64,000 bases of DNA from Thalassotalea ponticola (GTDB taxonomy: Bacteria; Pseudomonadota; Gammaproteobacteria; Enterobacterales; Alteromonadaceae): NCBI RefSeq assembly GCF_041379045.1, contig NZ_CP166871.1, forward strand, positions 2,666,001-2,730,000, read 5' to 3'. Of this stretch, positions 1 through 64,000 are shown piece by piece (the stretch's first letter is position 1; every line of letters starts with the position of its first letter). The translations under genes and the position numbers were made by a program. The notes beneath the pieces were generated by a model, which made no database searches, was not told the origin of the DNA, and worked only from the letters and a program-made list of their open reading frames with translations.

Positions 1-318
1 ATGAATGACCAAGACGTGTTTGTTAATGTGGTAGGCGGGGTAAAAGTGACAGAAACCAGTATCGACTTGGCGTTGATTTTGGCATTGGTGTCCAGTTTTC
101 GCGACCGCGCTTTGCCACACGATTTAGTGGTGTTTGGTGAAATCGGTTTGTCGGGTGAAATTCGCCCAGTGCCATCGGGGCAAGAGCGCATTAATGAAGC
201 GGCGAAACACGGCTTTCGCAAAGCGATTGTGCCTAAAGCTAACATGCCTAAAGACCCCATTGAGGGTATGGAAATCATTGCCGTTAGCAAGTTAAGTGAA
301 GCGCTCGAAGCTATTTAG
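1..318 (+). CDS. radA: DNA repair protein RadA/Sms, C-terminal part (cut by window edge)
   Basis: This is the last 105 codons of RadA, a RecA-like, Lon-protease-like ATPase that helps branch migration and processing of recombination intermediates. The visible part matches the C-terminal Lon-like (S16-type) domain: VNVVGGVKVTETSIDLA, then VVFGEIGLSGEIRPV, then FRKAIVPKAN. Full RadA is about 455 residues, so the N-terminal zinc finger and Walker motifs lie left of the window. The ATG at base 1 is an internal methionine, not a start. Family assignment is confident; function is by homology. Confidence 0.93.
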   Translation: MNDQDVFVNVVGGVKVTETSIDLALILALVSSFRDRALPHDLVVFGEIGLSGEIRPVPSGQERINEAAKHGFRKAIVPKANMPKDPIEGMEIIAVSKLSEALEAI

Positions 319-513
319 CAAAATCTATCATTGTCTATAGTGATGGCTTGTTTTGATGGCTCGCACAACGGATACAACGGACGTCGCACACCTTCAGGCT
401 ACAATGACCTGTACACGGCTAATCTTTAGTCATTATCGGCTAATCAGGTTTCGACAGTACCCGTAGAACAAGGTAAAATACTCGCCATTAGATAACAAGA
501 CGAGAGTTTTACC

Positions 514-2808
514 TTGGCATTATTTCACACAGGTCAGCTTGCTAATGCTATGCGCGGCATCCTAGCAACCATTGCACTTTGTACCTATTCCGTTTCAGCG
601 CAACAGAATGTCACCGCCACTGAGCCTGAAAATGACACCAGTAACTCACTTACTATCGAGCGTATTTATTCAGCGCCATCATTACACGGCCCCGGTACTA
701 AACAACTAAAATACAGCCCTAATGGCAGTACCATCACCTATTTGAAAGGCAAAGACAGTGATGCAAACCGCTATGACTTATGGCAATACGATATCGCCAG
801 TGACGCTCATTCACTATTAGTGGACTCGGATTCCATTTACACTGGCAAAGAAGAGCTAAGCGACGAAGAAAAAGCGCGTCGTGAGCGCATGCGCGTTTAT
901 GGTTCCGGTATCATGGAATACATTTTGTCGTCAGATGGCAAGCGCATTATCTTCCCTATTGCCGGTGACCTGTATTTATACGACCTTGATAAACGCCAGT
1001 CTCGACGTTTGACCGATGACGTATCGTATGAAACAGACATCAAATTTTCGCCAAAAGGACGCTACGTATCGTTTATCAAAAACCAAGACATTCAAGTCAT
1101 TGACCTTGATAAGAACAAGCTTTACAAGTTAACCAAAGACGGTCGCGGCCTAATAAAAAATGGCATGGCTGAATTCGTAGCACAAGAAGAAATGGATCGC
1201 ATGACTGGCTATTGGTGGTCGCCAGACGAAAAGCATATTGCCTTTTTAAAAGTCGATGAAACACCCGTAAATGTTGAACTGAGAAATGAGATCTACGCCG
1301 ACGAAATTAAACTTTACGAGCAACGCTACCCAAGCGCAGGCAGTAATAACGTGCATGTTTCTCTGCACAGCGTTGAGCTAGCCAATGGCAAGATAAGCGA
1401 TTACAGCCTAGGTGAAAATCAAGATATTTACATCGCTCGCGTTAACTGGACGCCTGATTCAAAATACATTGCTTATCAGTGGCAAGATCGCGCTCAGCAA
1501 AACCTAAAGCTTATTTTTCAGCGAGTTAAATCTAAATCGAAGCGCACGGTAATCGAAGAAAAATCAGCGCATTGGATTAACTTAAATCACGACTTACACT
1601 TTTTAAGCAAAACAGATTCGTTTATTTGGGCTTCTGAAAAGGACGGTTTTAAACACCTTTACCTATACGATTATCAAGGCAAACAACTGGCCCAACTCAC
1701 CCAGGGTGAATGGGTGGTTGATCAACTGCTTAGTGTTGATGAACAACAAGGGTTGGTGTACTTCACGGGGCGCGAAGACACGCCACTAGAGAAACACCTG
1801 TACAAAACCACACTTGATGGCAAAGCACCAAAACACGTGATTCGCATCAGTAAGCGCGGTGGTTTCCACAACGTGACCTTTGCTAAAGACAACAGCAGTT
1901 ATATCGATCACTTCAGCAATATCAATACCCCGCCGCAAGTGAGCGTGCACGATATCAATGGTCAGATAAAAACCTACCTACAAGAGAATAAACTGGATAA
2001 CAGCCACCCGGCATTTGCCTACCTCAAAGACAAAGTACAACCTAAGTTTGGCTCAATAAAGGCCAATGACGGCACTACCGATTTGTATTACAAGCTGTAT
2101 CAACCTAGCAACTTGGTACCGGGCAAAAAGTATCCAGTCATTGTTAAAGTATACGGCGGACCGCATGCACAACGCGTGACCAACAAATGGGAAGGTATCG
2201 ACTTCACCCAGTACTTAGTGCAACAGGGGTATGTGGTATTTCAATTAGATAATCGCGGTTCGAACTATCGCGGTACAGCGTTTGAATTTGCTATTCACAA
2301 ACACTTGGGTAAGGTTGAGTTAGACGATCAAATCAGCGGTGTTAAATTTTTGCATAGCTTGCCATTTGTCGACCCTCAACGCATCGGCATTTACGGTCAC
2401 AGCTACGGTGGCTATATGACACTCATGGCGTTATTTAAAGCCTCAGATTACTTTAAAGCCGGTGTCAGTGGCGCCCCTGTTACCGATTGGATGTTATACG
2501 ACACCCATTACACTGAGCGCTACTTAGCTCATCCGAAAGACAATGCACAAGGCTATCAAGCCAGCTCTGTTTTTGATTACGTCGCTGATTTTGACGATCA
2601 ACGCAGTGCCTTATTCTTGTACCACGGTATGGCGGACGACAACGTGTTGTTTACCAATACCACCAAGCTTATCAAGGCGATGCAAGATCAAAACAAACAG
2701 TTTGAGCTAATGACTTACCCAGGCAGTAAACACAGCATGCGCGGTAAAAAAGTTAAAACGCACTTAAACCACGCTATCGTTAACTTTTTTGATCGTCGAT
2801 TAAAATAA
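514..2808 (+). CDS. S9B dipeptidyl-peptidase IV, secreted
   Basis: A prolyl dipeptidyl peptidase that removes X-Pro dipeptides from peptides in the periplasm or outside the cell. After an N-terminal signal sequence (hydrophobic ILATIALC, cleavage near VSAQQ) come a DPP-IV beta-propeller (about residues 60-500) and a C-terminal alpha/beta hydrolase. The catalytic triad is visible: Ser in GHSYGGYM, Asp in HGMADDNV, His in GSKHSM. The 764 residues fit the family. The frame opens with TTG at 514; an ATG at 550 gives a cleaner signal peptide and is an equally good start. It stands alone, converging on the MBL hydrolase gene with a shared terminator between them. Confidence 0.9.
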   Translation: MALFHTGQLANAMRGILATIALCTYSVSAQQNVTATEPENDTSNSLTIERIYSAPSLHGPGTKQLKYSPNGSTITYLKGKDSDANRYDLWQYDIASDAHSLLVDSDSIYTGKEELSDEEKARRERMRVYGSGIMEYILSSDGKRIIFPIAGDLYLYDLDKRQSRRLTDDVSYETDIKFSPKGRYVSFIKNQDIQVIDLDKNKLYKLTKDGRGLIKNGMAEFVAQEEMDRMTGYWWSPDEKHIAFLKVDETPVNVELRNEIYADEIKLYEQRYPSAGSNNVHVSLHSVELANGKISDYSLGENQDIYIARVNWTPDSKYIAYQWQDRAQQNLKLIFQRVKSKSKRTVIEEKSAHWINLNHDLHFLSKTDSFIWASEKDGFKHLYLYDYQGKQLAQLTQGEWVVDQLLSVDEQQGLVYFTGREDTPLEKHLYKTTLDGKAPKHVIRISKRGGFHNVTFAKDNSSYIDHFSNINTPPQVSVHDINGQIKTYLQENKLDNSHPAFAYLKDKVQPKFGSIKANDGTTDLYYKLYQPSNLVPGKKYPVIVKVYGGPHAQRVTNKWEGIDFTQYLVQQGYVVFQLDNRGSNYRGTAFEFAIHKHLGKVELDDQISGVKFLHSLPFVDPQRIGIYGHSYGGYMTLMALFKASDYFKAGVSGAPVTDWMLYDTHYTERYLAHPKDNAQGYQASSVFDYVADFDDQRSALFLYHGMADDNVLFTNTTKLIKAMQDQNKQFELMTYPGSKHSMRGKKVKTHLNHAIVNFFDRRLK

Positions 2809-2830
2809 CCCAGAACATTGCCAACAATAA

Positions 2831-2859
2831 AAAAGCGCGACACCTAATGTCGCGCTTTT
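2831..2859. terminator. Bidirectional rho-independent terminator
   Basis: A 12-bp perfect stem (AAAAGCGCGACA paired with TGTCGCGCTTTT) with a short loop and A/T runs on both sides. It lies between the converging peptidase and MBL hydrolase genes and can end both transcripts. Confidence 0.85.
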
Positions 2860-2900
2860 GCTATCTGTACTCGAGAGTCTCAGGGTTTTGTCTCACTGGG

Positions 2901-3758
2901 CTATGGCGCCAACTCGGCAAGAATGGTATTGAGCCAACGCTCTTCATCAATAAATTGCCAACTCCACGCTTTGTACTTCTCGCCTAGTCCACTGGCAATG
3001 ATCTCATCCTTGCTTTTCCCCGACTTTAACGCCGCATCTACCGACGCGATCGAATACTCTATCATCTCAATGACTTGTTGAACGCCCTGCTTGTTACTCA
3101 ATTCACCGTGGCCAGGAATGATCACCACATCATCGGGATAGGTATTAATAATAGACTTAATATTGGCGAGGTAGCCTTTAACACTGCCTCCCCCGTTTAA
3201 ATCGATAAACGGGAATCGCCCTTGAAAGAACAAGTCGCCCATGTGCAATACATTCGCTTGCTTGAAGTAAACAACCGAATCGCCATCGGTATGGCCCTTA
3301 GGTAAATGCGATAAACTAACCTGCTCGTCACCGATATAAATAGTTACCCCATCATTGTAAGTAACCACGGGTAAATCCGCTGCACTTTGCTTATCATTGG
3401 CAGCGACGCGTTTGCGCACATTGTGGTGAGCAAATATCGGTGCTGATTTACCAAAATGAGCGTTTGCTCCGGTGTGATCACCGTGATAGTGAGTGTTGAC
3501 CACATACTTTATTGGCACGTCTTTAATGTCTTTCATCGCCGCTTCAATCTTATCGGCCAGTGGCGCGAATTGGTCATCAACGAGAACAAAGCCATCGTCG
3601 GTTGCCAGCAGGCCAATATTACCGCCCATGCCCTGTAACATATAAACATTGTCAGCCACTTTGTTGGTGCTAATTTCAACTTGGTCAAAATCGGTGGCAC
3701 TGTGTGCACTGACGCTAAGCAACGAACAGCACAATGCTATTAATGATAGTTTTTTCAT
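2901..3758 (-). CDS. Periplasmic MBL-fold metallo-hydrolase
   Basis: A metallo-beta-lactamase-fold hydrolase of 285 residues. A signal peptide (MKKLSLIALCCSLLSVSAHSA) sends it to the periplasm. The zinc-binding HxHxDH motif is present as HYHGDHTGAN, followed by the later metal ligands in HMGDLFF and IIPGHGE. Substrate is unknown: members of this exported group are usually annotated only as MBL-fold hydrolases, and some relate to class B beta-lactamases or to quinoprotein-relay proteins. Nothing here shows antibiotic hydrolysis. It is monocistronic. Confidence 0.85.
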   Translation of the reverse strand: MKKLSLIALCCSLLSVSAHSATDFDQVEISTNKVADNVYMLQGMGGNIGLLATDDGFVLVDDQFAPLADKIEAAMKDIKDVPIKYVVNTHYHGDHTGANAHFGKSAPIFAHHNVRKRVAANDKQSAADLPVVTYNDGVTIYIGDEQVSLSHLPKGHTDGDSVVYFKQANVLHMGDLFFQGRFPFIDLNGGGSVKGYLANIKSIINTYPDDVVIIPGHGELSNKQGVQQVIEMIEYSIASVDAALKSGKSKDEIIASGLGEKYKAWSWQFIDEERWLNTILAELAP

Positions 3759-3919
3759 TAACTTACTCCCCTATAATATGAATCATTAAATATGACGGGT
3801 TGTTACAAAAAGATCAAAGTCTGTCGGATATTTTAACGCTGACTAAAACGATGGTAGCTTCAACTTAAGGGACAAGTCTGCGCAAGGTGGCTATTGTACA
3901 AGGTTTGCAAAGCAAGTGA

Positions 3920-4981
3920 TTAGCTTAAGTCTAAACTCAGCTGTGGTTTGGTGTCGGTTGCTCTATCAACAGACTTGAACATCACATGTAACCCCAACAA
4001 CCGCACCTTTTTTCCCGATCCTCGTGCCAATGCCCGTTCAAGTTGCTCAGCGAGCATCGCTTTATCTAAGACATGAGTGGTGTTTTCCACAGTCGTTTGA
4101 CTGAAATCATTAAACTTTACTTTAACTCCCTGAGATTTTATTTGTCTGTGCGTCACCCTTGACAGCCGCTGTTCAAATTTAGGTATGAGCTGATTAACGG
4201 CGCTTAAACACTCGCTCAAGCCACTGATGTCATCCATTAATGTAGTTTCTAGGGCCAGAGACTTGCGCTCTCTCGATGGTTGTACAGGCGACTCATCTAT
4301 GCCATGCGCCCGCTGATACAAGCTCATACCAAACTTGCCAAATAAGCGGGTTAGCTGTTTCACTTCACACGCCCGAACGTCAGCGCAGGTCTGCAGGCCA
4401 TGACGCTGTAGCTTGGTTAACGTTTTTGGGCCGACACCGGGAATTTTTGCCAATGGAAGCTGCTCAACAAATTGGCTTACGTCTGCTGGCGCGATAACAT
4501 ACTGACCGTTGGGTTTGTTTTCATCCGAGGCAATTTTGGCTAAAAACTTGTTTGTCGCAATGCCCGCAGAGGCGGTCAACGATAACTCGTTTTGGATATC
4601 TCTGCGAATTTGCTGGGCGATCAAGGTTGCGCTACCGCCACATTGTTGGCTATCGGTGACATCGAGATACGCCTCGTCTAACGACAGCGGTTCGACAAGC
4701 TCGGTATAACGATAAAAGATCGAGCGCAATTGCTCTGATACCTGTTGATAAACAGACATTCGAGAGGCAACTAAGGTTAAATGCGGGCACAATTGTAGAG
4801 CTCGCTTAACCGACATAGCGGAGCGCACGCCGTATTCGCGCGCGATATAATTGCACGTAGAAACGACACTGCGTTCACTGCGACCGGCAATTGCAATGGG
4901 AATATTTCGCAAGCTTTCATCATCACGAGCCTCAACGGCGGCAAAAAAGCAATCCATATCGATGTGAATTATTTTACGCAT
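3920..4981 (-). CDS. dinB: DNA polymerase IV
   Basis: A Y-family translesion polymerase. The first metal-binding motif (IHIDMDCFFAAVE) follows directly after the chosen start; the second catalytic motif is SLDEAYLDV, then the helix-hairpin-helix (IPGVGPKTLTKL) and the little-finger domain. The ATG at 4981 is preferred over one nine codons upstream because DinB proteins begin a few residues before the DMD motif. A perfect LexA-type palindrome lies 38 bp upstream, so SOS induction is expected. About 353 residues, normal for the family. Confidence 0.95.
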   Translation of the reverse strand: MRKIIHIDMDCFFAAVEARDDESLRNIPIAIAGRSERSVVSTCNYIAREYGVRSAMSVKRALQLCPHLTLVASRMSVYQQVSEQLRSIFYRYTELVEPLSLDEAYLDVTDSQQCGGSATLIAQQIRRDIQNELSLTASAGIATNKFLAKIASDENKPNGQYVIAPADVSQFVEQLPLAKIPGVGPKTLTKLQRHGLQTCADVRACEVKQLTRLFGKFGMSLYQRAHGIDESPVQPSRERKSLALETTLMDDISGLSECLSAVNQLIPKFEQRLSRVTHRQIKSQGVKVKFNDFSQTTVENTTHVLDKAMLAEQLERALARGSGKKVRLLGLHVMFKSVDRATDTKPQLSLDLS

Positions 4982-5018
4982 GGTAGCTACCCAACAACGC
5001 AACCTCAAAAAAAAACAA

Positions 5019-5034
5019 CTGTACGAGTGTACAG
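5019..5034. promoter_or_regulatory. LexA (SOS) box of dinB
   Basis: CTGTACGAGTGTACAG fits the CTGT-N8-ACAG consensus exactly, with a symmetric GTAC/GTAC core. It sits just upstream of dinB and should repress it until DNA damage. Confidence 0.88.
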
Positions 5035-5220
5035 TATAATAAAGTTAATCTTGTCAATGCAAGTGAGTTAATTCACTTGTTGAGATTAAGATAATTTGTG
5101 ACTATCTGTGCGCTTTCACATACAATAAAACTATAAGCAGTTATGCGATACCAATATGCCTCAATGCGACTCAACCTTGTCGATCGCACCACAGGCACCA
5201 ATCAAGGCTAAACACTGAAC

Positions 5221-6012
5221 ATGTATCATTACTTTAAGTTGCTCACCAAAAGACGCCGAAGTCAGTTCTTCAATGAATTCAGTGTTAGCTATGATATTGC
5301 ACCAATTAAACAGCAGAAAATAGATGCCTTTCGCCAGTTTTACGATTTAGCTGATGACCAACAGCTACCGGCGAGCTACGCCTTTATTGCCGGCTTTGAA
5401 GCCATGTTGAACACACTTAGTCACCAACATTTTGCGTTTGCACCACTGGGGTTAATTCATCTGAGTGCCGAGTTTAAGCAGTTCGCGCCCATCGATTATC
5501 AGCGACCGTTTAGCGTGGACATTAAAGTAAAGCAAAACCGCCGCCATCCGCTTGGCAAGTTAGTACAGCTGGAATCTAAATTTTTTCAAGATCACCACTT
5601 GTGCCTCATTAACACCAATTGCATGTTAAAAAAACTCACATCTGCGAGCACAGACAGCAGAGTAAAAGGCCAACAAACGTTTAGTGGCACAACTGACACT
5701 TGCGTTAACGCAGATACCGCGCGTGCTTACGCAAAAGTCAGTTACGACTACAATCCCATTCACATCAGTAAGCACTTAGCTAAGCTATTTGGTTTACCCG
5801 GTGCGATTATGCACGGCATGTATTTTGCGCACTGGTTATTGATCCGCGAAAACATACACCAACAACGGGTTAAGTTTGAATTTAAGAAGCCGTGCTTGTT
5901 GCCCACCGAAGTGGGTATCGCTCAACGTGATAACCACTATCACATATTCTCCGGTAGTGACGACTTACACCTGGTGATGAAAACATTTGATAGCGCCGCT
6001 CAAGAGGCGTAA
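5221..6012 (+). CDS. MaoC-like hotdog hydratase/dehydratase
   Basis: A double-hotdog protein of 263 residues. The second half holds the hydratase-2 type motif: VSYDYNPIHIS followed by GAIMHGMYFAHWL, with the Asp/His pair typical of MaoC and (R)-enoyl-CoA hydratases. The first half looks like a degenerate hotdog, as in two-domain members. Probable role is acyl-CoA or acyl-ACP hydration; the substrate cannot be read from the sequence. It appears monocistronic, with no clear Shine-Dalgarno sequence before the ATG at 5221. Confidence 0.75.
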   Translation: MYHYFKLLTKRRRSQFFNEFSVSYDIAPIKQQKIDAFRQFYDLADDQQLPASYAFIAGFEAMLNTLSHQHFAFAPLGLIHLSAEFKQFAPIDYQRPFSVDIKVKQNRRHPLGKLVQLESKFFQDHHLCLINTNCMLKKLTSASTDSRVKGQQTFSGTTDTCVNADTARAYAKVSYDYNPIHISKHLAKLFGLPGAIMHGMYFAHWLLIRENIHQQRVKFEFKKPCLLPTEVGIAQRDNHYHIFSGSDDLHLVMKTFDSAAQEA

Positions 6013-6198
6013 ATACCCTCAACAGAAACAAGGGTGTCGTTTTCAATCTACAGTGTTACAATCTAGCCAAGCGTTTTAGCTCGGCCTGAGAACACGTAGC
6101 GCACACCGCTTGGAAAGTCTGTTGCCGTCAAATTCCGATGCCGTAATCGTGCTAAACTCGCTTGTATATTGATTTGCTTTAAACACTGAGGAAATACT

Positions 6199-6552
6199 AT
6201 GAAGTTTATTCGCACCTTAATTATTGCTGCAGCCAGTGCAGTCCTCGTTGCGTGTGGTGGTCATGGGTTTGAGGGGGAATATAAAATTGCCTCAGCATCA
6301 GAAGATGATATTTTGGGAAGCTTAGCCGAACAGTTCGCTTCTGATACCGTTATTGTTATCGGTGCCGATTTCGTCGACACCAATGGCAAGCGAGAGAGCT
6401 ATGATAAAATTATCGTCCGCGAATCCGGCACCAAGCGTTATTTAGTGCTGATTCGTCAAGACCAAGAACAAGCTTGGGAAATTATCGACAACGATACCTT
6501 AGTGCAAGGTTCTGGCTTTTTAAAAATGACGTTAAAACGGATAAAATCCTAG
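6199..6552 (+). CDS. Small lipoprotein of unknown function
   Basis: A 117-residue predicted lipoprotein. The N-terminus is a lipoprotein signal (hydrophobic IIAAASAVLV, lipobox VACG), so Cys20 would be lipidated. The rest is a small, probably beta-rich domain with no motif I recognise. A Shine-Dalgarno-like GAGGAA lies 7-9 bases before the ATG. It is a single gene followed by a hairpin. Confidence 0.75.
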   Translation: MKFIRTLIIAAASAVLVACGGHGFEGEYKIASASEDDILGSLAEQFASDTVIVIGADFVDTNGKRESYDKIIVRESGTKRYLVLIRQDQEQAWEIIDNDTLVQGSGFLKMTLKRIKS

Positions 6553-6572
6553 CCCGAAAACGCCTCATTGAG

Positions 6573-6638
6573 TACCCTGTCTAGCGTGCTTAATTACGCT
6601 CGACAGACAGGGTAAGGTCAACGATATTTGCCTTACCC
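6573..6638. terminator. Hairpin pair between converging genes
   Basis: A long stem (TACCCTGTCT with AGACAGGGTA, inner AGCGT/ACGCT) overlaps a second possible stem (GGGTAAGG with CCTTACCC). It lies between the lipoprotein gene and the converging aldehyde dehydrogenase gene. There is no long T run, so terminator function is likely rather than certain. Confidence 0.5.
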
Positions 6639-6656
6639 TGCCCGCATGTCAGTTAA

Positions 6657-8105
6657 CTATGACGGCCTATCCATATCGCTTGTCTGACAAAATATCGCTT
6701 GTAATTCAATATATTCGCGCAACCCTTCAACGCCCCACTCTCGACCATTACCCGATTGCTTAAAACCGCCAAACGCACCATAGGTGTTAAAGTAATGCCC
6801 TTGCAGATAACACTGACCGGCGCGCAACTGCTTGCCGATATTTAGTGCATCAGCGGTGTTCGCCGCATATACCGCCGACGCCAACCCATATGCGCTGTCA
6901 TTGGCTATTTCAATCGCTTGTTGTGTTGACTGATAGCCAATGATACACAATACAGGACCAAAAATTTCTTCTTGAGCAATCGTCATATCATTACTGACAT
7001 CAGCAAAAATGGTGGGCATAACATAGGCACCATGTTGCAGTTCGCTAGGTAACTCAACGCCTCCCACAATCAACCGAGCGCCTTCATCGATGCCGCGTTG
7101 AATGTAATCGATGACGCGCTGTTGTTGCTGGGTCGAGCTCAGCGGCCCCATGGTTGTGTGCTCACTACGCGGATCGCCGACTGTGTAAGAATTAGCGATA
7201 TCCCGAGCAATATCTAACACCTGTTGGTAGTGGCTAATCGGCACCAGCATACGGGTTAACGCACTGCACGTTTGTCCACTGTTGGTCATCACGTCATGAA
7301 CCCCAAAGGCGACTGCCTGCTCAAGATCGGCATCATCGGTAATGATCAAAGCCGATTTACCACCAAGCTCTTGGCAAACTCGTTTTACCGAGGGCGCTGC
7401 GGCTTGGGCAACGCTGACGCCGGCGGCAGTCGAGCCAGTAAACGACACCATATCAACATCGGGATGTGAACAAAGGTGTGTACCTATTTGGCTACCGTAA
7501 CCGGTAAGTAAGTTAAATACCCCCGCAGGCAAGCCAACTTTGTCGCATATCTCGGCAATGATCAGATCTTGCAATGGTGTTTGTTCAGACGGCTTAACAA
7601 CCACGGTGCACCCCGTTGCCAGTGCGGGACCGAGTTTACCGACCAACTGTGATAGCGGGTAGTTCCACGGATTTATCAACACACAAACACCAATGGCATG
7701 TCGATGGTGTTGGCCACCTGGAAACGCTTCTGTTTGTTCGACATAATCGGTCATATCGGCAAATTGTCGAAACGCGTCAATACTGTCTTGAACTTGCATT
7801 TTACGAGTTAAATTATACGGGCAGCCCATACTGTCGCTAATGGCTGCGGTGAGCTCCGCTGCACGTTGCTGCATTTCATCGGCTATGGCGTTTATAAAAT
7901 GCCGACGCTGTGCCGCCGAGGTTGTTGACCAACTGGCAAACGCCTGTTTGGCTGATGCCACTGCGCGATCGACATCATCGGCACTGGCACTGGCCGTAAT
8001 GGCGATGCATTTGCCATTTGCCGGGTTGGTTACCTCAATGCGATTGCCATTTGTTACCGGTAATTGCCATTGTCCATTGATATAAAAGTGTGAATAGGTG
8101 TTCAT
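6657..8105 (-). CDS. NAD(P)-dependent aldehyde dehydrogenase (candidate trimethylaminobutyraldehyde dehydrogenase)
   Basis: An ALDH-superfamily enzyme oxidising an aldehyde to an acid. Visible landmarks are NPWNYPL, the nucleotide-binding FTGSTAAG, the general base Glu in ELGGKS, the catalytic Cys in NSGQTCSA, and EEIFGPVL. The start at 8105 (MNTYSHFYINGQW) matches the family N-terminus; an upstream in-frame ATG at 8144 would add 13 unlikely residues. It is third in a block after the dioxygenase and the aldolase, 63 bp from the latter. That context points to oxidation of the aldehyde released by the aldolase, in the manner of 4-trimethylaminobutyraldehyde dehydrogenase. The substrate is inference; the fold is certain. 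Confidence 0.88.
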   Translation of the reverse strand: MNTYSHFYINGQWQLPVTNGNRIEVTNPANGKCIAITASASADDVDRAVASAKQAFASWSTTSAAQRRHFINAIADEMQQRAAELTAAISDSMGCPYNLTRKMQVQDSIDAFRQFADMTDYVEQTEAFPGGQHHRHAIGVCVLINPWNYPLSQLVGKLGPALATGCTVVVKPSEQTPLQDLIIAEICDKVGLPAGVFNLLTGYGSQIGTHLCSHPDVDMVSFTGSTAAGVSVAQAAAPSVKRVCQELGGKSALIITDDADLEQAVAFGVHDVMTNSGQTCSALTRMLVPISHYQQVLDIARDIANSYTVGDPRSEHTTMGPLSSTQQQQRVIDYIQRGIDEGARLIVGGVELPSELQHGAYVMPTIFADVSNDMTIAQEEIFGPVLCIIGYQSTQQAIEIANDSAYGLASAVYAANTADALNIGKQLRAGQCYLQGHYFNTYGAFGGFKQSGNGREWGVEGLREYIELQAIFCQTSDMDRPS

Positions 8106-8168
8106 AGAATATTCCGCGTACCGGCTGTGCTTTGTTAATAACACTCAATAACTCTAACAATGTTTAAG

Positions 8169-9185
8169 TTATTCAGCGCACTGTTGAAATAATTCAACAA
8201 TCGCATCTATCGCTTTATCGTCAATATTTAAGTGAGTCACCAAACGCATCGACTCGCCTTGAGGTAATACGATATTCGCAGCCTGAGCGTTGCTCTCAAG
8301 TCGCGCGCGCATGTCGCGGTCAACCTTTACGTAAAGCATATTGGTGTACGCCTTTGTCAACGGCAGCGTTACACCGGCAACTTGACTAAGGCGAGTGGCC
8401 AACTGCTCTGCGCGTTGATGGTCATCGGCAAGGCGCTTAACATTTTCCGTTAGAGCGTAATGACCAGCCGCCGCTAAAATACCAGACTGACGCATACCAC
8501 CACCGAGCATTTTTCGCCAATGACGGGCTTCGTCAATCAATGTTTTTGAACTGACTAACAGTGATCCAACTGGTGCCCCCAACCCCTTGGATAAGCAAAT
8601 TGACACGCTGTCAAAGTCTGCAGCTAACTGTGCCGCACTGCACTTGGTATCAACCGCTGCGTTAAACAAACGCGCCCCATCTAAGTGCATGCGCAAATTG
8701 TAGTTATTGGCTATATCGCGAACGGCCGCGGTGTAACCGGGTGGTAAACTGCGTCCGCCATGGGTGTTCTCTAAGCAAATTAACTTGGTTCGCGCGTAGT
8801 GTACATCTTTCGGTTTAATCGCATTTTCAAGTTCGGTCAAATCCATTGTCGCATCGTTGGCCAAGGCCACAGTTTGCGGTTGTATGCTGCCCAGAACGGC
8901 CGCTCCGCCACCTTCGTAAAGGTAGGTGTGTGCGGCGCTGCCAACAATGTACTCATCTCCTCGTCCACAATGCGATAGCAAGCCTAGCAAATTGCTTTGT
9001 GTACCTGTTGGGCAAAATATCGCAGCTTCTTTATTGAGTAACTCTGCGGCATACGCTTCAAGTGCATTAACGCTAGGGTCTTCGCCGTAAACATCATCGC
9101 CAGTGGGTGCTTGAGCCATCAAACGACGCATGTTTGCACACGGTTGGGTAACGGTATCGCTGCGCAGATCGATTAGTTGTGCCAC
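8169..9185 (-). CDS. ltaE: Low-specificity L-threonine aldolase family, PLP enzyme (candidate hydroxytrimethyllysine aldolase)
   Basis: A fold-type I PLP aldolase of 338 residues that splits beta-hydroxy amino acids into glycine and an aldehyde. Signatures are the N-terminal IDLRSDTVTQP, TGDDVYGEDP, LENTHGGR, MHLDGARLFNA and the Schiff-base lysine in CLSKGLGAPVGS. The start overlaps the end of the dioxygenase gene by 13 bp, which suggests translational coupling. In eukaryotic carnitine synthesis the same family cleaves 3-hydroxy-trimethyllysine, and the flanking genes fit that use. Ordinary threonine or phenylserine cleavage is the alternative. Confidence 0.9.
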   Translation of the reverse strand: MAQLIDLRSDTVTQPCANMRRLMAQAPTGDDVYGEDPSVNALEAYAAELLNKEAAIFCPTGTQSNLLGLLSHCGRGDEYIVGSAAHTYLYEGGGAAVLGSIQPQTVALANDATMDLTELENAIKPKDVHYARTKLICLENTHGGRSLPPGYTAAVRDIANNYNLRMHLDGARLFNAAVDTKCSAAQLAADFDSVSICLSKGLGAPVGSLLVSSKTLIDEARHWRKMLGGGMRQSGILAAAGHYALTENVKRLADDHQRAEQLATRLSQVAGVTLPLTKAYTNMLYVKVDRDMRARLESNAQAANIVLPQGESMRLVTHLNIDDKAIDAIVELFQQCAE

Positions 9186-10288
9186 GGTGTTTGACCTCGT
9201 AAAGTAAGTAACTTGCTGATGTAATCTTCGCGGTTGGTATAACCACCGGCTAAGTGTCTAAAGCCGCTAAATCCAGTGCGAGCGTGTAATGCTCGCCAGT
9301 TATCAAACCATACGGCTCGACCGGGTTGTAATTGGAAGTTAATTTGAAAAGCGGGATCGTTGAGTAATTTTTGAAACAATCCATAGGCGTGATAGAACGC
9401 TTTTTGCTGTTCGTCGCTCAACATAAATGGACTTCGGTCGTAATTATTGAAACAAATTTGCTCAAAATCGCCGGCGCTATTTTCGGTGATCACAGGGTGC
9501 TGACCGCGCAACTGGATGCCTGGCTCAATATAATGAGCCGGAACTTTCACTTGGGTTAATGTTTGGTACGCACTCGGATCTTCATCTTTTATCACTTGTG
9601 CTATTTTAAAGCCGTCAGCAAACTGATTAAAACCGCCCTCACCATCAAAAGCCAAACAGTGCAATAACTGTAACCCCGGAGGGTCAATGGTATAAGTTCC
9701 ATCGGTGTGTAAGCCAATGCCAACACTTGTATATGCGCTGTCACTATGAGCTTGATTGTTAGAAAAATCCCATAACCCGCCGAAAACCGTTTCGCGAATA
9801 TAACCGACTTGCTCTAGTAATTTTTTTGTCGCTTGCATGTCCGAAGGCATGCCTGAAAACGTCACCACGCCATACGCTTCTATGGCTTCTAAAACGGCGA
9901 GAAAAGACGCTTCGCTATCAACAACTTGTTGGTAATCAAAATCGGGCACATCGTTTTGTAATTCGCTAGCCCATAATCGATACGCCGGCTTAGACGCAGG
10001 CGTTACCGCCATTTGGTACAGAAAGTCAGCGCGGTATTCACTGACAATGTCATCATCAGTCCAAAGAATACGCAAAACTGCACCGTCGTCGCTTGCTGAT
10101 ACTCGAGTGGCAGCAGTCGACGGTGGTAGCGAGAATGTATCGACATCGCGCTGCATGGTACTTGGATTGAGACTGGTTTTATCGGTACTGTGATCGCGTA
10201 GCCAAAACAAGCTAAATTGTTGGGTTTGATTATCGGCAAAAGTGATGCTAACCGCATCTCCCGCGCATTCACATTGCTTAATATACAT
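9173..10288 (-). CDS. Fe(II)/2-oxoglutarate dioxygenase of the gamma-butyrobetaine/trimethyllysine hydroxylase family
   Basis: A 371-residue TauD-superfamily oxygenase with the two-domain layout of BBOX and TMLD. The N-terminal domain (1-100) carries the FWLRDHS motif; the catalytic domain has the HxD iron ligands in GLHTDGTYTID, the distal His in WRALHART and the 2-oxoglutarate-binding Arg region in FRHLAGGYTNRED. The N-terminal domain lacks the Cys cluster (usually CPCSDC after LRDN) that binds zinc in eukaryotic BBOX; here the stretch reads STDKTS. It leads an overlapping block with an aldolase and an aldehyde dehydrogenase. It could hydroxylate trimethyllysine or gamma-butyrobetaine; the sequence alone does not decide. 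Confidence 0.82.
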   Translation of the reverse strand: MYIKQCECAGDAVSITFADNQTQQFSLFWLRDHSTDKTSLNPSTMQRDVDTFSLPPSTAATRVSASDDGAVLRILWTDDDIVSEYRADFLYQMAVTPASKPAYRLWASELQNDVPDFDYQQVVDSEASFLAVLEAIEAYGVVTFSGMPSDMQATKKLLEQVGYIRETVFGGLWDFSNNQAHSDSAYTSVGIGLHTDGTYTIDPPGLQLLHCLAFDGEGGFNQFADGFKIAQVIKDEDPSAYQTLTQVKVPAHYIEPGIQLRGQHPVITENSAGDFEQICFNNYDRSPFMLSDEQQKAFYHAYGLFQKLLNDPAFQINFQLQPGRAVWFDNWRALHARTGFSGFRHLAGGYTNREDYISKLLTLRGQTPWHN

Positions 10289-10804
10289 AAAAATTCCCTG
10301 AAAAAATTTACTGCACCTTGTCGTCCGCTAACAATAAACATTCGCACCCGATAACAAAAACGCTCCAACGACTGAGCTGACAGAGGCAAAATTTACCAAG
10401 CTAGTTCAATCCATTACGTGACGTTTGAGCTAATTTGCAGCACCGTAGGTGCATCAAAGTAAACAATATGACGACGTTTCTAATTAGTCCCACACTGTAA
10501 CAAAGCAAGATTTGCATTTCCATTACAAATCAAACTAAAACACAATTATCACAAGGTCTTACCTACGGTTGTAACAGCGACGACAAAACCGTTAGAGCCC
10601 GTTCACTGGAGCCACCAAAACCCGCTCTTATTCGTCAACAAAGGCAGGCCAGTAAGCCCGCTTAAAAACGACAATCAACATCAATGCATTAACCTAGACA
10701 ACACTGAGAATACAACTGGCATGGTTAAACTCAAGAGGGTGAAAGCATCATCAATCACTGGTACAATCGAGCGCAATATTACTCGTTCAAACCATAAAAC
10801 AATA
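10289..10804. other. Divergent intergenic region
   Basis: About 515 bp between the divergent dioxygenase and alkaline phosphatase genes; it should hold both promoters. The stretch around 10500-10550 (TGTAACAAAGC..., ATTACAAAT) is AT-rich and might bind PhoB, but no clean 18-bp Pho box is visible. I see no coding gene. Confidence 0.4.
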
Positions 10805-12340
10805 ATGAAACGCATATCCCTGTTACTGTTAGCCAGCGCCCTCACCACATCCATATCGTTTAACGCTTTTTCGCAAAATATTAAAAATGTGATTTTGCTT
10901 ATTGGTGACGGTATGGGACCACAACAAGTGAGTTTACTGGAAACCTATGCCCGCTTTAGTGAACAGTCCATTTACCAAAATCAACCAACGGCATTAAAAA
11001 CCCTCGCCGACAACGGTGTTATCGGCATGTCGCTTACCAACCCCAAGGAAGCCATTGTTGTTGACTCAGCTTGCTCAGCCACGATGTTAGCGGGTGGAAT
11101 AATGACCGCATCAGAAGTGATTGGTATTGATGCTAATGGAAATTATATCGAAACCATTTTAGAAAAAGCTCAACGCCTAGGCAAAGCAACGGGGTTAGTG
11201 TCGGATACGCGCTTGACCCATGCTACGCCGGCGGCATTTGCCGCACATCAAGCACATCGCTCACTGGAAAACAGTATTGCTGAAGATATGATTAACATCG
11301 CCCCTGATGTGATGTTGGCCGGTGGTTTACGCCATTTTATTCCTCAGTCCGTGAACAACAACCAGCAAATTCATCGCTCGTTCAGCGAGCTAACGCAACA
11401 CAGCTTTGAGATAAAATCTAAGCGCACCGATGACAAAGATCTCTTGTTGCAAGCGCAACAGCAAGGATATCAACTGGCCTTTAACCGCCACATGCTCGAG
11501 CAGGCTTCAGGCGACAAGTTACTGGGCTTATTTGCCAATTCGGCGATGATGGATGGCATAACTTACAGCCAGCGCAAGCACGACGAACAGCGACAACAAC
11601 CGTCGCTAGCAGAAATGACCAATAAAGCGTTAGATGTTTTATCGAAAACAGACAAAGGTTTCTTCTTAATGGTCGAGGGTGGCCAAATTGACTGGGCTGG
11701 ACACAGTAATGATGCCGGCACTATGTTGCATGAGCTAATCAAGTTTGACGAGACCATAAAGCTAGTATACGAATGGGCTAAACAGCGAACTGACACGCTG
11801 GTTGTGGTTACCGCCGACCACGAAACCGGTGGTTTTGGCTTTAGTTATTCATCACACAACGTACCGAGCCCTGAAGCTCGCAGCGGCAAAGCGTTTGCCA
11901 ACAGAGATTATGCACCGAAGAAAAACTTTGCATCGCTTGATATTTTAACCAAGCTCTATAACCAACAAAAAAGTTACGACAATATATTTGCCGAGTTTAA
12001 AAAACTCGACCAAGCCTCACAAACGGCGTCGACGCTTGCTTCGCTAGTAAATCAATACACTCAATTTCCGATCACCTCAGAGCAAGCAGAGCGTATTTTA
12101 GCGCGCCGCCCCGATACCACAAATGGCGATCAGTTAGACCGCATATACTCACAACACTACAACGTGCACTTACTGGGTAAGGCGCAATCGACTGAACAAA
12201 ATACGGTGTGGGGAACTGGTACCCATACTCATACACCGGTACCTGTTTTTGCTTGGGGGCCTAAAGAGCTCATTTTACCGCTGTCAACACTGATGCATCA
12301 CGCGACACTTGGGCAATACCTGCAAAGCCAGATAAAGTAA
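10805..12340 (+). CDS. PhoA-family alkaline phosphatase, periplasmic
   Basis: A phosphomonoesterase that frees phosphate in the periplasm. The start at 10805 gives a standard signal peptide (MKRISLLLLASALTTS, ending SFNAFSQ); the frame is open 28 codons further up but those residues are not signal-like. Active-site landmarks are IGDGMGPQQ (metal Asp), the nucleophile Ser in VVDSACSATM, HATPAAFAAH, EGGQIDWAGHSND, VTADHETGG and the C-terminal metal His in GTHTHTPVPV. At 511 residues it is slightly longer than E. coli PhoA. It is monocistronic. Confidence 0.92.
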   Translation: MKRISLLLLASALTTSISFNAFSQNIKNVILLIGDGMGPQQVSLLETYARFSEQSIYQNQPTALKTLADNGVIGMSLTNPKEAIVVDSACSATMLAGGIMTASEVIGIDANGNYIETILEKAQRLGKATGLVSDTRLTHATPAAFAAHQAHRSLENSIAEDMINIAPDVMLAGGLRHFIPQSVNNNQQIHRSFSELTQHSFEIKSKRTDDKDLLLQAQQQGYQLAFNRHMLEQASGDKLLGLFANSAMMDGITYSQRKHDEQRQQPSLAEMTNKALDVLSKTDKGFFLMVEGGQIDWAGHSNDAGTMLHELIKFDETIKLVYEWAKQRTDTLVVVTADHETGGFGFSYSSHNVPSPEARSGKAFANRDYAPKKNFASLDILTKLYNQQKSYDNIFAEFKKLDQASQTASTLASLVNQYTQFPITSEQAERILARRPDTTNGDQLDRIYSQHYNVHLLGKAQSTEQNTVWGTGTHTHTPVPVFAWGPKELILPLSTLMHHATLGQYLQSQIK

Positions 12341-12478
12341 CCAGTGATGGTGCTAATGGTGACTTAGAGTGAGTAAAATCTAACCGCGTGAAGCGCGCAT
12401 CGGCTTTCGCCAAGCCGCTTGCTGCGCTACGGCTTTTGTTGCGACTACCCTGTTATGTGATCAGAACAGCAACGATGT

Positions 12479-13624
12479 TCAGCTCTCAAGGTCTATCGCG
12501 CTCGGGGGGATCAGCACAAAATTACCAACGTGTTTTTTTTGCATGAACTCCCGTTGGGCTAATTCTATATCTTTTAGTGGGTACGTTTTTGCTAGTAGCG
12601 GTTTAATTTGCTGATTTTCAATGTAGCTGATCAGGTTAGTAAACACCGGCTCATCCCAAACAGTACAACCTATCAAGGTTAAATCCTTCAAGTAGAAGTC
12701 TCGCATGTCAAAGGTCACAATGGGGCCAGCTATGGCTCCTGATGATACGTAGCGCCCACCGCGTACCAATAATTTGAGTTGCTGTTCAAAGTCAGCGCCA
12801 GCAACATTGTCGATAATAACAGTAACGGCAGACTCACCGAGCTCACTGAGGAGATTGGTGCCTCGAGTGAAGACAACGTCGGCTCCCAAGTGCTGCACCG
12901 CGCTACATTTTTCTTTGCCTACAACAGCGATAACCCGAGCACCTCGCCTCTTTATCAGTTGTATTAAAGCCGAGCCAACGCCACCGGAAGCCCCTGTCAC
13001 CAGCACCACATCTTCAGCCGACACCTTGGCTCTGTGCACCATATTTTCGGCGGTGCCATAGGAGCACGGAATCGTTGCCAGTTCGGCATCGGTCCAATCG
13101 CTTCGAACCGCAAAGACTTCACTTGCTGGCACGGTGACATATTGCGCGAAGGCACCATCAAAATCAGATGCCATCCAGATATTATCAAGTGACTCAAAAC
13201 CTGATACGCGCATACACGATCGCACTAACACCCGTTGACCGATATCTGGGCTCTGTGCCCCTTCGCCATAAGCGACAACTTGACCGCAACAGTCAGTGCC
13301 TTGAATTAACGGAAATGGGGTTTTGTCATTCCAACCGCCATCTTCTACAACACTATTTTTCGGCACTGTTGAAACGTCTTTAGTGCTGTTTTTTACTGAC
13401 GATGAATACCAGCCCAAGCGCGTATTAATTTCGGTATTATTCACACCTGCTGCGAGCACTTTGATTAGCACCTCGTTGGCTCTTGGCGCGGGGATCGGTA
13501 CGTCAGCGTACTGCAACTTATCGTAGCCACCGTTGCCAGTGGTCACGACCGCTTTCATCGATGGATGCGTGTTATTCAATTCAAATCGATCAGGTTCGCT
13601 GTTTTGTAAGTAACTAAGGTTCAT
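12479..13624 (-). CDS. MDR-family (quinone oxidoreductase-like) alcohol dehydrogenase
   Basis: A medium-chain dehydrogenase/reductase of 381 residues. The GroES-like N-terminal domain starts near MKAVVTTGNGGYDKLQY; the Rossmann fold has VLVTGASGGVGSALIQL and binds NAD(P)H. The ATG at 13624 is chosen because AAGGGGAAATA precedes it; an internal ATG at 13558 matches the usual family start more closely. The catalytic-zinc pattern is not clear, so it may be a quinone- or enone-reductase type. Substrate unknown. Single gene, divergent from the BCCT transporter. Confidence 0.85.
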   Translation of the reverse strand: MNLSYLQNSEPDRFELNNTHPSMKAVVTTGNGGYDKLQYADVPIPAPRANEVLIKVLAAGVNNTEINTRLGWYSSSVKNSTKDVSTVPKNSVVEDGGWNDKTPFPLIQGTDCCGQVVAYGEGAQSPDIGQRVLVRSCMRVSGFESLDNIWMASDFDGAFAQYVTVPASEVFAVRSDWTDAELATIPCSYGTAENMVHRAKVSAEDVVLVTGASGGVGSALIQLIKRRGARVIAVVGKEKCSAVQHLGADVVFTRGTNLLSELGESAVTVIIDNVAGADFEQQLKLLVRGGRYVSSGAIAGPIVTFDMRDFYLKDLTLIGCTVWDEPVFTNLISYIENQQIKPLLAKTYPLKDIELAQREFMQKKHVGNFVLIPPSAIDLES

Positions 13625-13966
13625 TATTTCCCCTTCACTATATCTGCAGGTACGTGCAACTAACAGACAAAAGACTTGTACTCACGGGTCAACCGAGAAT
13701 TTTGACTGAAGACAATTAGCGACAAACTATTAACGACAATTTGTCGAACGCGCGATACCACGGTGCTGGCTATCGCCTCCATTAACTATAGTGGCTTTTA
13801 ACTACCTGCCACTAATATCTAAAAACCCATGATTGGTGCTCTTTGCATGCTAGAGCTCAATTAGGTCACGAGGTGCTCTTACCAAAACCGCTATTTATAA
13901 ACTAGGCTTAAGGCATGCTGAAATCACAAACGGGTAGATAAACACACCGCTAAGGAGTCATAGGCT
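13625..13966. other. Divergent intergenic region
   Basis: About 340 bp between the MDR oxidoreductase and the BCCT transporter. It probably carries both promoters. I see no recognisable operator or small gene. Confidence 0.35.
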
Positions 13967-15844
13967 ATGCCACTTCCACACTTAGAACGGATTGATCGCT
14001 TTACGTTTTTGTCTGCAATAGGTCTACTGCTCATCGTCACCATTCCACTGATTATTTGGCCAACTCAAGGGGCATTGTGGGTGGCTCATGCCAGATCATT
14101 TATGACAGACCAACTCGGTGGTCTCTACCTTTTATTGGGCTTGGCGTCGGTGTTATTTATGCTCTACGTTATTTTTAGTGATATTGGCAACATTCACTTA
14201 GGCGAGGTCGGTGAACGCCCTGAGTTTGCAACTGGTAGCTGGGCAGCCATGTTATTTTGCGGTGGTATTGGCGCCAGTATTTTATACTGGGCGCCATTAG
14301 AGTGGGTTTACTATTATCAAAATCCGCCATTTCAGGTAGAACCGGCTAGCGATGAGGCGGTGCGCTGGGCTGCAACCTATGGCATATTTCACTGGGGGTT
14401 TATCGCTTGGTCGATATATTTAATTCCAGCGATTCCCATTTCTTACTTTTTTTATGTGCGCAAAAATCCGGTACTGAAAATATCAACCGCTTTAATGCCA
14501 GTTATAGGTGAAAGCAGAGCCAACTCAACGTTGGGTAAACTGATTGACGTACTGTTTATATTTGGCTTGCTTGGCGGTGGGGCTACGACACTGGGTTTGG
14601 CGGCGCCATTAATTACTGAAGGGTTGAGTAACCTCACCGGTGCGCCGAAAACTATCGGTGTGCAAATTGGTGTGCTGCTGGTGTGTACCGCCCTGTTTGC
14701 TTATTCTGCCTATGCGGGGCTATCCAAAGGTATCAAGCTGTTATCTAATTTCAACTTTTGGGGAGCCTTGGCGTTACTGGCGTTTATTTTTATTGTCGGT
14801 CCAACGGTGTTTATGTTTGAAACAGGGCTAGACGCATTTGGTCGAATGCTCACTAACTTTTTTTCGATGGCGACATGGACCGAACCATTTGGCGGATTAG
14901 CGCAATTTAACAACACCCACTTTCCGCAAGATTGGACCATATTTTATTGGGCGTGGTGGTTAGTATTTGCGCCTAGCATGGGCTTGTTTATCGCCCGTAT
15001 ATCCCGGGGTAGAACTATTAAACAGATGATTGTCGGCTCGATATTTTTTGGCTCGATGGGCTGTTTTGTGTTTTTTATGGTGTTTGGTAATTACGGTCTT
15101 TACTTACAACTCTCTGGTGATCTGGATATGGTTGGTATACTCAACGAGCAAGGTCCCACTGCCGCCATTTTTGCCATGCTTGAAACGCTGCCGTTATCGA
15201 CCTTAGTGATAGCGGTCTTTACGTTACTTGCTATTGTCTTTACCGCAACCACCTTTGACTCAATATCGTATATTCTCGCTTCTGTTGTTCAATCTGATAT
15301 CGGTGAAGAGCCAATGCGTTGGAACCGCCTATTTTGGGCGTTCGCCTTGTCTTTTATGCCGGCAACACTGTTGTTCTTAGGTGGCCTAAACACCCTACAA
15401 ACTGCCGCCATCGTCGGCGGTTTGCCGTTACTGTTGATTGCCGTTATGCTCGCCTGGTCTGCTGTCAGCGCTGCGCGCATTGATTTAATGCACCACCCGG
15501 AATACCAGGATCCGGTAATAAATATCGAAGAATTACCCGATATATCACCTTGGTCAGACGAGGGCATTGCGTTAAAACGCTTTGAAACCAGCAGAGACAA
15601 AGCAACGGAAGCGGCACAAGCTCAACGCGATGCGCTTGACGCATTAATGGCATTTAAAGCTGAGTGCAATCAAGATGTTGACAGCCAATTAACCGAGGCA
15701 CAAGAAAAAACCTTGGCTAAGCTTGAGGCTGATGTTTTAGCCGCAGCGGAAAATAAAGCCGAGGCAACGCGTCGATCGCAAACGGCTTGGAGCGACTTTA
15801 TGCAAGCCAACGTTGAGCGCGATGCCAAATTAAAAGAACAATAA
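13967..15844 (+). CDS. BCCT-family betaine/carnitine/choline transporter
   Basis: An inner-membrane transporter for quaternary-ammonium compounds, with about 12 membrane helices over residues 15-500. The BCCT core is present: GGIGASILYWAPLEWVYYY, FHWGFIAWSIY and the Trp-rich YWAWWLVFAPSMGLFIARISRGR. The last 110 residues form a charged, probably coiled-coil cytoplasmic tail rich in Ala, Glu and Lys. A strong AAGGAG precedes the ATG. It lies 3.7 kb from the trimethyllysine/carnitine-like enzyme block, so import of trimethyllysine, carnitine or betaine is a reasonable but unproven guess. Confidence 0.92.
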   Translation: MPLPHLERIDRFTFLSAIGLLLIVTIPLIIWPTQGALWVAHARSFMTDQLGGLYLLLGLASVLFMLYVIFSDIGNIHLGEVGERPEFATGSWAAMLFCGGIGASILYWAPLEWVYYYQNPPFQVEPASDEAVRWAATYGIFHWGFIAWSIYLIPAIPISYFFYVRKNPVLKISTALMPVIGESRANSTLGKLIDVLFIFGLLGGGATTLGLAAPLITEGLSNLTGAPKTIGVQIGVLLVCTALFAYSAYAGLSKGIKLLSNFNFWGALALLAFIFIVGPTVFMFETGLDAFGRMLTNFFSMATWTEPFGGLAQFNNTHFPQDWTIFYWAWWLVFAPSMGLFIARISRGRTIKQMIVGSIFFGSMGCFVFFMVFGNYGLYLQLSGDLDMVGILNEQGPTAAIFAMLETLPLSTLVIAVFTLLAIVFTATTFDSISYILASVVQSDIGEEPMRWNRLFWAFALSFMPATLLFLGGLNTLQTAAIVGGLPLLLIAVMLAWSAVSAARIDLMHHPEYQDPVINIEELPDISPWSDEGIALKRFETSRDKATEAAQAQRDALDALMAFKAECNQDVDSQLTEAQEKTLAKLEADVLAAAENKAEATRRSQTAWSDFMQANVERDAKLKEQ

Positions 15845-16369
15845 AACCCAATTCGAGCACGGCGCAACCAACTCAGCACATGGTTTCGTTGCGTCGCCTA
15901 TTACCCCAATCGCAGTGCTAACTGCATCTGTATCTAGAGTAACAGTGCGATAACAGGGCTACTACCGAATAAACCTACTGATAACGAATGGAGTGTTTTT
16001 TTAAACGCTTTATCGCCTAGTAACTTCCTTCCCACTTAAAAATAGATACCCTTTACATATCATCCACATACACATTAATGGTGCTGTGTAGCTGCATTCA
16101 GTGACAACGAACCATGAATAGACGCTGAGCCGAGGTGTTTCAATTTGTTACAAACTGGGCGGTTGAAATAAGAGATACTTTTTGTCCAAAAAGCTTAATA
16201 GCCTCGCGATGAAGGCGAATTTCAGAGGCTGCGTTAGAGGGGTTCTGGTGTTGAAATTATTTGCGGTCGATGACAACGACACGCGCCCTATCAACGGTTA
16301 TTAGCCCACTAATCTAGCCCGAAGTTTTATAAATTAAGCCAATTGAATAAAGTTTTGATAAGGTAGTTT
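15845..16369. other. Intergenic region without recognised genes
   Basis: About 525 bp between the transporter and pectate-lyase genes. It is AT-rich near 16020-16080 and contains TTTGTTACAAAC-like dyad sequence at 16143-16158, a possible operator. No coding frame or RNA gene could be supported. Confidence 0.35.
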
Positions 16370-18403
16370 ATGTTTACAAAAATTATACGCTCGACACTGT
16401 CGTCGTTGTTGCTGGTGTTAGCCGTCACGGCGTGTTCCAGCGACGAACCAACAAGCGAAGATAATCTCGCGCGAAAAGTTGACGCTTTTTCATTTACAGC
16501 GCAGTACGAGCAACCTCTTAATACGCTGGTATCATCAAATCCTGTGGTTATATCGGGTGTTAAGTCAAAAGCCAAACTCAGTATTAGCAATGGTGAATAC
16601 GCCGTTAATGGCGCAGCCTTTACTAATAAAAGTGACTTTATCAGTAACGGCGATACGTTAGTGGTACGCGTATTAAGCGCAAACGATTATGAGCAGACCA
16701 CATCAGCATCGGTCGCTATTGGTGGTACCAAAGCAACATTTAAAGTAACAACGCGATCAAATCCACAACAAAGCGTTGTCGATACAACGCCAGATGCGTT
16801 TAGCTTTATCAATGCCACTGAACAAACACCATCATCGCAAACCACATCAAATAGCATTACCGTTACCGGTATTAACAGCGCCACACCTATAAGCATCACC
16901 GGTGGTCAGTACAGCGTTAATGACGGTGCGTACTCAGCCACACAGAGCACCGTGAACAATAACGATAAGGTAACCGTGCGGGTATTAAATTCAAGCGAAT
17001 TCAATACTGCCGTTACGGCAACCTTGTCTATTGGCGATATCAGTGCAACGTTTAAATCAACCACGAAGAGTGAGCAGCCTGTTGAGATTACCGATTCAAG
17101 CTTTCAAGGGTTTGTAGGTAACACAACAGGTGGCGCAGGTGGCCAAGTCATTAAAGTGACCAACTTAAACGCCAGTGGCCCAGGTAGCTTGCAATATGCC
17201 GTTGATCAGCCTGGTGCGCGTATTGTCGTTTTCGATGTATCTGGTGTTATTGATGGTGATATTACCATTAGTCACGGCGATTTAACCATTGCAGGGCAAA
17301 CGGCACCTGGTAATGAAGGGGTGACTATTCATGGTCACTTGTACACCCGCTATATTGCCGACCCGAATAACAGCTTTGGCAACATCATCGTCCAACACAT
17401 TAGAGTGCGTCCTCCTATTGGTCGAAAGTCGCCATCACAGCACGATGCCATTCAATTTACCTCGAACAACCACATCATCCTTGATCACGTAAGTACCTCG
17501 CATGCAATTGATGAGAATATTGATTTTTACACCGGGGCAAAAAACATTACCGTGCAGTGGTCTATTATCAGCTTTCCGCGCTATACCAGTCTTCACCCTA
17601 AAGGACTTGGTCACAATTACGGTATGATCAATGGGCCTGACGGTGGCGCAATTTCAGTACACCATAACCTATTTGCCCACAATAGACGACGTGCTCCGGC
17701 CATCGCTTATGGACCCGCTGATATTCGCAACAACGTGATTTACAACAGTCGAGAGGCCACAGTACACCACAACCCAGCAGATGGTGACTTCAATATCATC
17801 GGTAACTATTACATCGATGGCCCTAGTGAGACCTTGCTACCCCTGTGGTTAGATCCTGAAAACTCAAATCCACAACTGTCTTACTATTCGTTTGATAATT
17901 ATGTGGATGATCCAAATAAGCCGTATACCGGTTCGTTTGCTAACCCATTTGTCGAACTAACGGATTACTACTTTTATAAAAAAGGTGTGGTAACCGAAGA
18001 TATGTTTAACAACCAGCAGCCTATCGACTTTACTAATCTGCCGGGTTACGAGCCAATTACCACCCATAGCGCGGATATGGCGTATGAAAAAGTACTGCGT
18101 TGTGCTGGCGCATTTCCTCGTGACGCAACCGATCTTGCCGCTATCGACGATGTGATCAACCGAGCGGGTGAGTACAGTAATAATGAGCCTGTTTTATCAA
18201 GTCGTTCAACGTCGCGTGATACGGCATCACAAGACAGCGATAACGACGGTATGTTAAATAGCTTTGAACAAAATAACGGTCTTAACCCAAATGACCCAGA
18301 TGACATTCATACCGCAATGGGTAACGGAATGTCAGCAATTGAGGTGTTCTTGCAACAACGAGCAAAACAAATCATGGCTGACGCACCCGAATGCTTTGAA
18401 TAA
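16370..18403 (+). CDS. Pectate-lyase-like (parallel beta-helix) lipoprotein
   Basis: A 677-residue surface or periplasmic lipoprotein: signal with lipobox VTACSS. Two tandem repeats of about 95 residues follow (about 40-135 and 140-235, each from an FSF motif to an ATFK motif), probably Ig-like spacers. A PL1-type beta-helix domain (about 245-520) starts at GFVGNTTGGAGGQVIKV, with VVFDVSGVIDGDITI and ITVQWSIISFP. The C-terminus has a calcium-binding-type repeat (DSDNDGMLNSFE). Probable role is binding or cleavage of pectin or a similar algal polysaccharide. No other polysaccharide-degradation genes lie nearby. Confidence 0.82.
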   Translation: MFTKIIRSTLSSLLLVLAVTACSSDEPTSEDNLARKVDAFSFTAQYEQPLNTLVSSNPVVISGVKSKAKLSISNGEYAVNGAAFTNKSDFISNGDTLVVRVLSANDYEQTTSASVAIGGTKATFKVTTRSNPQQSVVDTTPDAFSFINATEQTPSSQTTSNSITVTGINSATPISITGGQYSVNDGAYSATQSTVNNNDKVTVRVLNSSEFNTAVTATLSIGDISATFKSTTKSEQPVEITDSSFQGFVGNTTGGAGGQVIKVTNLNASGPGSLQYAVDQPGARIVVFDVSGVIDGDITISHGDLTIAGQTAPGNEGVTIHGHLYTRYIADPNNSFGNIIVQHIRVRPPIGRKSPSQHDAIQFTSNNHIILDHVSTSHAIDENIDFYTGAKNITVQWSIISFPRYTSLHPKGLGHNYGMINGPDGGAISVHHNLFAHNRRRAPAIAYGPADIRNNVIYNSREATVHHNPADGDFNIIGNYYIDGPSETLLPLWLDPENSNPQLSYYSFDNYVDDPNKPYTGSFANPFVELTDYYFYKKGVVTEDMFNNQQPIDFTNLPGYEPITTHSADMAYEKVLRCAGAFPRDATDLAAIDDVINRAGEYSNNEPVLSSRSTSRDTASQDSDNDGMLNSFEQNNGLNPNDPDDIHTAMGNGMSAIEVFLQQRAKQIMADAPECFE

Positions 18404-18424
18404 ATAGCACAGAGAACGCTAGAA

Positions 18425-18454
18425 GGAGCCGCATCAATCGGCTCCTTTTGTTTT
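18425..18454 (+). terminator. Rho-independent terminator of the pectate-lyase gene
   Basis: GGAGCC-gcatcaatc-GGCTCC followed by TTTTGTTTT, 21 bp after the stop codon. Confidence 0.85.
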
Positions 18455-18781
18455 GCCCAAATAGCCTGCATCCCGATATTATCTCGACACCTCGCCTTGG
18501 CTATGCTGTATTTCTGCTCTTAGCTAAAGATAACCCTTTGATATCAAATCAGCTGTCAGGCGCTATCAGGATCGATATGAAGACTTGCCACAGTGCCTAC
18601 CAGATTTTACTGACACTGAGTAATAAAAGAGAAAACAAAAAAGCAGATACGGCCGAATAAGGCTCGCAGTATTCGTATACATTGCTATTCGATTAAATTA
18701 AAAAATAGCAACAAAGTTCAATCAAGCAAAGTTTAAGGTAAACTCAAAGCGACCTTGTAATAACGCCAAACCGTCTAAATT
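18455..18781. other. Intergenic region without recognised genes
   Basis: About 330 bp between the terminator and dgkA. A 70-codon plus-strand frame exists but has no ribosome-binding site and no protein-like composition. I see nothing else. Confidence 0.4.
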
Positions 18782-19147
18782 TTAGATCAGTATGGCGAGC
18801 CAAGTGAGACTGGCAATGACGATACTGACCAACACCGCAGCGGAGCCTAAATCTTTCGCCAGTCCAGATAAAGGGTGGATTTCTAGCCCTATTCTATCGA
18901 CCACAGCTTCTATCGCAGTATTTACTATTTCAGTAAAGATAATAAATAAAACCGCAATAATTAAAACGACCTGTTCGGTAAAACTGATATCAAACAAGAA
19001 TGTGATTGGAACACAAATCACAAGAAGAAAGAGTTCTTGAACAAACGCCTTTTCATTTTGAACTAACCAACGAAATGCTCTAATCGAGTTAAGGGTAGCA
19101 AGATAAATTCGCTTCAGGCCTTGAGGTTTGTTGTCACTATCAAACAT
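18782..19147 (-). CDS. dgkA: Diacylglycerol kinase
   Basis: A small integral inner-membrane kinase (121 residues, three membrane helices) that phosphorylates diacylglycerol left over from membrane-derived glucan synthesis. The family signature is clear: IFTEIVNTAIEAVVDRIG, then HPLSGLAKDLGSAAVLVSI. The N-terminal amphipathic segment (LKRIYLATLNSIRAFRWL) is also typical. Single gene at the chromosome/island border. Confidence 0.92.
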   Translation of the reverse strand: MFDSDNKPQGLKRIYLATLNSIRAFRWLVQNEKAFVQELFLLVICVPITFLFDISFTEQVVLIIAVLFIIFTEIVNTAIEAVVDRIGLEIHPLSGLAKDLGSAAVLVSIVIASLTWLAILI

Positions 19148-19378
19148 CAGTTAATTAGTTCCTTAAATTAATTGTTACAGATGAGGTAACATCACAGCCT
19201 GTTTTATTGCGCTGTTCATCCAGCCCTCGTCATAACAAACACAGTTTACTCTGCACTTTTTATAAATGGATAAATTAGCAAACAAACTAAGACGCTGACA
19301 AGGGTCACATCAGCCATGAAATTAATCAATAATGAAGATTAATTTTCTCAATAGTATATATGCCGATGGTGGTTGAAG

Positions 19379-19571
19379 AGCTTGGTGATTGAAAATGCTA
19401 GCAATAGTTCAGCCGTGCGTTCACCCGAATGCAAGTTACTCTAAGCTCACGTTAACTAGAGCACCAAAAGCAAAACTTAAAACCGAATGCCCGTAAAGGC
19501 AAGGGATTTTGAATTTGAGCAATTCACCGACAAACGATTCAAATTATTGATTTCATTGACATCGACATGAA
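19379..19571 (+). pseudogene. Degraded relic of an integrase 3' end plus tRNA-Leu attachment site
   Basis: Nucleotides 19379-19460 are a decayed version of the integrase region that encodes its C-terminal LGGWKTLEMVQRYAHPNE (compare 59039-59125); CACCCGAATG and AGCTCACGTTAACT survive. Bases 19479-19571 match the tRNA-Leu 3'-fragment junction at 27571-27650: CCCGTAAAGGCAAGGGATTT, then CGATTCAAATTATTGATTT. This makes it a third, oldest attachment-site copy. Frameshifts and stops exclude a functional gene. Confidence 0.75.
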
Positions 19572-19644
19572 TTAAAAAGTAAATCTCTAGGATCACCTGC
19601 AGTTTGAATTTCACCAATTAATCGTGCAGTTTTTTAAAAAGAGA

Positions 19645-19666
19645 AAAGGCACCCGAAGGTGCCTTT
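19645..19666 (-). terminator. Rho-independent terminator of the TonB-receptor gene
   Basis: AAAGGCACC-cgaa-GGTGCCTTT; on the minus strand it is followed by a T-rich run (TTCTCTTTTT). It lies 23 bp after the receptor stop codon. Confidence 0.85.
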
Positions 19667-19688
19667 AAAGTTCAAGGAAGCTTATTTA

Positions 19689-22142
19689 TTAAAAACTGGC
19701 GCGCAAGCCTACGCTAATACTGCGTCCAGGTAGTGGTGCAACATCTTTTAAGAAAGATGAGTGAACTCGAGCTTCTGTATCGAATACATTATCAAGTTTT
19801 AAAAACAACACCGTGTCATTACCTATACCATCTAAGTAATAATTAGCATGTAGGTCAACCATGGTATAACCGTCGGTCTCAGTTTCTAAAGACGCTAATT
19901 TATCTTGCTCAAAGTAACGGGTAATGTTGATACCAGCATCAAAATTGTTCGCCTGATACTGCATGCCACCGCCGATGCGCAGTGGCGGAATACGCGGTAG
20001 GTTGCCACCATCAGACAATTGTGCGCGAATATAATCAGTAAACAAGTTGGCTTTTAGAGATGCATTTAACTGATAAACCAGTTCCGCTTCAAAACCGTAC
20101 ATGTCGACATCATCTTGGCGATACACAAAGATTGGTAGACCTTCGCCCTCATGCGCTCCTTCTTCCGTTTCTCCCGGCACAGGCTCGTCTGCATGCGCGT
20201 CATGATCGTGTAGATCGCCATCTTCAAAAATAAAGCCAGTGTCTTGTTGATAATAAAAATCATCCGAGTGGTTATAGAAAACACTGGCGACAACCCCCAG
20301 ATCTCCCGAGAATTTACGCCACGTCAAATCAAGGTTATACGAGGTTTCAACCGCTACGCTCTGATCAGATAACTCAATGTGATAACCATCGCCTTCTTCG
20401 TGTAACTCGTACAAGGCACCTAACTCAAAGCTATTGGTACCAATATGAGGTCCGTTGGAGAATAACTCAGCCGCAGATGGTGCGCGCTGTGAGAAAGCAA
20501 AAGAAACCCCTAAGTTATAACCGGGTTGGTAATCCCACACTAAACCTGCCGAAGCACTGACTGGGGTGAAATCCTGCTTGCTGAGCTCGACCTCTTCGTG
20601 TTCACCCTCCTCATCGGCGTGTTCATCATGACCATGGCCGGGCTCAAGGGTAACGTGTTCAACACGAGCGCCGAGTTGCAATAATACATCACCAAAATGT
20701 TTTTCTTCCAACCAAGCAAACGCTACCGTATCGGTTTTTGATGGTGGTGTGAATGCTTCTTCACCCAGTGCCTCAAAGTCCGACTGCTTATAATGCAGCG
20801 TCCAAGCACCTTTAAAACCCTGATATTCGCGATGATAAATATCGAATTTTGCTTCCCATAGTTGATTTTTGAAGGTGGTTCCAATTTCACCACCTTCAAT
20901 TTCCTGATGCTGGTAATCAGTATAAGAAACTTTAGAAGCAAGTCGGTTTACAAAATTATCATCAAAGCGAAGGTCACTTAGCATCTGAAAACGATCTTGG
21001 TTTAAATCACCAAATACCGATTCTTCTTCATGCGCCTCTTCAACTAACTCACTCTCAGCATCAGCATGCTCGTCATGTGCATGCTCATCATGTGCATGAC
21101 CTGGAATACCGTATGTACGGTCAGTTCGCCCATAAGAAAAACCAATATAACCATTGTCTAACAGGTAACTGCCACCAAGGGTAAAGCCTTTGGCGTCATT
21201 TGACGTGTTGGCCAAGCGAGAACCACTCTCTTGATGAGTTTCTTCTTCATGCACACCTTCTTCGTGCTCTTCATGTTCGTTGTGTTCTAACTCAGCTAGC
21301 CCCGGAATTTTGTAATCATTAGCTTCACGCCAAAAACCATCGAAATGAACCACAAATGAATCGGTACCGGCATTAATATCGATGGTGGCTAAATCTTCAT
21401 CTGCAACCGTATTGTGTTGCAATGAGAAACCGACACTTTGCTCTGACTCGGTTGGAATGCGTTTATCAACCACGTTTACAACGCCACCAATTGCACCGCT
21501 ACCATAAAATAAGGTTGCCGGTCCGCGCAGTACTTCAATCTGGGTAGCTGTTGTGGTTTCTGTAGACACAATATGATCCGGTCCAACGCGCGATGCATCC
21601 CCCGCGTCTAAACCATTTTGGGTGATCAAAACACGCGGGCCATCGAGTCCGCGAATAATTGGACTACTGGAAACCGGGCCAAAATAACTAGAGTGCACCC
21701 CTACTTCGTTTTTCAGTGTTTCACCTAGCGTTGAAGCTTGCTTTAAACGCAATTCATCAGCACTTAACACATTCACAGGCAATGCTGATTCCATGGTTGA
21801 TGAGTGCAGCGGCGTTGCATAAACATCTACAACATCCATTACTGATGGTGAAAGTTTGACAATGATGCTATCAACATCACTGCCAGAGATGGTTAAATTG
21901 TGATTTTTGTGAACAAAGTAGCTCGCCTCAACATGAAGCTCAACTTTACCATCGGCCACATCGGTTAGGGTAAAGTGGCCATTCTCATCGGTAACTACCC
22001 TATTTTGTGAAATGCTGACTTCGGCATTAGCAACGCCCTTGCCCTGATTGTCGATAATAATGCCGGATACGGTTGCAGCCCACGCAGGGTTTACCATAGA
22101 TAAAGCCAACGCAGTGGCGGTATATAAACGATTTAAACGCAT
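19689..22142 (-). CDS. znuD: TonB-dependent outer-membrane receptor with His/Glu/Asp-rich loops (zinc uptake, ZnuD-like)
   Basis: An outer-membrane receptor that takes up a metal using the TonB system. It has a signal peptide (from MRLNRLYTATALALSM), a carboxypeptidase-like beta domain (about 25-100), a plug domain (PVNVLSADELR ... GGVVNVVDKR) and a beta-barrel ending in the aromatic-terminated GRSISVGLRASF. At least four predicted outer loops are strings of His, Glu and Asp (EHEEHEEGVHEEE, HAHDEHAHDEHAD, HGHDEHADEEGEHEE, DLHDHDAHAD), the hallmark of zinc receptors. The start at 22142 is preferred to 22220 because it opens the signal peptide. A small membrane protein with Cys/His motifs and a Zur-like box lie just upstream. 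Confidence 0.87.
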   Translation of the reverse strand: MRLNRLYTATALALSMVNPAWAATVSGIIIDNQGKGVANAEVSISQNRVVTDENGHFTLTDVADGKVELHVEASYFVHKNHNLTISGSDVDSIIVKLSPSVMDVVDVYATPLHSSTMESALPVNVLSADELRLKQASTLGETLKNEVGVHSSYFGPVSSSPIIRGLDGPRVLITQNGLDAGDASRVGPDHIVSTETTTATQIEVLRGPATLFYGSGAIGGVVNVVDKRIPTESEQSVGFSLQHNTVADEDLATIDINAGTDSFVVHFDGFWREANDYKIPGLAELEHNEHEEHEEGVHEEETHQESGSRLANTSNDAKGFTLGGSYLLDNGYIGFSYGRTDRTYGIPGHAHDEHAHDEHADAESELVEEAHEEESVFGDLNQDRFQMLSDLRFDDNFVNRLASKVSYTDYQHQEIEGGEIGTTFKNQLWEAKFDIYHREYQGFKGAWTLHYKQSDFEALGEEAFTPPSKTDTVAFAWLEEKHFGDVLLQLGARVEHVTLEPGHGHDEHADEEGEHEEVELSKQDFTPVSASAGLVWDYQPGYNLGVSFAFSQRAPSAAELFSNGPHIGTNSFELGALYELHEEGDGYHIELSDQSVAVETSYNLDLTWRKFSGDLGVVASVFYNHSDDFYYQQDTGFIFEDGDLHDHDAHADEPVPGETEEGAHEGEGLPIFVYRQDDVDMYGFEAELVYQLNASLKANLFTDYIRAQLSDGGNLPRIPPLRIGGGMQYQANNFDAGINITRYFEQDKLASLETETDGYTMVDLHANYYLDGIGNDTVLFLKLDNVFDTEARVHSSFLKDVAPLPGRSISVGLRASF

Positions 22143-22279
22143 AAAAAACATCCTAAAATACTCAGTTGGAAAAAGGGCGTCGCCAGCAATACACGATGCA
22201 GACAGCATAGCCTGCATCAATTAGCGCAAAATATTAGAAAATGGGAATTGCTGATAGTACGAGCCCCGAAGAACGAGAA

Positions 22280-22594
22280 TCAGATGATATTGGGAGGCCC
22301 GCGACAAGTAACTGCACGCGTGTCTGCTGAACTGTAAGCCGGTCGCTGTAGACATAATTGCGCGTAACTCGCAATCTGAAGCGGATGTTGTAACTCAGTT
22401 TTTTCAAGCTTATTCAGATCAGCGGCAAATTGCCAACAAACCTGACAGTGCATGTGATTCGACAGAAAGTCGTGCTCTGCCTGATGATAACTTGAAAAGA
22501 TAAACGTGACGAGTAACAGCCCGGCACACAGCAGCCCCAGCGCCTTGCGGCCTGAAACGTAGCGTGTGAAATTGTGCAGTATTATTGCAGTCAT
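22280..22594 (-). CDS. Small membrane protein of a zinc-uptake module
   Basis: A protein of about 104 residues from the ATG at 22594 (MTAIILHNFTRY); the frame is open to 22696. It has one membrane helix (ALGLLCAGLLLVTFIF) followed by a His/Cys-rich segment (HQAEHDFLSNHMHCQVCWQ) and more Cys near the end. Short proteins of this kind are found before zinc TonB receptors in related bacteria and are often called zinc chaperones; that name is from memory and unproven. It lies 137 bp upstream of the receptor gene, in the same direction, downstream of a Zur-like operator. Confidence 0.7.
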   Translation of the reverse strand: MTAIILHNFTRYVSGRKALGLLCAGLLLVTFIFSSYHQAEHDFLSNHMHCQVCWQFAADLNKLEKTELQHPLQIASYAQLCLQRPAYSSADTRAVTCRGPPNII

Positions 22595-22705
22595 GTTTAC
22601 CTGTCTGTCATTAGCATGAATGCTGTCTATTAACTGGGCATGGTCTTTGTTGAACAGGCGCACATTCGCTTGCCCCAGACCTGCCAATATCAGCAATCAC
22701 AAGTT

Positions 22706-22722
22706 GTGTTATATTATCACAC
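22706..22722. promoter_or_regulatory. Zur-like operator
   Basis: GTGTTATATTATCACAC is a 17-bp near-perfect dyad with the GTTATA-n-TATnAC core of gammaproteobacterial Zur boxes. It lies about 110 bp upstream of the small membrane protein start and would repress the module when zinc is plentiful. Confidence 0.7.
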
Positions 22723-22831
22723 TTAACTAACCAAAATGACAAGTCTACACCACAAAAATGTGTGACTCTTTTCAATGTTTATTGAAAAAATCATCGAATA
22801 GTTTAATGGATAACACAAGGAACAGTTTGAA

Positions 22832-23050
22832 TTGTGCACAGACTTAATGATTTTTTCGCTACAGCTAAATTATCACCATAGAGTTTACCCTCTTGGCGGA
22901 GTGAATACTGGAAATGTTTTTCGAAACATAAACTCTCACGACAATTCAGGGTTATACCTATTTAGCTGCGAGCTGTGTAAATTTCCAGAAGGGAGAGGAA
23001 GCGATTACTATATGGAAAGGAATTGCGCTTATATTGAGATAGAGAACTAA
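22832..23050 (+). CDS. Hypothetical 72-residue protein
   Basis: A short frame opening with TTG, nine bases after AAGGAA; an ATG at 22847 is an alternative start. It contains a CELC pair and aromatic residues and no recognised domain. A strong hairpin eight bases after the stop supports a real transcript. It may be an island gene or the remnant of one. Confidence 0.4.
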   Translation: MCTDLMIFSLQLNYHHRVYPLGGVNTGNVFRNINSHDNSGLYLFSCELCKFPEGRGSDYYMERNCAYIEIEN

Positions 23051-23057
23051 TCTACAT

Positions 23058-23090
23058 AATAAGCTCTCAATGAGTAATTGAGAGCTTATT
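23058..23090 (+). terminator. Strong hairpin / terminator
   Basis: A 13-bp perfect stem (AATAAGCTCTCAA with TTGAGAGCTTATT) and a 7-base loop, followed by ATTTGC. It follows the 72-residue frame. Confidence 0.65.
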
Positions 23091-23287
23091 ATTTGCTATC
23101 GGATACTGTAATGAGTTACATATTGATACTAGTGGCGTGTAGTGGACTACTAATTAACGTCTCCCTTAATTACATCAATTAATGAACTAAAACAAAGCAT
23201 AGCTACGCATCTGCCTCTGGTTAATCAATAAACTGCGCTGGCCGCCGGCGCTAACCTTCGGTAGTTGTAATTGTTCGCGAGCATCAA

Positions 23288-23536
23288 CTAACTCCTCGTT
23301 TGGTCATCGCTTTTTAAGCTAAGTATCAGTAGATAAACGATTGTTAGTTCAGCATCAGCAGTACGATTATTTTCTACTACATCGTTTAGCGTTACGACTT
23401 TATTCAATAGCTTTTTAGCCCAAGCTTGAGCCTTTCGTTTACTTATATCTAGGTGCTCTAGGTCATCGTACTTAAAGATGCCTGAAATAAATAATGTTGC
23501 GATAACGTCTTTATGGAATTGGCTAATTTCTTTCAT
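23288..23536 (-). CDS. 82-residue island protein, copy 1 (possible small DNA-binding protein)
   Basis: An all-helical small protein (HKDVIATLFISGIF, then KYDDLEHLDISKRKAQAW), of a length and pattern that could form a helix-turn-helix; no family is recognised. A near copy is at 53097-53345: the first 39 residues are identical and nine differences are spread over the rest. A distant relative of similar pattern is encoded at 55614-55781. It is divergent from fumC with about 330 bp between them. Regulation of island functions is a guess. Confidence 0.65.
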   Translation of the reverse strand: MKEISQFHKDVIATLFISGIFKYDDLEHLDISKRKAQAWAKKLLNKVVTLNDVVENNRTADAELTIVYLLILSLKSDDQTRS

Positions 23537-23865
23537 GAGTAAGTTCTCTGCTCTTTTTGATGTAAGAGCAATCTAGCTCACTTAATAAATTAACAAAGCT
23601 TAAAAAAGGCTCGAATTCTGTCTAATTTTAAAGTATTCAAAATAGTCGCCGTTAAGTGACGTTAGTTTTTCATTGGCTTTTCCTGTCCCCTGCGTGACTA
23701 CACGGTGAAACGCACAGATAGTTGGTAGCATTATACGATACGGTACAATATTGACCTGTTGGTAATATCACCTCCCAAGTTAAGCAAAGTTATACTGGTA
23801 ACAACATTTACTGATAGTGCGTTGGCTATAATGAGGTGACAATCACCTAATAACCGAGATAGTCC

Positions 23866-25251
23866 ATGGACGAGTTACCATCGCCGATACTTTGGGGTAA
23901 ACAAACAACACTATCATTAAAGTATTTTGATATTGGTGAGCACAAGTTTTCATCCGATTTCATCTATGCATTGGTTGAAATAAAACGTGCTTGCGCTGCC
24001 GTAAACTACGAGCTAAATGTTTTATCAGTATCGCAAATGCAAGCGATAGTTAAAGCGTGTGACGAGGTATTAGCCGGAAGCTTTAACGAACAGTTTCCCT
24101 TACGAGTCTGGCAAACCGGCTCTGGTACGCAAACGAACATGAACGTCAACGAAGTACTTGCCACAATAGCAAATCAGTTGTCTCAAAGCGGAGACACCGA
24201 TAACACTCATTGCAATGTGGAGCTGTTACATCCGAATGACCACATCAACCGTTCACAGTCGTCTAACGATGTTTTTCCAACAGCCATGCACATTGTTGTT
24301 AGTCAATGGACAGAAAGAAAATTACTCCCCGCAATTAACGTATTGCAGCAGCAACTGCGATTGAAACAGGGCGAATTTACCCGTGAATACTCTGTCGCGC
24401 GAACTCACTTAATGGATGCTATACCCATCGACGCAGGTGCCTTATTATCAGCCTTTGACAGTCAACTTGAATTGTCAAAAGTAGCAATAACGGATAGCTT
24501 GCAATATGTCTATCGGCTGGCCATTGGTGGCACTGCCGTTGGCTCTGGTGCTAATGCACCAAAGGCATTTGGCAAGATGGTCACCCATCAGGTTGCAGAA
24601 CGTTTACAGCTCCCTTTTACACAGGATGAAAATCTTTATGCTGCGGTGAGTGGCGAAGATGTCATGATCCGCTACAGCGGTGCGTTAAAGCAATTAGCTT
24701 CAGCCTTGTTGAAAATAGCTAATGATTTTCGCCTGCTGGGTAGTGGGCCTCGGTGTGGTTTAAATGAGTGGAAGCTACCCGCCAACGAACCTGGCAGCTC
24801 AATAATGCCAGGGAAAGTAAATCCAACTCAGTGCGAAGCTCTGAGCATGGTGTGTTTTCAAGTCTTCGGTAATGACCTTACAACGTCTCTAGCGGGCGCC
24901 AACGGTCAGTTACAACTTAACGCCTGTCGGCCGGTAATTATTCATAATGTGATGGAAAGTATCTCATTGCTAACCGACGCCATATTATCGTTTGCACACA
25001 ATGCAGTTATGGGGTTGGAACTCAACAGCGAACAAGTACAGCATAATATGCAGAAAAACTTATCGGTTATTACCTTACTTACCGAACAATTAGGCTATGA
25101 CATGGCGGCGAAAATCGTTCAAAAAGCACAGCATGACAATACCTCTTTAGCACTATCCGCTGAGTCACTTGGGGTATGTTCAGTAACAGAGTTTGAACAG
25201 TTGATAACAACCAAGCTTAAAGAGCAAAAGCGTAGTGATAATACTAACTAA
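23866..25251 (+). CDS. fumC: Class II fumarate hydratase, copy 1
   Basis: Interconverts fumarate and malate. The class II signature GSSIMPGKVNP is at residues 310-320; the substrate region HPNDHINRSQSSND (122-135) and the catalytic-loop ARTHLMDAIP are intact, so the enzyme looks functional. TQCEA after the signature separates it from aspartase. Its length of 461 is normal, though the N-terminus before LWGKQT is short. It differs from copy 2 at ten residues (for example N114T/A, T252/K, V266/A). It lies near the right end of the older island and shares position with copy 2. Confidence 0.93.
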   Translation: MDELPSPILWGKQTTLSLKYFDIGEHKFSSDFIYALVEIKRACAAVNYELNVLSVSQMQAIVKACDEVLAGSFNEQFPLRVWQTGSGTQTNMNVNEVLATIANQLSQSGDTDNTHCNVELLHPNDHINRSQSSNDVFPTAMHIVVSQWTERKLLPAINVLQQQLRLKQGEFTREYSVARTHLMDAIPIDAGALLSAFDSQLELSKVAITDSLQYVYRLAIGGTAVGSGANAPKAFGKMVTHQVAERLQLPFTQDENLYAAVSGEDVMIRYSGALKQLASALLKIANDFRLLGSGPRCGLNEWKLPANEPGSSIMPGKVNPTQCEALSMVCFQVFGNDLTTSLAGANGQLQLNACRPVIIHNVMESISLLTDAILSFAHNAVMGLELNSEQVQHNMQKNLSVITLLTEQLGYDMAAKIVQKAQHDNTSLALSAESLGVCSVTEFEQLITTKLKEQKRSDNTN

Positions 25252-25445
25252 GAGCCATTACTTAGCAAGCAATCTTGGTCTACATAGTTACTCTGATACC
25301 CTAGATAAGGTTAAAATGACACACATTACCAGCTAAGTTTGGCAAAGTATTGACGAGCCACCTTACTAGCGAGGTAAACAGACCATATGAAAGCCCCCAA
25401 TGTCACTGAAGCTTACAAGTATGCACTGTTTTCATGTGTAACAAC

Positions 25446-26780
25446 TCAAGAAATTTTTTCTCTTGCGGGTAAGTACATTAACAGTAAAAGTCCAGCTAAA
25501 GCGGAAAAAACAGATGCGAGGAAAATCCCCATTTTTGCGTTATTTAAAATAGTTTCGCTAAAAGCTATGTCCGCAATAAACAGCGCCATGGTAAAACCAA
25601 TCCCGGCGAGTATGCCACCTCCGGCAAGCAACCTCCAACTGAGTTCCTGAGGGAGAGTTGCAATATGCAAGCGCACTGCCAACCAACAGAACAACAAAAC
25701 ACCCATAGGTTTACCTAGCACAAAGCCTAAAAATATTGTTACGGTAACAGAGCTAGTGATGTCGCTTAATGTGAGTGGCAAGCCAGCGTTAGCAAATGCG
25801 AACAGAGGCATAATGATAAACCCCACCCAGGGATGCAAGGTTATCTCCAGACGCTCCACTGGAGATAGTGATTCACGCGCGGCAATCTCGGCCATCTGTA
25901 ATGTTTCTCTACCTTTCGTGTCACTACTACTTTCGCTACTCGCTGGATGCGCAATAACCTGATCCAATATCAAGTACAACCGATCGTCACTTACCCATCG
26001 GCGCGCTGGCGTCATTAAGCCGAGTATAACACCTGTGATCGTGGCGTGGATCCCAGACGCATCGACTGCGAACCAAATGAGCACACCTACCAATATGTAG
26101 AGAGAGAAGCCACGAAAGCCAACCATTGCCATGATGCGTGAAATCAGTACGCCAAGCACGGCAACCAACAGCGGCCACCAGACAATATTACTACTGTAGC
26201 CGATCGCGACAACAAGGATAGCACCAATATCGTCAACAATCGCCAAAGATAGCATAAATATCCGTAAGCTGTGAGGTATACGCGAGCCAAGAAGCGCTAG
26301 GCAACCTATAACAAACGCCGTATCAGTTGCCATTACAGTGCCCCAGCCAGAACTACCAGGTTGGCCTGATTGCAGTGCTAGATAGATTGTCGCAGGGACA
26401 ATCATACCGCCGATAGCGGCTGCTATTGATAGCGCAGCCATGCGAGGCTTGTTTAATTCACCGAGAACAAGTTCTCGTTTGAGCTCCAATGCAACAAGAA
26501 AGAAGAACAACGTCATTAAACCTTCATTGATCCAATCACGCCACGAACGAGTAAACTCGAACGCGCCAAAAGTAAACCCCACCTGTATCTCCCAGGCATG
26601 TTCGAACGCGTCGGCCCACGGTGAGTTGGAAAGAACCAGTGCAACTACAGTAAACAATAGAAGTATTGCCCCTCCAGCAGATTGAATGTCCAAGAAACGT
26701 ACAAAGGGGTTCCTGTACCGATCAATAAACTCCTTCGGAAGTTTGGTGTTATTTGGATTAGCTTGCTGATTTCTACTCAT
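25446..26780 (-). CDS. nhaA: NhaA-type Na+/H+ antiporter
   Basis: An inner-membrane antiporter that exports sodium for protons. The start at 26780 (MSRNQQANPNN) is chosen; the frame extends 52 codons further without protein-like sequence. Landmarks are DIQSAGGAILLLFTV, the first unwound-helix region MATDTAFVIGCLALLG, the ion-binding Asp pair region LAIVDDIGAILVVA, and GIGFTMALFIADIAF near the end. It has 444 residues with an extended loop of about 50 residues (TKGRETLQMAEIAARES) compared with E. coli NhaA. It lies between fumC copy 1 and the integrase relic, so it is probably island cargo. Confidence 0.92.
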   Translation of the reverse strand: MSRNQQANPNNTKLPKEFIDRYRNPFVRFLDIQSAGGAILLLFTVVALVLSNSPWADAFEHAWEIQVGFTFGAFEFTRSWRDWINEGLMTLFFFLVALELKRELVLGELNKPRMAALSIAAAIGGMIVPATIYLALQSGQPGSSGWGTVMATDTAFVIGCLALLGSRIPHSLRIFMLSLAIVDDIGAILVVAIGYSSNIVWWPLLVAVLGVLISRIMAMVGFRGFSLYILVGVLIWFAVDASGIHATITGVILGLMTPARRWVSDDRLYLILDQVIAHPASSESSSDTKGRETLQMAEIAARESLSPVERLEITLHPWVGFIIMPLFAFANAGLPLTLSDITSSVTVTIFLGFVLGKPMGVLLFCWLAVRLHIATLPQELSWRLLAGGGILAGIGFTMALFIADIAFSETILNNAKMGIFLASVFSALAGLLLLMYLPAREKIS

Positions 26781-26956
26781 AAAAACTTCGTTCCGGTTGT
26801 CTAGCGATAACGCCCCGTTTCTCGTCCTAGTTGAATTAGCTTTATAAGAGTATACAGTTATTTGATGAGACAGCTTATCTAGATAAAATTTGCACTCCGC
26901 AGGACAAAGAAATAGATTCCTAAGGTGTAAGCTCAATAGAACGTAGTGACCTATTC

Positions 26957-27139
26957 TTAATATTGCTCTAATAGGCTGTTAATTATGAATTTAATCGCAC
27001 GTTTGGATCGATTGTTGTAAATTTCTAATCTTTTTTTGAGAATTGCATATCGAAAGTCTTGCTTATCAACTAAAGGTAATCCCCTTGAATCGACCAGGTT
27101 TTGGTAGACACAAAGGAGTGTTCTGATTGTTCTGCGCAA
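26957..27139 (-). CDS. Hypothetical 60-residue protein (doubtful)
   Basis: A short basic helical frame from a TTG codon (LPLVDKQDFRYAILKKRLE, then NNRSKRAIKFIINSL). No ribosome-binding site stands out. It lies between nhaA and the integrase relic and may be a fragment of a decayed island gene. Confidence 0.28.
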   Translation of the reverse strand: MRRTIRTLLCVYQNLVDSRGLPLVDKQDFRYAILKKRLEIYNNRSKRAIKFIINSLLEQY

Positions 27140-27514
27140 CTAAATCAGTTCATGACAGCGACAGCACATTAGGAAGGAATGCCTTTTCATCATCTGTAAC
27201 CTAACTGGTGCCATCAGCACCTCAATGCGCAAACACCGCTGATGGCGCTTAAAGAGCTTGGTGGTTGGAAAACGCTAGAAATGGTGCAGCGGTGCGCTCA
27301 CCCGAATGAAAGTTACTTAAAAGCTCATGTTAACAACGTGCACGTAAAACAAGTTATTCAAGGTGAAGTTAATGCGCTTACTGTGGCAAAGAAAAGTGTG
27401 TCAAAAAATAATGTGTCAAAAACGGGAGAAAAGTCAGAGTGTGGCAAAAAATCGTCACACTTGGAGGTTGTCACTGAGGACTATGTGATAATTGGTGAAC
27501 CCCAAAAACTAAAA

Positions 27515-27538
27515 AACCTGCTTAAAATCAGCAGGTTA
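27515..27538 (-). terminator. Copy of the tRNA-Leu terminator at the older attachment site
   Basis: AACCTGCTT-aaaatc-AGCAGGTT hairpin with an A run on its left (T run on the minus strand). The same element ends the intact tRNA-Leu at 59278-59304. Confidence 0.7.
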
Positions 27539-27540
27539 AT

Positions 27541-27597
27541 TATGGTACCGGAAGCCGGACTTGAACCGGCACGCCCGCAAAGGCAACGGATTTTGAA
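27541..27597. other. Attachment-site copy: 3' fragment of tRNA-Leu (left end of the large island)
   Basis: These 57 bases are identical to the 3' half of the intact tRNA-Leu gene (59309-59365 on the plus strand), from the CCA end through the variable loop into the anticodon stem. They then switch to unrelated sequence. This is the classic trace of integration at a tRNA 3' end and marks the left border of the 27.6-59.3 kb island. Confidence 0.9.
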
Positions 27598-27644
27598 CTT
27601 GACCAAGCTACCAGCGAACGATTCAACTTATTGATTTTATTGAT

Positions 27645-27675
27645 AATGACACAGTAGTAACTGTGTCATTTTTAT
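27645..27675 (+). terminator. Hairpin in the island left end
   Basis: AATGACACAG-tagtaa-CTGTGTCATT followed by TTTAT. It separates the att fragment from the defence operon. Apart from this, 27598-27899 shows no gene. Confidence 0.55.
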
Positions 27676-27899
27676 GTCACGTTGTAAAAAATCGTCTCAC
27701 CAACATGTGAGCGATTTGCTCTATCATTTCCGGTGATTTTTGACGCATTTTTCACAGAGAATTACAAAGTAAGACAAACCGTCATAGAGTCAAAGGGTCA
27801 AATGATCAAAGAATGTTAGCCACTTCCTTTTCCTTTTCCTTTCAGTAATACTTTCGGTTAACGATAATTTGGCCTAGTTACTTCTCCGAATTTCAGCTT

Positions 27900-29744
27900 T
27901 TAATTGGCTGTTTTAGTTAAATTCCTTATCTGCAATTCAATGTTGCTCTTTTCCTTAAGCTTTCTCTTCTCGTTCTTAATTATTTCCTCTTGTTTCTCTT
28001 GATATATATTCCTTTCACGCCCGATAACACTCAGACCGAATATTAAGGATAATAAGCTTACGAACAGAAAAAATGACATTGTACTAAACCAAGCAAACAC
28101 AGGTACGAGTTCCGTATTCATAGCTAGAACATTGGTTCCAGCCAGTACCACAGAAACGAAAATCGCTTTAACATTAAAGTTGTGATCCTTTTGCAAAGAT
28201 TCTTTAGCTCTAGATAAGTCAGTTATATCTCTTTCAACATGAGAAAGTTTATTGGCTAAGTCATCCTTAAGTTCCTTAACCTTTTCCGAATTTTCATGTA
28301 GCTCTCTTAAATCTTCAGCGAGCACATCATGCATTTTATCTAGTTTAAAAACGTCTCTCCATAATTCGTGAGCCATATTATGCAATGACAATTGGCTTGG
28401 TACTAAGGTTCTGTAATTTAAACGTAACTTTAATGCATCAACATAATACTGCTGCGTTTCATCATGCGACGTAAAGTCTTCGAACTTAAAGTGTAGGGCT
28501 TTATTTAGTAAAATATATTCATGAAGATTGATCAAAGATATTGGAAAGTATGTTTTTATTGCGTGCTTATTTATGAAGCTTTCGTCAAATTGTTCATTTT
28601 CCTTGGTTGAAGAGAGCTTTACAAATAATGCGCCCCCCTCTTGTGAGCAATAATGAACTTTGTTTTTTAAATCTGAACCTTTATTACAATTTACCAATTT
28701 ATCTGTGACTTGATATTTAGGGGTAAATTGTCGAGAAAATAAATTACCTAAATAATCTAACTCAGAATCTTTTACCATTTCATCTATATTAGCCGTAAAG
28801 AAAGAATGAAGACGTACTTTAGAAATAGACTCTTTATTTATTTTACTATCTAGGTTAACTAGTTGGTATGCAAGCTGGGTTAAATTGAATGCTACTGTTT
28901 GATGATTAATTTCTAAAAAACATTCTGTTTTTACTAAGTTATTTGCGAGTTGCGATAACTTTCGAGATTTAACCTTTTCCGTCAAGCTGTCATTTTTAGA
29001 GATCTCATCCCATGTATCTTCTGTAATAACTAATGGTGATACTTTCTGGGTAAGCTGAAAACCACGATTTTGTGCTGTTGAAAGTTGTTTGACACTGTGT
29101 GCTAACAAACCGAAGTTTGGACATAGACTTGTTTCTTTATCTTTGTAGGTAACATAGAAATTTATAAAGCATATGCCACTCGGAATAAGTGTCAATAAAA
29201 CCTGATTTATTTGCACAGAAATATCGGAACCTTCTTGCTGTAAAGAAAGTAATGACTCCTGCTTTTGTTCTAAAATTAGAGACGGTGACATTTTTTCATC
29301 AAGCCTCAATTTTATATTGAGGCCATTTAATATATTCAATGCTCCAGAACTTAACTCTAATACTTGAATTTCGTTGTTATACAATTGGTAATTGAATAGT
29401 CCTCGAACCCTTTGGTGAAAGTCATCCAAATTGAAATACACTTTATCTTTTGTTTTTTTCCAAACGCTTGAATCATTGAACAAGTTTTTTAGTAAAATGT
29501 GTTGTTCAGCTTCAATATTCTTCGTTGTTAATAGGTTAAATAGTGAAGTTAGTGTCGGAGATTGCTGTATTTCATTACGCAAAGAATCAAATACTGAAGT
29601 GTTAAGTAACAATTCATAAAATTCGTAAAGATCTTTTTGCTTAGACAAACCTGTATCAACAGCAACGGTCACAATATGCTGATGTGATTTATTGGATTTT
29701 TTATTTGACAGATGTAGCGGTGCCGTCATTAAAACGTCTTTCAT
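27900..29744 (-). CDS. Membrane protein with CorA-like C-terminal topology, last gene of the ZorAB/CARF operon
   Basis: 614 residues. A large cytoplasmic N-terminal part (1-450) has no motif I recognise. A long coiled coil (about 455-535, rich in Glu, Lys, Leu) leads to two closely spaced membrane helices (about 540-560 and 568-590) and a basic tail. The loop between the helices reads AMNTELVPVF, close to the GMN loop of CorA magnesium channels, with Ala in place of Gly. This helix-TM-(x)MN-TM layout suggests a divergent CorA-type channel. Some type III CRISPR systems use a CorA-like effector, which makes the CARF neighbours notable. It starts 3 bp after the preceding gene, so it is operon-coupled. 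Family assignment is inference. Confidence 0.6.
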   Translation of the reverse strand: MKDVLMTAPLHLSNKKSNKSHQHIVTVAVDTGLSKQKDLYEFYELLLNTSVFDSLRNEIQQSPTLTSLFNLLTTKNIEAEQHILLKNLFNDSSVWKKTKDKVYFNLDDFHQRVRGLFNYQLYNNEIQVLELSSGALNILNGLNIKLRLDEKMSPSLILEQKQESLLSLQQEGSDISVQINQVLLTLIPSGICFINFYVTYKDKETSLCPNFGLLAHSVKQLSTAQNRGFQLTQKVSPLVITEDTWDEISKNDSLTEKVKSRKLSQLANNLVKTECFLEINHQTVAFNLTQLAYQLVNLDSKINKESISKVRLHSFFTANIDEMVKDSELDYLGNLFSRQFTPKYQVTDKLVNCNKGSDLKNKVHYCSQEGGALFVKLSSTKENEQFDESFINKHAIKTYFPISLINLHEYILLNKALHFKFEDFTSHDETQQYYVDALKLRLNYRTLVPSQLSLHNMAHELWRDVFKLDKMHDVLAEDLRELHENSEKVKELKDDLANKLSHVERDITDLSRAKESLQKDHNFNVKAIFVSVVLAGTNVLAMNTELVPVFAWFSTMSFFLFVSLLSLIFGLSVIGRERNIYQEKQEEIIKNEKRKLKEKSNIELQIRNLTKTAN

Positions 29745-29747
29745 AAA

Positions 29748-31592
29748 TTAATATCGTCCGAGTTCTTCAATTATAGATATTGTACCGATAACAGTTCGAC
29801 GTATATCATGAACACCTTTATTCTTAGAATCAATAAAGCAAACAAATTTGTTTAGCTCTGGGAGAGTAAGCTCGCTTATATAAAAATTTTCACCATCCAT
29901 AAGTGCTGATTTTTGTGCTTCAGTCATTGAGTTGAGACAATCGAGTCTCGCTTTAACTTTGACTTTATGGCTTCGTTCATTGTGTAAAGACTTCTTAAAC
30001 GATACATAACTTATTGAGTAAGATAATTCTGTGTCACTTACCGCTTTACTCAATTCGATATCGTACATGGGTCTTTTGTATTCTCTTTGCCAGTGATAAA
30101 TGTCTGCATACCTTTCAAGCTTTTCATGCTCGTTCAGTGGAGTAGGAATACCTTCTTTAACTCTTTTGTTGATTGGGACGATTTTCTTTAGCTCTTCCGA
30201 ATACTTTCTAGCTATAACGATTCTTTTTACATTTCTATCGACTGCGACGTCTTGTGTTGTTCTTAGTTTCTCTTCTAGAGCGGAATGCCAATACTTCTTG
30301 TGGTCATGCTTAAACATTGGCTTCAACGTCAATATCTCATTGATATTTTTAAACCTGTTTTTCAATAAAGCCTGGCCTTCAATAGAACTTTCTAGATAAA
30401 AACGACTATTATGATAATTATCTTTTTGTTCATTAGGAATGTCTTTAGGTGCTCTAAAAACTTCAACACAAATCAGGTTCTTAATCTTAAATATTCCGAC
30501 CTCAACAGACAGGTCATCTTGAAATTCAAATACGAAATCTTCGATATTTGATAGCTTTTCTTTTGTGATTTGGTATGAACTTGGTGGTAGGTAAACCACT
30601 AAATCACTCATCTGAGTTTGATAATATCCAAAGAATCTCATTCTATCAAAAAGTTGATTTCTTTCAGGTTTAGATATGTTGATATGCGACTGAGATCTAC
30701 TACCTATTATATGGATGATATTTTGAAATTTTGAATAATGTGGAATGTTGCTTATTTTTGATATGTATATTGATACTTGCTTATCTAATTTTAAGCTAAT
30801 TTGCTTTTCCGAATTACAATTTTCACCAAGCCAATCAGCTAAGTCATCTCCTATATTATCTTCATTAATATAAACTTTCTTGTTGCTATTCTGGTCATCA
30901 TTTTTCGTGAACGGCTTTTCAGCAAAACACCAATACATATCCTTAAGAGATTGAGCTAATTCCGTGTCATTAATTTGTGACAAATGTGTGACTAGCCAAG
31001 CTGATTGTTCGTCATCCAAAAGGTTTAAATTACGTATAGTAAGTGAAACTAGCTTTTCTCTAACTTGGTTTGAAAGTAGTAATTTGGAATTTTCAAATAA
31101 ATCAAAAAGAGAGCTTTTTTGATTGAGAGCAAGTTTGATTAAATCAGGCCACCTTTTCATTTGAAGAAGAAAAGCAATTCTCAAGACGACTGACATTTCA
31201 TTGGCTTTGCTATTCAATCCTTTAAACGCTTGGATTAAGCTCTGAGATGGAATAGTGAGCTCATTTTCCAAAGAGCGAACAATACAACTTGCTGCTATTT
31301 GAGTGGCAAGTTTACTGTTAATTATCGCCTTCCACAATAATTCAGATGAGCTTAATTGCTCTTCTTCAGGTGTGGTTGACCATTGTGTTGGATCACAAAA
31401 TAGCATAAGCCAATCAATGGGTGATATCTTATCTGTCTCCTGAGATTTTATTAAAGAGACGATAGTTTTCACGTCTCTTATCGGGAACTCGATTTCGCCT
31501 AGTTCGAACATTTCAGTATACTTTGAAGTATTTAGGTCCTTAGCAACACCACTAATTGCAGGGGGTTTAGGAATGGAAGGGATGGCAAACAT
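29748..31592 (-). CDS. Large soluble protein of the ZorAB operon (position of ZorC)
   Basis: 614 residues, no signal peptide and no membrane helix. The N-terminal third is helical (ISPIDWLMLFCDPTQW, a run of Leu-rich helices); the middle (about 285-400) is mixed, including FDRMRFFGYYQTQMSDLVVYLPP; the C-terminal part is basic. I recognise no helicase, HNH, nuclease, kinase or nucleotidyltransferase motif. It follows zorB by 7 bp, the place held by ZorC in type I Zorya, so it may be the cytosolic DNA-binding or sensor partner of the motor. Homology to ZorC (EH-signature family) is possible but not shown. Confidence 0.6.
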   Translation of the reverse strand: MFAIPSIPKPPAISGVAKDLNTSKYTEMFELGEIEFPIRDVKTIVSLIKSQETDKISPIDWLMLFCDPTQWSTTPEEEQLSSSELLWKAIINSKLATQIAASCIVRSLENELTIPSQSLIQAFKGLNSKANEMSVVLRIAFLLQMKRWPDLIKLALNQKSSLFDLFENSKLLLSNQVREKLVSLTIRNLNLLDDEQSAWLVTHLSQINDTELAQSLKDMYWCFAEKPFTKNDDQNSNKKVYINEDNIGDDLADWLGENCNSEKQISLKLDKQVSIYISKISNIPHYSKFQNIIHIIGSRSQSHINISKPERNQLFDRMRFFGYYQTQMSDLVVYLPPSSYQITKEKLSNIEDFVFEFQDDLSVEVGIFKIKNLICVEVFRAPKDIPNEQKDNYHNSRFYLESSIEGQALLKNRFKNINEILTLKPMFKHDHKKYWHSALEEKLRTTQDVAVDRNVKRIVIARKYSEELKKIVPINKRVKEGIPTPLNEHEKLERYADIYHWQREYKRPMYDIELSKAVSDTELSYSISYVSFKKSLHNERSHKVKVKARLDCLNSMTEAQKSALMDGENFYISELTLPELNKFVCFIDSKNKGVHDIRRTVIGTISIIEELGRY

Positions 31593-31599
31593 TTAAACC

Positions 31600-32244
31600 T
31601 CACTTTAAATCAAAAAGAGTATGCAATTTTTCCAACCCTTTAAATTGAAGGCGGAACATTACTTTTCTGTCAGACCTTTCATCATTTTCTTGATTAGCAT
31701 TAAACTCACCTCGCCCAGCAACCAGTAATTTATCAAGAAACTGATATTTATAATCAAAATCTTTGTGATCGATATTTTTATATACGCTGTTGGCTCGTCT
31801 TAACGATAAAAGCATATTCGCATTTTCCGAGCCGCTACTCGATGTGTGTCCTTCGATAATAACCCTGACTATTTCTTCTGAGGCTCCAGGAGTTTCAAAA
31901 ATAACGCGAGCGTAGTGTGGGACGAAGTTGTCTAAAAACGACTGGCCATCCTCTCTTAGTTCATGTTCACTCAAATCAAATAAAACGGAGTCCATAATTG
32001 ATATATCTCCCGTTTCTTGATTAATTTCAGCTTCAATACCGCTTTCTTTTAACATTTCACCGAGCGCCGTTATGATAACGACGCGCTGGTTAGTTTGCTC
32101 TTCTTGCTGTTCGGTGATTTTAACTAGTGTTGTTACCAACAAAAGAGCAAAAATCATCAAAGCTACAGACATAAGATCGCCAACAGATAACCAAGTACCA
32201 GATTCATCTGGTTTGGTTGAGTTGTTAAATCGATTAGCTAGCAT
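31600..32244 (-). CDS. zorB: ZorB-type MotB/OmpA-like stator protein
   Basis: A 214-residue inner-membrane protein anchoring a ZorA-type motor to peptidoglycan. There is one membrane helix (about 21-42, SVGDLMSVALMIFALLLV) with Asp23 at the place of the MotB proton-binding Asp. The periplasmic OmpA-like domain has VRVIIEGHTSSSGSENANMLLSLRRA and ENDERSDRKVMFR, the peptidoglycan-binding pattern. The gene overlaps zorA by 11 bp. With no flagellar genes nearby and a long-tailed partner, a Zorya-type defence role is far likelier than motility. Confidence 0.85.
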   Translation of the reverse strand: MLANRFNNSTKPDESGTWLSVGDLMSVALMIFALLLVTTLVKITEQQEEQTNQRVVIITALGEMLKESGIEAEINQETGDISIMDSVLFDLSEHELREDGQSFLDNFVPHYARVIFETPGASEEIVRVIIEGHTSSSGSENANMLLSLRRANSVYKNIDHKDFDYKYQFLDKLLVAGRGEFNANQENDERSDRKVMFRLQFKGLEKLHTLFDLK

Positions 32245-34162
32245 TTTTAATCTCTCTTACCTGTGGCATATTTTCTTTATTGGATGAAACACCACCATTG
32301 CTCGCCACTACAATCGCACTTGCTGCCGCTGTTAGGTTACGCATGATTGTTGCTGTCGAGTCATCAACTTCTTTAAAGAATCTTTCTGTTCTATCAGTTG
32401 TATTTTCAAAGTAATTGGTTAAAGAAGATTCTAACTTCTCGATTGTTTGACCAAAAGCATCCGTTGCTTCTGTATAACTCTTATTAAGAGCCACAACCCC
32501 CTCATTGTTTTGTTGAGTTTGAGTGATAAGGTCAACTACTTGAGACTCATTAAAAATGGATACGGCTTGAACGAGGTTATTTAGGGTTTCAGTGCTATTT
32601 ACAATTTTTTCGACTGCTTTTTCGGTTTTTTCTACGAAAATATTGCGTTGGGTGAGGTCGCTTGTATAAGCATCTTTGTATTGGTCGATCACTCTAAGTA
32701 ATCCATCTTCTTGTTCACTTAACAATCCTTTTAGATTGTTATTTTGCTCTCCAAAGAACACCGTTAAGTTTTCTTGATAACTAACTCTAAATGCCTCGAG
32801 CTCTCGTTGAAGAGCATCTTTGATGTTGTTTACTTTCTCATCAATGTCACCTAGTCCTTTTTCAAGATTAATACGAGCACTGTCCATTACTTTTTCAGCT
32901 TCATTAGCACTACTAATAAATGCCTCTCGTTGGGTTTGCATTCCGGCTTGCGCATCTCTCAATGATTCAGCGATTTGCTCGCCAACCATTTCTAGAGTTC
33001 CTCTTGTTTCTTTTTGGAAGGTTTTTAATGTTTCATGCAAATCAGAAGAAAATTCTTTCATCTCCTTCAATGTATCAACTTGGAATTCTTTAATTGTTTC
33101 AATAGAAGAGCCTAAACTCTCGGTAACACTTCCAAGTTGAGAAGTTAGAGCTGAAATCGACTGATTACTTTCTTTGACGCTCAAAGAAACATCTTGGATC
33201 TGCTCAGCTACCGGCTTGATTATTTCATCACGTAAACTGCCCGTTAATTTTTCAATGATCTCTTGTCCACTTTCAGCTTTAATCTTGGCTAGAATATGAA
33301 GTTCATCAGTCATTTGACTTAATAGAGGCTTAAACTCTTCTTGCATGACATCACGAATATTAGAGCCTATTTTGTGGCCCATTACATCAGGGTTAAAATC
33401 TGATAAGGCGTTTACTACTTGGCCAAATTGTTCACCTGCGCTTTTTAATGACTCCATTGATTGTGCCTGCATATTAGCAAGCTTATCTTGCTTTTCAGGA
33501 TCTAAACCTTTTAAATACTCGATTGGGCTGACCAGATATAAATAGTCAGCAAGCTCTGCTTTTTTCGCTAAGAAAAGAGACATTTTAGCTTTGGTGAAAA
33601 GGGAGTGGACGGTCATAAAAATAGCGCCACATGCTAGTCCAATTAAAGATGTACTAAATGCAGTCTTCATGCCATCAAGCAAGCCTGTAGCACCTGCTAT
33701 AAGAGCATTTGAATCAGCACCACTACCTAGGTTTAAAGTTGAAAGACCAAGGCTAATACCAATAAATGTACCTAAAATACCTAGCGATGTAAGGAAAGAT
33801 GGTACGAAACCGAAATTTGATTCCTTAAAAGGAGGTAATATTTGCTCGAAACGCTCAACAGCTAAAAGCTTATTGTTTCGAACTATTAAGTCGATGGTGT
33901 TTTCATCACCCTCTTCTACAAGCAATATTTGCCTGGCAAGTTCATATTTCTCTTGCTCTTCAATAGAAACGGTTACATCACCAGAAGTAGCTTTTTGCTG
34001 CATACTTTTTATGAATTCAACTCTAGAGTTGTAAGTTTTTTTCTTATTTATGAATAGTCTTATTTCTAATACTAGAAAAATCATCAAGAATGAAATGGTG
34101 GTGATCATAAAACTCATGGAAATAGTGTCTTTCCATGCTGTTTCTATAAACTCAATAAACAT
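32234..34162 (-). CDS. zorA: ZorA-type MotA/ExbB-like motor protein with long coiled-coil tail
   Basis: 642 residues. One membrane helix lies near the N-terminus (about 15-38); the MotA/TolQ/ExbB core has two more (FVPSFLTSLGILGTFIGISLGL at about 119-140; TAFSTSLIGLACGAIFMTV at 167-185). From about 210 to 610 there is one long helical, coiled-coil tail. In Zorya, ZorA and ZorB form a proton-driven motor whose cytoplasmic tail signals phage entry to effectors. The start codon overlaps the stop of the small upstream gene (TAATG). The three-helix core plus long tail distinguishes it from MotA, TolQ and ExbB. Confidence 0.85.
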   Translation of the reverse strand: MFIEFIETAWKDTISMSFMITTISFLMIFLVLEIRLFINKKKTYNSRVEFIKSMQQKATSGDVTVSIEEQEKYELARQILLVEEGDENTIDLIVRNNKLLAVERFEQILPPFKESNFGFVPSFLTSLGILGTFIGISLGLSTLNLGSGADSNALIAGATGLLDGMKTAFSTSLIGLACGAIFMTVHSLFTKAKMSLFLAKKAELADYLYLVSPIEYLKGLDPEKQDKLANMQAQSMESLKSAGEQFGQVVNALSDFNPDVMGHKIGSNIRDVMQEEFKPLLSQMTDELHILAKIKAESGQEIIEKLTGSLRDEIIKPVAEQIQDVSLSVKESNQSISALTSQLGSVTESLGSSIETIKEFQVDTLKEMKEFSSDLHETLKTFQKETRGTLEMVGEQIAESLRDAQAGMQTQREAFISSANEAEKVMDSARINLEKGLGDIDEKVNNIKDALQRELEAFRVSYQENLTVFFGEQNNNLKGLLSEQEDGLLRVIDQYKDAYTSDLTQRNIFVEKTEKAVEKIVNSTETLNNLVQAVSIFNESQVVDLITQTQQNNEGVVALNKSYTEATDAFGQTIEKLESSLTNYFENTTDRTERFFKEVDDSTATIMRNLTAAASAIVVASNGGVSSNKENMPQVREIKNAS

Positions 34163-34605
34163 TATTTTAAATACTCCTTCATAAAGTCTTGAATTTCGCC
34201 TTCGAAATATTTTTTAATCTGACTGGCGGATAGTGCTTTTTTTGCTCTTGCCCAAGGTAAGTGGTCGGCATCGTCCTTACTCCCCTCGATATACTCGTAA
34301 TATGCTTTTTTTAATTCATCGTTATCCATAATAATTTTTTCACGCAACTTAATTCCTAGAAGCGGGTAGTCCGGCCGACTATTGATGTCGTCATAAGCAA
34401 GGTATGTTAGCTCTGGATGATTTGTTAGGAGCTCTATTTGCAGTATGGGTTTTAATTCCCTGAGCTTTAACGCAATTAGTGAATCTCTGCCCCATTGTGA
34501 TTGCGCATACTTCCATGACCTATTTACGCGATTTATTAAACGTACATATTCACCAAGGGTTAGTTTACGCCTATACTGCATTTTGTTGATTTCTGAGAGT
34601 TCCAT
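34162..34605 (-). CDS. Small unknown protein coupled to zorA
   Basis: 147 residues, helical, basic N-terminal half (YRRKLTLGEYVRLINRVNRSW) and acidic middle (DELKKAYYEYIEGSKDDADH); ends FMKEYLK. No recognised domain, no membrane segment. Its stop codon overlaps the zorA start by one base, so it is translated together with the motor. It lies between the CARF gene (39 bp) and zorA. It could be an adaptor or antitoxin-like protein; that is a guess. Confidence 0.6.
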   Translation of the reverse strand: MELSEINKMQYRRKLTLGEYVRLINRVNRSWKYAQSQWGRDSLIALKLRELKPILQIELLTNHPELTYLAYDDINSRPDYPLLGIKLREKIIMDNDELKKAYYEYIEGSKDDADHLPWARAKKALSASQIKKYFEGEIQDFMKEYLK

Positions 34606-34644
34606 ATAAACTTGCTTATTGTATTGATAATTTGATTCGTAGGA

Positions 34645-35847
34645 TTAGCCGATAAATCGAACAATTGACTGGTCGATGTTTATCCCAAAATAGTTGAAAT
34701 TCTTATTTTTTCCGTCAGATTTTTTATATGATTTGCTGAGTGAATCGATATCGTAATGTTCAGCTATATTCTCTGGAAGTTCATTTCGAAGAGCTTGGCT
34801 TATTTGATTTTTTCTGTCTGTAAAAAAAGATTTCTTCAAGCCATGCCTTAAGCCTTCAACCTCACTGTCTTTTAAAATAAGGTGCTTATTTTCTATCACG
34901 TAAATAGCATTTTTAAGGTTTTCCAATTTGTATTCTTTGCCTTCTATTTTCAGTCGCTTCTCTATATACAAAATGGCAAGAGTTTTATCTGATGTCGAAG
35001 GACAATCAAAACCTTCATGACCATTTAATAAGTCATCGACCATTATTAAATAAAAAGCCATGTTAGCTTTGGTTAATTTGACTTTTACACCTGAGCAGAT
35101 GAGTTCGCAACTTGTTACACTAATATCAAGGGATAATGGACGGTTTATGATCTCGAATACCAATTCAGTGTCTTTTATGGATATAGGGTGTGTTAGAAAT
35201 CGCTTTGGTAAACTTGGCCTTAGCTGTACGTAAGGAATGTTTGATAAAGTGACATGTGCAACCTGTGAATTGAGCACACCATGTACCGTGTTTATTTTAT
35301 TTTTATATGGTGTTGGATAAAAAAAGTCGCAATGTTCAAAATCAGGAGAAACGAATACATGGCTTAACGTATCTTGAGGTCTTGCAAATATACTCATGGC
35401 ATAGCTTAAGTAAAATGTCATAGTCTTCCGGCCTCCAGCAAGAGAAGCATGTAAAACCTGGCTTTCACAGCTTGTCAGACGCTTTATGTTATCGAGCAAG
35501 CATTGAGCTATAGCATTCATCTCTTTCGCTGTGGTTACGTCTGATATTGTATTACCACAACTACTTTTAGGCACCCAAATATCATTTTCTTCAAACTGAA
35601 TTGGAGGTAAATCATAATCTTGAGTTAATTTTTCAAGTATAGTGAAGCCATTATCTTTAGGTTCTAAGAGCGCTTTGGATATCTTCTCTTTGCAGGATGA
35701 TGTTGTAACGATTTTGATATCGTTTATAACTATATTTCGGTGCTTGAATAAAGCGTAAATAGATTCGCTAACAATCTGTGGTGAACCGCCAACAAGCGCC
35801 AATAAAGTATGGCGTGTGACTCCCAAATCCTTTTGAGATGTAGGCAT
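34645..35847 (-). CDS. CARF-domain protein of the Cas_NE0113 / TIGR02584 type
   Basis: 400 residues. The N-terminal 190 residues carry the full family signature: ALVGGSPQIVSESIYAL (about 17-33), then SLAGGRKTMTFYLSYAMSIF (about 135-154), and RPQDTLSHVFVSPDFE. Family members bind cyclic oligoadenylates in the CARF pocket and are annotated as CRISPR-associated ring-nuclease/Csm6-type proteins. The C-terminal 200 residues lack the RxxxxH HEPN motif as far as I can see. It is the first gene of the operon that continues into zorA and zorB. There is no cas10, cas7 or CRISPR repeat in this window. No Shine-Dalgarno sequence is evident. Confidence 0.82.
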   Translation of the reverse strand: MPTSQKDLGVTRHTLLALVGGSPQIVSESIYALFKHRNIVINDIKIVTTSSCKEKISKALLEPKDNGFTILEKLTQDYDLPPIQFEENDIWVPKSSCGNTISDVTTAKEMNAIAQCLLDNIKRLTSCESQVLHASLAGGRKTMTFYLSYAMSIFARPQDTLSHVFVSPDFEHCDFFYPTPYKNKINTVHGVLNSQVAHVTLSNIPYVQLRPSLPKRFLTHPISIKDTELVFEIINRPLSLDISVTSCELICSGVKVKLTKANMAFYLIMVDDLLNGHEGFDCPSTSDKTLAILYIEKRLKIEGKEYKLENLKNAIYVIENKHLILKDSEVEGLRHGLKKSFFTDRKNQISQALRNELPENIAEHYDIDSLSKSYKKSDGKNKNFNYFGINIDQSIVRFIG

Positions 35848-36052
35848 AAAAATACAACTTAAATCTTTATTATTGTGGTTATTTATCGTACTGACATTTT
35901 ACTTAACGTCGACGCATCTTATTTGATTCCCAAATTATTGACAAGTAATTTACATAAATAAAAAAAATAAATACCATTGAAGGTATAGGTTTAGCATTTT
36001 GGGGGCACCTTTGATATCTTTAGCGAAAAAATAACAGATAATTAAAGTTGTA
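35848..36052. promoter_or_regulatory. Divergent promoter region of the CARF genes
   Basis: 205 bp, very AT-rich, between the oppositely oriented CARF and Card1-like genes. TTGACA at 35938-35943 is followed by AT-rich sequence (TACATAAAT) that could serve as a -10 for the Card1-like gene. Control of both genes from here would coordinate sensor and nuclease. Confidence 0.4.
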
Positions 36053-37201
36053 ATGAAAACCTGCCATATTAGTTTGTTAGACGAACAACACACGAATGCT
36101 TTAACACCACTACTCGACCCAGCTATTCCTTCAACCCGAACAGTGTTTTTAATAACCACTGATCAAAAAAGACATATAGAAAACCTAAAGGCTTTATTAG
36201 AGCCACGCGGAATACAAGTTAGTTACCACGTACTTCCAGAAAGATTGAGCACTGGTGGTATGATAGATGAAATTACCGAGATTTTTTCTGGAGAGTTAAA
36301 TAAAAATGAAGATGAACAGGTTGTATTTAATGCAACTTGTGGAAGTCGTCGTTTAGCCTTGATTACTTATGACATTGCTAGGACTTTGGAAATCGAGTCT
36401 TACATTATAGAGTCTGATTTAGACGCTCTTTATTGGTTATATCCTGAGGAAAAACCAAATAGTGAGCTTGCTGATAAAATCAAGCTTATAGATTATTTCA
36501 AAGTGCATGACATCCATGTTGGGATGGTTTCCAATATTAGAGGAGTTCTTCCTAAAATAAGGGAACTAGGAAAAAAATGGACTAGTAGTGCAGTACGCTA
36601 CTCTGCGGCTCTGGGAATGCTAAATTATTTAGCATCTTCAGCAGATAACGGTGAACTAAAGTCAGAGCCTATGAATAACTCAATGATGTGCAACTCATCA
36701 TTACAAGATTTACTTGATGATCTAGAATACATTGGCTTTGTCGAGCGTTCTGGGAAGAGTTTAATATTCTCTAGTGAGGAAACTAGATTTTTTGCTAACG
36801 GTGGCTGGTTAGAAGAATATGTTTTTGGAACTATCGTTAAGCTAAAAAAAGAACTACCAAGACTTCAAGATTGTGCTCAAGGTATGGAGGTAATTAGAAA
36901 AGTTGGAGCAAATAAAGTTCAAAATGAACTTGATGTTGTATGCCTAAAAAACAACAAGCTCCACATAATTGAATGTAAAACGAAGAAATTCTTAGGTGGT
37001 GAAGGAAACGAGGTGATATATAAACTTGATTCGATTTCTGATCTTCTTGGTGGTAGTCATAGTAGAGCCCTTTTTGTGAGTTTAAAAAAGATTCGGTTTG
37101 CTGAAGATTTACGAGCGAAAGAGTTGGATATCACCTTCATGGGGCCTGAGCAACTGCCGAATTTAGAAGGTCATCTTCGGAACTGGCTTCGCCAAGCCTA
37201 G
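36053..37201 (+). CDS. Card1/Can2-like CARF nuclease (DUF1887 family)
   Basis: 382 residues. The N-terminal CARF-like Rossmann fold (1-150) has NATCGSRRLALITYDIA (93-109), corresponding to the ligand-loop motif of DUF1887. A winged-helix-like middle (about 165-240) is followed by a PD-(D/E)XK nuclease: FFANGGWLEEYVF (247-258), NELDVVCLKNN (291-301) and the catalytic HIIECKT (304-310), all acidic and Lys residues intact. Card1/Can2 proteins cut nucleic acids when cyclic tetra-adenylate binds the CARF domain. Here the gene faces a CARF/ZorAB operon and no type III CRISPR complex is present. A weak ribosome-binding site precedes the ATG. Confidence 0.85.
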   Translation: MKTCHISLLDEQHTNALTPLLDPAIPSTRTVFLITTDQKRHIENLKALLEPRGIQVSYHVLPERLSTGGMIDEITEIFSGELNKNEDEQVVFNATCGSRRLALITYDIARTLEIESYIIESDLDALYWLYPEEKPNSELADKIKLIDYFKVHDIHVGMVSNIRGVLPKIRELGKKWTSSAVRYSAALGMLNYLASSADNGELKSEPMNNSMMCNSSLQDLLDDLEYIGFVERSGKSLIFSSEETRFFANGGWLEEYVFGTIVKLKKELPRLQDCAQGMEVIRKVGANKVQNELDVVCLKNNKLHIIECKTKKFLGGEGNEVIYKLDSISDLLGGSHSRALFVSLKKIRFAEDLRAKELDITFMGPEQLPNLEGHLRNWLRQA

Positions 37202-37431
37202 GGATAGTAATTCTCATATTTTTATTGTTAGATTTTAATCATTTCAAAACACTAGAACGCCAATAACTCTATGAACTACCAGCTTCGCTATACAGATAAT
37301 CTTATCTTAGTATAAAAAGCTTCTGAAGTTGGTAGCTCAAAAGCTGACTACATATGAACCTAATTTTTCTAATCACAGCTCGATAGTATAGCCATACTTA
37401 TCAATAGATTGTCCCGTCTTTACTCTAAGAT

Positions 37432-37971
37432 TTACCAATCGTCATTGATACCGCCAGATGAGAATGAATCATTGAACGAGTCGCTGAATGAGTCGGTTGT
37501 TCCAAAAGAATCAAAGGCATTAGAGCTGCTTGAAGAGCACGAAAAGTCATTAAGCAGATCCAATGAGGAGCAATGTGAACTCAAGTCATCTGAGTGTCGA
37601 TCCGTGCCATAAGGGTTTCCTTCTACGTCTACACCACCAATTCCACCTATCATTGGTAGACCATTAGCAGGATTAATTTGCATTGAGTCTTGGTAATCAT
37701 TATGTGTACCTACCATGTTATTACTTGAAATATCATTTAAGCTATTTGTCATATTTAGGTCATCACTATTGAAAAATGACGTTCCATAATCAGTAGAAGA
37801 TTTGATATTGGCACTTGGCCCTGTTGTTGCTGAGTAACTACTTGAGCGGTCCGAAAGTGAACCAACTAAAAAAAACATAACGACAGCGAGTGGTAATAAT
37901 ATCAACCAGCCGATAGACCCAAATAAACTTAATGCCAAAATTGTTGTAGTCAATCCAATAAATAATTTCAT
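37432..37971 (-). CDS. Ser/Asp/Asn-rich single-pass membrane protein
   Basis: 179 residues. The N-terminus has two adjacent hydrophobic stretches (KLFIGLTTTILALSLFG, WLILLPLAVVMFFLVG), then a low-complexity hydrophilic tail. The centre has NPANGLPMIGGIGGVDVEG, a Gly-rich motif I recall from other small accessory-region proteins. The C-terminus repeats DSF/SFS blocks and ends INDDW. Function unknown. Confidence 0.6.
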   Translation of the reverse strand: MKLFIGLTTTILALSLFGSIGWLILLPLAVVMFFLVGSLSDRSSSYSATTGPSANIKSSTDYGTSFFNSDDLNMTNSLNDISSNNMVGTHNDYQDSMQINPANGLPMIGGIGGVDVEGNPYGTDRHSDDLSSHCSSLDLLNDFSCSSSSSNAFDSFGTTDSFSDSFNDSFSSGGINDDW

Positions 37972-38336
37972 AACGACTCCTTATTTTTAATAAGCCATTA
38001 TTCTGGATCAATAGTCCGCGTTCGTCAGGATCACAAGTTTGTCTTCTAACGATGGTTCCAACTTGCGTTTGATAACTGACTGTGATGAAAATCATAACAG
38101 TTAAAAAAGCTATAAGACTTCTCTTGGGATTTTCTAGTTATGTTGTCGCTTAAAGGCATTTATTGAAGAGTACTTGGCTTGTTTAAAGCCAAAAATAAAC
38201 TCACGTTTGTAGGAAAAAGGTAATAACAATACGCTTTATCGTGTTTGGTTAACCCTTTTGATTTTATTAGCTGTGCTTGCATAGTTTGTTTGTTACTGGT
38301 TACAATTAGGTGTGTCAAAACAAGGAGTACAAGTCA
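37972..38336. other. Intergenic region without recognised genes
   Basis: About 365 bp between divergent small membrane-protein genes. It is AT-rich and should hold both promoters. No conserved frame or strong repeat is seen. Confidence 0.35.
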
Positions 38337-38612
38337 ATGACGCGCTATGATAATTCATATAAAACAACTACCTTACCAGTGGTGCTTTGTATTGTGGTTA
38401 GTTTTGTTTCGTATCATATGAAAGTCATCTCAGGAGATGAAAACTACCTAATCATTGCTCTGTATTTTTGGGTGGCCACTCTCTATGGATATGGAGAGTA
38501 TGAAAGGCGTCATAAAGATAGCCCGCCAAAGTACCCTATTTTGACAGCCCAATTTTTGTGTTTGACATACGTGCCCTGTTTAGTAATTCGCAAGTTGATA
38601 GGTAAGAAGTAG
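38337..38612 (+). CDS. Small membrane protein, unknown
   Basis: 91 residues from the ATG at 38337, which has AAGGAG about 10 bases upstream; the frame is open nine codons earlier without support. Two or three hydrophobic segments (TTLPVVLCIVVSFVSY; LIIALYFWVATLYGYGEY; FLCLTYVPCLVI). Basic C-terminus. No family recognised. Confidence 0.6.
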   Translation: MTRYDNSYKTTTLPVVLCIVVSFVSYHMKVISGDENYLIIALYFWVATLYGYGEYERRHKDSPPKYPILTAQFLCLTYVPCLVIRKLIGKK

Positions 38613-38836
38613 CGATTCTTTTGTTTGAGGCTCCAGTAAGGGGCTTTTTTATATCTCGCGTTTTGTATCTTTCAACATTTTTTCATTCAAATTCAGTCTC
38701 AGGGGTTAGTTTTTCTAACTTATACTGTCGATCAAAGACACCTTTTTAGGAATTCTGCATTAACATATAAACGGAAAAGCGCGTTAAAATCTCGCACTCA
38801 ATCAGATCACGTCTCCTATTCCCCTCTCCAGCTATT

Positions 38837-38862
38837 GTCCAAAAAGGTGTACCTTTCTGGAC
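38837..38862. repeat. 26-bp inverted repeat upstream of the resolvase gene
   Basis: GTCCAAAAAGGT / ACCTTTCTGGAC, one mismatched pair per arm and a two-base centre. With the palindrome at 38912-38926 it may be part of a resolvase (res) site or operator. Confidence 0.55.
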
Positions 38863-38911
38863 AGCTTTCAAATCTGCGGTAACGTTGTTCAAAAAGTATT
38901 GATTCGGCTTT

Positions 38912-38926
38912 CGTGTACTGTACACG
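38912..38926. promoter_or_regulatory. Perfect 15-bp palindrome before the resolvase gene
   Basis: CGTGTAC-T-GTACACG, 40 bp upstream of the resolvase start; a likely binding site for the resolvase or another dimeric regulator. Confidence 0.5.
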
Positions 38927-38966
38927 TTTAGCCTCAATACTTAATGAACAGTAAAGGATACCTACG

Positions 38967-39539
38967 ATGAAAATTGGTTACGCCCGCGTCAGCAGCAACG
39001 ATCAAGATCTACAACTTCAGATCGATCAACTTATGCGCTTAGGATGCGATAAAGTCTTCGCGGAAAAAGTGTCTGGAAAGTCACTAAATAGACCTAAGCT
39101 GAACGAGCTCATGAGCTTTGCCCGAGAAGGCGATACCATAATAGTCACCAAAACCGACCGTCTGGCAAGAAATACCATTGATGCCCTCAACATTGCCCAA
39201 CAATTAAAGAAAGCAGCCATAGGTCTCAAGCTACTAGATCTAGGTGATATCGATATCAACAGCGATCTTGGCCATGTTATATTCACCGTCATGTCGACAT
39301 TTGCTGAGCTTGAACGAAAGCGCATAAACCAACGCCGGCAAGAAGGCCAAGATAAAGCGAGAGCTGAAGGTAAGCACCTTGGTAGATATAAAAATACGGA
39401 GCTTAGAGCGCGCATTGAAAAGCTACTAAAATCTGGCCTCTCCAAGCACAGCATAGCTAAGCAACTGAATTGCAGCAGAACAACCGTGTACAGTGTTGCG
39501 AAGGAACTAGTATTAAAAACAGCTAAGCGACCGACATAA
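38967..39539 (+). CDS. Serine recombinase of the resolvase/invertase family
   Basis: 190 residues. The catalytic domain opens with KIGYARVSSNDQDLQLQ, with the nucleophile at Ser10 in RVSS. TDRLARNTIDAL supplies the conserved arginines, and FAELERKRINQRRQEG is the E-helix. The C-terminal helix-turn-helix (GLSKHSIAKQLNCSRTTVYSV) binds DNA. Size and layout are those of Tn3-type resolvases and DNA invertases. It sits at the left edge of the cassette array; no transposase partner is visible, so it may be a transposon remnant or an island-maintenance resolvase. Confidence 0.9.
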   Translation: MKIGYARVSSNDQDLQLQIDQLMRLGCDKVFAEKVSGKSLNRPKLNELMSFAREGDTIIVTKTDRLARNTIDALNIAQQLKKAAIGLKLLDLGDIDINSDLGHVIFTVMSTFAELERKRINQRRQEGQDKARAEGKHLGRYKNTELRARIEKLLKSGLSKHSIAKQLNCSRTTVYSVAKELVLKTAKRPT

Positions 39540-39594
39540 TATCTTGAGAAGAATAAATCCCACTAGGCGACAACAACCTTGTCCCAAACTCATA

Positions 39595-39735
39595 TGAAAT
39601 GGCCTTTTTTTGCCATTAGCTGAAGTAAGAAAATAAGCACCGTCATTTCGGCGGAGGACGCAACCTCCAGCCGTTTCGAAGTGCCTCTGAGAGGCCGTTT
39701 TGTGCCATTAGCTGACCGTTAGCAATTGCTAATAT
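39595..39735. repeat. attC-like repeat block at the left end of the cassette array
   Basis: Contains two TGCCATTAGCTGA units (39613 and 39703) and a GGAGG-acgcaa-CCTCC hairpin. The layout resembles the imperfect inverted repeats after other array genes. The boundaries are not certain. Confidence 0.45.
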
Positions 39736-39792
39736 ACGATAAATTTTGAGGGCTAAAGCAATAGTATATTGTTGTAAAAAAACTATTCGCAA

Positions 39793-40116
39793 TTAACTGA
39801 AGAAAGGGCTGAACAGCGACGCCAAATAAAAGATAGGAACAAGACTGTAAGCCAATAAACAGCCTGTAAAGCACACTTTTAAGTCTGCTATCTCATGACC
39901 ATGCTTCGCCATTTTGAAGCCAACATAACTTGGGACAGGGTATGTAAGCATGATAAAGACAATAACCCAGTTCGCTATATTTTTGTCTGAACCAGGTGCG
40001 TCAAAAATAAAAACTGACATAAACAAGGAAACTGGCCAAGCTATTATCGCGATAGCTGGTACTACTGCTAAAACCAATAACGGTATTGATAATGGATGGC
40101 TATGAGTTGGTTGCAT
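39793..40116 (-). CDS. Cassette-array membrane protein (107 residues)
   Basis: Three membrane helices (LLVLAVVPAIAIIAWPVSLFMSVF; WVIVFIMLTYPVPSYVGF; VCFTGCLLAYSLVPIFYLASLF). No family recognised. It is the leftmost gene of the array; repeat sequence of the attC-like family lies 20 bp before its start, and another GC-rich repeat block (39595-39730) follows its stop. Confidence 0.65.
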   Translation of the reverse strand: MQPTHSHPLSIPLLVLAVVPAIAIIAWPVSLFMSVFIFDAPGSDKNIANWVIVFIMLTYPVPSYVGFKMAKHGHEIADLKVCFTGCLLAYSLVPIFYLASLFSPFFS

Positions 40117-40136
40117 GATTCCTTGCTCTATGTCTC

Positions 40137-40226
40137 TAGCTCGCTCACAGCAGCCGTTAGCTACTGACCATTAATCAATAACTTACGCTATTTAGCCGAC
40201 AGGCGCAAATGTGCCATAAGCGGAAA
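40137..40226. repeat. attC-like intergenic repeat
   Basis: About 90 bp between two array genes with the shared words GCTCGCTCACAGCAGCCGTTAGC, CATTAATCAATAACTTACGCTA and GACAGGCGCAAATGTGCCAT. The same words recur at 41290-41390 and 43263-43350. Their arms are weakly complementary, as in integron attC sites, but no exact core boundary could be fixed. Confidence 0.6.
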
Positions 40227-40598
40227 TTAAGTACCGTATTTTATTTGAACCATTACTGCGATGCAGGATAAATAAATTATAAATATTGAAATAAAGGAGA
40301 AGAAATAAGTTAACTCTACTTTTCTGTTAAAACTTAATAATTGTAGAGTGTCGTTGTTTTGAACGTTTTCCCATCTCGATTTCGAAATGTAGAATTTCGC
40401 TTTCTTTATTGAAGTATTGATATCGTTATTCAAAATCCCTCTTTTCGAAAAATATTCAGGGTAAGCTTTTTCATTGTCATCCCTCATTTTATCTGCGATT
40501 TTTTTGCGATTAGCAAGAGATAAAATACCAGTAATAATCATCACAACAAATAAACATCCGATAATAATTTCTGCTATTTCAAGGTAAGCTTCGCCCAT
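40227..40598 (-). CDS. Cassette-array membrane protein (123 residues)
   Basis: Two membrane helices (IIIGCLFVVMIITGILSL near the N-terminus; LTYFFSFISIFIIYLSCIAVMV near the C-terminus) with a charged segment of about 60 residues between. No family recognised. It lies between array repeats; a GGAGT ribosome-binding site precedes the ATG. Confidence 0.65.
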   Translation of the reverse strand: MGEAYLEIAEIIIGCLFVVMIITGILSLANRKKIADKMRDDNEKAYPEYFSKRGILNNDINTSIKKAKFYISKSRWENVQNNDTLQLLSFNRKVELTYFFSFISIFIIYLSCIAVMVQIKYGT

Positions 40599-40653
40599 TT
40601 ACAACTCCATTTTATAGGTAATAATCTATTTCTGCTTTTCGCTCTTTTCGTTC

Positions 40654-41247
40654 CTAGAATAAAGCGTTAGGCTGGATAAAAACAACACCTTCCTGAGTAA
40701 TTTTCATTCTCCCATTCATATCCTTATCATGCCAAGTACCTTTACCCATTTTCAAAGAAGTCACTGTTTCAGAATGGACAGTCATAGTGCTCATTACATG
40801 GCCAGCCTGCTTACGCATTGTCTCATCAATCGCATCTATTGGCATCGCTTCGGGATATTCAAGCTGTTCGATTTCCACATCTTGTTCTGTTGTTTTAACT
40901 TGCCAATATTCTGACTCAGTTATCCAAAGCTGATAGGTACTGGGGTATTTATTACCTGAGGGTGTCTCTACTGATGCAATAGATAAGATTCCGCCCCCTA
41001 CAGGAACTTCCATTTTTGCACGCGAGTTTTTATATAGCTGAAAGCCTCTATCAAGTGAAACTTGAGGATTCGATGAGCTTTCTTGCTCGATGACTTCGGC
41101 AGATTTTGAATCCTGAAATTCTGGAGATTTATTTTGGCTATTGATTACCAAAGGAATAAGAACCTGTATGCCGATATAAGCAATCAGCAAAAAAGCGATA
41201 GAAAATCCACTCCCAAATACAAGCCCACTTAAAAACTTTTTGAACAC
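40654..41247 (-). CDS. Cassette-array membrane-anchored protein (197 residues)
   Basis: An N-terminal membrane anchor (FGSGFSIAFLLIAYIGIQVLIPLV), then a soluble domain with PVGGGILSIASVETPSG and WHDKDMNGRMKITQEGV. The last codons (IQPNALF) run into a GCCTAACGC motif, the typical attC left core, which places the stop codon inside an attC-like site. Function unknown. Confidence 0.65.
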   Translation of the reverse strand: MFKKFLSGLVFGSGFSIAFLLIAYIGIQVLIPLVINSQNKSPEFQDSKSAEVIEQESSSNPQVSLDRGFQLYKNSRAKMEVPVGGGILSIASVETPSGNKYPSTYQLWITESEYWQVKTTEQDVEIEQLEYPEAMPIDAIDETMRKQAGHVMSTMTVHSETVTSLKMGKGTWHDKDMNGRMKITQEGVVFIQPNALF

Positions 41248-41289
41248 AACATTACTTCCTTGTATGAATACATCAGTTTATTTGAATGA

Positions 41290-41390
41290 CTGTAGATCGC
41301 TCGCAGCAGCCGTTCGCCACTGGATCTATTAATCAATAACTTACGCTACAACTGCGACCGACGCAAACGTGCCACTAGCGGGCAATAAGC
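41290..41390. repeat. attC-like intergenic repeat
   Basis: Shares GATCGCTCGCAGCAGCCGTT, AATCAATAACTTACGCTAC and CGACGCAAACGTGCCACTAG with the repeat at 40137-40226. It lies between the 197- and 174-residue array genes. Confidence 0.6.
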
Positions 41391-41420
41391 AAATTCTTTT
41401 TAAATAGAATATAAACAAAG

Positions 41421-41945
41421 CTATTTAGTGATATAAGTGTCTATAGAGCTAACTCGTAATTGCTCTAACCAATTATCTCTTTTCTCCATGACCTCTGTGA
41501 AATCAACTTCTTCTGAAAAAGGAATTCGATGAGAATAGAATATTGACTTAACGGAGTTTTCATCATCCCTATAGAATCTATTCACTACGTATTCATAGTG
41601 CGATTTATCTGGAGCAAGTAATAGCATTCTTAAATAGACCTCTTCCAATGTTGCCACATCGTCAGGGGCTAATATGTCAGGCTTCATTGCGAATAAAGGT
41701 TTAACACTTTTGAAGTAACTTGGTAAGACTTCTTTTAGAGCTTTTTTATTATCGTATTTTCTTACCGTAATCATCTTAGACCAAGCAGAAACCGACTCAT
41801 CCTTTTGCACGAGTTCGACCGTTGAAACCCCCGCTTCTACCTTTTTCCACGCTTCGCAATAATCTTGTTTATCAAACTGAAAACAGTTATCAGCAAAAGA
41901 CGATTGAGATATAAGTATGGAAACGATAAGTAAAGTCCATTTCAT
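41421..41945 (-). CDS. Cassette-array exported protein (174 residues)
   Basis: The start at 41945 opens a signal peptide (MKWTLLIVSILISQSSFA); upstream codons do not. The mature part has two Cys near its N-terminus (NCFQFDKQDYCEAW), which could form a disulphide, and no other motif. Probably periplasmic; function unknown. Confidence 0.65.
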   Translation of the reverse strand: MKWTLLIVSILISQSSFADNCFQFDKQDYCEAWKKVEAGVSTVELVQKDESVSAWSKMITVRKYDNKKALKEVLPSYFKSVKPLFAMKPDILAPDDVATLEEVYLRMLLLAPDKSHYEYVVNRFYRDDENSVKSIFYSHRIPFSEEVDFTEVMEKRDNWLEQLRVSSIDTYITK

Positions 41946-41984
41946 AATAATTCCTGTCAAAGTAATAAATTTAAATGTCTGTAA

Positions 41985-42058
41985 ATCGCTCATTCCAGTC
42001 CCTGATCGTTAACCTAAAATTACCGGATTGCACCGACCGACGCAAACTTGTCACAAGC
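41985..42058. repeat. attC-like intergenic repeat (diverged)
   Basis: Contains ATCGCTCATTCCAGTCCCTG and CCGACGCAAACTTGTCACAAGC, matching the ends but not the middle of the other repeats. Confidence 0.5.
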
Positions 42059-42073
42059 AACAGAACACTATAG

Positions 42074-42391
42074 CTATTGAACCACGTTGATATTTAGGGA
42101 TTCGATTTCTTTAATAGTTTCAAATACCACTTTATGTGTCGCCTCTTTATCAGCTTGAATCATGACCGCTACTGATTCACAAGTATGCATAAGCAGTTTT
42201 TGTTTCTGATAAAGTAGCTCTTTAGAAAATTTAGATTTCCCAATTGATACTTTGTTATCAGCCGAGATTGAAACGAATATATGACCCTGCTTAACTGAAC
42301 CTGAACATGCACTCACATCGGTAGTTCGATCACCACAGCCTACTACGCTGAACAAACAGAGTATGAAGATATTTAGGCTAGCTTTTTTCAT
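42074..42391 (-). CDS. Cassette-array lipoprotein (105 residues)
   Basis: Lipoprotein signal with lipobox VVGC (MKKASLNIFILCLFSVVGCG). The mature protein is short, with three more Cys. The layout (HIFVSISADNKVSIGK ... EIESLNINVV) resembles a small ExbD/TolR-like periplasmic domain, but no membrane motor partner is adjacent. Function unknown. Confidence 0.65.
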   Translation of the reverse strand: MKKASLNIFILCLFSVVGCGDRTTDVSACSGSVKQGHIFVSISADNKVSIGKSKFSKELLYQKQKLLMHTCESVAVMIQADKEATHKVVFETIKEIESLNINVVQ

Positions 42392-42462
42392 AAAACTTCC
42401 TTGTTACATCTTTCCAGTTCACCGAAAATGAAGGTCTCTAGATCGCTCAAAGCAGCCCATTA

Positions 42463-42870
42463 TTAGGCTTTTGATTTTCCCCAAGGAAGTGACTTAGATA
42501 TTTTTAATCCTTGGTAATTACAATTGATAAAAAACTCAAACTTTATAAGTTTGTCGTCAACGTTAATCTTGCCAATGGCCTCGTTACAGTCGTTTGTAAA
42601 AAACGTATAACGCAAAACATCATCAACAGTAATTTTTGTTCCTTCAGGTAAATTTGCTATTAACCTACCCTGGTGACAGCAATCGCTTTGCCTTACCAAT
42701 GAAACATTATAAAAGCCAAAGTTACCCTCGGACTGTTCATATAAAGCCATATCTTCAGTCAACTCAAATTCGCCGCCAACATAATTCGAATAATGGTTAG
42801 ATAAGCTTTGGGAATTTACAGCGCAAGAAATGCATAAACTCGAAAACAATAATATGATTAGTATCCGCAT
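42463..42870 (-). CDS. Cassette-array lipoprotein (135 residues)
   Basis: The start at 42870 gives a lipoprotein signal (MRILIILLFSSLCISC); upstream codons (from 42912) are charged and unlikely. The mature domain is beta-rich with a CC pair (RQSDCCHQG) and two later Cys. Its 3' end (KSKA-stop) runs into a GCCTAATAATGGGCTGC repeat end. Confidence 0.6.
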   Translation of the reverse strand: MRILIILLFSSLCISCAVNSQSLSNHYSNYVGGEFELTEDMALYEQSEGNFGFYNVSLVRQSDCCHQGRLIANLPEGTKITVDDVLRYTFFTNDCNEAIGKINVDDKLIKFEFFINCNYQGLKISKSLPWGKSKA

Positions 42871-42919
42871 TAGATCCCTCGACCTATCTTTACACGTCCG
42901 TTTATCGCTCAAACCAGAA

Positions 42920-43213
42920 TTATTGAGCTTTATATTTATCGAAGACTTTGAACAGTAAAAAATAGCCTAAAAGCTGAATTGGCCACAGTTCAAAACCTAA
43001 TATGTTAAAAGTTGAATCGATATACTTTCTAATAGCCAGATATATTGTCGCTGGCCACCAAATCAGTCGAGCAACAACCATTTCCAGTTGATAATACCAC
43101 TCAATTTCTATAGCTGTGTCGGCACTCATTGCGGCGTGCAGAAAAAGGAAAAAGCCAGCAAAAGATAATACTAATATCGCAATAAATCTTTTTATCCATT
43201 TTGGCTGGAGCAT
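42920..43213 (-). CDS. Cassette-array membrane protein (97 residues)
   Basis: Two or three hydrophobic segments (FIAILVLSFAGFFLFLHAAM; LIWWPATIYLAI; LWPIQLLGYFLLF). No family recognised. An AAAGGA lies before its ATG. Confidence 0.6.
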   Translation of the reverse strand: MLQPKWIKRFIAILVLSFAGFFLFLHAAMSADTAIEIEWYYQLEMVVARLIWWPATIYLAIRKYIDSTFNILGFELWPIQLLGYFLLFKVFDKYKAQ

Positions 43214-43262
43214 TAACAGAATATCCTTTTAATGTTTAATTTACGGCTCGTAACCAACTTCA

Positions 43263-43365
43263 GCTTATCGCTCGCAACAGCCATTCGCTACTGACCATTA
43301 ATCAATAACTTACGCTATTTAACCGACAGGCGCAAATGTGCCATTTATTAGCTTGTTAGGTATAC
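43263..43365 (-). other. attC site of the 43.36-43.62 kb cassette
   Basis: Its left core on the minus strand, GTATACCTAACAAGC, is the complement of the first bases of the same cassette (GCTAGGTATAC, one base off GTTAGGTATAC), as expected of a gene cassette. The rest is the common array repeat. The right-hand core is degenerate. Confidence 0.7.
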
Positions 43366-43619
43366 AATGCCTCTAATGCTATTGCAATGAATTCTATTAA
43401 AGCAGCAGAAAAAGCCAAAGTTAAATACGAAGCCCAATATGCTCTTTGATAAAACCTAACCTTTCGAGGTTCGACAAACATCTGATTTTCATGATGCTCT
43501 TTCAGCTTACCAAATATAACTACTGGTAATGTTAGAATCCAAAGCAATAACACCCAAACAATATCAGTAGCCCAATATGCGATTAATGGTATTAAAACCA
43601 AAAAGATATTGGATATCAT
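43356..43619 (-). CDS. Cassette-array membrane protein (87 residues)
   Basis: The frame is open to 43682, but the cassette boundary at 43652-43662 rules out a start above it, so the ATG at 43619 (MISNIFLVLIPLIAYWATD) is chosen. Three membrane helices; a basic loop (EPRKVRFYQRAYW) between the second and third. The stop codon lies inside the attC left core, a common cassette arrangement. Function unknown. Confidence 0.65.
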   Translation of the reverse strand: MISNIFLVLIPLIAYWATDIVWVLLLWILTLPVVIFGKLKEHHENQMFVEPRKVRFYQRAYWASYLTLAFSAALIEFIAIALEALYT

Positions 43620-43651
43620 AAAATATTGACACTTACTCGAAACATTAACGC

Positions 43652-43755
43652 GTATACCTAGCGCCGCAAACAGGGGCCGCAACGCAGGCGCGAAGCGCCG
43701 GAGTGGAGGTCCCGGCCGTGCAGCGGCCCTTGCTGGTTTGCTTTGTTAAATGTGC
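43652..43755 (-). other. attC site of the 43.76-44.18 kb cassette
   Basis: 104 bp. The minus-strand left core GCACATTTAAC mirrors the cassette start GTTAAATGTAC (44192-44202). The arms (GCAAACCAGCAAGGGCCGC and GCGGCCCCTGTTTGC) form a strong imperfect hairpin. The right end is GCGCTAGGTATAC, a one-base variant of the GTTRRRY core. Confidence 0.8.
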
Positions 43756-44178
43756 TCAATTTCGAACCACTCTCAGTTTTTGGGCAGTAATTACACTAAG
43801 CTCGTGTTCGTTGAGAGATCCTTTTACTTCGCGAACCTGATAAGAATCATCGCTATATTCTAGTGCGATCATTCTTGAATCTTTAGGATCATCTGATCTT
43901 TCAATGATATAAAAAGGATACCCCAACAAAATAACTTTATGGTCCCCCTTTAGTGGTATCAGTGAGGACCTCCAGCACATAACCGCAGATGTGCTGTCTT
44001 TGACGCCTGATGGAAGCTCAATTGCTCCCTTGCGGGCTTGATCAATAACACTGAAACCTTCTAGTTCGGTAAATTTCCCGTCCTTTGTTTGTACGCCGCA
44101 CATATATTCAGTTGTATCTGCTTGTGCGGAAAGTGAAATAAATAAAAATAAATATATTGCCCGTTTTATCATGTTCAT
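43756..44178 (-). CDS. Cassette-array exported protein (140 residues)
   Basis: A signal peptide (IKRAIYLFLFISLSAQA) and a small soluble domain with two Cys (EYMCGVQTKDG; VMCWRSSLIPL) that may pair. Cassette boundaries on both sides are well defined, so this is a complete integron-type cassette. The first bases of the cassette are separated from the previous attC by the IS element. Function unknown. Confidence 0.7.
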   Translation of the reverse strand: MNMIKRAIYLFLFISLSAQADTTEYMCGVQTKDGKFTELEGFSVIDQARKGAIELPSGVKDSTSAVMCWRSSLIPLKGDHKVILLGYPFYIIERSDDPKDSRMIALEYSDDSYQVREVKGSLNEHELSVITAQKLRVVRN

Positions 44179-44283
44179 ATCGGAGCTTCTTGTACATTTA
44201 ACGAATGATATGGACTCCCCTACATAACGGCATCAATGTGCCATATTGATTGTGCAAACATTCAATTAAAGAGGAGAGTCCAT

Positions 44284-45309
44284 ATGTCCTTAATTAAAGT
44301 TGTTGGCATTGATTTAGCCAAATCTGTTTTTAGTATCCACGGTGTTGATGAGCATGACAAGTGTAAATTACGTAAAACTATCAAAAGAAACAAACTGTTA
44401 GAGGAAATCGCAAAACTTCCACCGTGCATTATTGGTATGGAAGCGTGTTCTGGCTCTCACTATTGGGCAAGAGAATTTTCGAAGTTTGGTCATGATGTTC
44501 GTATCATGGCATCGAAGTTTGTTATTCCTTATCGTCAAAACGAAAAGAACGACGCCAATGATGCGGAAGCTATCTGTGAAGCCGTTAGCCGTCCTAAAAC
44601 ACGATTTGTAACCATCAAAAGTGAAGAGCAACAAGCCGTCCTTTGCTTGCATCGTATTCGACAAGGAGCTATCAAAGACAGAACGGCATTAATCAATCGT
44701 CTACGTGGATTATTAGCAGAGTTTGGTATTGTTATGCCTAAGGGGCGATATCCAGCACAAAATGCCATTTCCAGTATTTTGGAGGATGCTGAAAATGGCT
44801 TACCAGTACTCGCTAGGGAATTACTACACGACCTTTGGCAAAACATTAAAATGTTAAATCAAGAAATACTCAAGCATGATAGAAAGCTATATCAATTAGC
44901 TAATCAAATGAACGCTGCAAAACGGTTAATGACCATACCAGGCGTCGGTGAAATTACGGCAACTGCAGTCGTTGCCACAGTCAATGATGCAAAAGACTTC
45001 GATACGAGTCGTGCCTTTAGTGCATGGATAGGCTTAGTGCCTAAGCAATACACCACAGGCGGCGTAGCAAGGCTGGGGCGAATCAGCAAGCGAGGTGAAA
45101 AACATATTCGAACCTCATTAATTCATGGTGCCCGAGCCGTTATTGCTAACTGCAAAAACAAAACAGACCGCACCAGTCTATGGGTTAAAGACCTCATAGA
45201 AAGACGCGGCTTCAAACGAGCGACAGTTGCATTAGCGGCTAAAAATGCACGCCTCATTTGGGCACTACTACGCAGTGAAAAAGAATACCAGATTGATTAT
45301 GTGAAATAG
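44284..45309 (+). CDS. IS1111-group (IS110-family) transposase, DEDD recombinase
   Basis: 341 residues from the ATG at 44284, which follows AAAGAGGAG; the left inverted-repeat-like copy overlaps this leader. The RuvC-like DEDD domain shows GIDLAKSVFSIHG (first Asp), GMEACSGSHYW (Glu) and KNDANDAEAICEA (Asp pair). The Tnp_20 domain has IPGVGEITATAVVATV and AFSAWIGLVPKQYTTGG, with the conserved Ser nucleophile region near it. Such enzymes act with a guide RNA encoded by the element to choose target and donor. Intact. Confidence 0.93.
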   Translation: MSLIKVVGIDLAKSVFSIHGVDEHDKCKLRKTIKRNKLLEEIAKLPPCIIGMEACSGSHYWAREFSKFGHDVRIMASKFVIPYRQNEKNDANDAEAICEAVSRPKTRFVTIKSEEQQAVLCLHRIRQGAIKDRTALINRLRGLLAEFGIVMPKGRYPAQNAISSILEDAENGLPVLARELLHDLWQNIKMLNQEILKHDRKLYQLANQMNAAKRLMTIPGVGEITATAVVATVNDAKDFDTSRAFSAWIGLVPKQYTTGGVARLGRISKRGEKHIRTSLIHGARAVIANCKNKTDRTSLWVKDLIERRGFKRATVALAAKNARLIWALLRSEKEYQIDYVK

Positions 45310-45562
45310 ACAAGTTTGAAGTAAAGAACGGTTAACCCCACCGAGTCTTAGCACTAGCAATTGACGATAACACGGTCAGACCGAGAGCATAAAAGCCTGT
45401 TTATTCGGGAAGAGATAAAAACTCTGTTTAACGAATGAGGCCATGCTCAAGCGCAAATCATCAGGGCGATAGCACAAGCTGTTACGGCAGTATGCTAATA
45501 AACGCCGAATGTAGAGCTGCTGTCAGATCTTCTTGTTATCCAGGATAGCTATTGCTTGACAA
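45310..45562 (+). ncRNA. Candidate bridge/seek RNA region of the IS
   Basis: About 250 non-coding bases between the transposase stop and the right inverted repeat, while the left non-coding end is only 80 bp. In IS1111-group elements the guide RNA is encoded on this side. I did not fold it; the assignment is by position. Guide segments should match the attC target near GCGGGC/GTTAAATG. Confidence 0.5.
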
Positions 45563-45577
45563 AGGGGAGTCCATGTA

Positions 45578-45676
45578 GCCCGCATAAGGGGCTAAGTAAT
45601 GCTTGCTAAAATGTGCAGCGAAGCGGAACCGAGCAAGCTTTACGTGTCCCGTGCTTAATGCGCTTGTTAGGAGTAC
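45578..45676 (-). other. attC site of the 45.68-46.05 kb cassette, split by the IS
   Basis: The minus-strand left core GTACTCCTAACAAGCGC is the exact complement of the cassette start (GTTAGGAGTAC at 46051-46061). The right arm AGCCCCTTATGCGGGC resembles the Vibrio VCR right end. Its GTTAAATGT core now lies across the IS at 44194-44202. Confidence 0.85.
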
Positions 45677-45677
45677 T

Positions 45678-46046
45678 TTACAACAACCCCATAAAATATT
45701 GTATTGGTGGCACAGAAACCAATAAACAGCCCAAAGCCAGCAACCACTTCTTACTTGGAGGGTAAAAAAGCGTTTTACTAACACCTGCCAAGCCTTTAAA
45801 AAAAATACACATATTGGTTTTGAAATACGCTAATAAACATATGCAACCAAGAAAAACAGCATAGATTACAGAAAGCAGAGTTTTTTCAGGGGTTAGGAAC
45901 CAAGGCGGAATAAAAACTAAAGCAGTCAATAAAATGCTTATAGCTTTATTTTCACCTTCTGAATTCTGGAGTCCTGATTTCCATATAATAACCAAAATAG
46001 TGGTTACTATTATTAGGGCAAACCAGTGCCCAAATATGAACTCCAT
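45678..46046 (-). CDS. Cassette-array membrane protein (122 residues)
   Basis: Four hydrophobic segments (GHWFALIIVTTILVIIW; ILLTALVFIPPWFL; LLSVIYAVFLGCICLLAYF; LLALGCLLVSVPPIQYF). No family recognised. The ATG is six bases after GTTAGGAGTACT, so the cassette core also provides the Shine-Dalgarno-like GGAG. Cassette boundaries are exact on both sides. Confidence 0.7.
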   Translation of the reverse strand: MEFIFGHWFALIIVTTILVIIWKSGLQNSEGENKAISILLTALVFIPPWFLTPEKTLLSVIYAVFLGCICLLAYFKTNMCIFFKGLAGVSKTLFYPPSKKWLLALGCLLVSVPPIQYFMGLL

Positions 46047-46050
46047 TTCA

Positions 46051-46260
46051 GTACTCCTAACAGTTGTAATAAGTGGAAATATCCATGAAATACGGAATTA
46101 TTCCACGTTTTATTTAATGATAATTATCGGTATTACTAGAACGACCGTTGTTCGCTCTTTTCAGCCCGTGGGCTTTTGATTACATTACGTTAATTCATTG
46201 AACGGTTCAACAGTGCCAATAGCCACCAGTAGTAAACACGCAGATTACTTTGTTAGCGGT
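46051..46260 (-). other. attC site (long) of the 46.25-46.71 kb cassette
   Basis: The minus-strand left core ACCGCTAAC matches the complement of the cassette start (GTTAGCGGT, 46717-46725), and the right core is GTTAGGAGTAC. At about 210 bp it is longer than usual attC sites (roughly 60-140 bp), so it may contain an insertion. Confidence 0.7.
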
Positions 46261-46711
46261 GAAAGAAACTTGCATATTTAACCTTATTATCACCTACTAT
46301 GCCTTTAATGTTTTCGGTGAAAGCCTCCATGTTATTAATACCTTCAATCTTTTCTAAGGAACCTGATGATGGAAAAAGCAATATCGATATAGGCTGTTTT
46401 TTTCTGGTTTGAATAACTACCTTTTTTACGGATGTTAGTAAGAATTTACTTTCGAATTCAGGACCTGAAATCACCAAGTTTGAACCATCAAAACCAAATC
46501 GTATCATTCTGGAAGTTTCTACCCAGCTCTGCATTCCTTTATATGCTTGCCAAGCCATACCCAAGAATATTAAACCAATAAACATTCCGTAATTTTTCGT
46601 TGAAACACCAATTAATGCAAGAACTAAAGCTACAGTAGTAAACATAACTACCGCTGTAACCATACCTCTCTTTCGTTTTTTTAAGTATTCTTCAGATAAT
46701 TGGTATTTCAT
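46253..46711 (-). CDS. Cassette-array membrane protein (152 residues)
   Basis: Two membrane helices close together (AVVMFTTVALVLALIGVS; YGMFIGLIFLGMAWQAYKGM) then a beta-rich soluble domain (MIRFGFDGSNLVISG ... KKVVIQTRKKQPISILLF) like a small PH-like domain. Its stop codon lies in the attC left core. This is the first cassette on the umuC side. Confidence 0.7.
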   Translation of the reverse strand: MKYQLSEEYLKKRKRGMVTAVVMFTTVALVLALIGVSTKNYGMFIGLIFLGMAWQAYKGMQSWVETSRMIRFGFDGSNLVISGPEFESKFLLTSVKKVVIQTRKKQPISILLFPSSGSLEKIEGINNMEAFTENIKGIVGDNKVKYASFFHR

Positions 46712-46716
46712 AATTT

Positions 46717-46918
46717 ACCGCTAACAGCTTAATAAATAGAAAGCACCTACATTAGCTGTGTAAAATCTAGGTCTTGAAGAGGGTAGCGACTGTCGCCTAA
46801 TCGCTCTCAGCGGCCGCCGACGGCCACTTTATCCTTACATTAATTTACCGATTAATAAACCAAAGTCAAAGTAAATACATGCCTAAACCCTCATGGATAG
46901 GAGCAACATCCATTAGCT
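46717..46918. other. Array right end: cassette core and repeat remnant
   Basis: ACCGCTAAC (46717-46725) is the entry core of the first cassette. A GC-rich piece around 46797-46822 (AATCGCTCTCAGCGGCCGCC) matches the repeat ends seen elsewhere in the array. No intI gene or clear attI is found; umuC begins right after. Confidence 0.5.
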
Positions 46919-48157
46919 TTAGCACTTTATTCGCGGTATATCATGCCAACGCGTTGTGTAATGCGGTGATAAATACTCTCGCCGCATGTGCAACTTTGTT
47001 TGTTTCGTTGAAGCGGTGTGCAATGCGCCGGCGCCGTAGCGCTGATTAATGGCATCAATGCAGGCCATCAATGTCGGGTTGTCATGATTTGTACTTAACA
47101 GATCTGTTTGGATAAAACCCGTTTGCAACTCAACAGCCCCCACGCCGCAACGAATAAAGTCAACACCCTCCATAAAAACGCTAGCCAGCCCCCGACGAAT
47201 CGCATTATTAATCACCAGCGTATCATTTGAAGGATTTACTAAGTCGATAGATAACGTTTTCGCATAATGACTTTCCTTAAACGGAGAGGACGCGGCAAAC
47301 ATTATTAATCGTTTAACGTATGAGCCTTGCTGCCTAGCTTTATAGGCGACAGTTGCACCATGTGTTGCAAAGGCACTCGCTAATTGATCGATATCTCGAA
47401 TAGGCTCACCAAACGAACGAGTACTAAAGATTTGTTGCTTGGGTGCCTTAACATCTTCCCAATCTAAAGCTTTTAAACCGTTCAGTTCATTGACAGTGCG
47501 TTCAAGCACTACAGAGAATTGTTTACGGATATCTTTAGGTGACTGTTGTGATAAATCCAATGCACTAGTCAGATTTAATAATTTTAGTTTTCTCGATAAT
47601 CTGCGACCAACGCCCCAAACATCAGAAAGTTCCATTTTCGATAAAACTTGAATACGATGCTGCTCATCATCAATCACACAAACACCTCGGTAACCATCCA
47701 TTCGCTTAGAAGCGTGATTGGCTGCTTTGGCAAGCGTAGCCGTATTGGCTATGCCGACACCAACAGGTAGCTTCACTTCACGCCAAACAGCTTTGCGAAT
47801 TTCCAAAGCAACACTTTGATGGTCGGCATCGTCAGGTAGGGTAATAAAGCTTTCATCGATACTGTAAATGTGTTGTCGTTGCGCAAAGCGCCCTATTACG
47901 GTCATCATGCGTTCTGATAAGTCAGCATACAGCTCATAATTACTCGAACGGATGACAACGCCAGCTTGATCTAAAAACTTACGAAGTTTAAATAAAGGTT
48001 CAAATTTAGGGACACCTAACGCTCGTGCTATCGGGCACATTGCCACGATACAGCCGTCGTTGTTGCTCACACAAACCACCGGCTTATTGCGTATCTTAGG
48101 ATCAAAAACCTTTTCACAAGCACTGTAAAAGCCAGTTGCATCGATAAGACCTATCAC
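46919..48157 (-). CDS. umuC: DNA polymerase V catalytic subunit-like UmuC
   Basis: A Y-family error-prone polymerase, 412 residues. The catalytic motifs are GLIDATGFYSACEKVF (first Asp) and YSIDESFITLP (Asp-Glu), with SNYELYADLSERM between them. The helix-hairpin-helix (VWGVGRRLSRKL) and UmuC C-terminal domain (FSTRSFGEPIRDIDQL) follow. The start overlaps the umuD stop by 4 bp, so the two are translationally coupled. Accessory umuDC operons are common on mobile elements and raise SOS mutagenesis. Confidence 0.93.
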   Translation of the reverse strand: MIGLIDATGFYSACEKVFDPKIRNKPVVCVSNNDGCIVAMCPIARALGVPKFEPLFKLRKFLDQAGVVIRSSNYELYADLSERMMTVIGRFAQRQHIYSIDESFITLPDDADHQSVALEIRKAVWREVKLPVGVGIANTATLAKAANHASKRMDGYRGVCVIDDEQHRIQVLSKMELSDVWGVGRRLSRKLKLLNLTSALDLSQQSPKDIRKQFSVVLERTVNELNGLKALDWEDVKAPKQQIFSTRSFGEPIRDIDQLASAFATHGATVAYKARQQGSYVKRLIMFAASSPFKESHYAKTLSIDLVNPSNDTLVINNAIRRGLASVFMEGVDFIRCGVGAVELQTGFIQTDLLSTNHDNPTLMACIDAINQRYGAGALHTASTKQTKLHMRREYLSPHYTTRWHDIPRIKC

Positions 48158-48558
48158 GCCTTTAGCTCCCTTGGTTGCCGGTGTAATCGTATCGACGAAA
48201 CGACAACACCTTCAATTGAAAAGCTATCTTCTGAGGTAACGGTTACCGGTGCATAATGAGCTGAGGCTGACAGTAATTGCGCTTTTTCCTTATGAATAAT
48301 TTTGCATACGAATTCACCGTTAAAGGCAGCAACAATCACATCCCCAGTATGAACGTCAACAGAACGATCAACAATCAGCAAGTCACCGTCAAAAATGCCG
48401 ACCTGCTCCATCGAACGACCTTGTGCTATGCCAATAAAGGTGGCGTTAGGATGCATGATAAGCAAACTATCTAACGATAGCCCTATCTCTTTATACTCCG
48501 TAGCAGGACTCTCAAAGCCAGTTATCCCAGCTTGAATATAGTAAGGACAAACTTTCAT
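48154..48558 (-). CDS. umuD: UmuD-like self-cleaving subunit of polymerase V
   Basis: 134 residues. No DNA-binding domain; a short N-terminal arm with the cleavage region near ITGFESPATEY (Thr-Gly where UmuD usually has Cys-Gly). The Ser-Lys dyad is intact: nucleophile in GRSMEQVGI and lysine in FVCKIIHK. After RecA-stimulated self-cleavage it activates UmuC. A LexA box lies 12 bases before its start. Confidence 0.92.
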   Translation of the reverse strand: MKVCPYYIQAGITGFESPATEYKEIGLSLDSLLIMHPNATFIGIAQGRSMEQVGIFDGDLLIVDRSVDVHTGDVIVAAFNGEFVCKIIHKEKAQLLSASAHYAPVTVTSEDSFSIEGVVVSSIRLHRQPRELKA

Positions 48559-48569
48559 TTAATTAAATA

Positions 48570-48585
48570 CTGTATACATATACAG
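48570..48585. promoter_or_regulatory. LexA (SOS) box of umuDC
   Basis: CTGTATACATATACAG, a perfect match to the CTGT-N8-ACAG consensus with an AT-rich core, directly upstream of umuD. Confidence 0.93.
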
Positions 48586-48918
48586 CAATAATATACCAGC
48601 AACACTATAACTAACAAGTTCAAATTAATCAGAGGTAAAAATGTAAGCCGTTATCGCCAACGAGATCCTCCGACAGTTCATCGTCTAAATGGAGTTCATG
48701 TTTGGTTATATTGTGCGTACCGCTAAAAATAGATATACGAAGATTTTTGAATCGCACGAACGGACACTCAAGAACTGACCTGAAAGCCACACCTTTTGGA
48801 GTAGGTAAATATCCTCCTCGTCTGCATACGAAACAATGCTACTACTTAACTCGACTTTCTAGACAGAAGAAGGATTTGCGTGAAGATAAGAATGTTATTA
48901 ATCACTTAAGGAGAACGA
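48586..48918. other. Intergenic region without a well-supported gene
   Basis: About 330 bp between the umuD LexA box and the next gene. A 74-codon plus-strand frame at 48702-48926 overlaps the following gene and has no ribosome-binding site; its composition is not protein-like. I see nothing else. Confidence 0.35.
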
Positions 48919-49149
48919 ATGAATAACATAGCAAGTATCGATTTTACTGTTAACGCAGTTAAGAATTGTCTAAAAAAAGGGCTTTTAAACGCCGGCGTTA
49001 TTAACTTAAATGATCATATCGCCGCGTATTCAGAGGGCATAAGAATGTTGGTCGACGATGCCATGGAAGGCAACACACTGACAAAAACTGACGCAATAAA
49101 GCTCGCTGATAAACTTGCTTCAAAAATATTAACTAACCAAGGTTTCTAA
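48919..49149 (+). CDS. Hypothetical 76-residue protein
   Basis: A helical, mildly charged protein (FTVNAVKNCLKKGLLNAGV ... KTDAIKLADKLASKILTNQ). A strong AAGGAG lies 7 bases before the ATG, so it is probably expressed. No family recognised. It is a solitary gene between umuDC and the SIR2 gene, both on the other strand. Confidence 0.6.
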   Translation: MNNIASIDFTVNAVKNCLKKGLLNAGVINLNDHIAAYSEGIRMLVDDAMEGNTLTKTDAIKLADKLASKILTNQGF

Positions 49150-49169
49150 TACGCATAGGAGAAAAGTTA

Positions 49170-49235
49170 AACATTAACTCTGTTTTATACATTACTGTTA
49201 CAATAGCTTGAACAGCCAAAAACAGAGTTAGTGTT
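49170..49235. repeat. 17-bp inverted repeat with 32-bp spacer
   Basis: AACATTAACTCTGTTTT (49170-49186) pairs with AAAACAGAGTTAGTGTT (49219-49235), one mismatch. It may be a terminator for the 76-residue gene or ends of a small mobile remnant. The rest of 49236-49421 holds nothing I can name. Confidence 0.5.
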
Positions 49236-49421
49236 CTATGGTCTGTCGTACCAAGACCACGAAATAGGCCAGTGAGTTAAACAAATTTTAGCCCAGCTTT
49301 GCTGATCTCGAAAGCTAAAGCTCATGGGAACTACTTAGAAGATGCGCTGGTATTAAAAATGCCCCCTCACACGCTAACCCTCTTCAATAGAGTGAGAAAC
49401 TAAGAATTACTGAAAAATCAC

Positions 49422-52400
49422 TTAGTCACTTAAAGTTTTGCCAGCTAGAGTGGTGCTTTTGCTAAAGCAAAGTTTATCCTGACCAGTGCTTATTAGTGCC
49501 TGGTTAAGCTGTTCTAGGATATCCTCACTAACCTCACTTGTATTTATCTTCAATAGAAGACCATCAAGGCCGAAAAATTCAGAATATACCTCTTTGGCTT
49601 TCAAGAGGTATGTGATCAATTTAGCCAGAGAGTTCGAGTGATGCACAGCCCAATCTTTATTATTGAGACTATAAACCAGATGAGAGTGACGTAGATCAGG
49701 AGCAGGCATTTGAATAGCAACCTCAACTAACTCATCAAAAAGCTCTGGAATACTTCCCAGCAGTCCTAACATAGCTCCTGCCTCTTGTGCATCAAGAGGA
49801 AGTGGCCTTCCATTAATACGATTCAACCAATAATCTTTCAACCAGTTTCTCCAAACCGCTACTCGAGCTTCAGCAGGTTTACCAGAAAGGTGACTATATA
49901 ATTTTCTGGCTACTATGCTTCTATGTCCGGCTGATAAGTTATTCAATATTTGGGGTAACCACTCAATATGTGGATCTTCAATATGCCAGAATGCGACTGC
50001 AACATAGTGATCAATAAAAATATCTTCTTTCCCAGGTAATATTTCAAAAAGTCGCTCTCGCATTTTCTCAAAATAAGGTTTTACACTCGCGAATGAAGCT
50101 GCTTGAATGCCACCGCTAGTAAATAGCCCATCCCAAGCTTGCTTTGCTTGATCAACACTAGGATTGAGCAAAGGTAATAAACGCTCAATAGTCCACTGAG
50201 CATTTACGTGATATAGAAAATTGATTTGCCTACTCACAAGTGGAATCGTATAGATTGTTTTTGGATTTTCGGTATTAACCAACGCGCTGATCTGATCAAG
50301 ATACTCAGTATACTGACTTTCTTGACCTAACTTCACTATAATATCTAATGCTGAGATCCAATAACTTGCAATTTCACCTTCTAGTGTATTAATAGATTGG
50401 GTAATCCAGTCTATAGTATCTCCTGATAGAGGCGCTTGCGATAAACTACAGCTCTTCCATATATTCAGCACTACTCCGTTAGCTTTATGATGTACTTCAC
50501 TTAACGAGTCGAATGCATCGCATTTCAGATGCCCCTCTAGAGCTTTTACAACTGCCCGAGGATGATGCTGATAAAGCCCTGGCAATGAAAGTATGGATAT
50601 GACTTGGTGAATGGAACTATCATCACTTGGCCATTTGTTAAATGATGCGATTAAGCTGGGCCAAAGATCATTTTCCCAATCTTTAATGTTTTCTAGATAG
50701 AGGCAAAATTTCAAAGCCCATGTAGGTTGCTCAATGGCAGCTTGTTGCACTACTTGAATGAGGTGCCAACGATCGAAGTGAGCAGATTGCTGAGGCTTAA
50801 ATTTTTTTATTTCTTCAAACCAATCGTTAGTTTGCTTGCCTAAGAGTTCGGTAACACTCCAAGGGCTATTTAAATCATTAGAGGCCAAAATGCTCGAATG
50901 CCACATATTAAGGTCTGGATATTCTCGTGCTGTCAGATCAGGATATTTCCTTTTTAAAGCGTTCATTTGGATTTTCAGCAACTCGCAGTTTTCGTCAGCT
51001 TGATGTAAAACATACAGCCATTGCCAACTTTCAAACGCTTGTTGTTCGGCATTTAAGTCTTCTTTAGAGCTATTAGATTTTAAAATTGTATGAATTAGTT
51101 GATGTCGGTCTGCCCCTCCTAGGTTCGGGTAGAGTTCACGTATCAATTCAAATATTTCATGCCTCAAATCTGATTTATCAATTCCACATTGCTGTCCCCA
51201 ATTTAACTTGGTTGCCGCACTTAAGTATTTATTTTTCCTCAGGCCATGAACAGCTATGCGAGATACTAAAACATTATCTGACTCAAGGTGCTCAATACAC
51301 CAACGTGTAGCCCAAGCTGGATCAGTATCAATACATGCCTCGATACAGTCTCTCATTGCATGAATAACTACATCAATAGCTCTTCTATCACTATCCTGCT
51401 CATGCTCTTCAATGGCAGAGCGTGACCAACTATCAATTCTCGTCGCGGAAATTCTTTTCATCCAGACACTTCGACTTTCTAAAGTATCCTTAAACCATAA
51501 GCAGCCTTTATTGAGTAGATCTTTGCAAATAAATTGTATTTCTGGTTTAAGTAACTTTTGCCAGACTTCGTTTAAATTCCAATGCGGTGAATGTATATCA
51601 AGCTCAACTTTCCATATAGGATCTTTGTTGGCGCTTGAGTAGTCTATTCCTTGATTTATACGAACATAACGTTTAGCTAATTTAAAAAACAGTCTAAGTA
51701 CGTGATACCTCATACCTGACTTTGAGGCTTCAGTTGCTAAAAATTGTAGGCCATGTATGTTAGGATGATGAGGGCAAAGGTGAAGTAGCAAATCAATCCA
51801 TTGCTTAAGTTGTGAAACATTTTCACTTGTATGGATTGTTCGCACTAGGTTAAACCAAAGCCTGCTGCTGATCTGATGACGCTCCTTTGCAATCAACTCA
51901 AATAAAACTTCCGGTTTACTGCAAACAAACGTATTAAGAAGCCAACTTTCAAAACAGAGTGAAATTTCATCAACATTCTCTCTGCGAAACAAAGGTTCCA
52001 AGACTTTTTGTTCATACAACCAAAAAGCCCATTTTTCAGATGACGCTTTTGACGTAAAGTATCTAACTTTTGAAATATCCTTTAAAGCATGTTGAATAGT
52101 ATGCTCTGCAACAATATCAAGCGGCCCATCTTGTTCAGCAATAAAGCCTATATGGGTCTGCCAATCACTAGGCTGACGAGATAAGAATTCTGCTAATTTA
52201 AGGGTGCACAAATCTAACTTTGTATAGTCGCCAACATCCTGCTGTGGAAAATATACAGGCGTTATACCCAGACTGCGCCATTTTGATTGATTTCTTTCTT
52301 GAGATTTACCCTCTAAGGCAAACCGCTTTCCTTGTGCCTTATCAGGTAATGCTCGGGCTAAATAGCTCATTACCACATCATCATGGCTATAGCCGACAAA

Positions 52401-52967
52401 GAGCACAGTATAGGCTTCAAACATCTTAACCAAAAATCGACTTGCCCAACCATCTGCCAAATAAGCTTTACCAAAACCACGATCAGTAATGATGATACTT
52501 TTAGGGTGAGTGTTTGCACCATGAATATGAACAATACCTTCAAAATCATCGCCAATTGGTAGCGCTGGTGCAGTAAATATTTCGGGCTTAGTTGACCACA
52601 GTAAGTCTGCTGCATCAGTGAAAAGAGGGTCGAAATTCGTCGTAACAATTCTCACTTTTTCACTTGAAGGGAAAAGGTTTAACAAATGTTGGTGTAAATA
52701 TTTAGGTTTACTATTAATTTCTTCCAAGGAACTTATTGCTGCTTTTTGAATAACAAGTTCTTCTGGAGATAAGCTACCAAGAAACTGATCTAGCGGTTTT
52801 TTTGGTTCCTTACCAAATCCATTTGCAATATCTCCGGCCAGTTGCTCAAAACTAGGTAAATTAGCAGGAGCCCCCATCGAAACACCTGCACCAGCAAAAA
52901 TAACCAGTTTACCTTCAATTGCCGCATCAACTAATTGAGATGGAAAGTCCACTTCTCCAAGAATCAT
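49422..52967 (-). CDS. Large SIR2-domain protein, probable NAD-depleting anti-phage effector
   Basis: 1181 residues. The N-terminal SIR2 domain (about 1-270) has GAGVSMGAP (26-34), VTTNFDPL (108-115), the catalytic-His region GIVHIHGANTHPKS (144-157) and VLFVGYSHDD (188-197). The remaining 900 residues are Trp- and Leu-rich helical repeats, possibly the DUF4020 type. This layout matches DSR1/DSR2-type sirtuins, which sense phage proteins with the C-terminal repeats and then destroy NAD+. No partner gene is adjacent. The assignment to defence is by architecture and island context. Confidence 0.75.
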   Translation of the reverse strand: MILGEVDFPSQLVDAAIEGKLVIFAGAGVSMGAPANLPSFEQLAGDIANGFGKEPKKPLDQFLGSLSPEELVIQKAAISSLEEINSKPKYLHQHLLNLFPSSEKVRIVTTNFDPLFTDAADLLWSTKPEIFTAPALPIGDDFEGIVHIHGANTHPKSIIITDRGFGKAYLADGWASRFLVKMFEAYTVLFVGYSHDDVVMSYLARALPDKAQGKRFALEGKSQERNQSKWRSLGITPVYFPQQDVGDYTKLDLCTLKLAEFLSRQPSDWQTHIGFIAEQDGPLDIVAEHTIQHALKDISKVRYFTSKASSEKWAFWLYEQKVLEPLFRRENVDEISLCFESWLLNTFVCSKPEVLFELIAKERHQISSRLWFNLVRTIHTSENVSQLKQWIDLLLHLCPHHPNIHGLQFLATEASKSGMRYHVLRLFFKLAKRYVRINQGIDYSSANKDPIWKVELDIHSPHWNLNEVWQKLLKPEIQFICKDLLNKGCLWFKDTLESRSVWMKRISATRIDSWSRSAIEEHEQDSDRRAIDVVIHAMRDCIEACIDTDPAWATRWCIEHLESDNVLVSRIAVHGLRKNKYLSAATKLNWGQQCGIDKSDLRHEIFELIRELYPNLGGADRHQLIHTILKSNSSKEDLNAEQQAFESWQWLYVLHQADENCELLKIQMNALKRKYPDLTAREYPDLNMWHSSILASNDLNSPWSVTELLGKQTNDWFEEIKKFKPQQSAHFDRWHLIQVVQQAAIEQPTWALKFCLYLENIKDWENDLWPSLIASFNKWPSDDSSIHQVISILSLPGLYQHHPRAVVKALEGHLKCDAFDSLSEVHHKANGVVLNIWKSCSLSQAPLSGDTIDWITQSINTLEGEIASYWISALDIIVKLGQESQYTEYLDQISALVNTENPKTIYTIPLVSRQINFLYHVNAQWTIERLLPLLNPSVDQAKQAWDGLFTSGGIQAASFASVKPYFEKMRERLFEILPGKEDIFIDHYVAVAFWHIEDPHIEWLPQILNNLSAGHRSIVARKLYSHLSGKPAEARVAVWRNWLKDYWLNRINGRPLPLDAQEAGAMLGLLGSIPELFDELVEVAIQMPAPDLRHSHLVYSLNNKDWAVHHSNSLAKLITYLLKAKEVYSEFFGLDGLLLKINTSEVSEDILEQLNQALISTGQDKLCFSKSTTLAGKTLSD

Positions 52968-53096
52968 AGGTACTTCTTCCTTGCTCTGATTTTTAAATAA
53001 TTAGCCTGTCATATTAACAACAAAATGTTTTAAACGATAACAGTAAAAGCATGTTTTATATTATAAAATATCATTTTCAACTGACCATAACATCTC

Positions 53097-53345
53097 CTAG
53101 AGTCTCGTTTGGTCATAGTCTTTTAAGCTCAGTATTAGCAAATAAACAATCGTTAATTCGGTATCGGCGGTACGATTCTTTTCAACGACATCTTTCAGCG
53201 TTACGGCTTTATCCAGTAGCTTTTTAGTCCAAGCTTGAGCCTTTCGTTTACTTATATCTAGGTGCTCTAGGTCATCGTACTTAAAGATGCCTGAAATAAA
53301 TAATGTTGCGATAACGTCTTTATGGAATTGGCTAATTTCTTTCAT
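53097..53345 (-). CDS. 82-residue island protein, copy 2
   Basis: The paralogue of the small protein at 23288-23536. Residues 1-39 are identical; the differences cluster in the C-terminal half (for example WTKKLLDK for WAKKLLNK, KDYDQTRL for KSDDQTRS). The reading frame is kept in both copies despite divergence, which suggests it is under selection. It faces fumC copy 2 across about 330 bp of conserved intergenic DNA. No family recognised. Confidence 0.65.
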   Translation of the reverse strand: MKEISQFHKDVIATLFISGIFKYDDLEHLDISKRKAQAWTKKLLDKAVTLKDVVEKNRTADTELTIVYLLILSLKDYDQTRL

Positions 53346-53674
53346 GAGTAAGTTCTCTGCTCTTTTTGATGTAAGAGCAATCTAGCGCACTTAATAAGTC
53401 TACAAAGCTTAAAAAAGGCTCGAATTCCGTCTAATTTTAAAGTATTCAAAATAGTCGACGTTAAGTGACGTTAGTTTTTTATTGGCTTTTCCTGTCCCTT
53501 GCGTGACTACACGGTGAAACGCACAGATGGTTGGTAGCATTATACGATACGGTACAATATTGACCTGTTGGTAATATCACCTCCCCTGTTAAGCAAAGTT
53601 ATACTGGTAACAACATTGACTGATAGTGCGTTGGCTATAATGAGGTGACAATCACCTAATAACCGAGATAGTCC

Positions 53675-55060
53675 ATGGACGAGTTACCATCGCCGATACT
53701 TTGGGGTAAACAAACAACACTATCATTAAAGTATTTTGATATTGGTGAGCACAAGTTTTCATCCGATTTCATCTATGCATTGGTTGAAATAAAACGTGCT
53801 TGCGCTGCCGTAAACTACGAGCTAAATGTTTTATCAGTATCGCAAATGCAAGCGATAGTTAAAGCGTGTGACGAGGTATTAGCCGGAAGCTTTAACGAAC
53901 AGTTTCCCTTACGAGTCTGGCAAACTGGCTCTGGTACGCAAACGAACATGAACGTCAACGAAGTACTTGCCACAATAGCAAATCAGTTGTCTCAAAGCGG
54001 AGACACCGATAACGCTCATTGCAATGTGGAGCTGTTACATCCGAATGACCACATCAACCGTTCACAGTCGTCTAACGATGTTTTTCCAACAGCCATGCAC
54101 ATTGTTGTTAGTCAATGGACAGAAAGAAAGTTACTCCCCGCAATTAACGTATTGCAACGGCAACTGCGATTGAAACAGCGCGAATTTACCCGTGAATATT
54201 CTGTCGCGCGAACTCACTTAATGGATGCTATACCCATCGATGCAGGTGCCCTATTATCAGCCTTTGACAGTCAACTTGAATTGTCAGAAGTAGCAATAAC
54301 GGATAGCTTGCAATATGTCTATCGGCTGGCCATTGGTGGTACTGCTGTTGGCTCTGGTGCTAATGCACCAAAGGCATTTGGCAAGATGGTCACCCACAAG
54401 CTTGCAGAACGTTTACAGCTCCCTTTTAAACAAGATGAAAATCTTTATGCTGCGGTGAGTGGCGAAGATGCCATGATCCGCTACAGCGGTGCGTTAAAGC
54501 AATTAGCTTCAGCCTTGTTGAAAATAGCTAATGATTTTCGCCTGCTGGGTAGTGGGCCTCGGTGTGGTTTAAATGAGTGGAAGCTACCCGCCAACGAACC
54601 TGGCAGCTCAATAATGCCAGGGAAAGTAAATCCAACTCAGTGCGAAGCTCTGAGCATGGTGTGTTTTCAAGTCTTCGGTAATGACCTTACAACGTCTCTA
54701 GCGGGCGCCAACGGTCAGTTACAACTTAACGCCTGTCGGCCGGTAATTATTCATAATGTGATGGAAAGTATCTCATTGCTAACCGATGCCATATTATCGT
54801 TTGCACACAATGCAGTTATGGGATTGGAACTCAACAGCGAACAAGTACAGCATAATATGCAGAAAAACTTATCTGTTATTACCTTACTTACCGAACAGTT
54901 AGGCTATGACATGGCGGCGAAAATCGTTCAAAAAGCACAGCATGACAATACCTCTTTAGCACTATCCGCTGAGTCACTTGGGGTATGTTCAGTAACAGAG
55001 TTTGAACTGTTGATAACAACCAAGCTTAAAGAGCAAAAGCTTAGCGATAATACGAACTGA
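53675..55060 (+). CDS. fumC: Class II fumarate hydratase, copy 2
   Basis: 461 residues, all fumarase signatures intact as in copy 1 (HPNDHINRSQSSND, ARTHLMDAIP, GSSIMPGKVNP), with ten substitutions relative to it, all outside these motifs. Both copies therefore look functional. The conserved upstream region holds the same start and probable promoter. Why an island should carry a TCA-cycle enzyme is unclear: it may be a backup isoenzyme with different regulation or stability. Confidence 0.92.
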   Translation: MDELPSPILWGKQTTLSLKYFDIGEHKFSSDFIYALVEIKRACAAVNYELNVLSVSQMQAIVKACDEVLAGSFNEQFPLRVWQTGSGTQTNMNVNEVLATIANQLSQSGDTDNAHCNVELLHPNDHINRSQSSNDVFPTAMHIVVSQWTERKLLPAINVLQRQLRLKQREFTREYSVARTHLMDAIPIDAGALLSAFDSQLELSEVAITDSLQYVYRLAIGGTAVGSGANAPKAFGKMVTHKLAERLQLPFKQDENLYAAVSGEDAMIRYSGALKQLASALLKIANDFRLLGSGPRCGLNEWKLPANEPGSSIMPGKVNPTQCEALSMVCFQVFGNDLTTSLAGANGQLQLNACRPVIIHNVMESISLLTDAILSFAHNAVMGLELNSEQVQHNMQKNLSVITLLTEQLGYDMAAKIVQKAQHDNTSLALSAESLGVCSVTEFELLITTKLKEQKLSDNTN

Positions 55061-55165
55061 TAACCATGAATTGATACGCCACTTCTCGTCCTACATAGTT
55101 ACTCAGATACAACGGGTCAGATTTAATTAACACACATTACCAGTAAAGCTTGCCTCGATTGCTAG

Positions 55166-55465
55166 CGAGCCGTTTGTAAAGCTGGTAATGAGAATATATA
55201 AACTGAGTTAACTCGCTCGATTTACTGGCTAGGTGTGTCGCTTCAAATGACTCAACGAAAGAGCATCAACGAGATAAAGTTTTGATCTGATGTTGTCTCA
55301 CTGAGACTGTGTTCCCTGTTGCTCACGAAAACTGTATTAGAACATAGCTAAATGCTACCGCTTGTTTCGTTGCAGCCATGAGATATTGGGTGACTAAAAA
55401 ATTAACTTACTCGCTCTTTCACGCTAATATAATTAACACATATACATTAACGAGGTAATTTAAGT
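55166..55465. other. Intergenic region without recognised genes
   Basis: 300 bp after the end of the fumC repeat. No coding frame or clear repeat is seen before the small membrane-peptide gene. Confidence 0.35.
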
Positions 55466-55552
55466 ATGAGTATCGAGCTTTTATGGTTATTACCGACAGC
55501 GGTTATTACTCTCGGGATAATTTACAAAGTGGTGAAGCTGAAGTATTACTAA
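55466..55552 (+). CDS. 28-residue membrane peptide
   Basis: A very short frame with a hydrophobic helix (LLWLLPTAVITLGIIYKVV) and a basic end (KLKYY). GAGGT lies 10 bases before the ATG and an AT-rich promoter-like stretch precedes it. Could be a small membrane protein or a type I toxin-like peptide; no antisense RNA was identified. Confidence 0.45.
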   Translation: MSIELLWLLPTAVITLGIIYKVVKLKYY

Positions 55553-55613
55553 ATCCTTTTGTTTGACCAAACGTTAACTTTTTACTTAATTTGTAAAACT
55601 TTCTCTCTGGAGA

Positions 55614-55781
55614 TTATTCTAGATTACCGCGAAAGCCATTATCAGCGTCCTTTAAAAGGGCTGTCATCCATCGTTTTATCATTTGCTCCGAAATACCTAA
55701 TGACGACAACTCCTCTATTGAAACGACATCGGTTAGCAAGAGTAATACGAAAATTGAACGTTGTGCTGCATTTGTTCTCAT
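55614..55781 (-). CDS. 55-residue relative of the 82-residue island proteins
   Basis: From the ATG at 55781 (MRTNAAQRSIFVLLLL). The pattern TDVVSIEELSSLGISEQMIKRWMTALLK parallels SGIFKYDDLEHLDISKRKAQAWAKKLL of the 82-residue proteins: helix, short link, acidic helix, 'IS' turn, basic helix with Trp. It suggests a small helix-turn-helix family spread through this island. Function unknown. Confidence 0.5.
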   Translation of the reverse strand: MRTNAAQRSIFVLLLLTDVVSIEELSSLGISEQMIKRWMTALLKDADNGFRGNLE

Positions 55782-55951
55782 GAGTGCCTCAGTGTTGATT
55801 AATGACAGCACTATCGTATAACGCTTTGGAGCGCGCCTTGATTCAAAACAGAGGTTTTACGGCCCGCCTTTTTACCCCTTATTAATTACTCGCCGGATAC
55901 CGACACAACTATTTATCGAAAATATACCACCAATTATTCTGCGTATTATTC

Positions 55952-56153
55952 CTCGCAGGAAATGCGTTTTTCTGCGGTAACGCCCATTGTTATATTTGCA
56001 GCAAAGTCTGCAATACCTCGCAGGTTTTACTGCATGAAGCAAAAAACTGCTAACAATAGCTTAATCAAATCTCTGCGAGTTCTCGCAGAAGTCTCTGCAA
56101 GATAAAAAAATAGAAAGTTGTCATTTAATGAAAAGTCTGCGAGAACTCGCGGG
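55952..56153. promoter_or_regulatory. Cluster of CTCGCAG repeats upstream of the recombinase genes
   Basis: CTCGCAG occurs at 55952-55958 and 56017-56023. A perfect palindrome TCTGCGAGTTCTCGCAGA is at 56072-56089 and a near copy TCTGCGAGAACTCGCGGG at 56136-56153. These look like binding sites for a recombinase, excisionase or repressor controlling the integration module. The rest of 55812-56265 has no gene. Confidence 0.65.
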
Positions 56154-56265
56154 TATTGCTAATACCCATAAAACTTTCACTACTCCATCAAGGGGAATTT
56201 AGACTCCCCAAATTTAGCTAAAAAACGTGCGCTAGAAAATTTTTTATCGAATGCTTCGCGAATAA

Positions 56266-58161
56266 TTGAGGGAAAAAGATCACGACGGTATCGTGGCAAG
56301 CAAATATTTTAGATTATCTTTTTTAATGGCATTTTTTACTCTTAATCAAGCTGCTGAACTCCTTGGTGCCCCGGCACCGTGGTTGCTATCGGCTATTGAA
56401 AGTAAACAAATGTCTGCATGGAAACCGGTTGGTTGTGATGAATATCAAGTTTGTGCCGCTAACTTAGCCGAGCTATATAATGTCGATGTTGCTGAAATGC
56501 TAACTCAATTAGAATGGCAGCAAAATAAAATACCCCAGCAAAAGACCAGTAACGTGCAATCTAATGATAGGGGCAGTCAATGCACTCCTGCCGATAATGG
56601 CCAGGTACCCAATCATGTTATCGCTCCTAACGCTCACGATTCATTATTAGAATCGGAGAACGTTCTAATAACAGCTAATGCTAACGGAAATGGTGCAGAT
56701 AACGGCGATGCAAACAAGACTATAGCTAGCGAACAACAAAATGAACACCCTTTAGCAAGCGACGAAAGTATTAACGACAGCAACACCAATACACTGTCAG
56801 AAACGAGCCTGCATAGCTCTGAGTTACATACTGATGCTAAAGGCGGTAAGGCACATTCTCACCTATTAGCCGAAGATCCAATAACAGTCGTCAAAAATAA
56901 CATCGATAAATATAAAGAATACGTGAAATTTCGAACTTCTCAGCGCAAAGCTTTTGATGATTATGCGGAAAATAACGTTAAAGGTATTCCAGATTACGTC
57001 ACGGCATACAATTTAAAAATAACGACAAGCAATGGCCGAAATTTAACCCTAGATACCAGAAAGAATAGCCTCCCTATGCTCAAGAAACTATTCCCTAGTG
57101 GTCGGAAAAGCTTAGGAACCAAATGTGAAAATGAGGCTATCAACATCGCCAACAAGATAATTTATGAGGGACTTTTGGAGCATGGCTACTCAACCATTGA
57201 AAAGACTAAAGAATCCGATTTATGGCATCACTGCTTTAAAGATACGTACTTAAAAAATAAAGTAGCGAAGAATAAAACCATGTCTGACATGCAATCAAAG
57301 CTATCGTTTTGGTTTTATGTATTGAGCCCGATTTCTCCTGAACAAATAGACCGCTCGATGATATTGTTAATTTGTGATCACCTAATGGATAAGCATGGTA
57401 TGCAAGGGTCGACTATTAGTGGGTATTTTACCGAATTACGAAAGGTGCTAACGTACGCACATGAACGAGGGTTAATAAAGTCTGAACTCAACATACCTTA
57501 CCTGAAGAGTAATCAGCGCGGACTTATTATGGTAAAGCAACTTACTATGGCTTTATTTATTAAGATCTATGCACGTAATAAAAGCGAAAAAGTACTTCTC
57601 TGGCTACTTTGGCTAACCGGCCTGCGCGTAGATATGATAATAAGCCTGACTGTAGAACAAATTGACTTTAAAGAGAGAGTGATTACCTATGCTCCTGACA
57701 AAAACAAGTCACAGAAATTTATATCTATCCCTATCAGTAAGTTGACGGCAAGGTTACTCCAATCACAATGGAAAAGTATAGGTGCGCCTGTATCAGGCTA
57801 TATATTCCCCGGTCTCAAAATCGATTACAAAAGATCCAAAAAAGCTGCTGAACAAGCAGGCTTAGGAAAGGAATTTGTGCCACATCACCTGAGACACAAC
57901 GCTGTTAGAGTGTATTTAGATGCCGGAATTTCTGTAGAAGACATAAAGGTCATTTGTGGCTGGACATGCTCTGAGTCTATGAAAAGATACATGCACAACC
58001 ATATCCCTAAAACGGCTAAAGATAGTTTAGATGAAGTCAGATGCAATCGCCCCATCAATAAGGAGGAAAATCTGGACAATCATGTTTCTCATATTACTGT
58101 GACAGGTAACAACAACAGTGTAGAGATAAATCAGAGTAATGCTTTACAAAAAAAAGAATAG
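56266..58161 (+). CDS. Tyrosine recombinase, long form (first of a pair)
   Basis: 631 residues. The N-terminus has a MerR/excisionase-like helix-turn-helix (FTLNQAAELLGAPAPWLLSAI), then a low-complexity linker (about 90-210) rich in Asn, Asp and Ser. A core-binding domain is followed by the catalytic domain: Arg in LTGLRVDMI, Lys near DKNKSQKF, HHLRHN (His-x-x-Arg), Trp in CGWTCSES and the nucleophile in KRYMHN. All catalytic residues are present. The frame opens with TTG at 56266; an ATG at 56326 is the alternative and starts just before the helix-turn-helix. The 3' end overlaps the second integrase by 23 bp. Confidence 0.85.
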   Translation: MREKDHDGIVASKYFRLSFLMAFFTLNQAAELLGAPAPWLLSAIESKQMSAWKPVGCDEYQVCAANLAELYNVDVAEMLTQLEWQQNKIPQQKTSNVQSNDRGSQCTPADNGQVPNHVIAPNAHDSLLESENVLITANANGNGADNGDANKTIASEQQNEHPLASDESINDSNTNTLSETSLHSSELHTDAKGGKAHSHLLAEDPITVVKNNIDKYKEYVKFRTSQRKAFDDYAENNVKGIPDYVTAYNLKITTSNGRNLTLDTRKNSLPMLKKLFPSGRKSLGTKCENEAINIANKIIYEGLLEHGYSTIEKTKESDLWHHCFKDTYLKNKVAKNKTMSDMQSKLSFWFYVLSPISPEQIDRSMILLICDHLMDKHGMQGSTISGYFTELRKVLTYAHERGLIKSELNIPYLKSNQRGLIMVKQLTMALFIKIYARNKSEKVLLWLLWLTGLRVDMIISLTVEQIDFKERVITYAPDKNKSQKFISIPISKLTARLLQSQWKSIGAPVSGYIFPGLKIDYKRSKKAAEQAGLGKEFVPHHLRHNAVRVYLDAGISVEDIKVICGWTCSESMKRYMHNHIPKTAKDSLDEVRCNRPINKEENLDNHVSHITVTGNNNSVEINQSNALQKKE

Positions 58162-59527
58162 TAAGTATTGGTACACGAAATTTGAACTAACTCACAATGG
58201 CGTTAGGAAACGTTTTCATAAAAGCACGAAGGAAACGAAAAAGTCAGAAGCCGAGAAAATTGAATTGGCTTTAAAGCAGCAAGCCTGGGAACGGCTTATC
58301 AATCCAGAACGAACGCAATACAGGTGCTCTGACGCCCTGCCTATTTACTTACAATCGAAGCAATCCAATAGAACCCTAGCCGAGAAGAAAACCAAGCTTG
58401 AGTGGTGGCTAAAGAAACTCGACAACTGCCCTATCAAAGCTATCACGTCGCAGACTTTATTATCGATTTTAAGTCATAAGCAAGGCATAGCCGTTGCCAC
58501 ACGAAATCGGTATTTATCTGAGATAAAAGCCTTTCTCAATTTTTGCTACCGCGATCTGGAGTGGATTGATAAAGTCCCAAACATACGGCTCATCAAAGAG
58601 CCTCCGAGAGACTTTTATAAACTCGACGGCACCGACATTAAAAGATTACTCCACGCCAGCCCTGATTATTTAAAACCCGTAATATTATTCGCGCTTTTTA
58701 CCGGTTTTAGACGAAGTAATATATTAAACCTATGCTGGCGTAACATCGACTTTAATACAGGGCAAGTTTACATCAGTAGCAGTGAACACAAATCTAAAAG
58801 CAGTGTGGCAACACCATTATCGGACGACGCAATACGATTATTAAAAGCGATCTACCACAATAATAGCCCTTATGTATTTCTCAACTCACGTAATAACCCA
58901 ATCAAGGATATCAAACATTACATGTGGAAACGTATCGTCAAAAAGGCCGGACTAGAAGGATTTCGATTTCATGATCTGCGTCATAACTGGTGTCATCAAC
59001 ACCTCAATGCACAAACACCGCTGATGGCGCTTAAAGAACTTGGTGGTTGGAAAACATTAGAAATGGTTCAACGATATGCTCACCCGAATGAAAGTTACTT
59101 AAAAGCTCACGTTAACAACGTGCATGCAAAGCAAGTTATTCAAGATGAAATTAATGCGCTTACTGTGGCAAAGAAAAGTGTGTCAAAAACGGGAGAAAAG
59201 TCAGAGTGTGGCAAAAAATCGTCACACTTGGAGGTTGTCACTGAGGACTACGTGATAATTGGGGAACCCCAAAAACTAAAAAACCTGCTTAAAATCAGCA
59301 GGTTAATTATGGTACCGGAAGCCGGACTTGAACCGGCACGCCCGCAAAGGCAACGGATTTTGAATCCGTCGTGTCTACCAATTCCACCACTCCGGCAACA
59401 CGTGCATCAACGTTTCGTTGATGTTTGGCATTATAGGCAAGAAATTTTTTGGCGCAAGTGTTTTTATTACCTAGCGCTATCAAACGAACATTTTTTCAAC
59501 GATTTTAAATTTGGTAAGCAAATTTAG
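58139..59527 (+). CDS. Tyrosine site-specific integrase (second of the pair)
   Basis: A phage-type integrase targeting tRNA-Leu. Residues 1-60 resemble an arm-binding domain (KYWYTKFELTHNGVRKRFH); the SAM-like domain is at about 75-165; the catalytic domain has Arg in TGFRRSNIL, HDLRHNWCHQH, the LGGWKTLE Trp region and the nucleophile in VQRYAHPN. The real protein is about 385 residues; the frame then runs through the attachment site and antisense through the whole tRNA-Leu gene (the familiar GLEPARPQRQRILNPS read-through), so the last 70 residues are probably not functional sequence. It directly precedes the tRNA, as expected for an island integrase. Confidence 0.88.
   Translation: MLYKKKNSKYWYTKFELTHNGVRKRFHKSTKETKKSEAEKIELALKQQAWERLINPERTQYRCSDALPIYLQSKQSNRTLAEKKTKLEWWLKKLDNCPIKAITSQTLLSILSHKQGIAVATRNRYLSEIKAFLNFCYRDLEWIDKVPNIRLIKEPPRDFYKLDGTDIKRLLHASPDYLKPVILFALFTGFRRSNILNLCWRNIDFNTGQVYISSSEHKSKSSVATPLSDDAIRLLKAIYHNNSPYVFLNSRNNPIKDIKHYMWKRIVKKAGLEGFRFHDLRHNWCHQHLNAQTPLMALKELGGWKTLEMVQRYAHPNESYLKAHVNNVHAKQVIQDEINALTVAKKSVSKTGEKSECGKKSSHLEVVTEDYVIIGEPQKLKNLLKISRLIMVPEAGLEPARPQRQRILNPSCLPIPPLRQHVHQRFVDVWHYRQEIFWRKCFYYLALSNEHFFNDFKFGKQI
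59278..59304 (-). terminator. Terminator of tRNA-Leu, supplied by the island
   Basis: On the minus strand, AACCTGCT-gattttA-AGCAGGTT followed by TTTTTAG, six bases after the CCA end. It lies inside the island end and inside the integrase frame. A copy is at 27515-27538. Confidence 0.8.
59310..59396 (-). tRNA. tRNA-Leu(CAA)
   Basis: 87 nt including CCA. Class II layout with a long variable arm (TTGCCTTTGCGGGCG). Acceptor stem 5'-GCCGGAG pairs with TTCCGGT; D loop AATTGGTAGAC; anticodon loop TTCAAAA with anticodon CAA (plus-strand 59360-59362); T loop GTTCAAGTC. Genome-encoded CCA. It is the intact attachment target of the island. Confidence 0.95.
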
Positions 59528-59860
59528 CAGGTCAAATTGGCGATACAGTCGTTGTGACAACAAAGCATTGCGGTCTTTTACATTTGGATAACGGAATTGA
59601 TTGGGCTTAGGGAGTACTATTACTGCAAGTTAACTTTTCATAGTTTTCCTCCCTGAAATGCTGTATTCGCCTCGCTCTTTAGCGAGGCTTTTTTTTGCCT
59701 TCTCTCCCCTCGCTGTTTACAGATAATGTCTTAGACTCTTATACACGTCATATCTCTGTCAAAACATTACCCAGATAAGCGCTATACTAAGCATTAGTTA
59801 GACTTACGCCAGCATAGCAATTAAGGCGTATATTCAATAAGGCGCCAATAAGGGTAATAT
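59397..59860. other. Chromosomal flank of the tRNA gene
   Basis: About 460 bp. It should hold the tRNA-Leu promoter on the minus strand. A hairpin GCCTCGCT-cttt-AGCGAGGC with eight T (59669-59696) is a rho-independent terminator for plus-strand transcription. No supported gene. Confidence 0.5.
59669..59696 (+). terminator. Rho-independent terminator
   Basis: GCCTCGCT-cttt-AGCGAGGC followed by TTTTTTTT. It would stop plus-strand transcription leaving the island integrase region. Confidence 0.85.
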
Positions 59861-60430
59861 ATGAACGCTTATCACTCGAAGCAAACGCACTACATCAGAG
59901 TCAGTTTGATTGTATTTATTATGCTTTTATTGGGTGCATGTAGCTCGTCAAAAAGCAATATTGATTATGATGTAAATACCGATTTCAACGCCATTAACAG
60001 TTTTCAATTTTCAAGCTCAACTAAGGTCACCAATCTAGCTTTGGATGATTTAACCGAGCAACGGGTAAAGAATGCCATTGCAGATGAGCTAGCCAACAAA
60101 GCTCTGTTAGAAAGTTCGGATGGTGCAGACGTACAAGTCAGCTTTTTTCTCAGTGAGCAACAAAAGGAAAATAACTCATCGTTCAGCATTGGCTTAGGAG
60201 GCAGTACTGGCGGTCGAGTATCAACAGGTATTGGCCTTGGCACAACGTTCCCTATCGGTGACAGGGTTGATACACTGACGAACTTAACAATTGAATTTTA
60301 TCGAAATGGCAAACTCATTTGGCGTGGTTTTGACGAGTTAGATTTCGGCAAAAATGCATCGCCAGACAAGCGTACTGAGGCTATCAATAAAACTGTAGCC
60401 AACATTTTAACCAAGTACCCACCTAGCTAA
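59861..60430 (+). CDS. DUF4136-type lipoprotein
   Basis: 189 residues with a lipoprotein signal (VSLIVFIMLLLGACSS). The domain pattern fits DUF4136: an early YDVNTDFNAINSFQF, then QRVKNAIADELANKALLESSDGADV, a Gly-rich turn, and NLTIEFYRNGKLIWRG before the C-terminal AINKTVANILTKYPP. Likely anchored in the outer membrane; role unknown. Single gene on the chromosome side of tRNA-Leu. Confidence 0.8.
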   Translation: MNAYHSKQTHYIRVSLIVFIMLLLGACSSSKSNIDYDVNTDFNAINSFQFSSSTKVTNLALDDLTEQRVKNAIADELANKALLESSDGADVQVSFFLSEQQKENNSSFSIGLGGSTGGRVSTGIGLGTTFPIGDRVDTLTNLTIEFYRNGKLIWRGFDELDFGKNASPDKRTEAINKTVANILTKYPPS

Positions 60431-60969
60431 AGGTACCACTAACGCTGAAGGTGAATAGATATAGCTAGCTTGCGGTTCGATTGTGGACGTATCTGGTCGG
60501 TGCTATAAACAATACCACGCTACACAGACAGGCTTTAAAGTAATAAGGAGTATATTTCTTATTACTTTAAGCTTTATTGATATAATCGCAAAACCGCCAA
60601 TCGTAAAACTATATTTACACCCATAGTAAGTCGCAAGTGCTATTGTTTATCTATTAGGTTATTTATCTCGCCCTTAAAAGCCCTATGGCTCAGATGTTTA
60701 GATGTGTTATGTAATATGTGTGGTTCGCAGCCGCTACAATGATCAACCCTATTTCGATTTACTCCCCCTCTTGATTGGCAATCACAGACTCTGCTAGTTT
60801 TTCGCTTTAAATGGGCAAAATATTATTTTTTAACGAGGAAAATTGTTACCATAGCGCACTGCGCTGGTCTGTCCATGCCCGTAACCAAGCCGTTGTGTTA
60901 AGGCGCTAAATTGAGCCCTTATATCAAGCGGCGTGTGAATACCATCCTCGAAGAAAGTTAGGAAGTAAG
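60431..60969. other. Intergenic region with a hairpin
   Basis: About 540 bp. A perfect 12-bp stem (TAAAGTAATAAG 60536-60547, CTTATTACTTTA 60558-60569) lies 105 bp after the lipoprotein gene and may end its transcript. The remainder should hold the abgT-like promoter; no gene seen. Confidence 0.45.
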
Positions 60970-62568
60970 ATGTCTAATGAATTAATTGAAAATCAGAATG
61001 AGTCTGCCAAGCACTCTTCTGCTTTTAATCGTTTTCTTGCCACCGTCGAATGGTTAGGCAATTGCTTGCCACACCCAATCACCTTATTTGCCATGTTTTG
61101 CTTATTCATTATTGGTTTAAGTGGTATTGCAAGCTTTTTTGAATTGAGTGTTATCGACCCACGTCCAGAAGGCACTGTTGGTCGTGCTGCCGACGGCGTG
61201 ATAAGCGTCGTAAACCTACTTAGCGCGGAAGGTTTACGTATGATTGTGGCCAATCTAGTCACTAACTTCACCGGTTTTGCTCCGCTAGGCACTGTTTTAG
61301 TTGCGTTGCTTGGTGTGGCTATTGCAGAAAAGTCTGGGTTACTAGAAACCGCGATGCGCAGCTTGGTTATGGGTGCATCGAAGAAGATGGTGACCTTTAC
61401 CATAGTGTTTGCCGGTATTCTTTCCAACACAGCCTCTGAACTAGGCTACGTGGTACTGATTCCGTTAGCGGCAATGATATTTCACTCTCTTGGACGTCAC
61501 CCACTGGCCGGCCTTGCTGCCGCTTTTGCAGGCGTTTCGGGTGGCTACAGTGCCAATCTATTACTCGGTACTGTTGACCCATTATTGGCCGGTATCACAT
61601 CTGCCGCGGCGCAATTGATCGAGCCTGGATATAACGTTGGCCCAGAAGCCAACTATTACTTTATGTTTGTCTCGGTGTTTTTAATCTCAGGGGTCGGTAC
61701 CTATGTTACCGAAAAGATTGTCGAGCCGCGTTTAGGTACCTATAACGAGAAAGAAGCGTCAATCGATTTACATGCACAAAAGATTAGTCATGTTAGCGCT
61801 AACGAGAAGCGCGCTTTAAAAATGGCCGGTTTATCGTTTGCCCTAATGTGTGGGCTTCTAGCGTTAACAATTGTCCCAGAGTGGGGTATTTTGCGCCATC
61901 CTGAAACTGGCGAAGTAAAAAATTCACCCTTTTTAAAAGGTATCGTTGCCTTTATCTTTATTACTTTCGCTATCCCTGGTTACGTATACGGTCGGTTCGC
62001 CGGAACGATGCGCACTGATCGCGACGTTATTAAAGCAATGAGCGATAACATGGGGACGATGGGGATGTACATTGTACTTGTGTTCTTTGCCGCCCAATTT
62101 GTTGCCTTATTTAAATGGTCAAATCTAGGTACTATTATGGCGATCAAAGGCTCACAGCTGATTCAAACCCTAGGCCTAGCTGGACCTGAACTGTTTATTA
62201 TTTTTATCTTAATGTGTGGCTTTGTTAACCTAATGCTCGGCAGTGCGTCAGCTCAGTGGGCAGTGACAGCGCCCATTTTTGTTCCTATGCTAATGCTTGT
62301 TGGTTACTCTCCAGAAGTGATTCAGGCAGCCTACCGCATTGGTGATTCAGTAACCAACCTCATTACCCCGATGATGAGTTATTTTGGCTTGATATTGGCG
62401 GTTGCGGTGCGCTACAAAAAAGACTTAGGTATTGGTACGTTGATTGCTACTATGTTGCCATATACCATTTTCTTTATTATTGGCTGGTCGACTCTATTCT
62501 ACCTTTGGGTATTCTTATTCGGTATGCCGGTTGGCCCAGGTGCGCCAACCCTTTACCCTGCAAGTTAA
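60970..62568 (+). CDS. AbgT-family transporter
   Basis: An inner-membrane transporter of 532 residues with about 10-12 membrane helices. It fits the AbgT (p-aminobenzoyl-glutamate transporter) family: FLATVEWLGNCLPHPITLFAMF at the start, GFAPLGTVLVALLGVAIAEKSG, AGILSNTASELGYVVLIPLAA, the hairpin-like AFAGVSGGYSANLLLGTVDPLLAG, and GSASAQWAVTAPIFVPMLM. Family members import p-aminobenzoyl-glutamate or export sulfonamides; which applies here is not visible. AGGAAGTAAG precedes the ATG. Monocistronic with its own terminator. Confidence 0.9.
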   Translation: MSNELIENQNESAKHSSAFNRFLATVEWLGNCLPHPITLFAMFCLFIIGLSGIASFFELSVIDPRPEGTVGRAADGVISVVNLLSAEGLRMIVANLVTNFTGFAPLGTVLVALLGVAIAEKSGLLETAMRSLVMGASKKMVTFTIVFAGILSNTASELGYVVLIPLAAMIFHSLGRHPLAGLAAAFAGVSGGYSANLLLGTVDPLLAGITSAAAQLIEPGYNVGPEANYYFMFVSVFLISGVGTYVTEKIVEPRLGTYNEKEASIDLHAQKISHVSANEKRALKMAGLSFALMCGLLALTIVPEWGILRHPETGEVKNSPFLKGIVAFIFITFAIPGYVYGRFAGTMRTDRDVIKAMSDNMGTMGMYIVLVFFAAQFVALFKWSNLGTIMAIKGSQLIQTLGLAGPELFIIFILMCGFVNLMLGSASAQWAVTAPIFVPMLMLVGYSPEVIQAAYRIGDSVTNLITPMMSYFGLILAVAVRYKKDLGIGTLIATMLPYTIFFIIGWSTLFYLWVFLFGMPVGPGAPTLYPAS

Positions 62569-62601
62569 CGCACTACTGACAACATAGTGGTGCTATGACA
62601 C

Positions 62602-62638
62602 AGGCTTAACTGACACTTGCTCAGTTAAGCCTTTTTTA
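62602..62638 (+). terminator. Rho-independent terminator of the AbgT-family gene
   Basis: AGGCTTAACTGA-cacttgc-TCAGTTAAGCCT followed by TTTTT, 34 bp after the stop. Confidence 0.88.
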
Positions 62639-62674
62639 TAGGTTGTAAAAGGGTACTACGCTTAAAAACTGCGC

Positions 62675-64000
62675 TTAAGAACTGTGAAAACCGGCATAGC
62701 GAATACCACTTAAGCGCGCCATCTCAAAGTTCCACGTAGCCAAATCGCTGTGATTAAATTTTGACAAGCTGTCGTGACCACACGCTCTGGCCATTACCTG
62801 CATCAATGCCACGCTTGCATTAAAGAAATTGGCCAACTGCTGTGCAGACTTATCCACATTTAGCCGCTGTCGCAAGTCTTTATTTTGCGTTGCGATACCT
62901 GCAGGACAATTATTGGTGTTGCAAATACGAGCCGCTACACAGCCGATTGCTTGCATAGCACTTGTTGATATTGCGACACCATCAGCTCCCAGAGCCATTG
63001 CTTTAACAAAGTCGATCGGCAACCTTAAACCGCCGGTAACAATTAAGGTTACCTTGCCACTTGCGCCCTGTTGATCTAAATAACGACGGGCTCTCGCCAG
63101 CGCAGGAATGGTTGGCACACTTATGTGGTCTCGAAACATTTGCGGTGCCGCGCCTGTGCCACCGCCACGTCCATCAATAATAAGGTAGTCGGCACTGGCG
63201 TCTAAGGCGAACTGAATATCGCGTTCAATGTGATTGGCACTGAGTTTAAAGCCAACCGGGATACCACCTGTTATTTCACGTACTCGGTCGGCAAAGTTTT
63301 TAAAGTCAGCTACCGAGGACATATCAGCAAAGGTTGGTGGCGAGATGGCTGGTTTCCCCTCGGCAATACCGCGCACTTGCGATATCTTACCAACGTTTTT
63401 ATTTCCTGGAAGATGCCCTCCCGTGCCTGTTTTAGCGCCTTGCCCTCCTTTAAAGTGAAAGCTTTGCACCTTTTTTAACAGTTGTTCACTATAACCAAAT
63501 TTAGCACTGGCAAGTTCATAAAAGTAACGACTGTTCTCGGCTTGCTCTTCGGGTAACATTCCGCCTTCGCCTGAGCAGATGCCGGTGCCAACAAGCTGTG
63601 CGCCTCGTGCCAAAGCAATTTTTGCTTCTTCTGATAACGCACCAAAACTCATATCCGAAACAAACAGCGGTATCTTTAACCGCAATGGTTTCTTCGCCTC
63701 GGGACCTATCACCAACTCGGTGTTAACTTCGTCGTCTTCCATCAGTGGCTTGCGCGCTAGTTGTGCAACCATGAGTTGAATATCATCCCATTTGGGTAAA
63801 CTATCTCTTGGCACGCCCATAGCCACCATTGGCCCGTGACTACCAAGCGATGACAGCCCCTCTCGAGCGAGTTGATGAATAAGCGTTACCGTCGGCTCTT
63901 CTGGCGTCGCACTGACGGTAGGCGGTTTATCTTTTGCCTGTTCAGTTGACTTGTCTGCAATTTGAGGCCCCTGTTGGCCAACCATTTGATCGCTAAATTG
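62675..64000 (-). CDS. FMN-binding glutamate synthase-like protein (cut by window edge)
   Basis: At least 436 residues; the frame stays open to base 64000, so the N-terminus lies outside the window. It is the FMN/Fe-S domain of glutamate synthase: GTGICSGEGGMLPEE, KGGQGAKTGTGGHLPG, the FMN-binding barrel segments DYLIIDGRGGGTGAAP and IVTGGLRLPIDFVKAMALGAD, and the 3Fe-4S-type Cys region CVAARICNTNNCPAGIATQ. Stand-alone proteins of this type lack the glutaminase domain, so they need ammonia or another donor, or do something else. Family confident, role not. Confidence 0.87.
   Translation of the reverse strand, partial: QFSDQMVGQQGPQIADKSTEQAKDKPPTVSATPEEPTVTLIHQLAREGLSSLGSHGPMVAMGVPRDSLPKWDDIQLMVAQLARKPLMEDDEVNTELVIGPEAKKPLRLKIPLFVSDMSFGALSEEAKIALARGAQLVGTGICSGEGGMLPEEQAENSRYFYELASAKFGYSEQLLKKVQSFHFKGGQGAKTGTGGHLPGNKNVGKISQVRGIAEGKPAISPPTFADMSSVADFKNFADRVREITGGIPVGFKLSANHIERDIQFALDASADYLIIDGRGGGTGAAPQMFRDHISVPTIPALARARRYLDQQGASGKVTLIVTGGLRLPIDFVKAMALGADGVAISTSAMQAIGCVAARICNTNNCPAGIATQNKDLRQRLNVDKSAQQLANFFNASVALMQVMARACGHDSLSKFNHSDLATWNFEMARLSGIRYAGFHSS

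Follow-up and report, generated by a model that had tools for sequence, protein, structure and literature searches.

A compact operon at one end of a tRNA-Leu island in Thalassotalea ponticola encodes a Zorya-type motor together with a CARF protein. We judge the chances about even that it is a phage-defence operon of a ZorD-less Zorya variant, in which a core of a small protein, ZorA, ZorB and ZorC is combined with exchangeable partners. The stretch of DNA that was analysed (the window) covers 64,000 nucleotides, and positions are given in its numbering unless Mb of the genome are indicated.

The seven open reading frames of the initial annotation were confirmed at their coordinates, six on the minus strand and one divergent (Table 1). 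The tight packing described there, with gaps of at most 39 bp and several overlaps, is borne out in coordinates and order. From X to the CARF gene, the gaps between the six minus-strand genes are 3, 7, −11, −1 and 39 bp, and the divergent plus-strand gene starts after a further 205 bp. The order in the operon is CARF, small protein, ZorA, ZorB, ZorC and X, with ZorD absent. The island is 31.8 kb in length. The repeat at its left end (27173–27597) is 89.9% identical to 58955–59364 over 425 bp in a self-BLAST, and a tRNA-Leu is located at 59310–59396.

Table 1. Features of the operon, its divergent neighbor and the left end of the island.
Feature	Coordinates	Strand	Basis
X, 614 aa, occupying the operon place of ZorD	27900..29744	-	no family
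ZorC-like (EH-signature) protein, 614 aa	29748..31592	-	PDLC00618
ZorB, MotB/OmpA-like, 214 aa	31600..32244	-	PDLC00609
ZorA, MotA/ExbB-like, long cytoplasmic tail, 642 aa	32234..34162	-	PDLC00597, PF01618
Small conserved protein, undescribed subunit immediately before ZorA, 147 aa	34162..34605	-	homologue abuts ZorA in 27/27 modules
CARF protein, NE0113/CARF5 family, 400 aa, first gene of the operon	34645..35847	-	PF09623, TIGR02584
Card1/VC1899-like CARF + PD-(D/E)XK nuclease, divergent neighbor	36053..37201	+	PF09002, 1xmx
Left island end: integrase 3′ end and truncated tRNA-Leu	27173..27597		direct repeat of 58955-59364

The two motor genes, annotated at first as ZorA- and ZorB-like, are recognized by the PADLOC profiles with 346 and 208 bits, respectively, and ZorA is also matched by its Pfam family. 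The profile of the ZorA clade matches the solved ZorA chains 8vvn and 8qyy. In ZorB, the ion-site aspartate, Asp23, is aligned to Asp26 of 8qyd_F and Asp24 of 8vvn_B. Passages of PMC11890865 describe ZorAB as a 5:2 motor that recruits a nuclease and make use of a ZorB D24N mutant. One of the two 614-residue proteins, both initially taken as unknowns, is a divergent ZorC (E 7.6e-23 to the PADLOC ZorC/EH-signature profile). A Pfam search of this protein gave no match, and PF15611 is present in two ZorC homologues. Four homologues, with 35–38% identity, were found among 7999 database candidates scored. The Zorya profiles return type I ZorA, ZorB and ZorC, but no ZorD among nine window proteins (PADLOC) and nothing for X. 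ZorE is absent from the window operon (Pfam, PADLOC), and neither Pfam nor PADLOC gave a match for ZorF (DUF3348) or ZorG (DUF2894). A separate type II operon, ZorA2-ZorB2-ZorE2, is located in the same genome at 277316–280913 of the contig, 2.4 Mb away.

The core of small protein, ZorA, ZorB and ZorC was present in all 26 other genomes fetched, eight found via ZorC and 18 more via ZorA; the gene order is thus more than chance. The small gene is positioned −41 to +21 bp from ZorA in all 27 modules. A Nostoc plasmid carries the core as well, including a small subunit of its own. The stretches fetched from the 26 relatives yielded no ZorD. As controls, three ZorD proteins assigned by PADLOC score 715–1341 bits against each other and have no match in these stretches; their sole other match is the Nostoc helicase (16 bits). 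A type I Zorya that has decayed and become inactive through loss of ZorD would also explain the missing gene, and is the least probable of the readings considered here: the seven reading frames are uninterrupted and closely spaced, the aspartate of ZorB is retained, and the same ZorD-less core is found in the 26 genomes as well as on the Nostoc plasmid. Frames are broken in some relatives, with ZorA split in one (G110) and ZorA2 in another (G870).

A search for ZorA at the class level gave matches in 98 of 369 genomes, most of them weak. Five of its best-scoring loci (L064–L068) served for comparison, three of them carrying ZorD (the PADLOC check for ZorD covered L064, L066 and L067), and the small-protein profile matched none of the five. 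Neither genome contigs scanned with ZorA and with the ZorC alignment nor viral contigs scanned with ZorC and the small protein yielded a confirmed relative. Plasmids searched with ZorC, X, the small protein and Card1, and phages searched with ZorA, gave none either; these were single-sequence queries and not sensitive, as the plasmid search with the small protein missed its Nostoc copy, which scores 140 bits with the profile.

The small protein has no family over cut-off among the Pfam, TIGR and PADLOC profiles, and no relative was found in a PDB search. Its residues Asn28, Trp31, Lys32, Lys52, Gln56, His115 and Pro117 are invariant in an alignment of 29 of the 30 distinct sequences (L125 was left out). 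X likewise has no match among these profiles. It has a single homologue, P0002, with 34% identity, among 7999 database candidates scored. Hydropathy peaks are located at residues 523–541 and 546–577 of X, with the same layout in P0002, and this hydrophobic C-terminal region may form a two-helix membrane hairpin. A weak peak at residues 182–200 is absent from P0002. X was found in none of the 26 core-bearing loci, so that an effector role for it would rest on one distant homologue. A longest contig of 14,976 bases is listed for the homologues of X, of ZorC and of the small protein alike, and the set with X therefore probably recurs once.

The first gene of the operon encodes a TIGR02584-type CARF protein, as initially proposed (182 bits against a cut-off of 81; PF09623, 5e-32), which aligns with the PADLOC CARF5 model over almost the full length. 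The pocket motif GGRK is kept, and Gly138, Gly139, Arg140 and Lys141 are invariant across 35 proteins. A passage of PMC4012209 describes NE0113 proteins as having no C-terminal effector and predicts that they act on transcription. Plasmid records label NE0113-type proteins as CRISPR ring nucleases.

CARF5 genes are present in 10 of the 26 core-bearing loci. They are usually positioned between ZorC and an HsdR-like gene, and HsdR may therefore be the partner of CARF5 in these relatives. An HsdR-like gene is next to CARF5 in eight of the ten loci, seven of them with a distance of −1 to 36 bp and the eighth with 118 bp; in L117, only an 86-aa HsdR fragment lies beside it. Where CARF5 is located between both genes, it is nearer to the HsdR-like gene than to ZorC in six of seven loci, which makes a motor coupled to nucleotide-gated effectors one of several readings. 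CARF5 is absent from the fetched stretch in the other 16 homologous operons, yet lies 24–55 kb away in 7 of 22 core-bearing genomes of one bacterial family. In 6 of these 22, no PF09623 gene was found (E 1e-10), and the CARF protein is thus not essential to the core. At the level of genomes, CARF5 and the motor clade co-occur in 16 of 22 as against 25 of 307; the Fisher p of 7.7e-12 overstates the evidence, since related islands are not independent events.

These neighborhoods support CARF5 as a mobile accessory of many defence operons, with hsdR or Druantia rather than the motor as its partner in relatives and its proximity to the motor due to island traffic, which is possible but not our preferred reading. 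In one genome (G862), CARF5 is followed by HsdR, HsdM and HsdS, all three confirmed by Pfam, and the 19 kb fetched contain no motor core. Elsewhere it adjoins Druantia III genes, or ADP-ribosylglycohydrolase and phosphoesterase genes. However, the window operon has no adjoining hsdR and is headed by its CARF gene, CARF5 follows ZorC in G044 without an HsdR-like gene, and CARF5 and ZorA are on one contig, at most 56 kb apart, in all 15 genomes for which the distance was computed.

The initial annotation described the operon as being without a CRISPR system. No such system was noted in the operon itself, but a type III-D locus is present at about 2.017–2.040 Mb of the same single contig, roughly 0.65 Mb from the operon (about 2.69–2.70 Mb), and the absence of CRISPR was rejected. 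The locus has a Cas10 with a GGDD motif, matches to the Cas10, Cas5 and Cas7 III-D profiles, and an array of 19 repeats. Cas10 was detected with an alignment of five Cas10 proteins, which found it in the window's genome and in all eight genomes of one bacterial family whose CARF5 was classed as type III-linked; four of these nine genomes had supplied sequences to the alignment, which leaves five independent ones. With TIGR02578, Cas10 was not found in the window's genome. PF22335 was dropped as a test for Cas10, having matched 12 of 12 genomes, where its matches are most probably diguanylate cyclases.

The window CARF and the Card1-like nuclease could thus be trans-acting effectors of the cell's own type III-D system, gated by the cyclic oligoadenylate of its Cas10, with the motor a mere neighbor on the island. 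Both proteins belong to families that serve type III systems, and in a tree of 36 of the 49 rows of the first CARF5 tree, the window CARF clusters with CARF5 proteins of type III systems (97/94). We nevertheless consider this rather unlikely. The locus itself already encodes CARF5 and Card1-like proteins, two of each, and so does not plainly own those in the window, which are not encoded within it. The operon is also on a separate, distant island, its CARF gene shares a strand with the small gene at a distance of 39 bp, and Cas10 is undetectable in the 10 genomes that keep CARF5 beside the motor clade. Cas10 is undetectable in 34 of 43 CARF5-bearing genomes overall, and in 33 of the 41 genomes of one bacterial family with an NE0113-type gene.

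In the first tree (49 rows; four pieces omitted, namely L143:8557, two parts in L149, and L056:142, which is a partial copy of L069), 38 stand-alone CARF5 proteins form one clade, almost wholly from one bacterial family. The window CARF is on a long branch outside this clade and is probably a separate recruitment. It is also outside the motor-linked CARF5 clade (AU p 0.008 in the 36-row tree, for a group picked after this first tree). In a more speculative reading, which we hold at clearly less than even confidence, stand-alone CARF5 proteins, as this one clade and separately in the window, would have left CRISPR and taken up nucleotide-gated control of ordinary defence operons such as the ZorD-less motor, type I restriction and Druantia III, responding to a messenger or phage metabolite not made by Cas10; here, CARF5 would gate a new kind of Zorya with a membrane protein as its output.

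The divergent gene adjoining the operon encodes a Card1-like CARF nuclease with a PD-(D/E)XK domain, as first described. Its match to Card1_endonuc (1e-36) is over cut-off and that to CARF_Card1 (2e-4, 21.9 bits) is under the cut-off of 24.6. The closest solved chain is VC1899 (E 1.5e-65, nearly full length), with similarity also to those of Can2 and Card1. No Card1-like gene was found in the fetched stretches of the 26 core-bearing relatives, and this nuclease is probably an adjacent, separately expressed unit. The two CARF proteins and the motor as one fixed system were rejected for the same reason. The hybrid as first proposed, one system in which phage is sensed by the motor while CARF and Card1 act together as effectors under a cyclic-nucleotide signal, appears very unlikely. 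Adjacency of the genes, the retained CARF pocket residues and the resemblance of the nuclease to solved chains are in its favor; set against these are the Card1 gene's absence from relatives, the position of the window CARF in the trees, and the lack of any nucleotide synthase family among the operon proteins (family profiles). That last point agrees with the initial annotation, which had seen no synthase; the genome does have Cas10. What stands of the hybrid or new system proposed there is a new combination around a Zorya-type motor, with CARF5 recurring beside the motor clade.

In the ZorD-less Zorya variant that we favor, ZorA5B2 would be located in the inner membrane, with ZorB holding the peptidoglycan. 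Disturbance of the envelope by phage would let ions flow and turn the ZorA tail, and the small protein and ZorC would relay the signal to a partner bound near this tail. The partner would be X in the window, probably acting at the membrane; for relatives, the neighboring ZorE or HsdR-like nucleases are candidates. The product of the CARF gene that heads the operon most likely recognizes a nucleotide ligand and adjusts expression or activity.

As in type I Zorya (ZorABCD), ZorA, ZorB and ZorC homologues are arranged in the same order, and the matched PADLOC profiles are those of type I. In comparison, the operon has no ZorD helicase-nuclease and has an extra small protein before ZorA, and X or other genes take the place of ZorD. 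The ZorAB motor is shared with type II (ZorABE), an operon of which runs directly into the core from upstream in 19 of the 26 relatives, whereas the window ZorA and ZorB match other profiles. Unlike NE0113/CARF5 proteins annotated as 'CRISPR-associated ring nuclease Csm6', the window CARF is encoded in a motor operon, away from cas genes. The nuclease shares its domains with Card1, Can2 and VC1899, but its gene is not beside type III genes and its gating by cyclic oligoadenylate is putative. A ZorABC-type core that has no ZorD and varies in its partners sets the Zorya sensor apart from its known nucleases, so that the roles of ZorC and the small subunit, as well as signalling from the motor to different outputs, can be addressed. 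The true ligand of NE0113-type proteins is a testable question as well, with most carriers in one family having no detectable Cas10.

Islands with Zorya II and Druantia III have been described in E. coli (PMC12458937, PMC13192584). A text search of PMC13192584 gave no hit for ZorC or CARF, and the single passage on CARF shown for PMC12458937 belongs to its reference list. In several relatives here, Zorya II is likewise close to Druantia III-like genes, but they have CARF5, an HsdR-like gene and the ZorD-less core in addition.

The operon comprises six minus-strand genes, separated by 3, 7, -11, -1 and 39 bp, and a seventh gene, for the Card1-like nuclease, is divergent from it, 205 bp apart. 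In transcription order, the products are a CARF protein of the NE0113 family (CARF5), a 147-residue protein without a family, ZorA, ZorB, a ZorC-like protein and a last protein (to be referred to as X). The initial annotation listed two 614-residue unknowns. This description still holds for X, to which family-profile searches assign no family, but the ZorC-like protein is named by the PADLOC EH-signature model PDLC00618 (E 7.6e-23). Among 7999 candidates scored, X has a sole homologue (P0002, 34% identity), and the two hydropathy peaks at the C-terminus of X (residues 523-541 and 546-577) are likewise present there. The G+C content of the seven-gene region is 35.2%, compared to 45.7% and 45.2% in the left and right flanks.

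Features of the operon and its surroundings (window positions)
Feature	Position	Strand
Seven-gene region	27900-37201	
Operon	27900-35847	-
X	27900-29744	-
Small protein (147 residues)	34162-34605	-
Card1-like nuclease	36053-37201	+
Repeat with truncated tRNA-Leu	27173-27597	
Second copy of this repeat	58955-59364	
Intact tRNA-Leu	59310-59396	
Two phage-integrase genes (PF00589)	56266-59527	
1181-residue protein	49422-52967	-
2-kb duplication	23295-25341, 53104-55152	
Integrase-end repeat, third copy	19362-19473	
Repeats of ~80-100 bp	40130-40231, 41286-41389, 43267-43344	

The genes for the small protein, ZorA, ZorB and ZorC recur together without ZorD (to be referred to as the core). A search of 394 genomes from the order with a ZorC profile, built from five proteins, gives nine matches, one of them the window's own; the other eight all have the four genes in this order. 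With a ZorA profile built from eight proteins, matches are found in 22 of 329 genomes of one family (that of genome G099), in 4 of 398 across the phylum (the window's own and the already-known G065, G099 and G114), and in 1 of 83 in the window's family, its own genome. In total, 26 other genomes carry the core (19 stretches from 18 genomes, and eight stretches), giving 27 modules as G926 has two. In all 27, the distance between the small gene and ZorA is between -41 and +21 bp. The module of G780 is divided between two contigs, and the contig of G870 terminates within ZorC. A Nostoc plasmid also carries these four genes.

Residues N28, W31, K32, K52, Q56, H115 and P117 of the small protein are invariant in an alignment of 29 sequences, and its profile has no matches in five other ZorA loci (L064-L068). 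As controls, we used three ZorD proteins that PADLOC named in other Zorya loci. They score 715-1341 bits against each other and have no match in the core stretches; the sole other match is a Nostoc helicase, at 16 bits. We consider it very likely that a ZorD-less Zorya variant exists as such. Among the matches listed from the Zorya, CARF and Druantia literature there is no account of this core, the small subunit or the CARF5 link, which does not prove that none exists. Loci L131-L135, together with the second module of L130, form a second clade of the core. Downstream of the core, L131-L135 have four more genes, namely one of ZorA size, one ZorB-like, one for 321-331 residues and another ZorB-like (PADLOC naming covered L131 alone).

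Directly upstream of the core, 19 of the 26 genomes have type II Zorya (ZorA2-ZorB2-ZorE2; PADLOC named ZorA2 and ZorE2 in locus L060), with ZorA2 broken into two frames in G870. On the 3' side of ZorC, the relatives carry CARF5, a 113-residue protein, an HsdR-like type I restriction gene (followed by HsdM and HsdS in the tested loci, L058 and L137) or Druantia III-like genes. Islands joining type II Zorya and Druantia III are already known (PMC12458937, PMC13192584).

The proposed link of the CARF and Card1 genes to the motor is borne out in part. CARF5 is in the fetched stretch of 10 of the 26 genomes, directly after ZorC in eight of these (9-133 bp) and directly before the HsdR-like gene in eight (seven at -1 to 36 bp, one at 118 bp), but neither the Card1-like gene nor X has a match in the stretches of the 26 relatives. 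In the family of G099, PF09623 is found in 41 of 329 genomes, 16 of the 22 with the core versus 25 of the other 307 (Fisher p 7.7e-12, not a tally of independent events because the islands share descent). Of the 16, 15 have computed distances, with CARF5 within 10 kb in eight and at 24-55 kb in seven. In the sixteenth, G780, 101 bp separate CARF5 from ZorC.

Of 49 CARF5 proteins placed in a tree, 38 stand-alone ones form one clade (100/99), apart from those of type III loci, and the window's CARF protein is a long branch outside it. A 36-row tree places it with the type III proteins (97/94). The AU test does not reject a grouping with the stand-alone set (p 0.078); a grouping with the motor-linked subset, picked from the earlier 49-protein tree, is rejected (p 0.008). 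Therefore, the CARF-motor association either has a separate origin here or is an old one that has blurred. A Vibrio casei plasmid (L024, 8007-11777) has CARF5 beside ADP-ribosylglycohydrolase and metallophosphoesterase genes, a trio that recurs in L144 and in L141, the latter probably the same plasmid; this CARF5 is named CRISPR ring nuclease Csm6, though no other cas gene is annotated in the stretch.

The operon had been described as lacking a CRISPR system, which does not hold genome-wide. The genome is a single contig of 3,352,441 bases (the window being 2666001-2730000), and at about 2.017-2.040 Mb, some 0.65 Mb from the operon, it has a type III-D locus with profile matches to Cas10, Cas5, Cas7, Cas1 and Csx16. 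Its Cas10 carries GGDD, and the locus contains 19 repeats, two further CARF5 genes and two Card1-like genes, one found by PADLOC and the other with the window's Card1-like protein (25% identity). Across 43 CARF5 genomes (the 41 above, G044 and the window's own), a Cas10 profile matches in nine; the 10 genomes that have CARF5 next to the core all lack a match. The window's genome also has a separate type II Zorya operon (L173, G000:C1:277316-280913).

Structures of ZorAB show a 5:2 motor driven by ions, for which nuclease recruitment through the ZorA tail has been proposed (PMC11890865). Asp23 of the window's ZorB is aligned to Asp26 of 8qyd_F and Asp24 of 8vvn_B, and there are solved ZorA chains among the matches of the ZorA clade; judged from these, sensing would proceed as in known ZorAB. 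The hand-over would be unlike that of known Zorya, with the small protein and ZorC relaying the signal to X, which we put forward tentatively as the effector. GGRK is retained in the CARF protein, whose family lacks a C-terminal effector and is therefore predicted to act on transcription (PMC4012209); that the protein is a regulator has close to an even chance.

The segment with the truncated tRNA-Leu repeats (89.9%) one beside the intact tRNA-Leu. Together with the two integrase genes, this repeat marks out a genomic island of ~31.8 kb; the operon lies at the left end of it. The 1181-residue protein in the same island matches Dsr1 profiles (E 4e-48), which we take to denote SIR2-type defence. 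The 2-kb duplication (95.6%) contains a gene for 82 residues and one for a fumarase-like lyase (PF00206), and together with the third integrase-end repeat it suggests tandem islands at tRNA-Leu. The repeats of ~80-100 bp lie between small genes on the minus strand and may mark integron-like cassettes.
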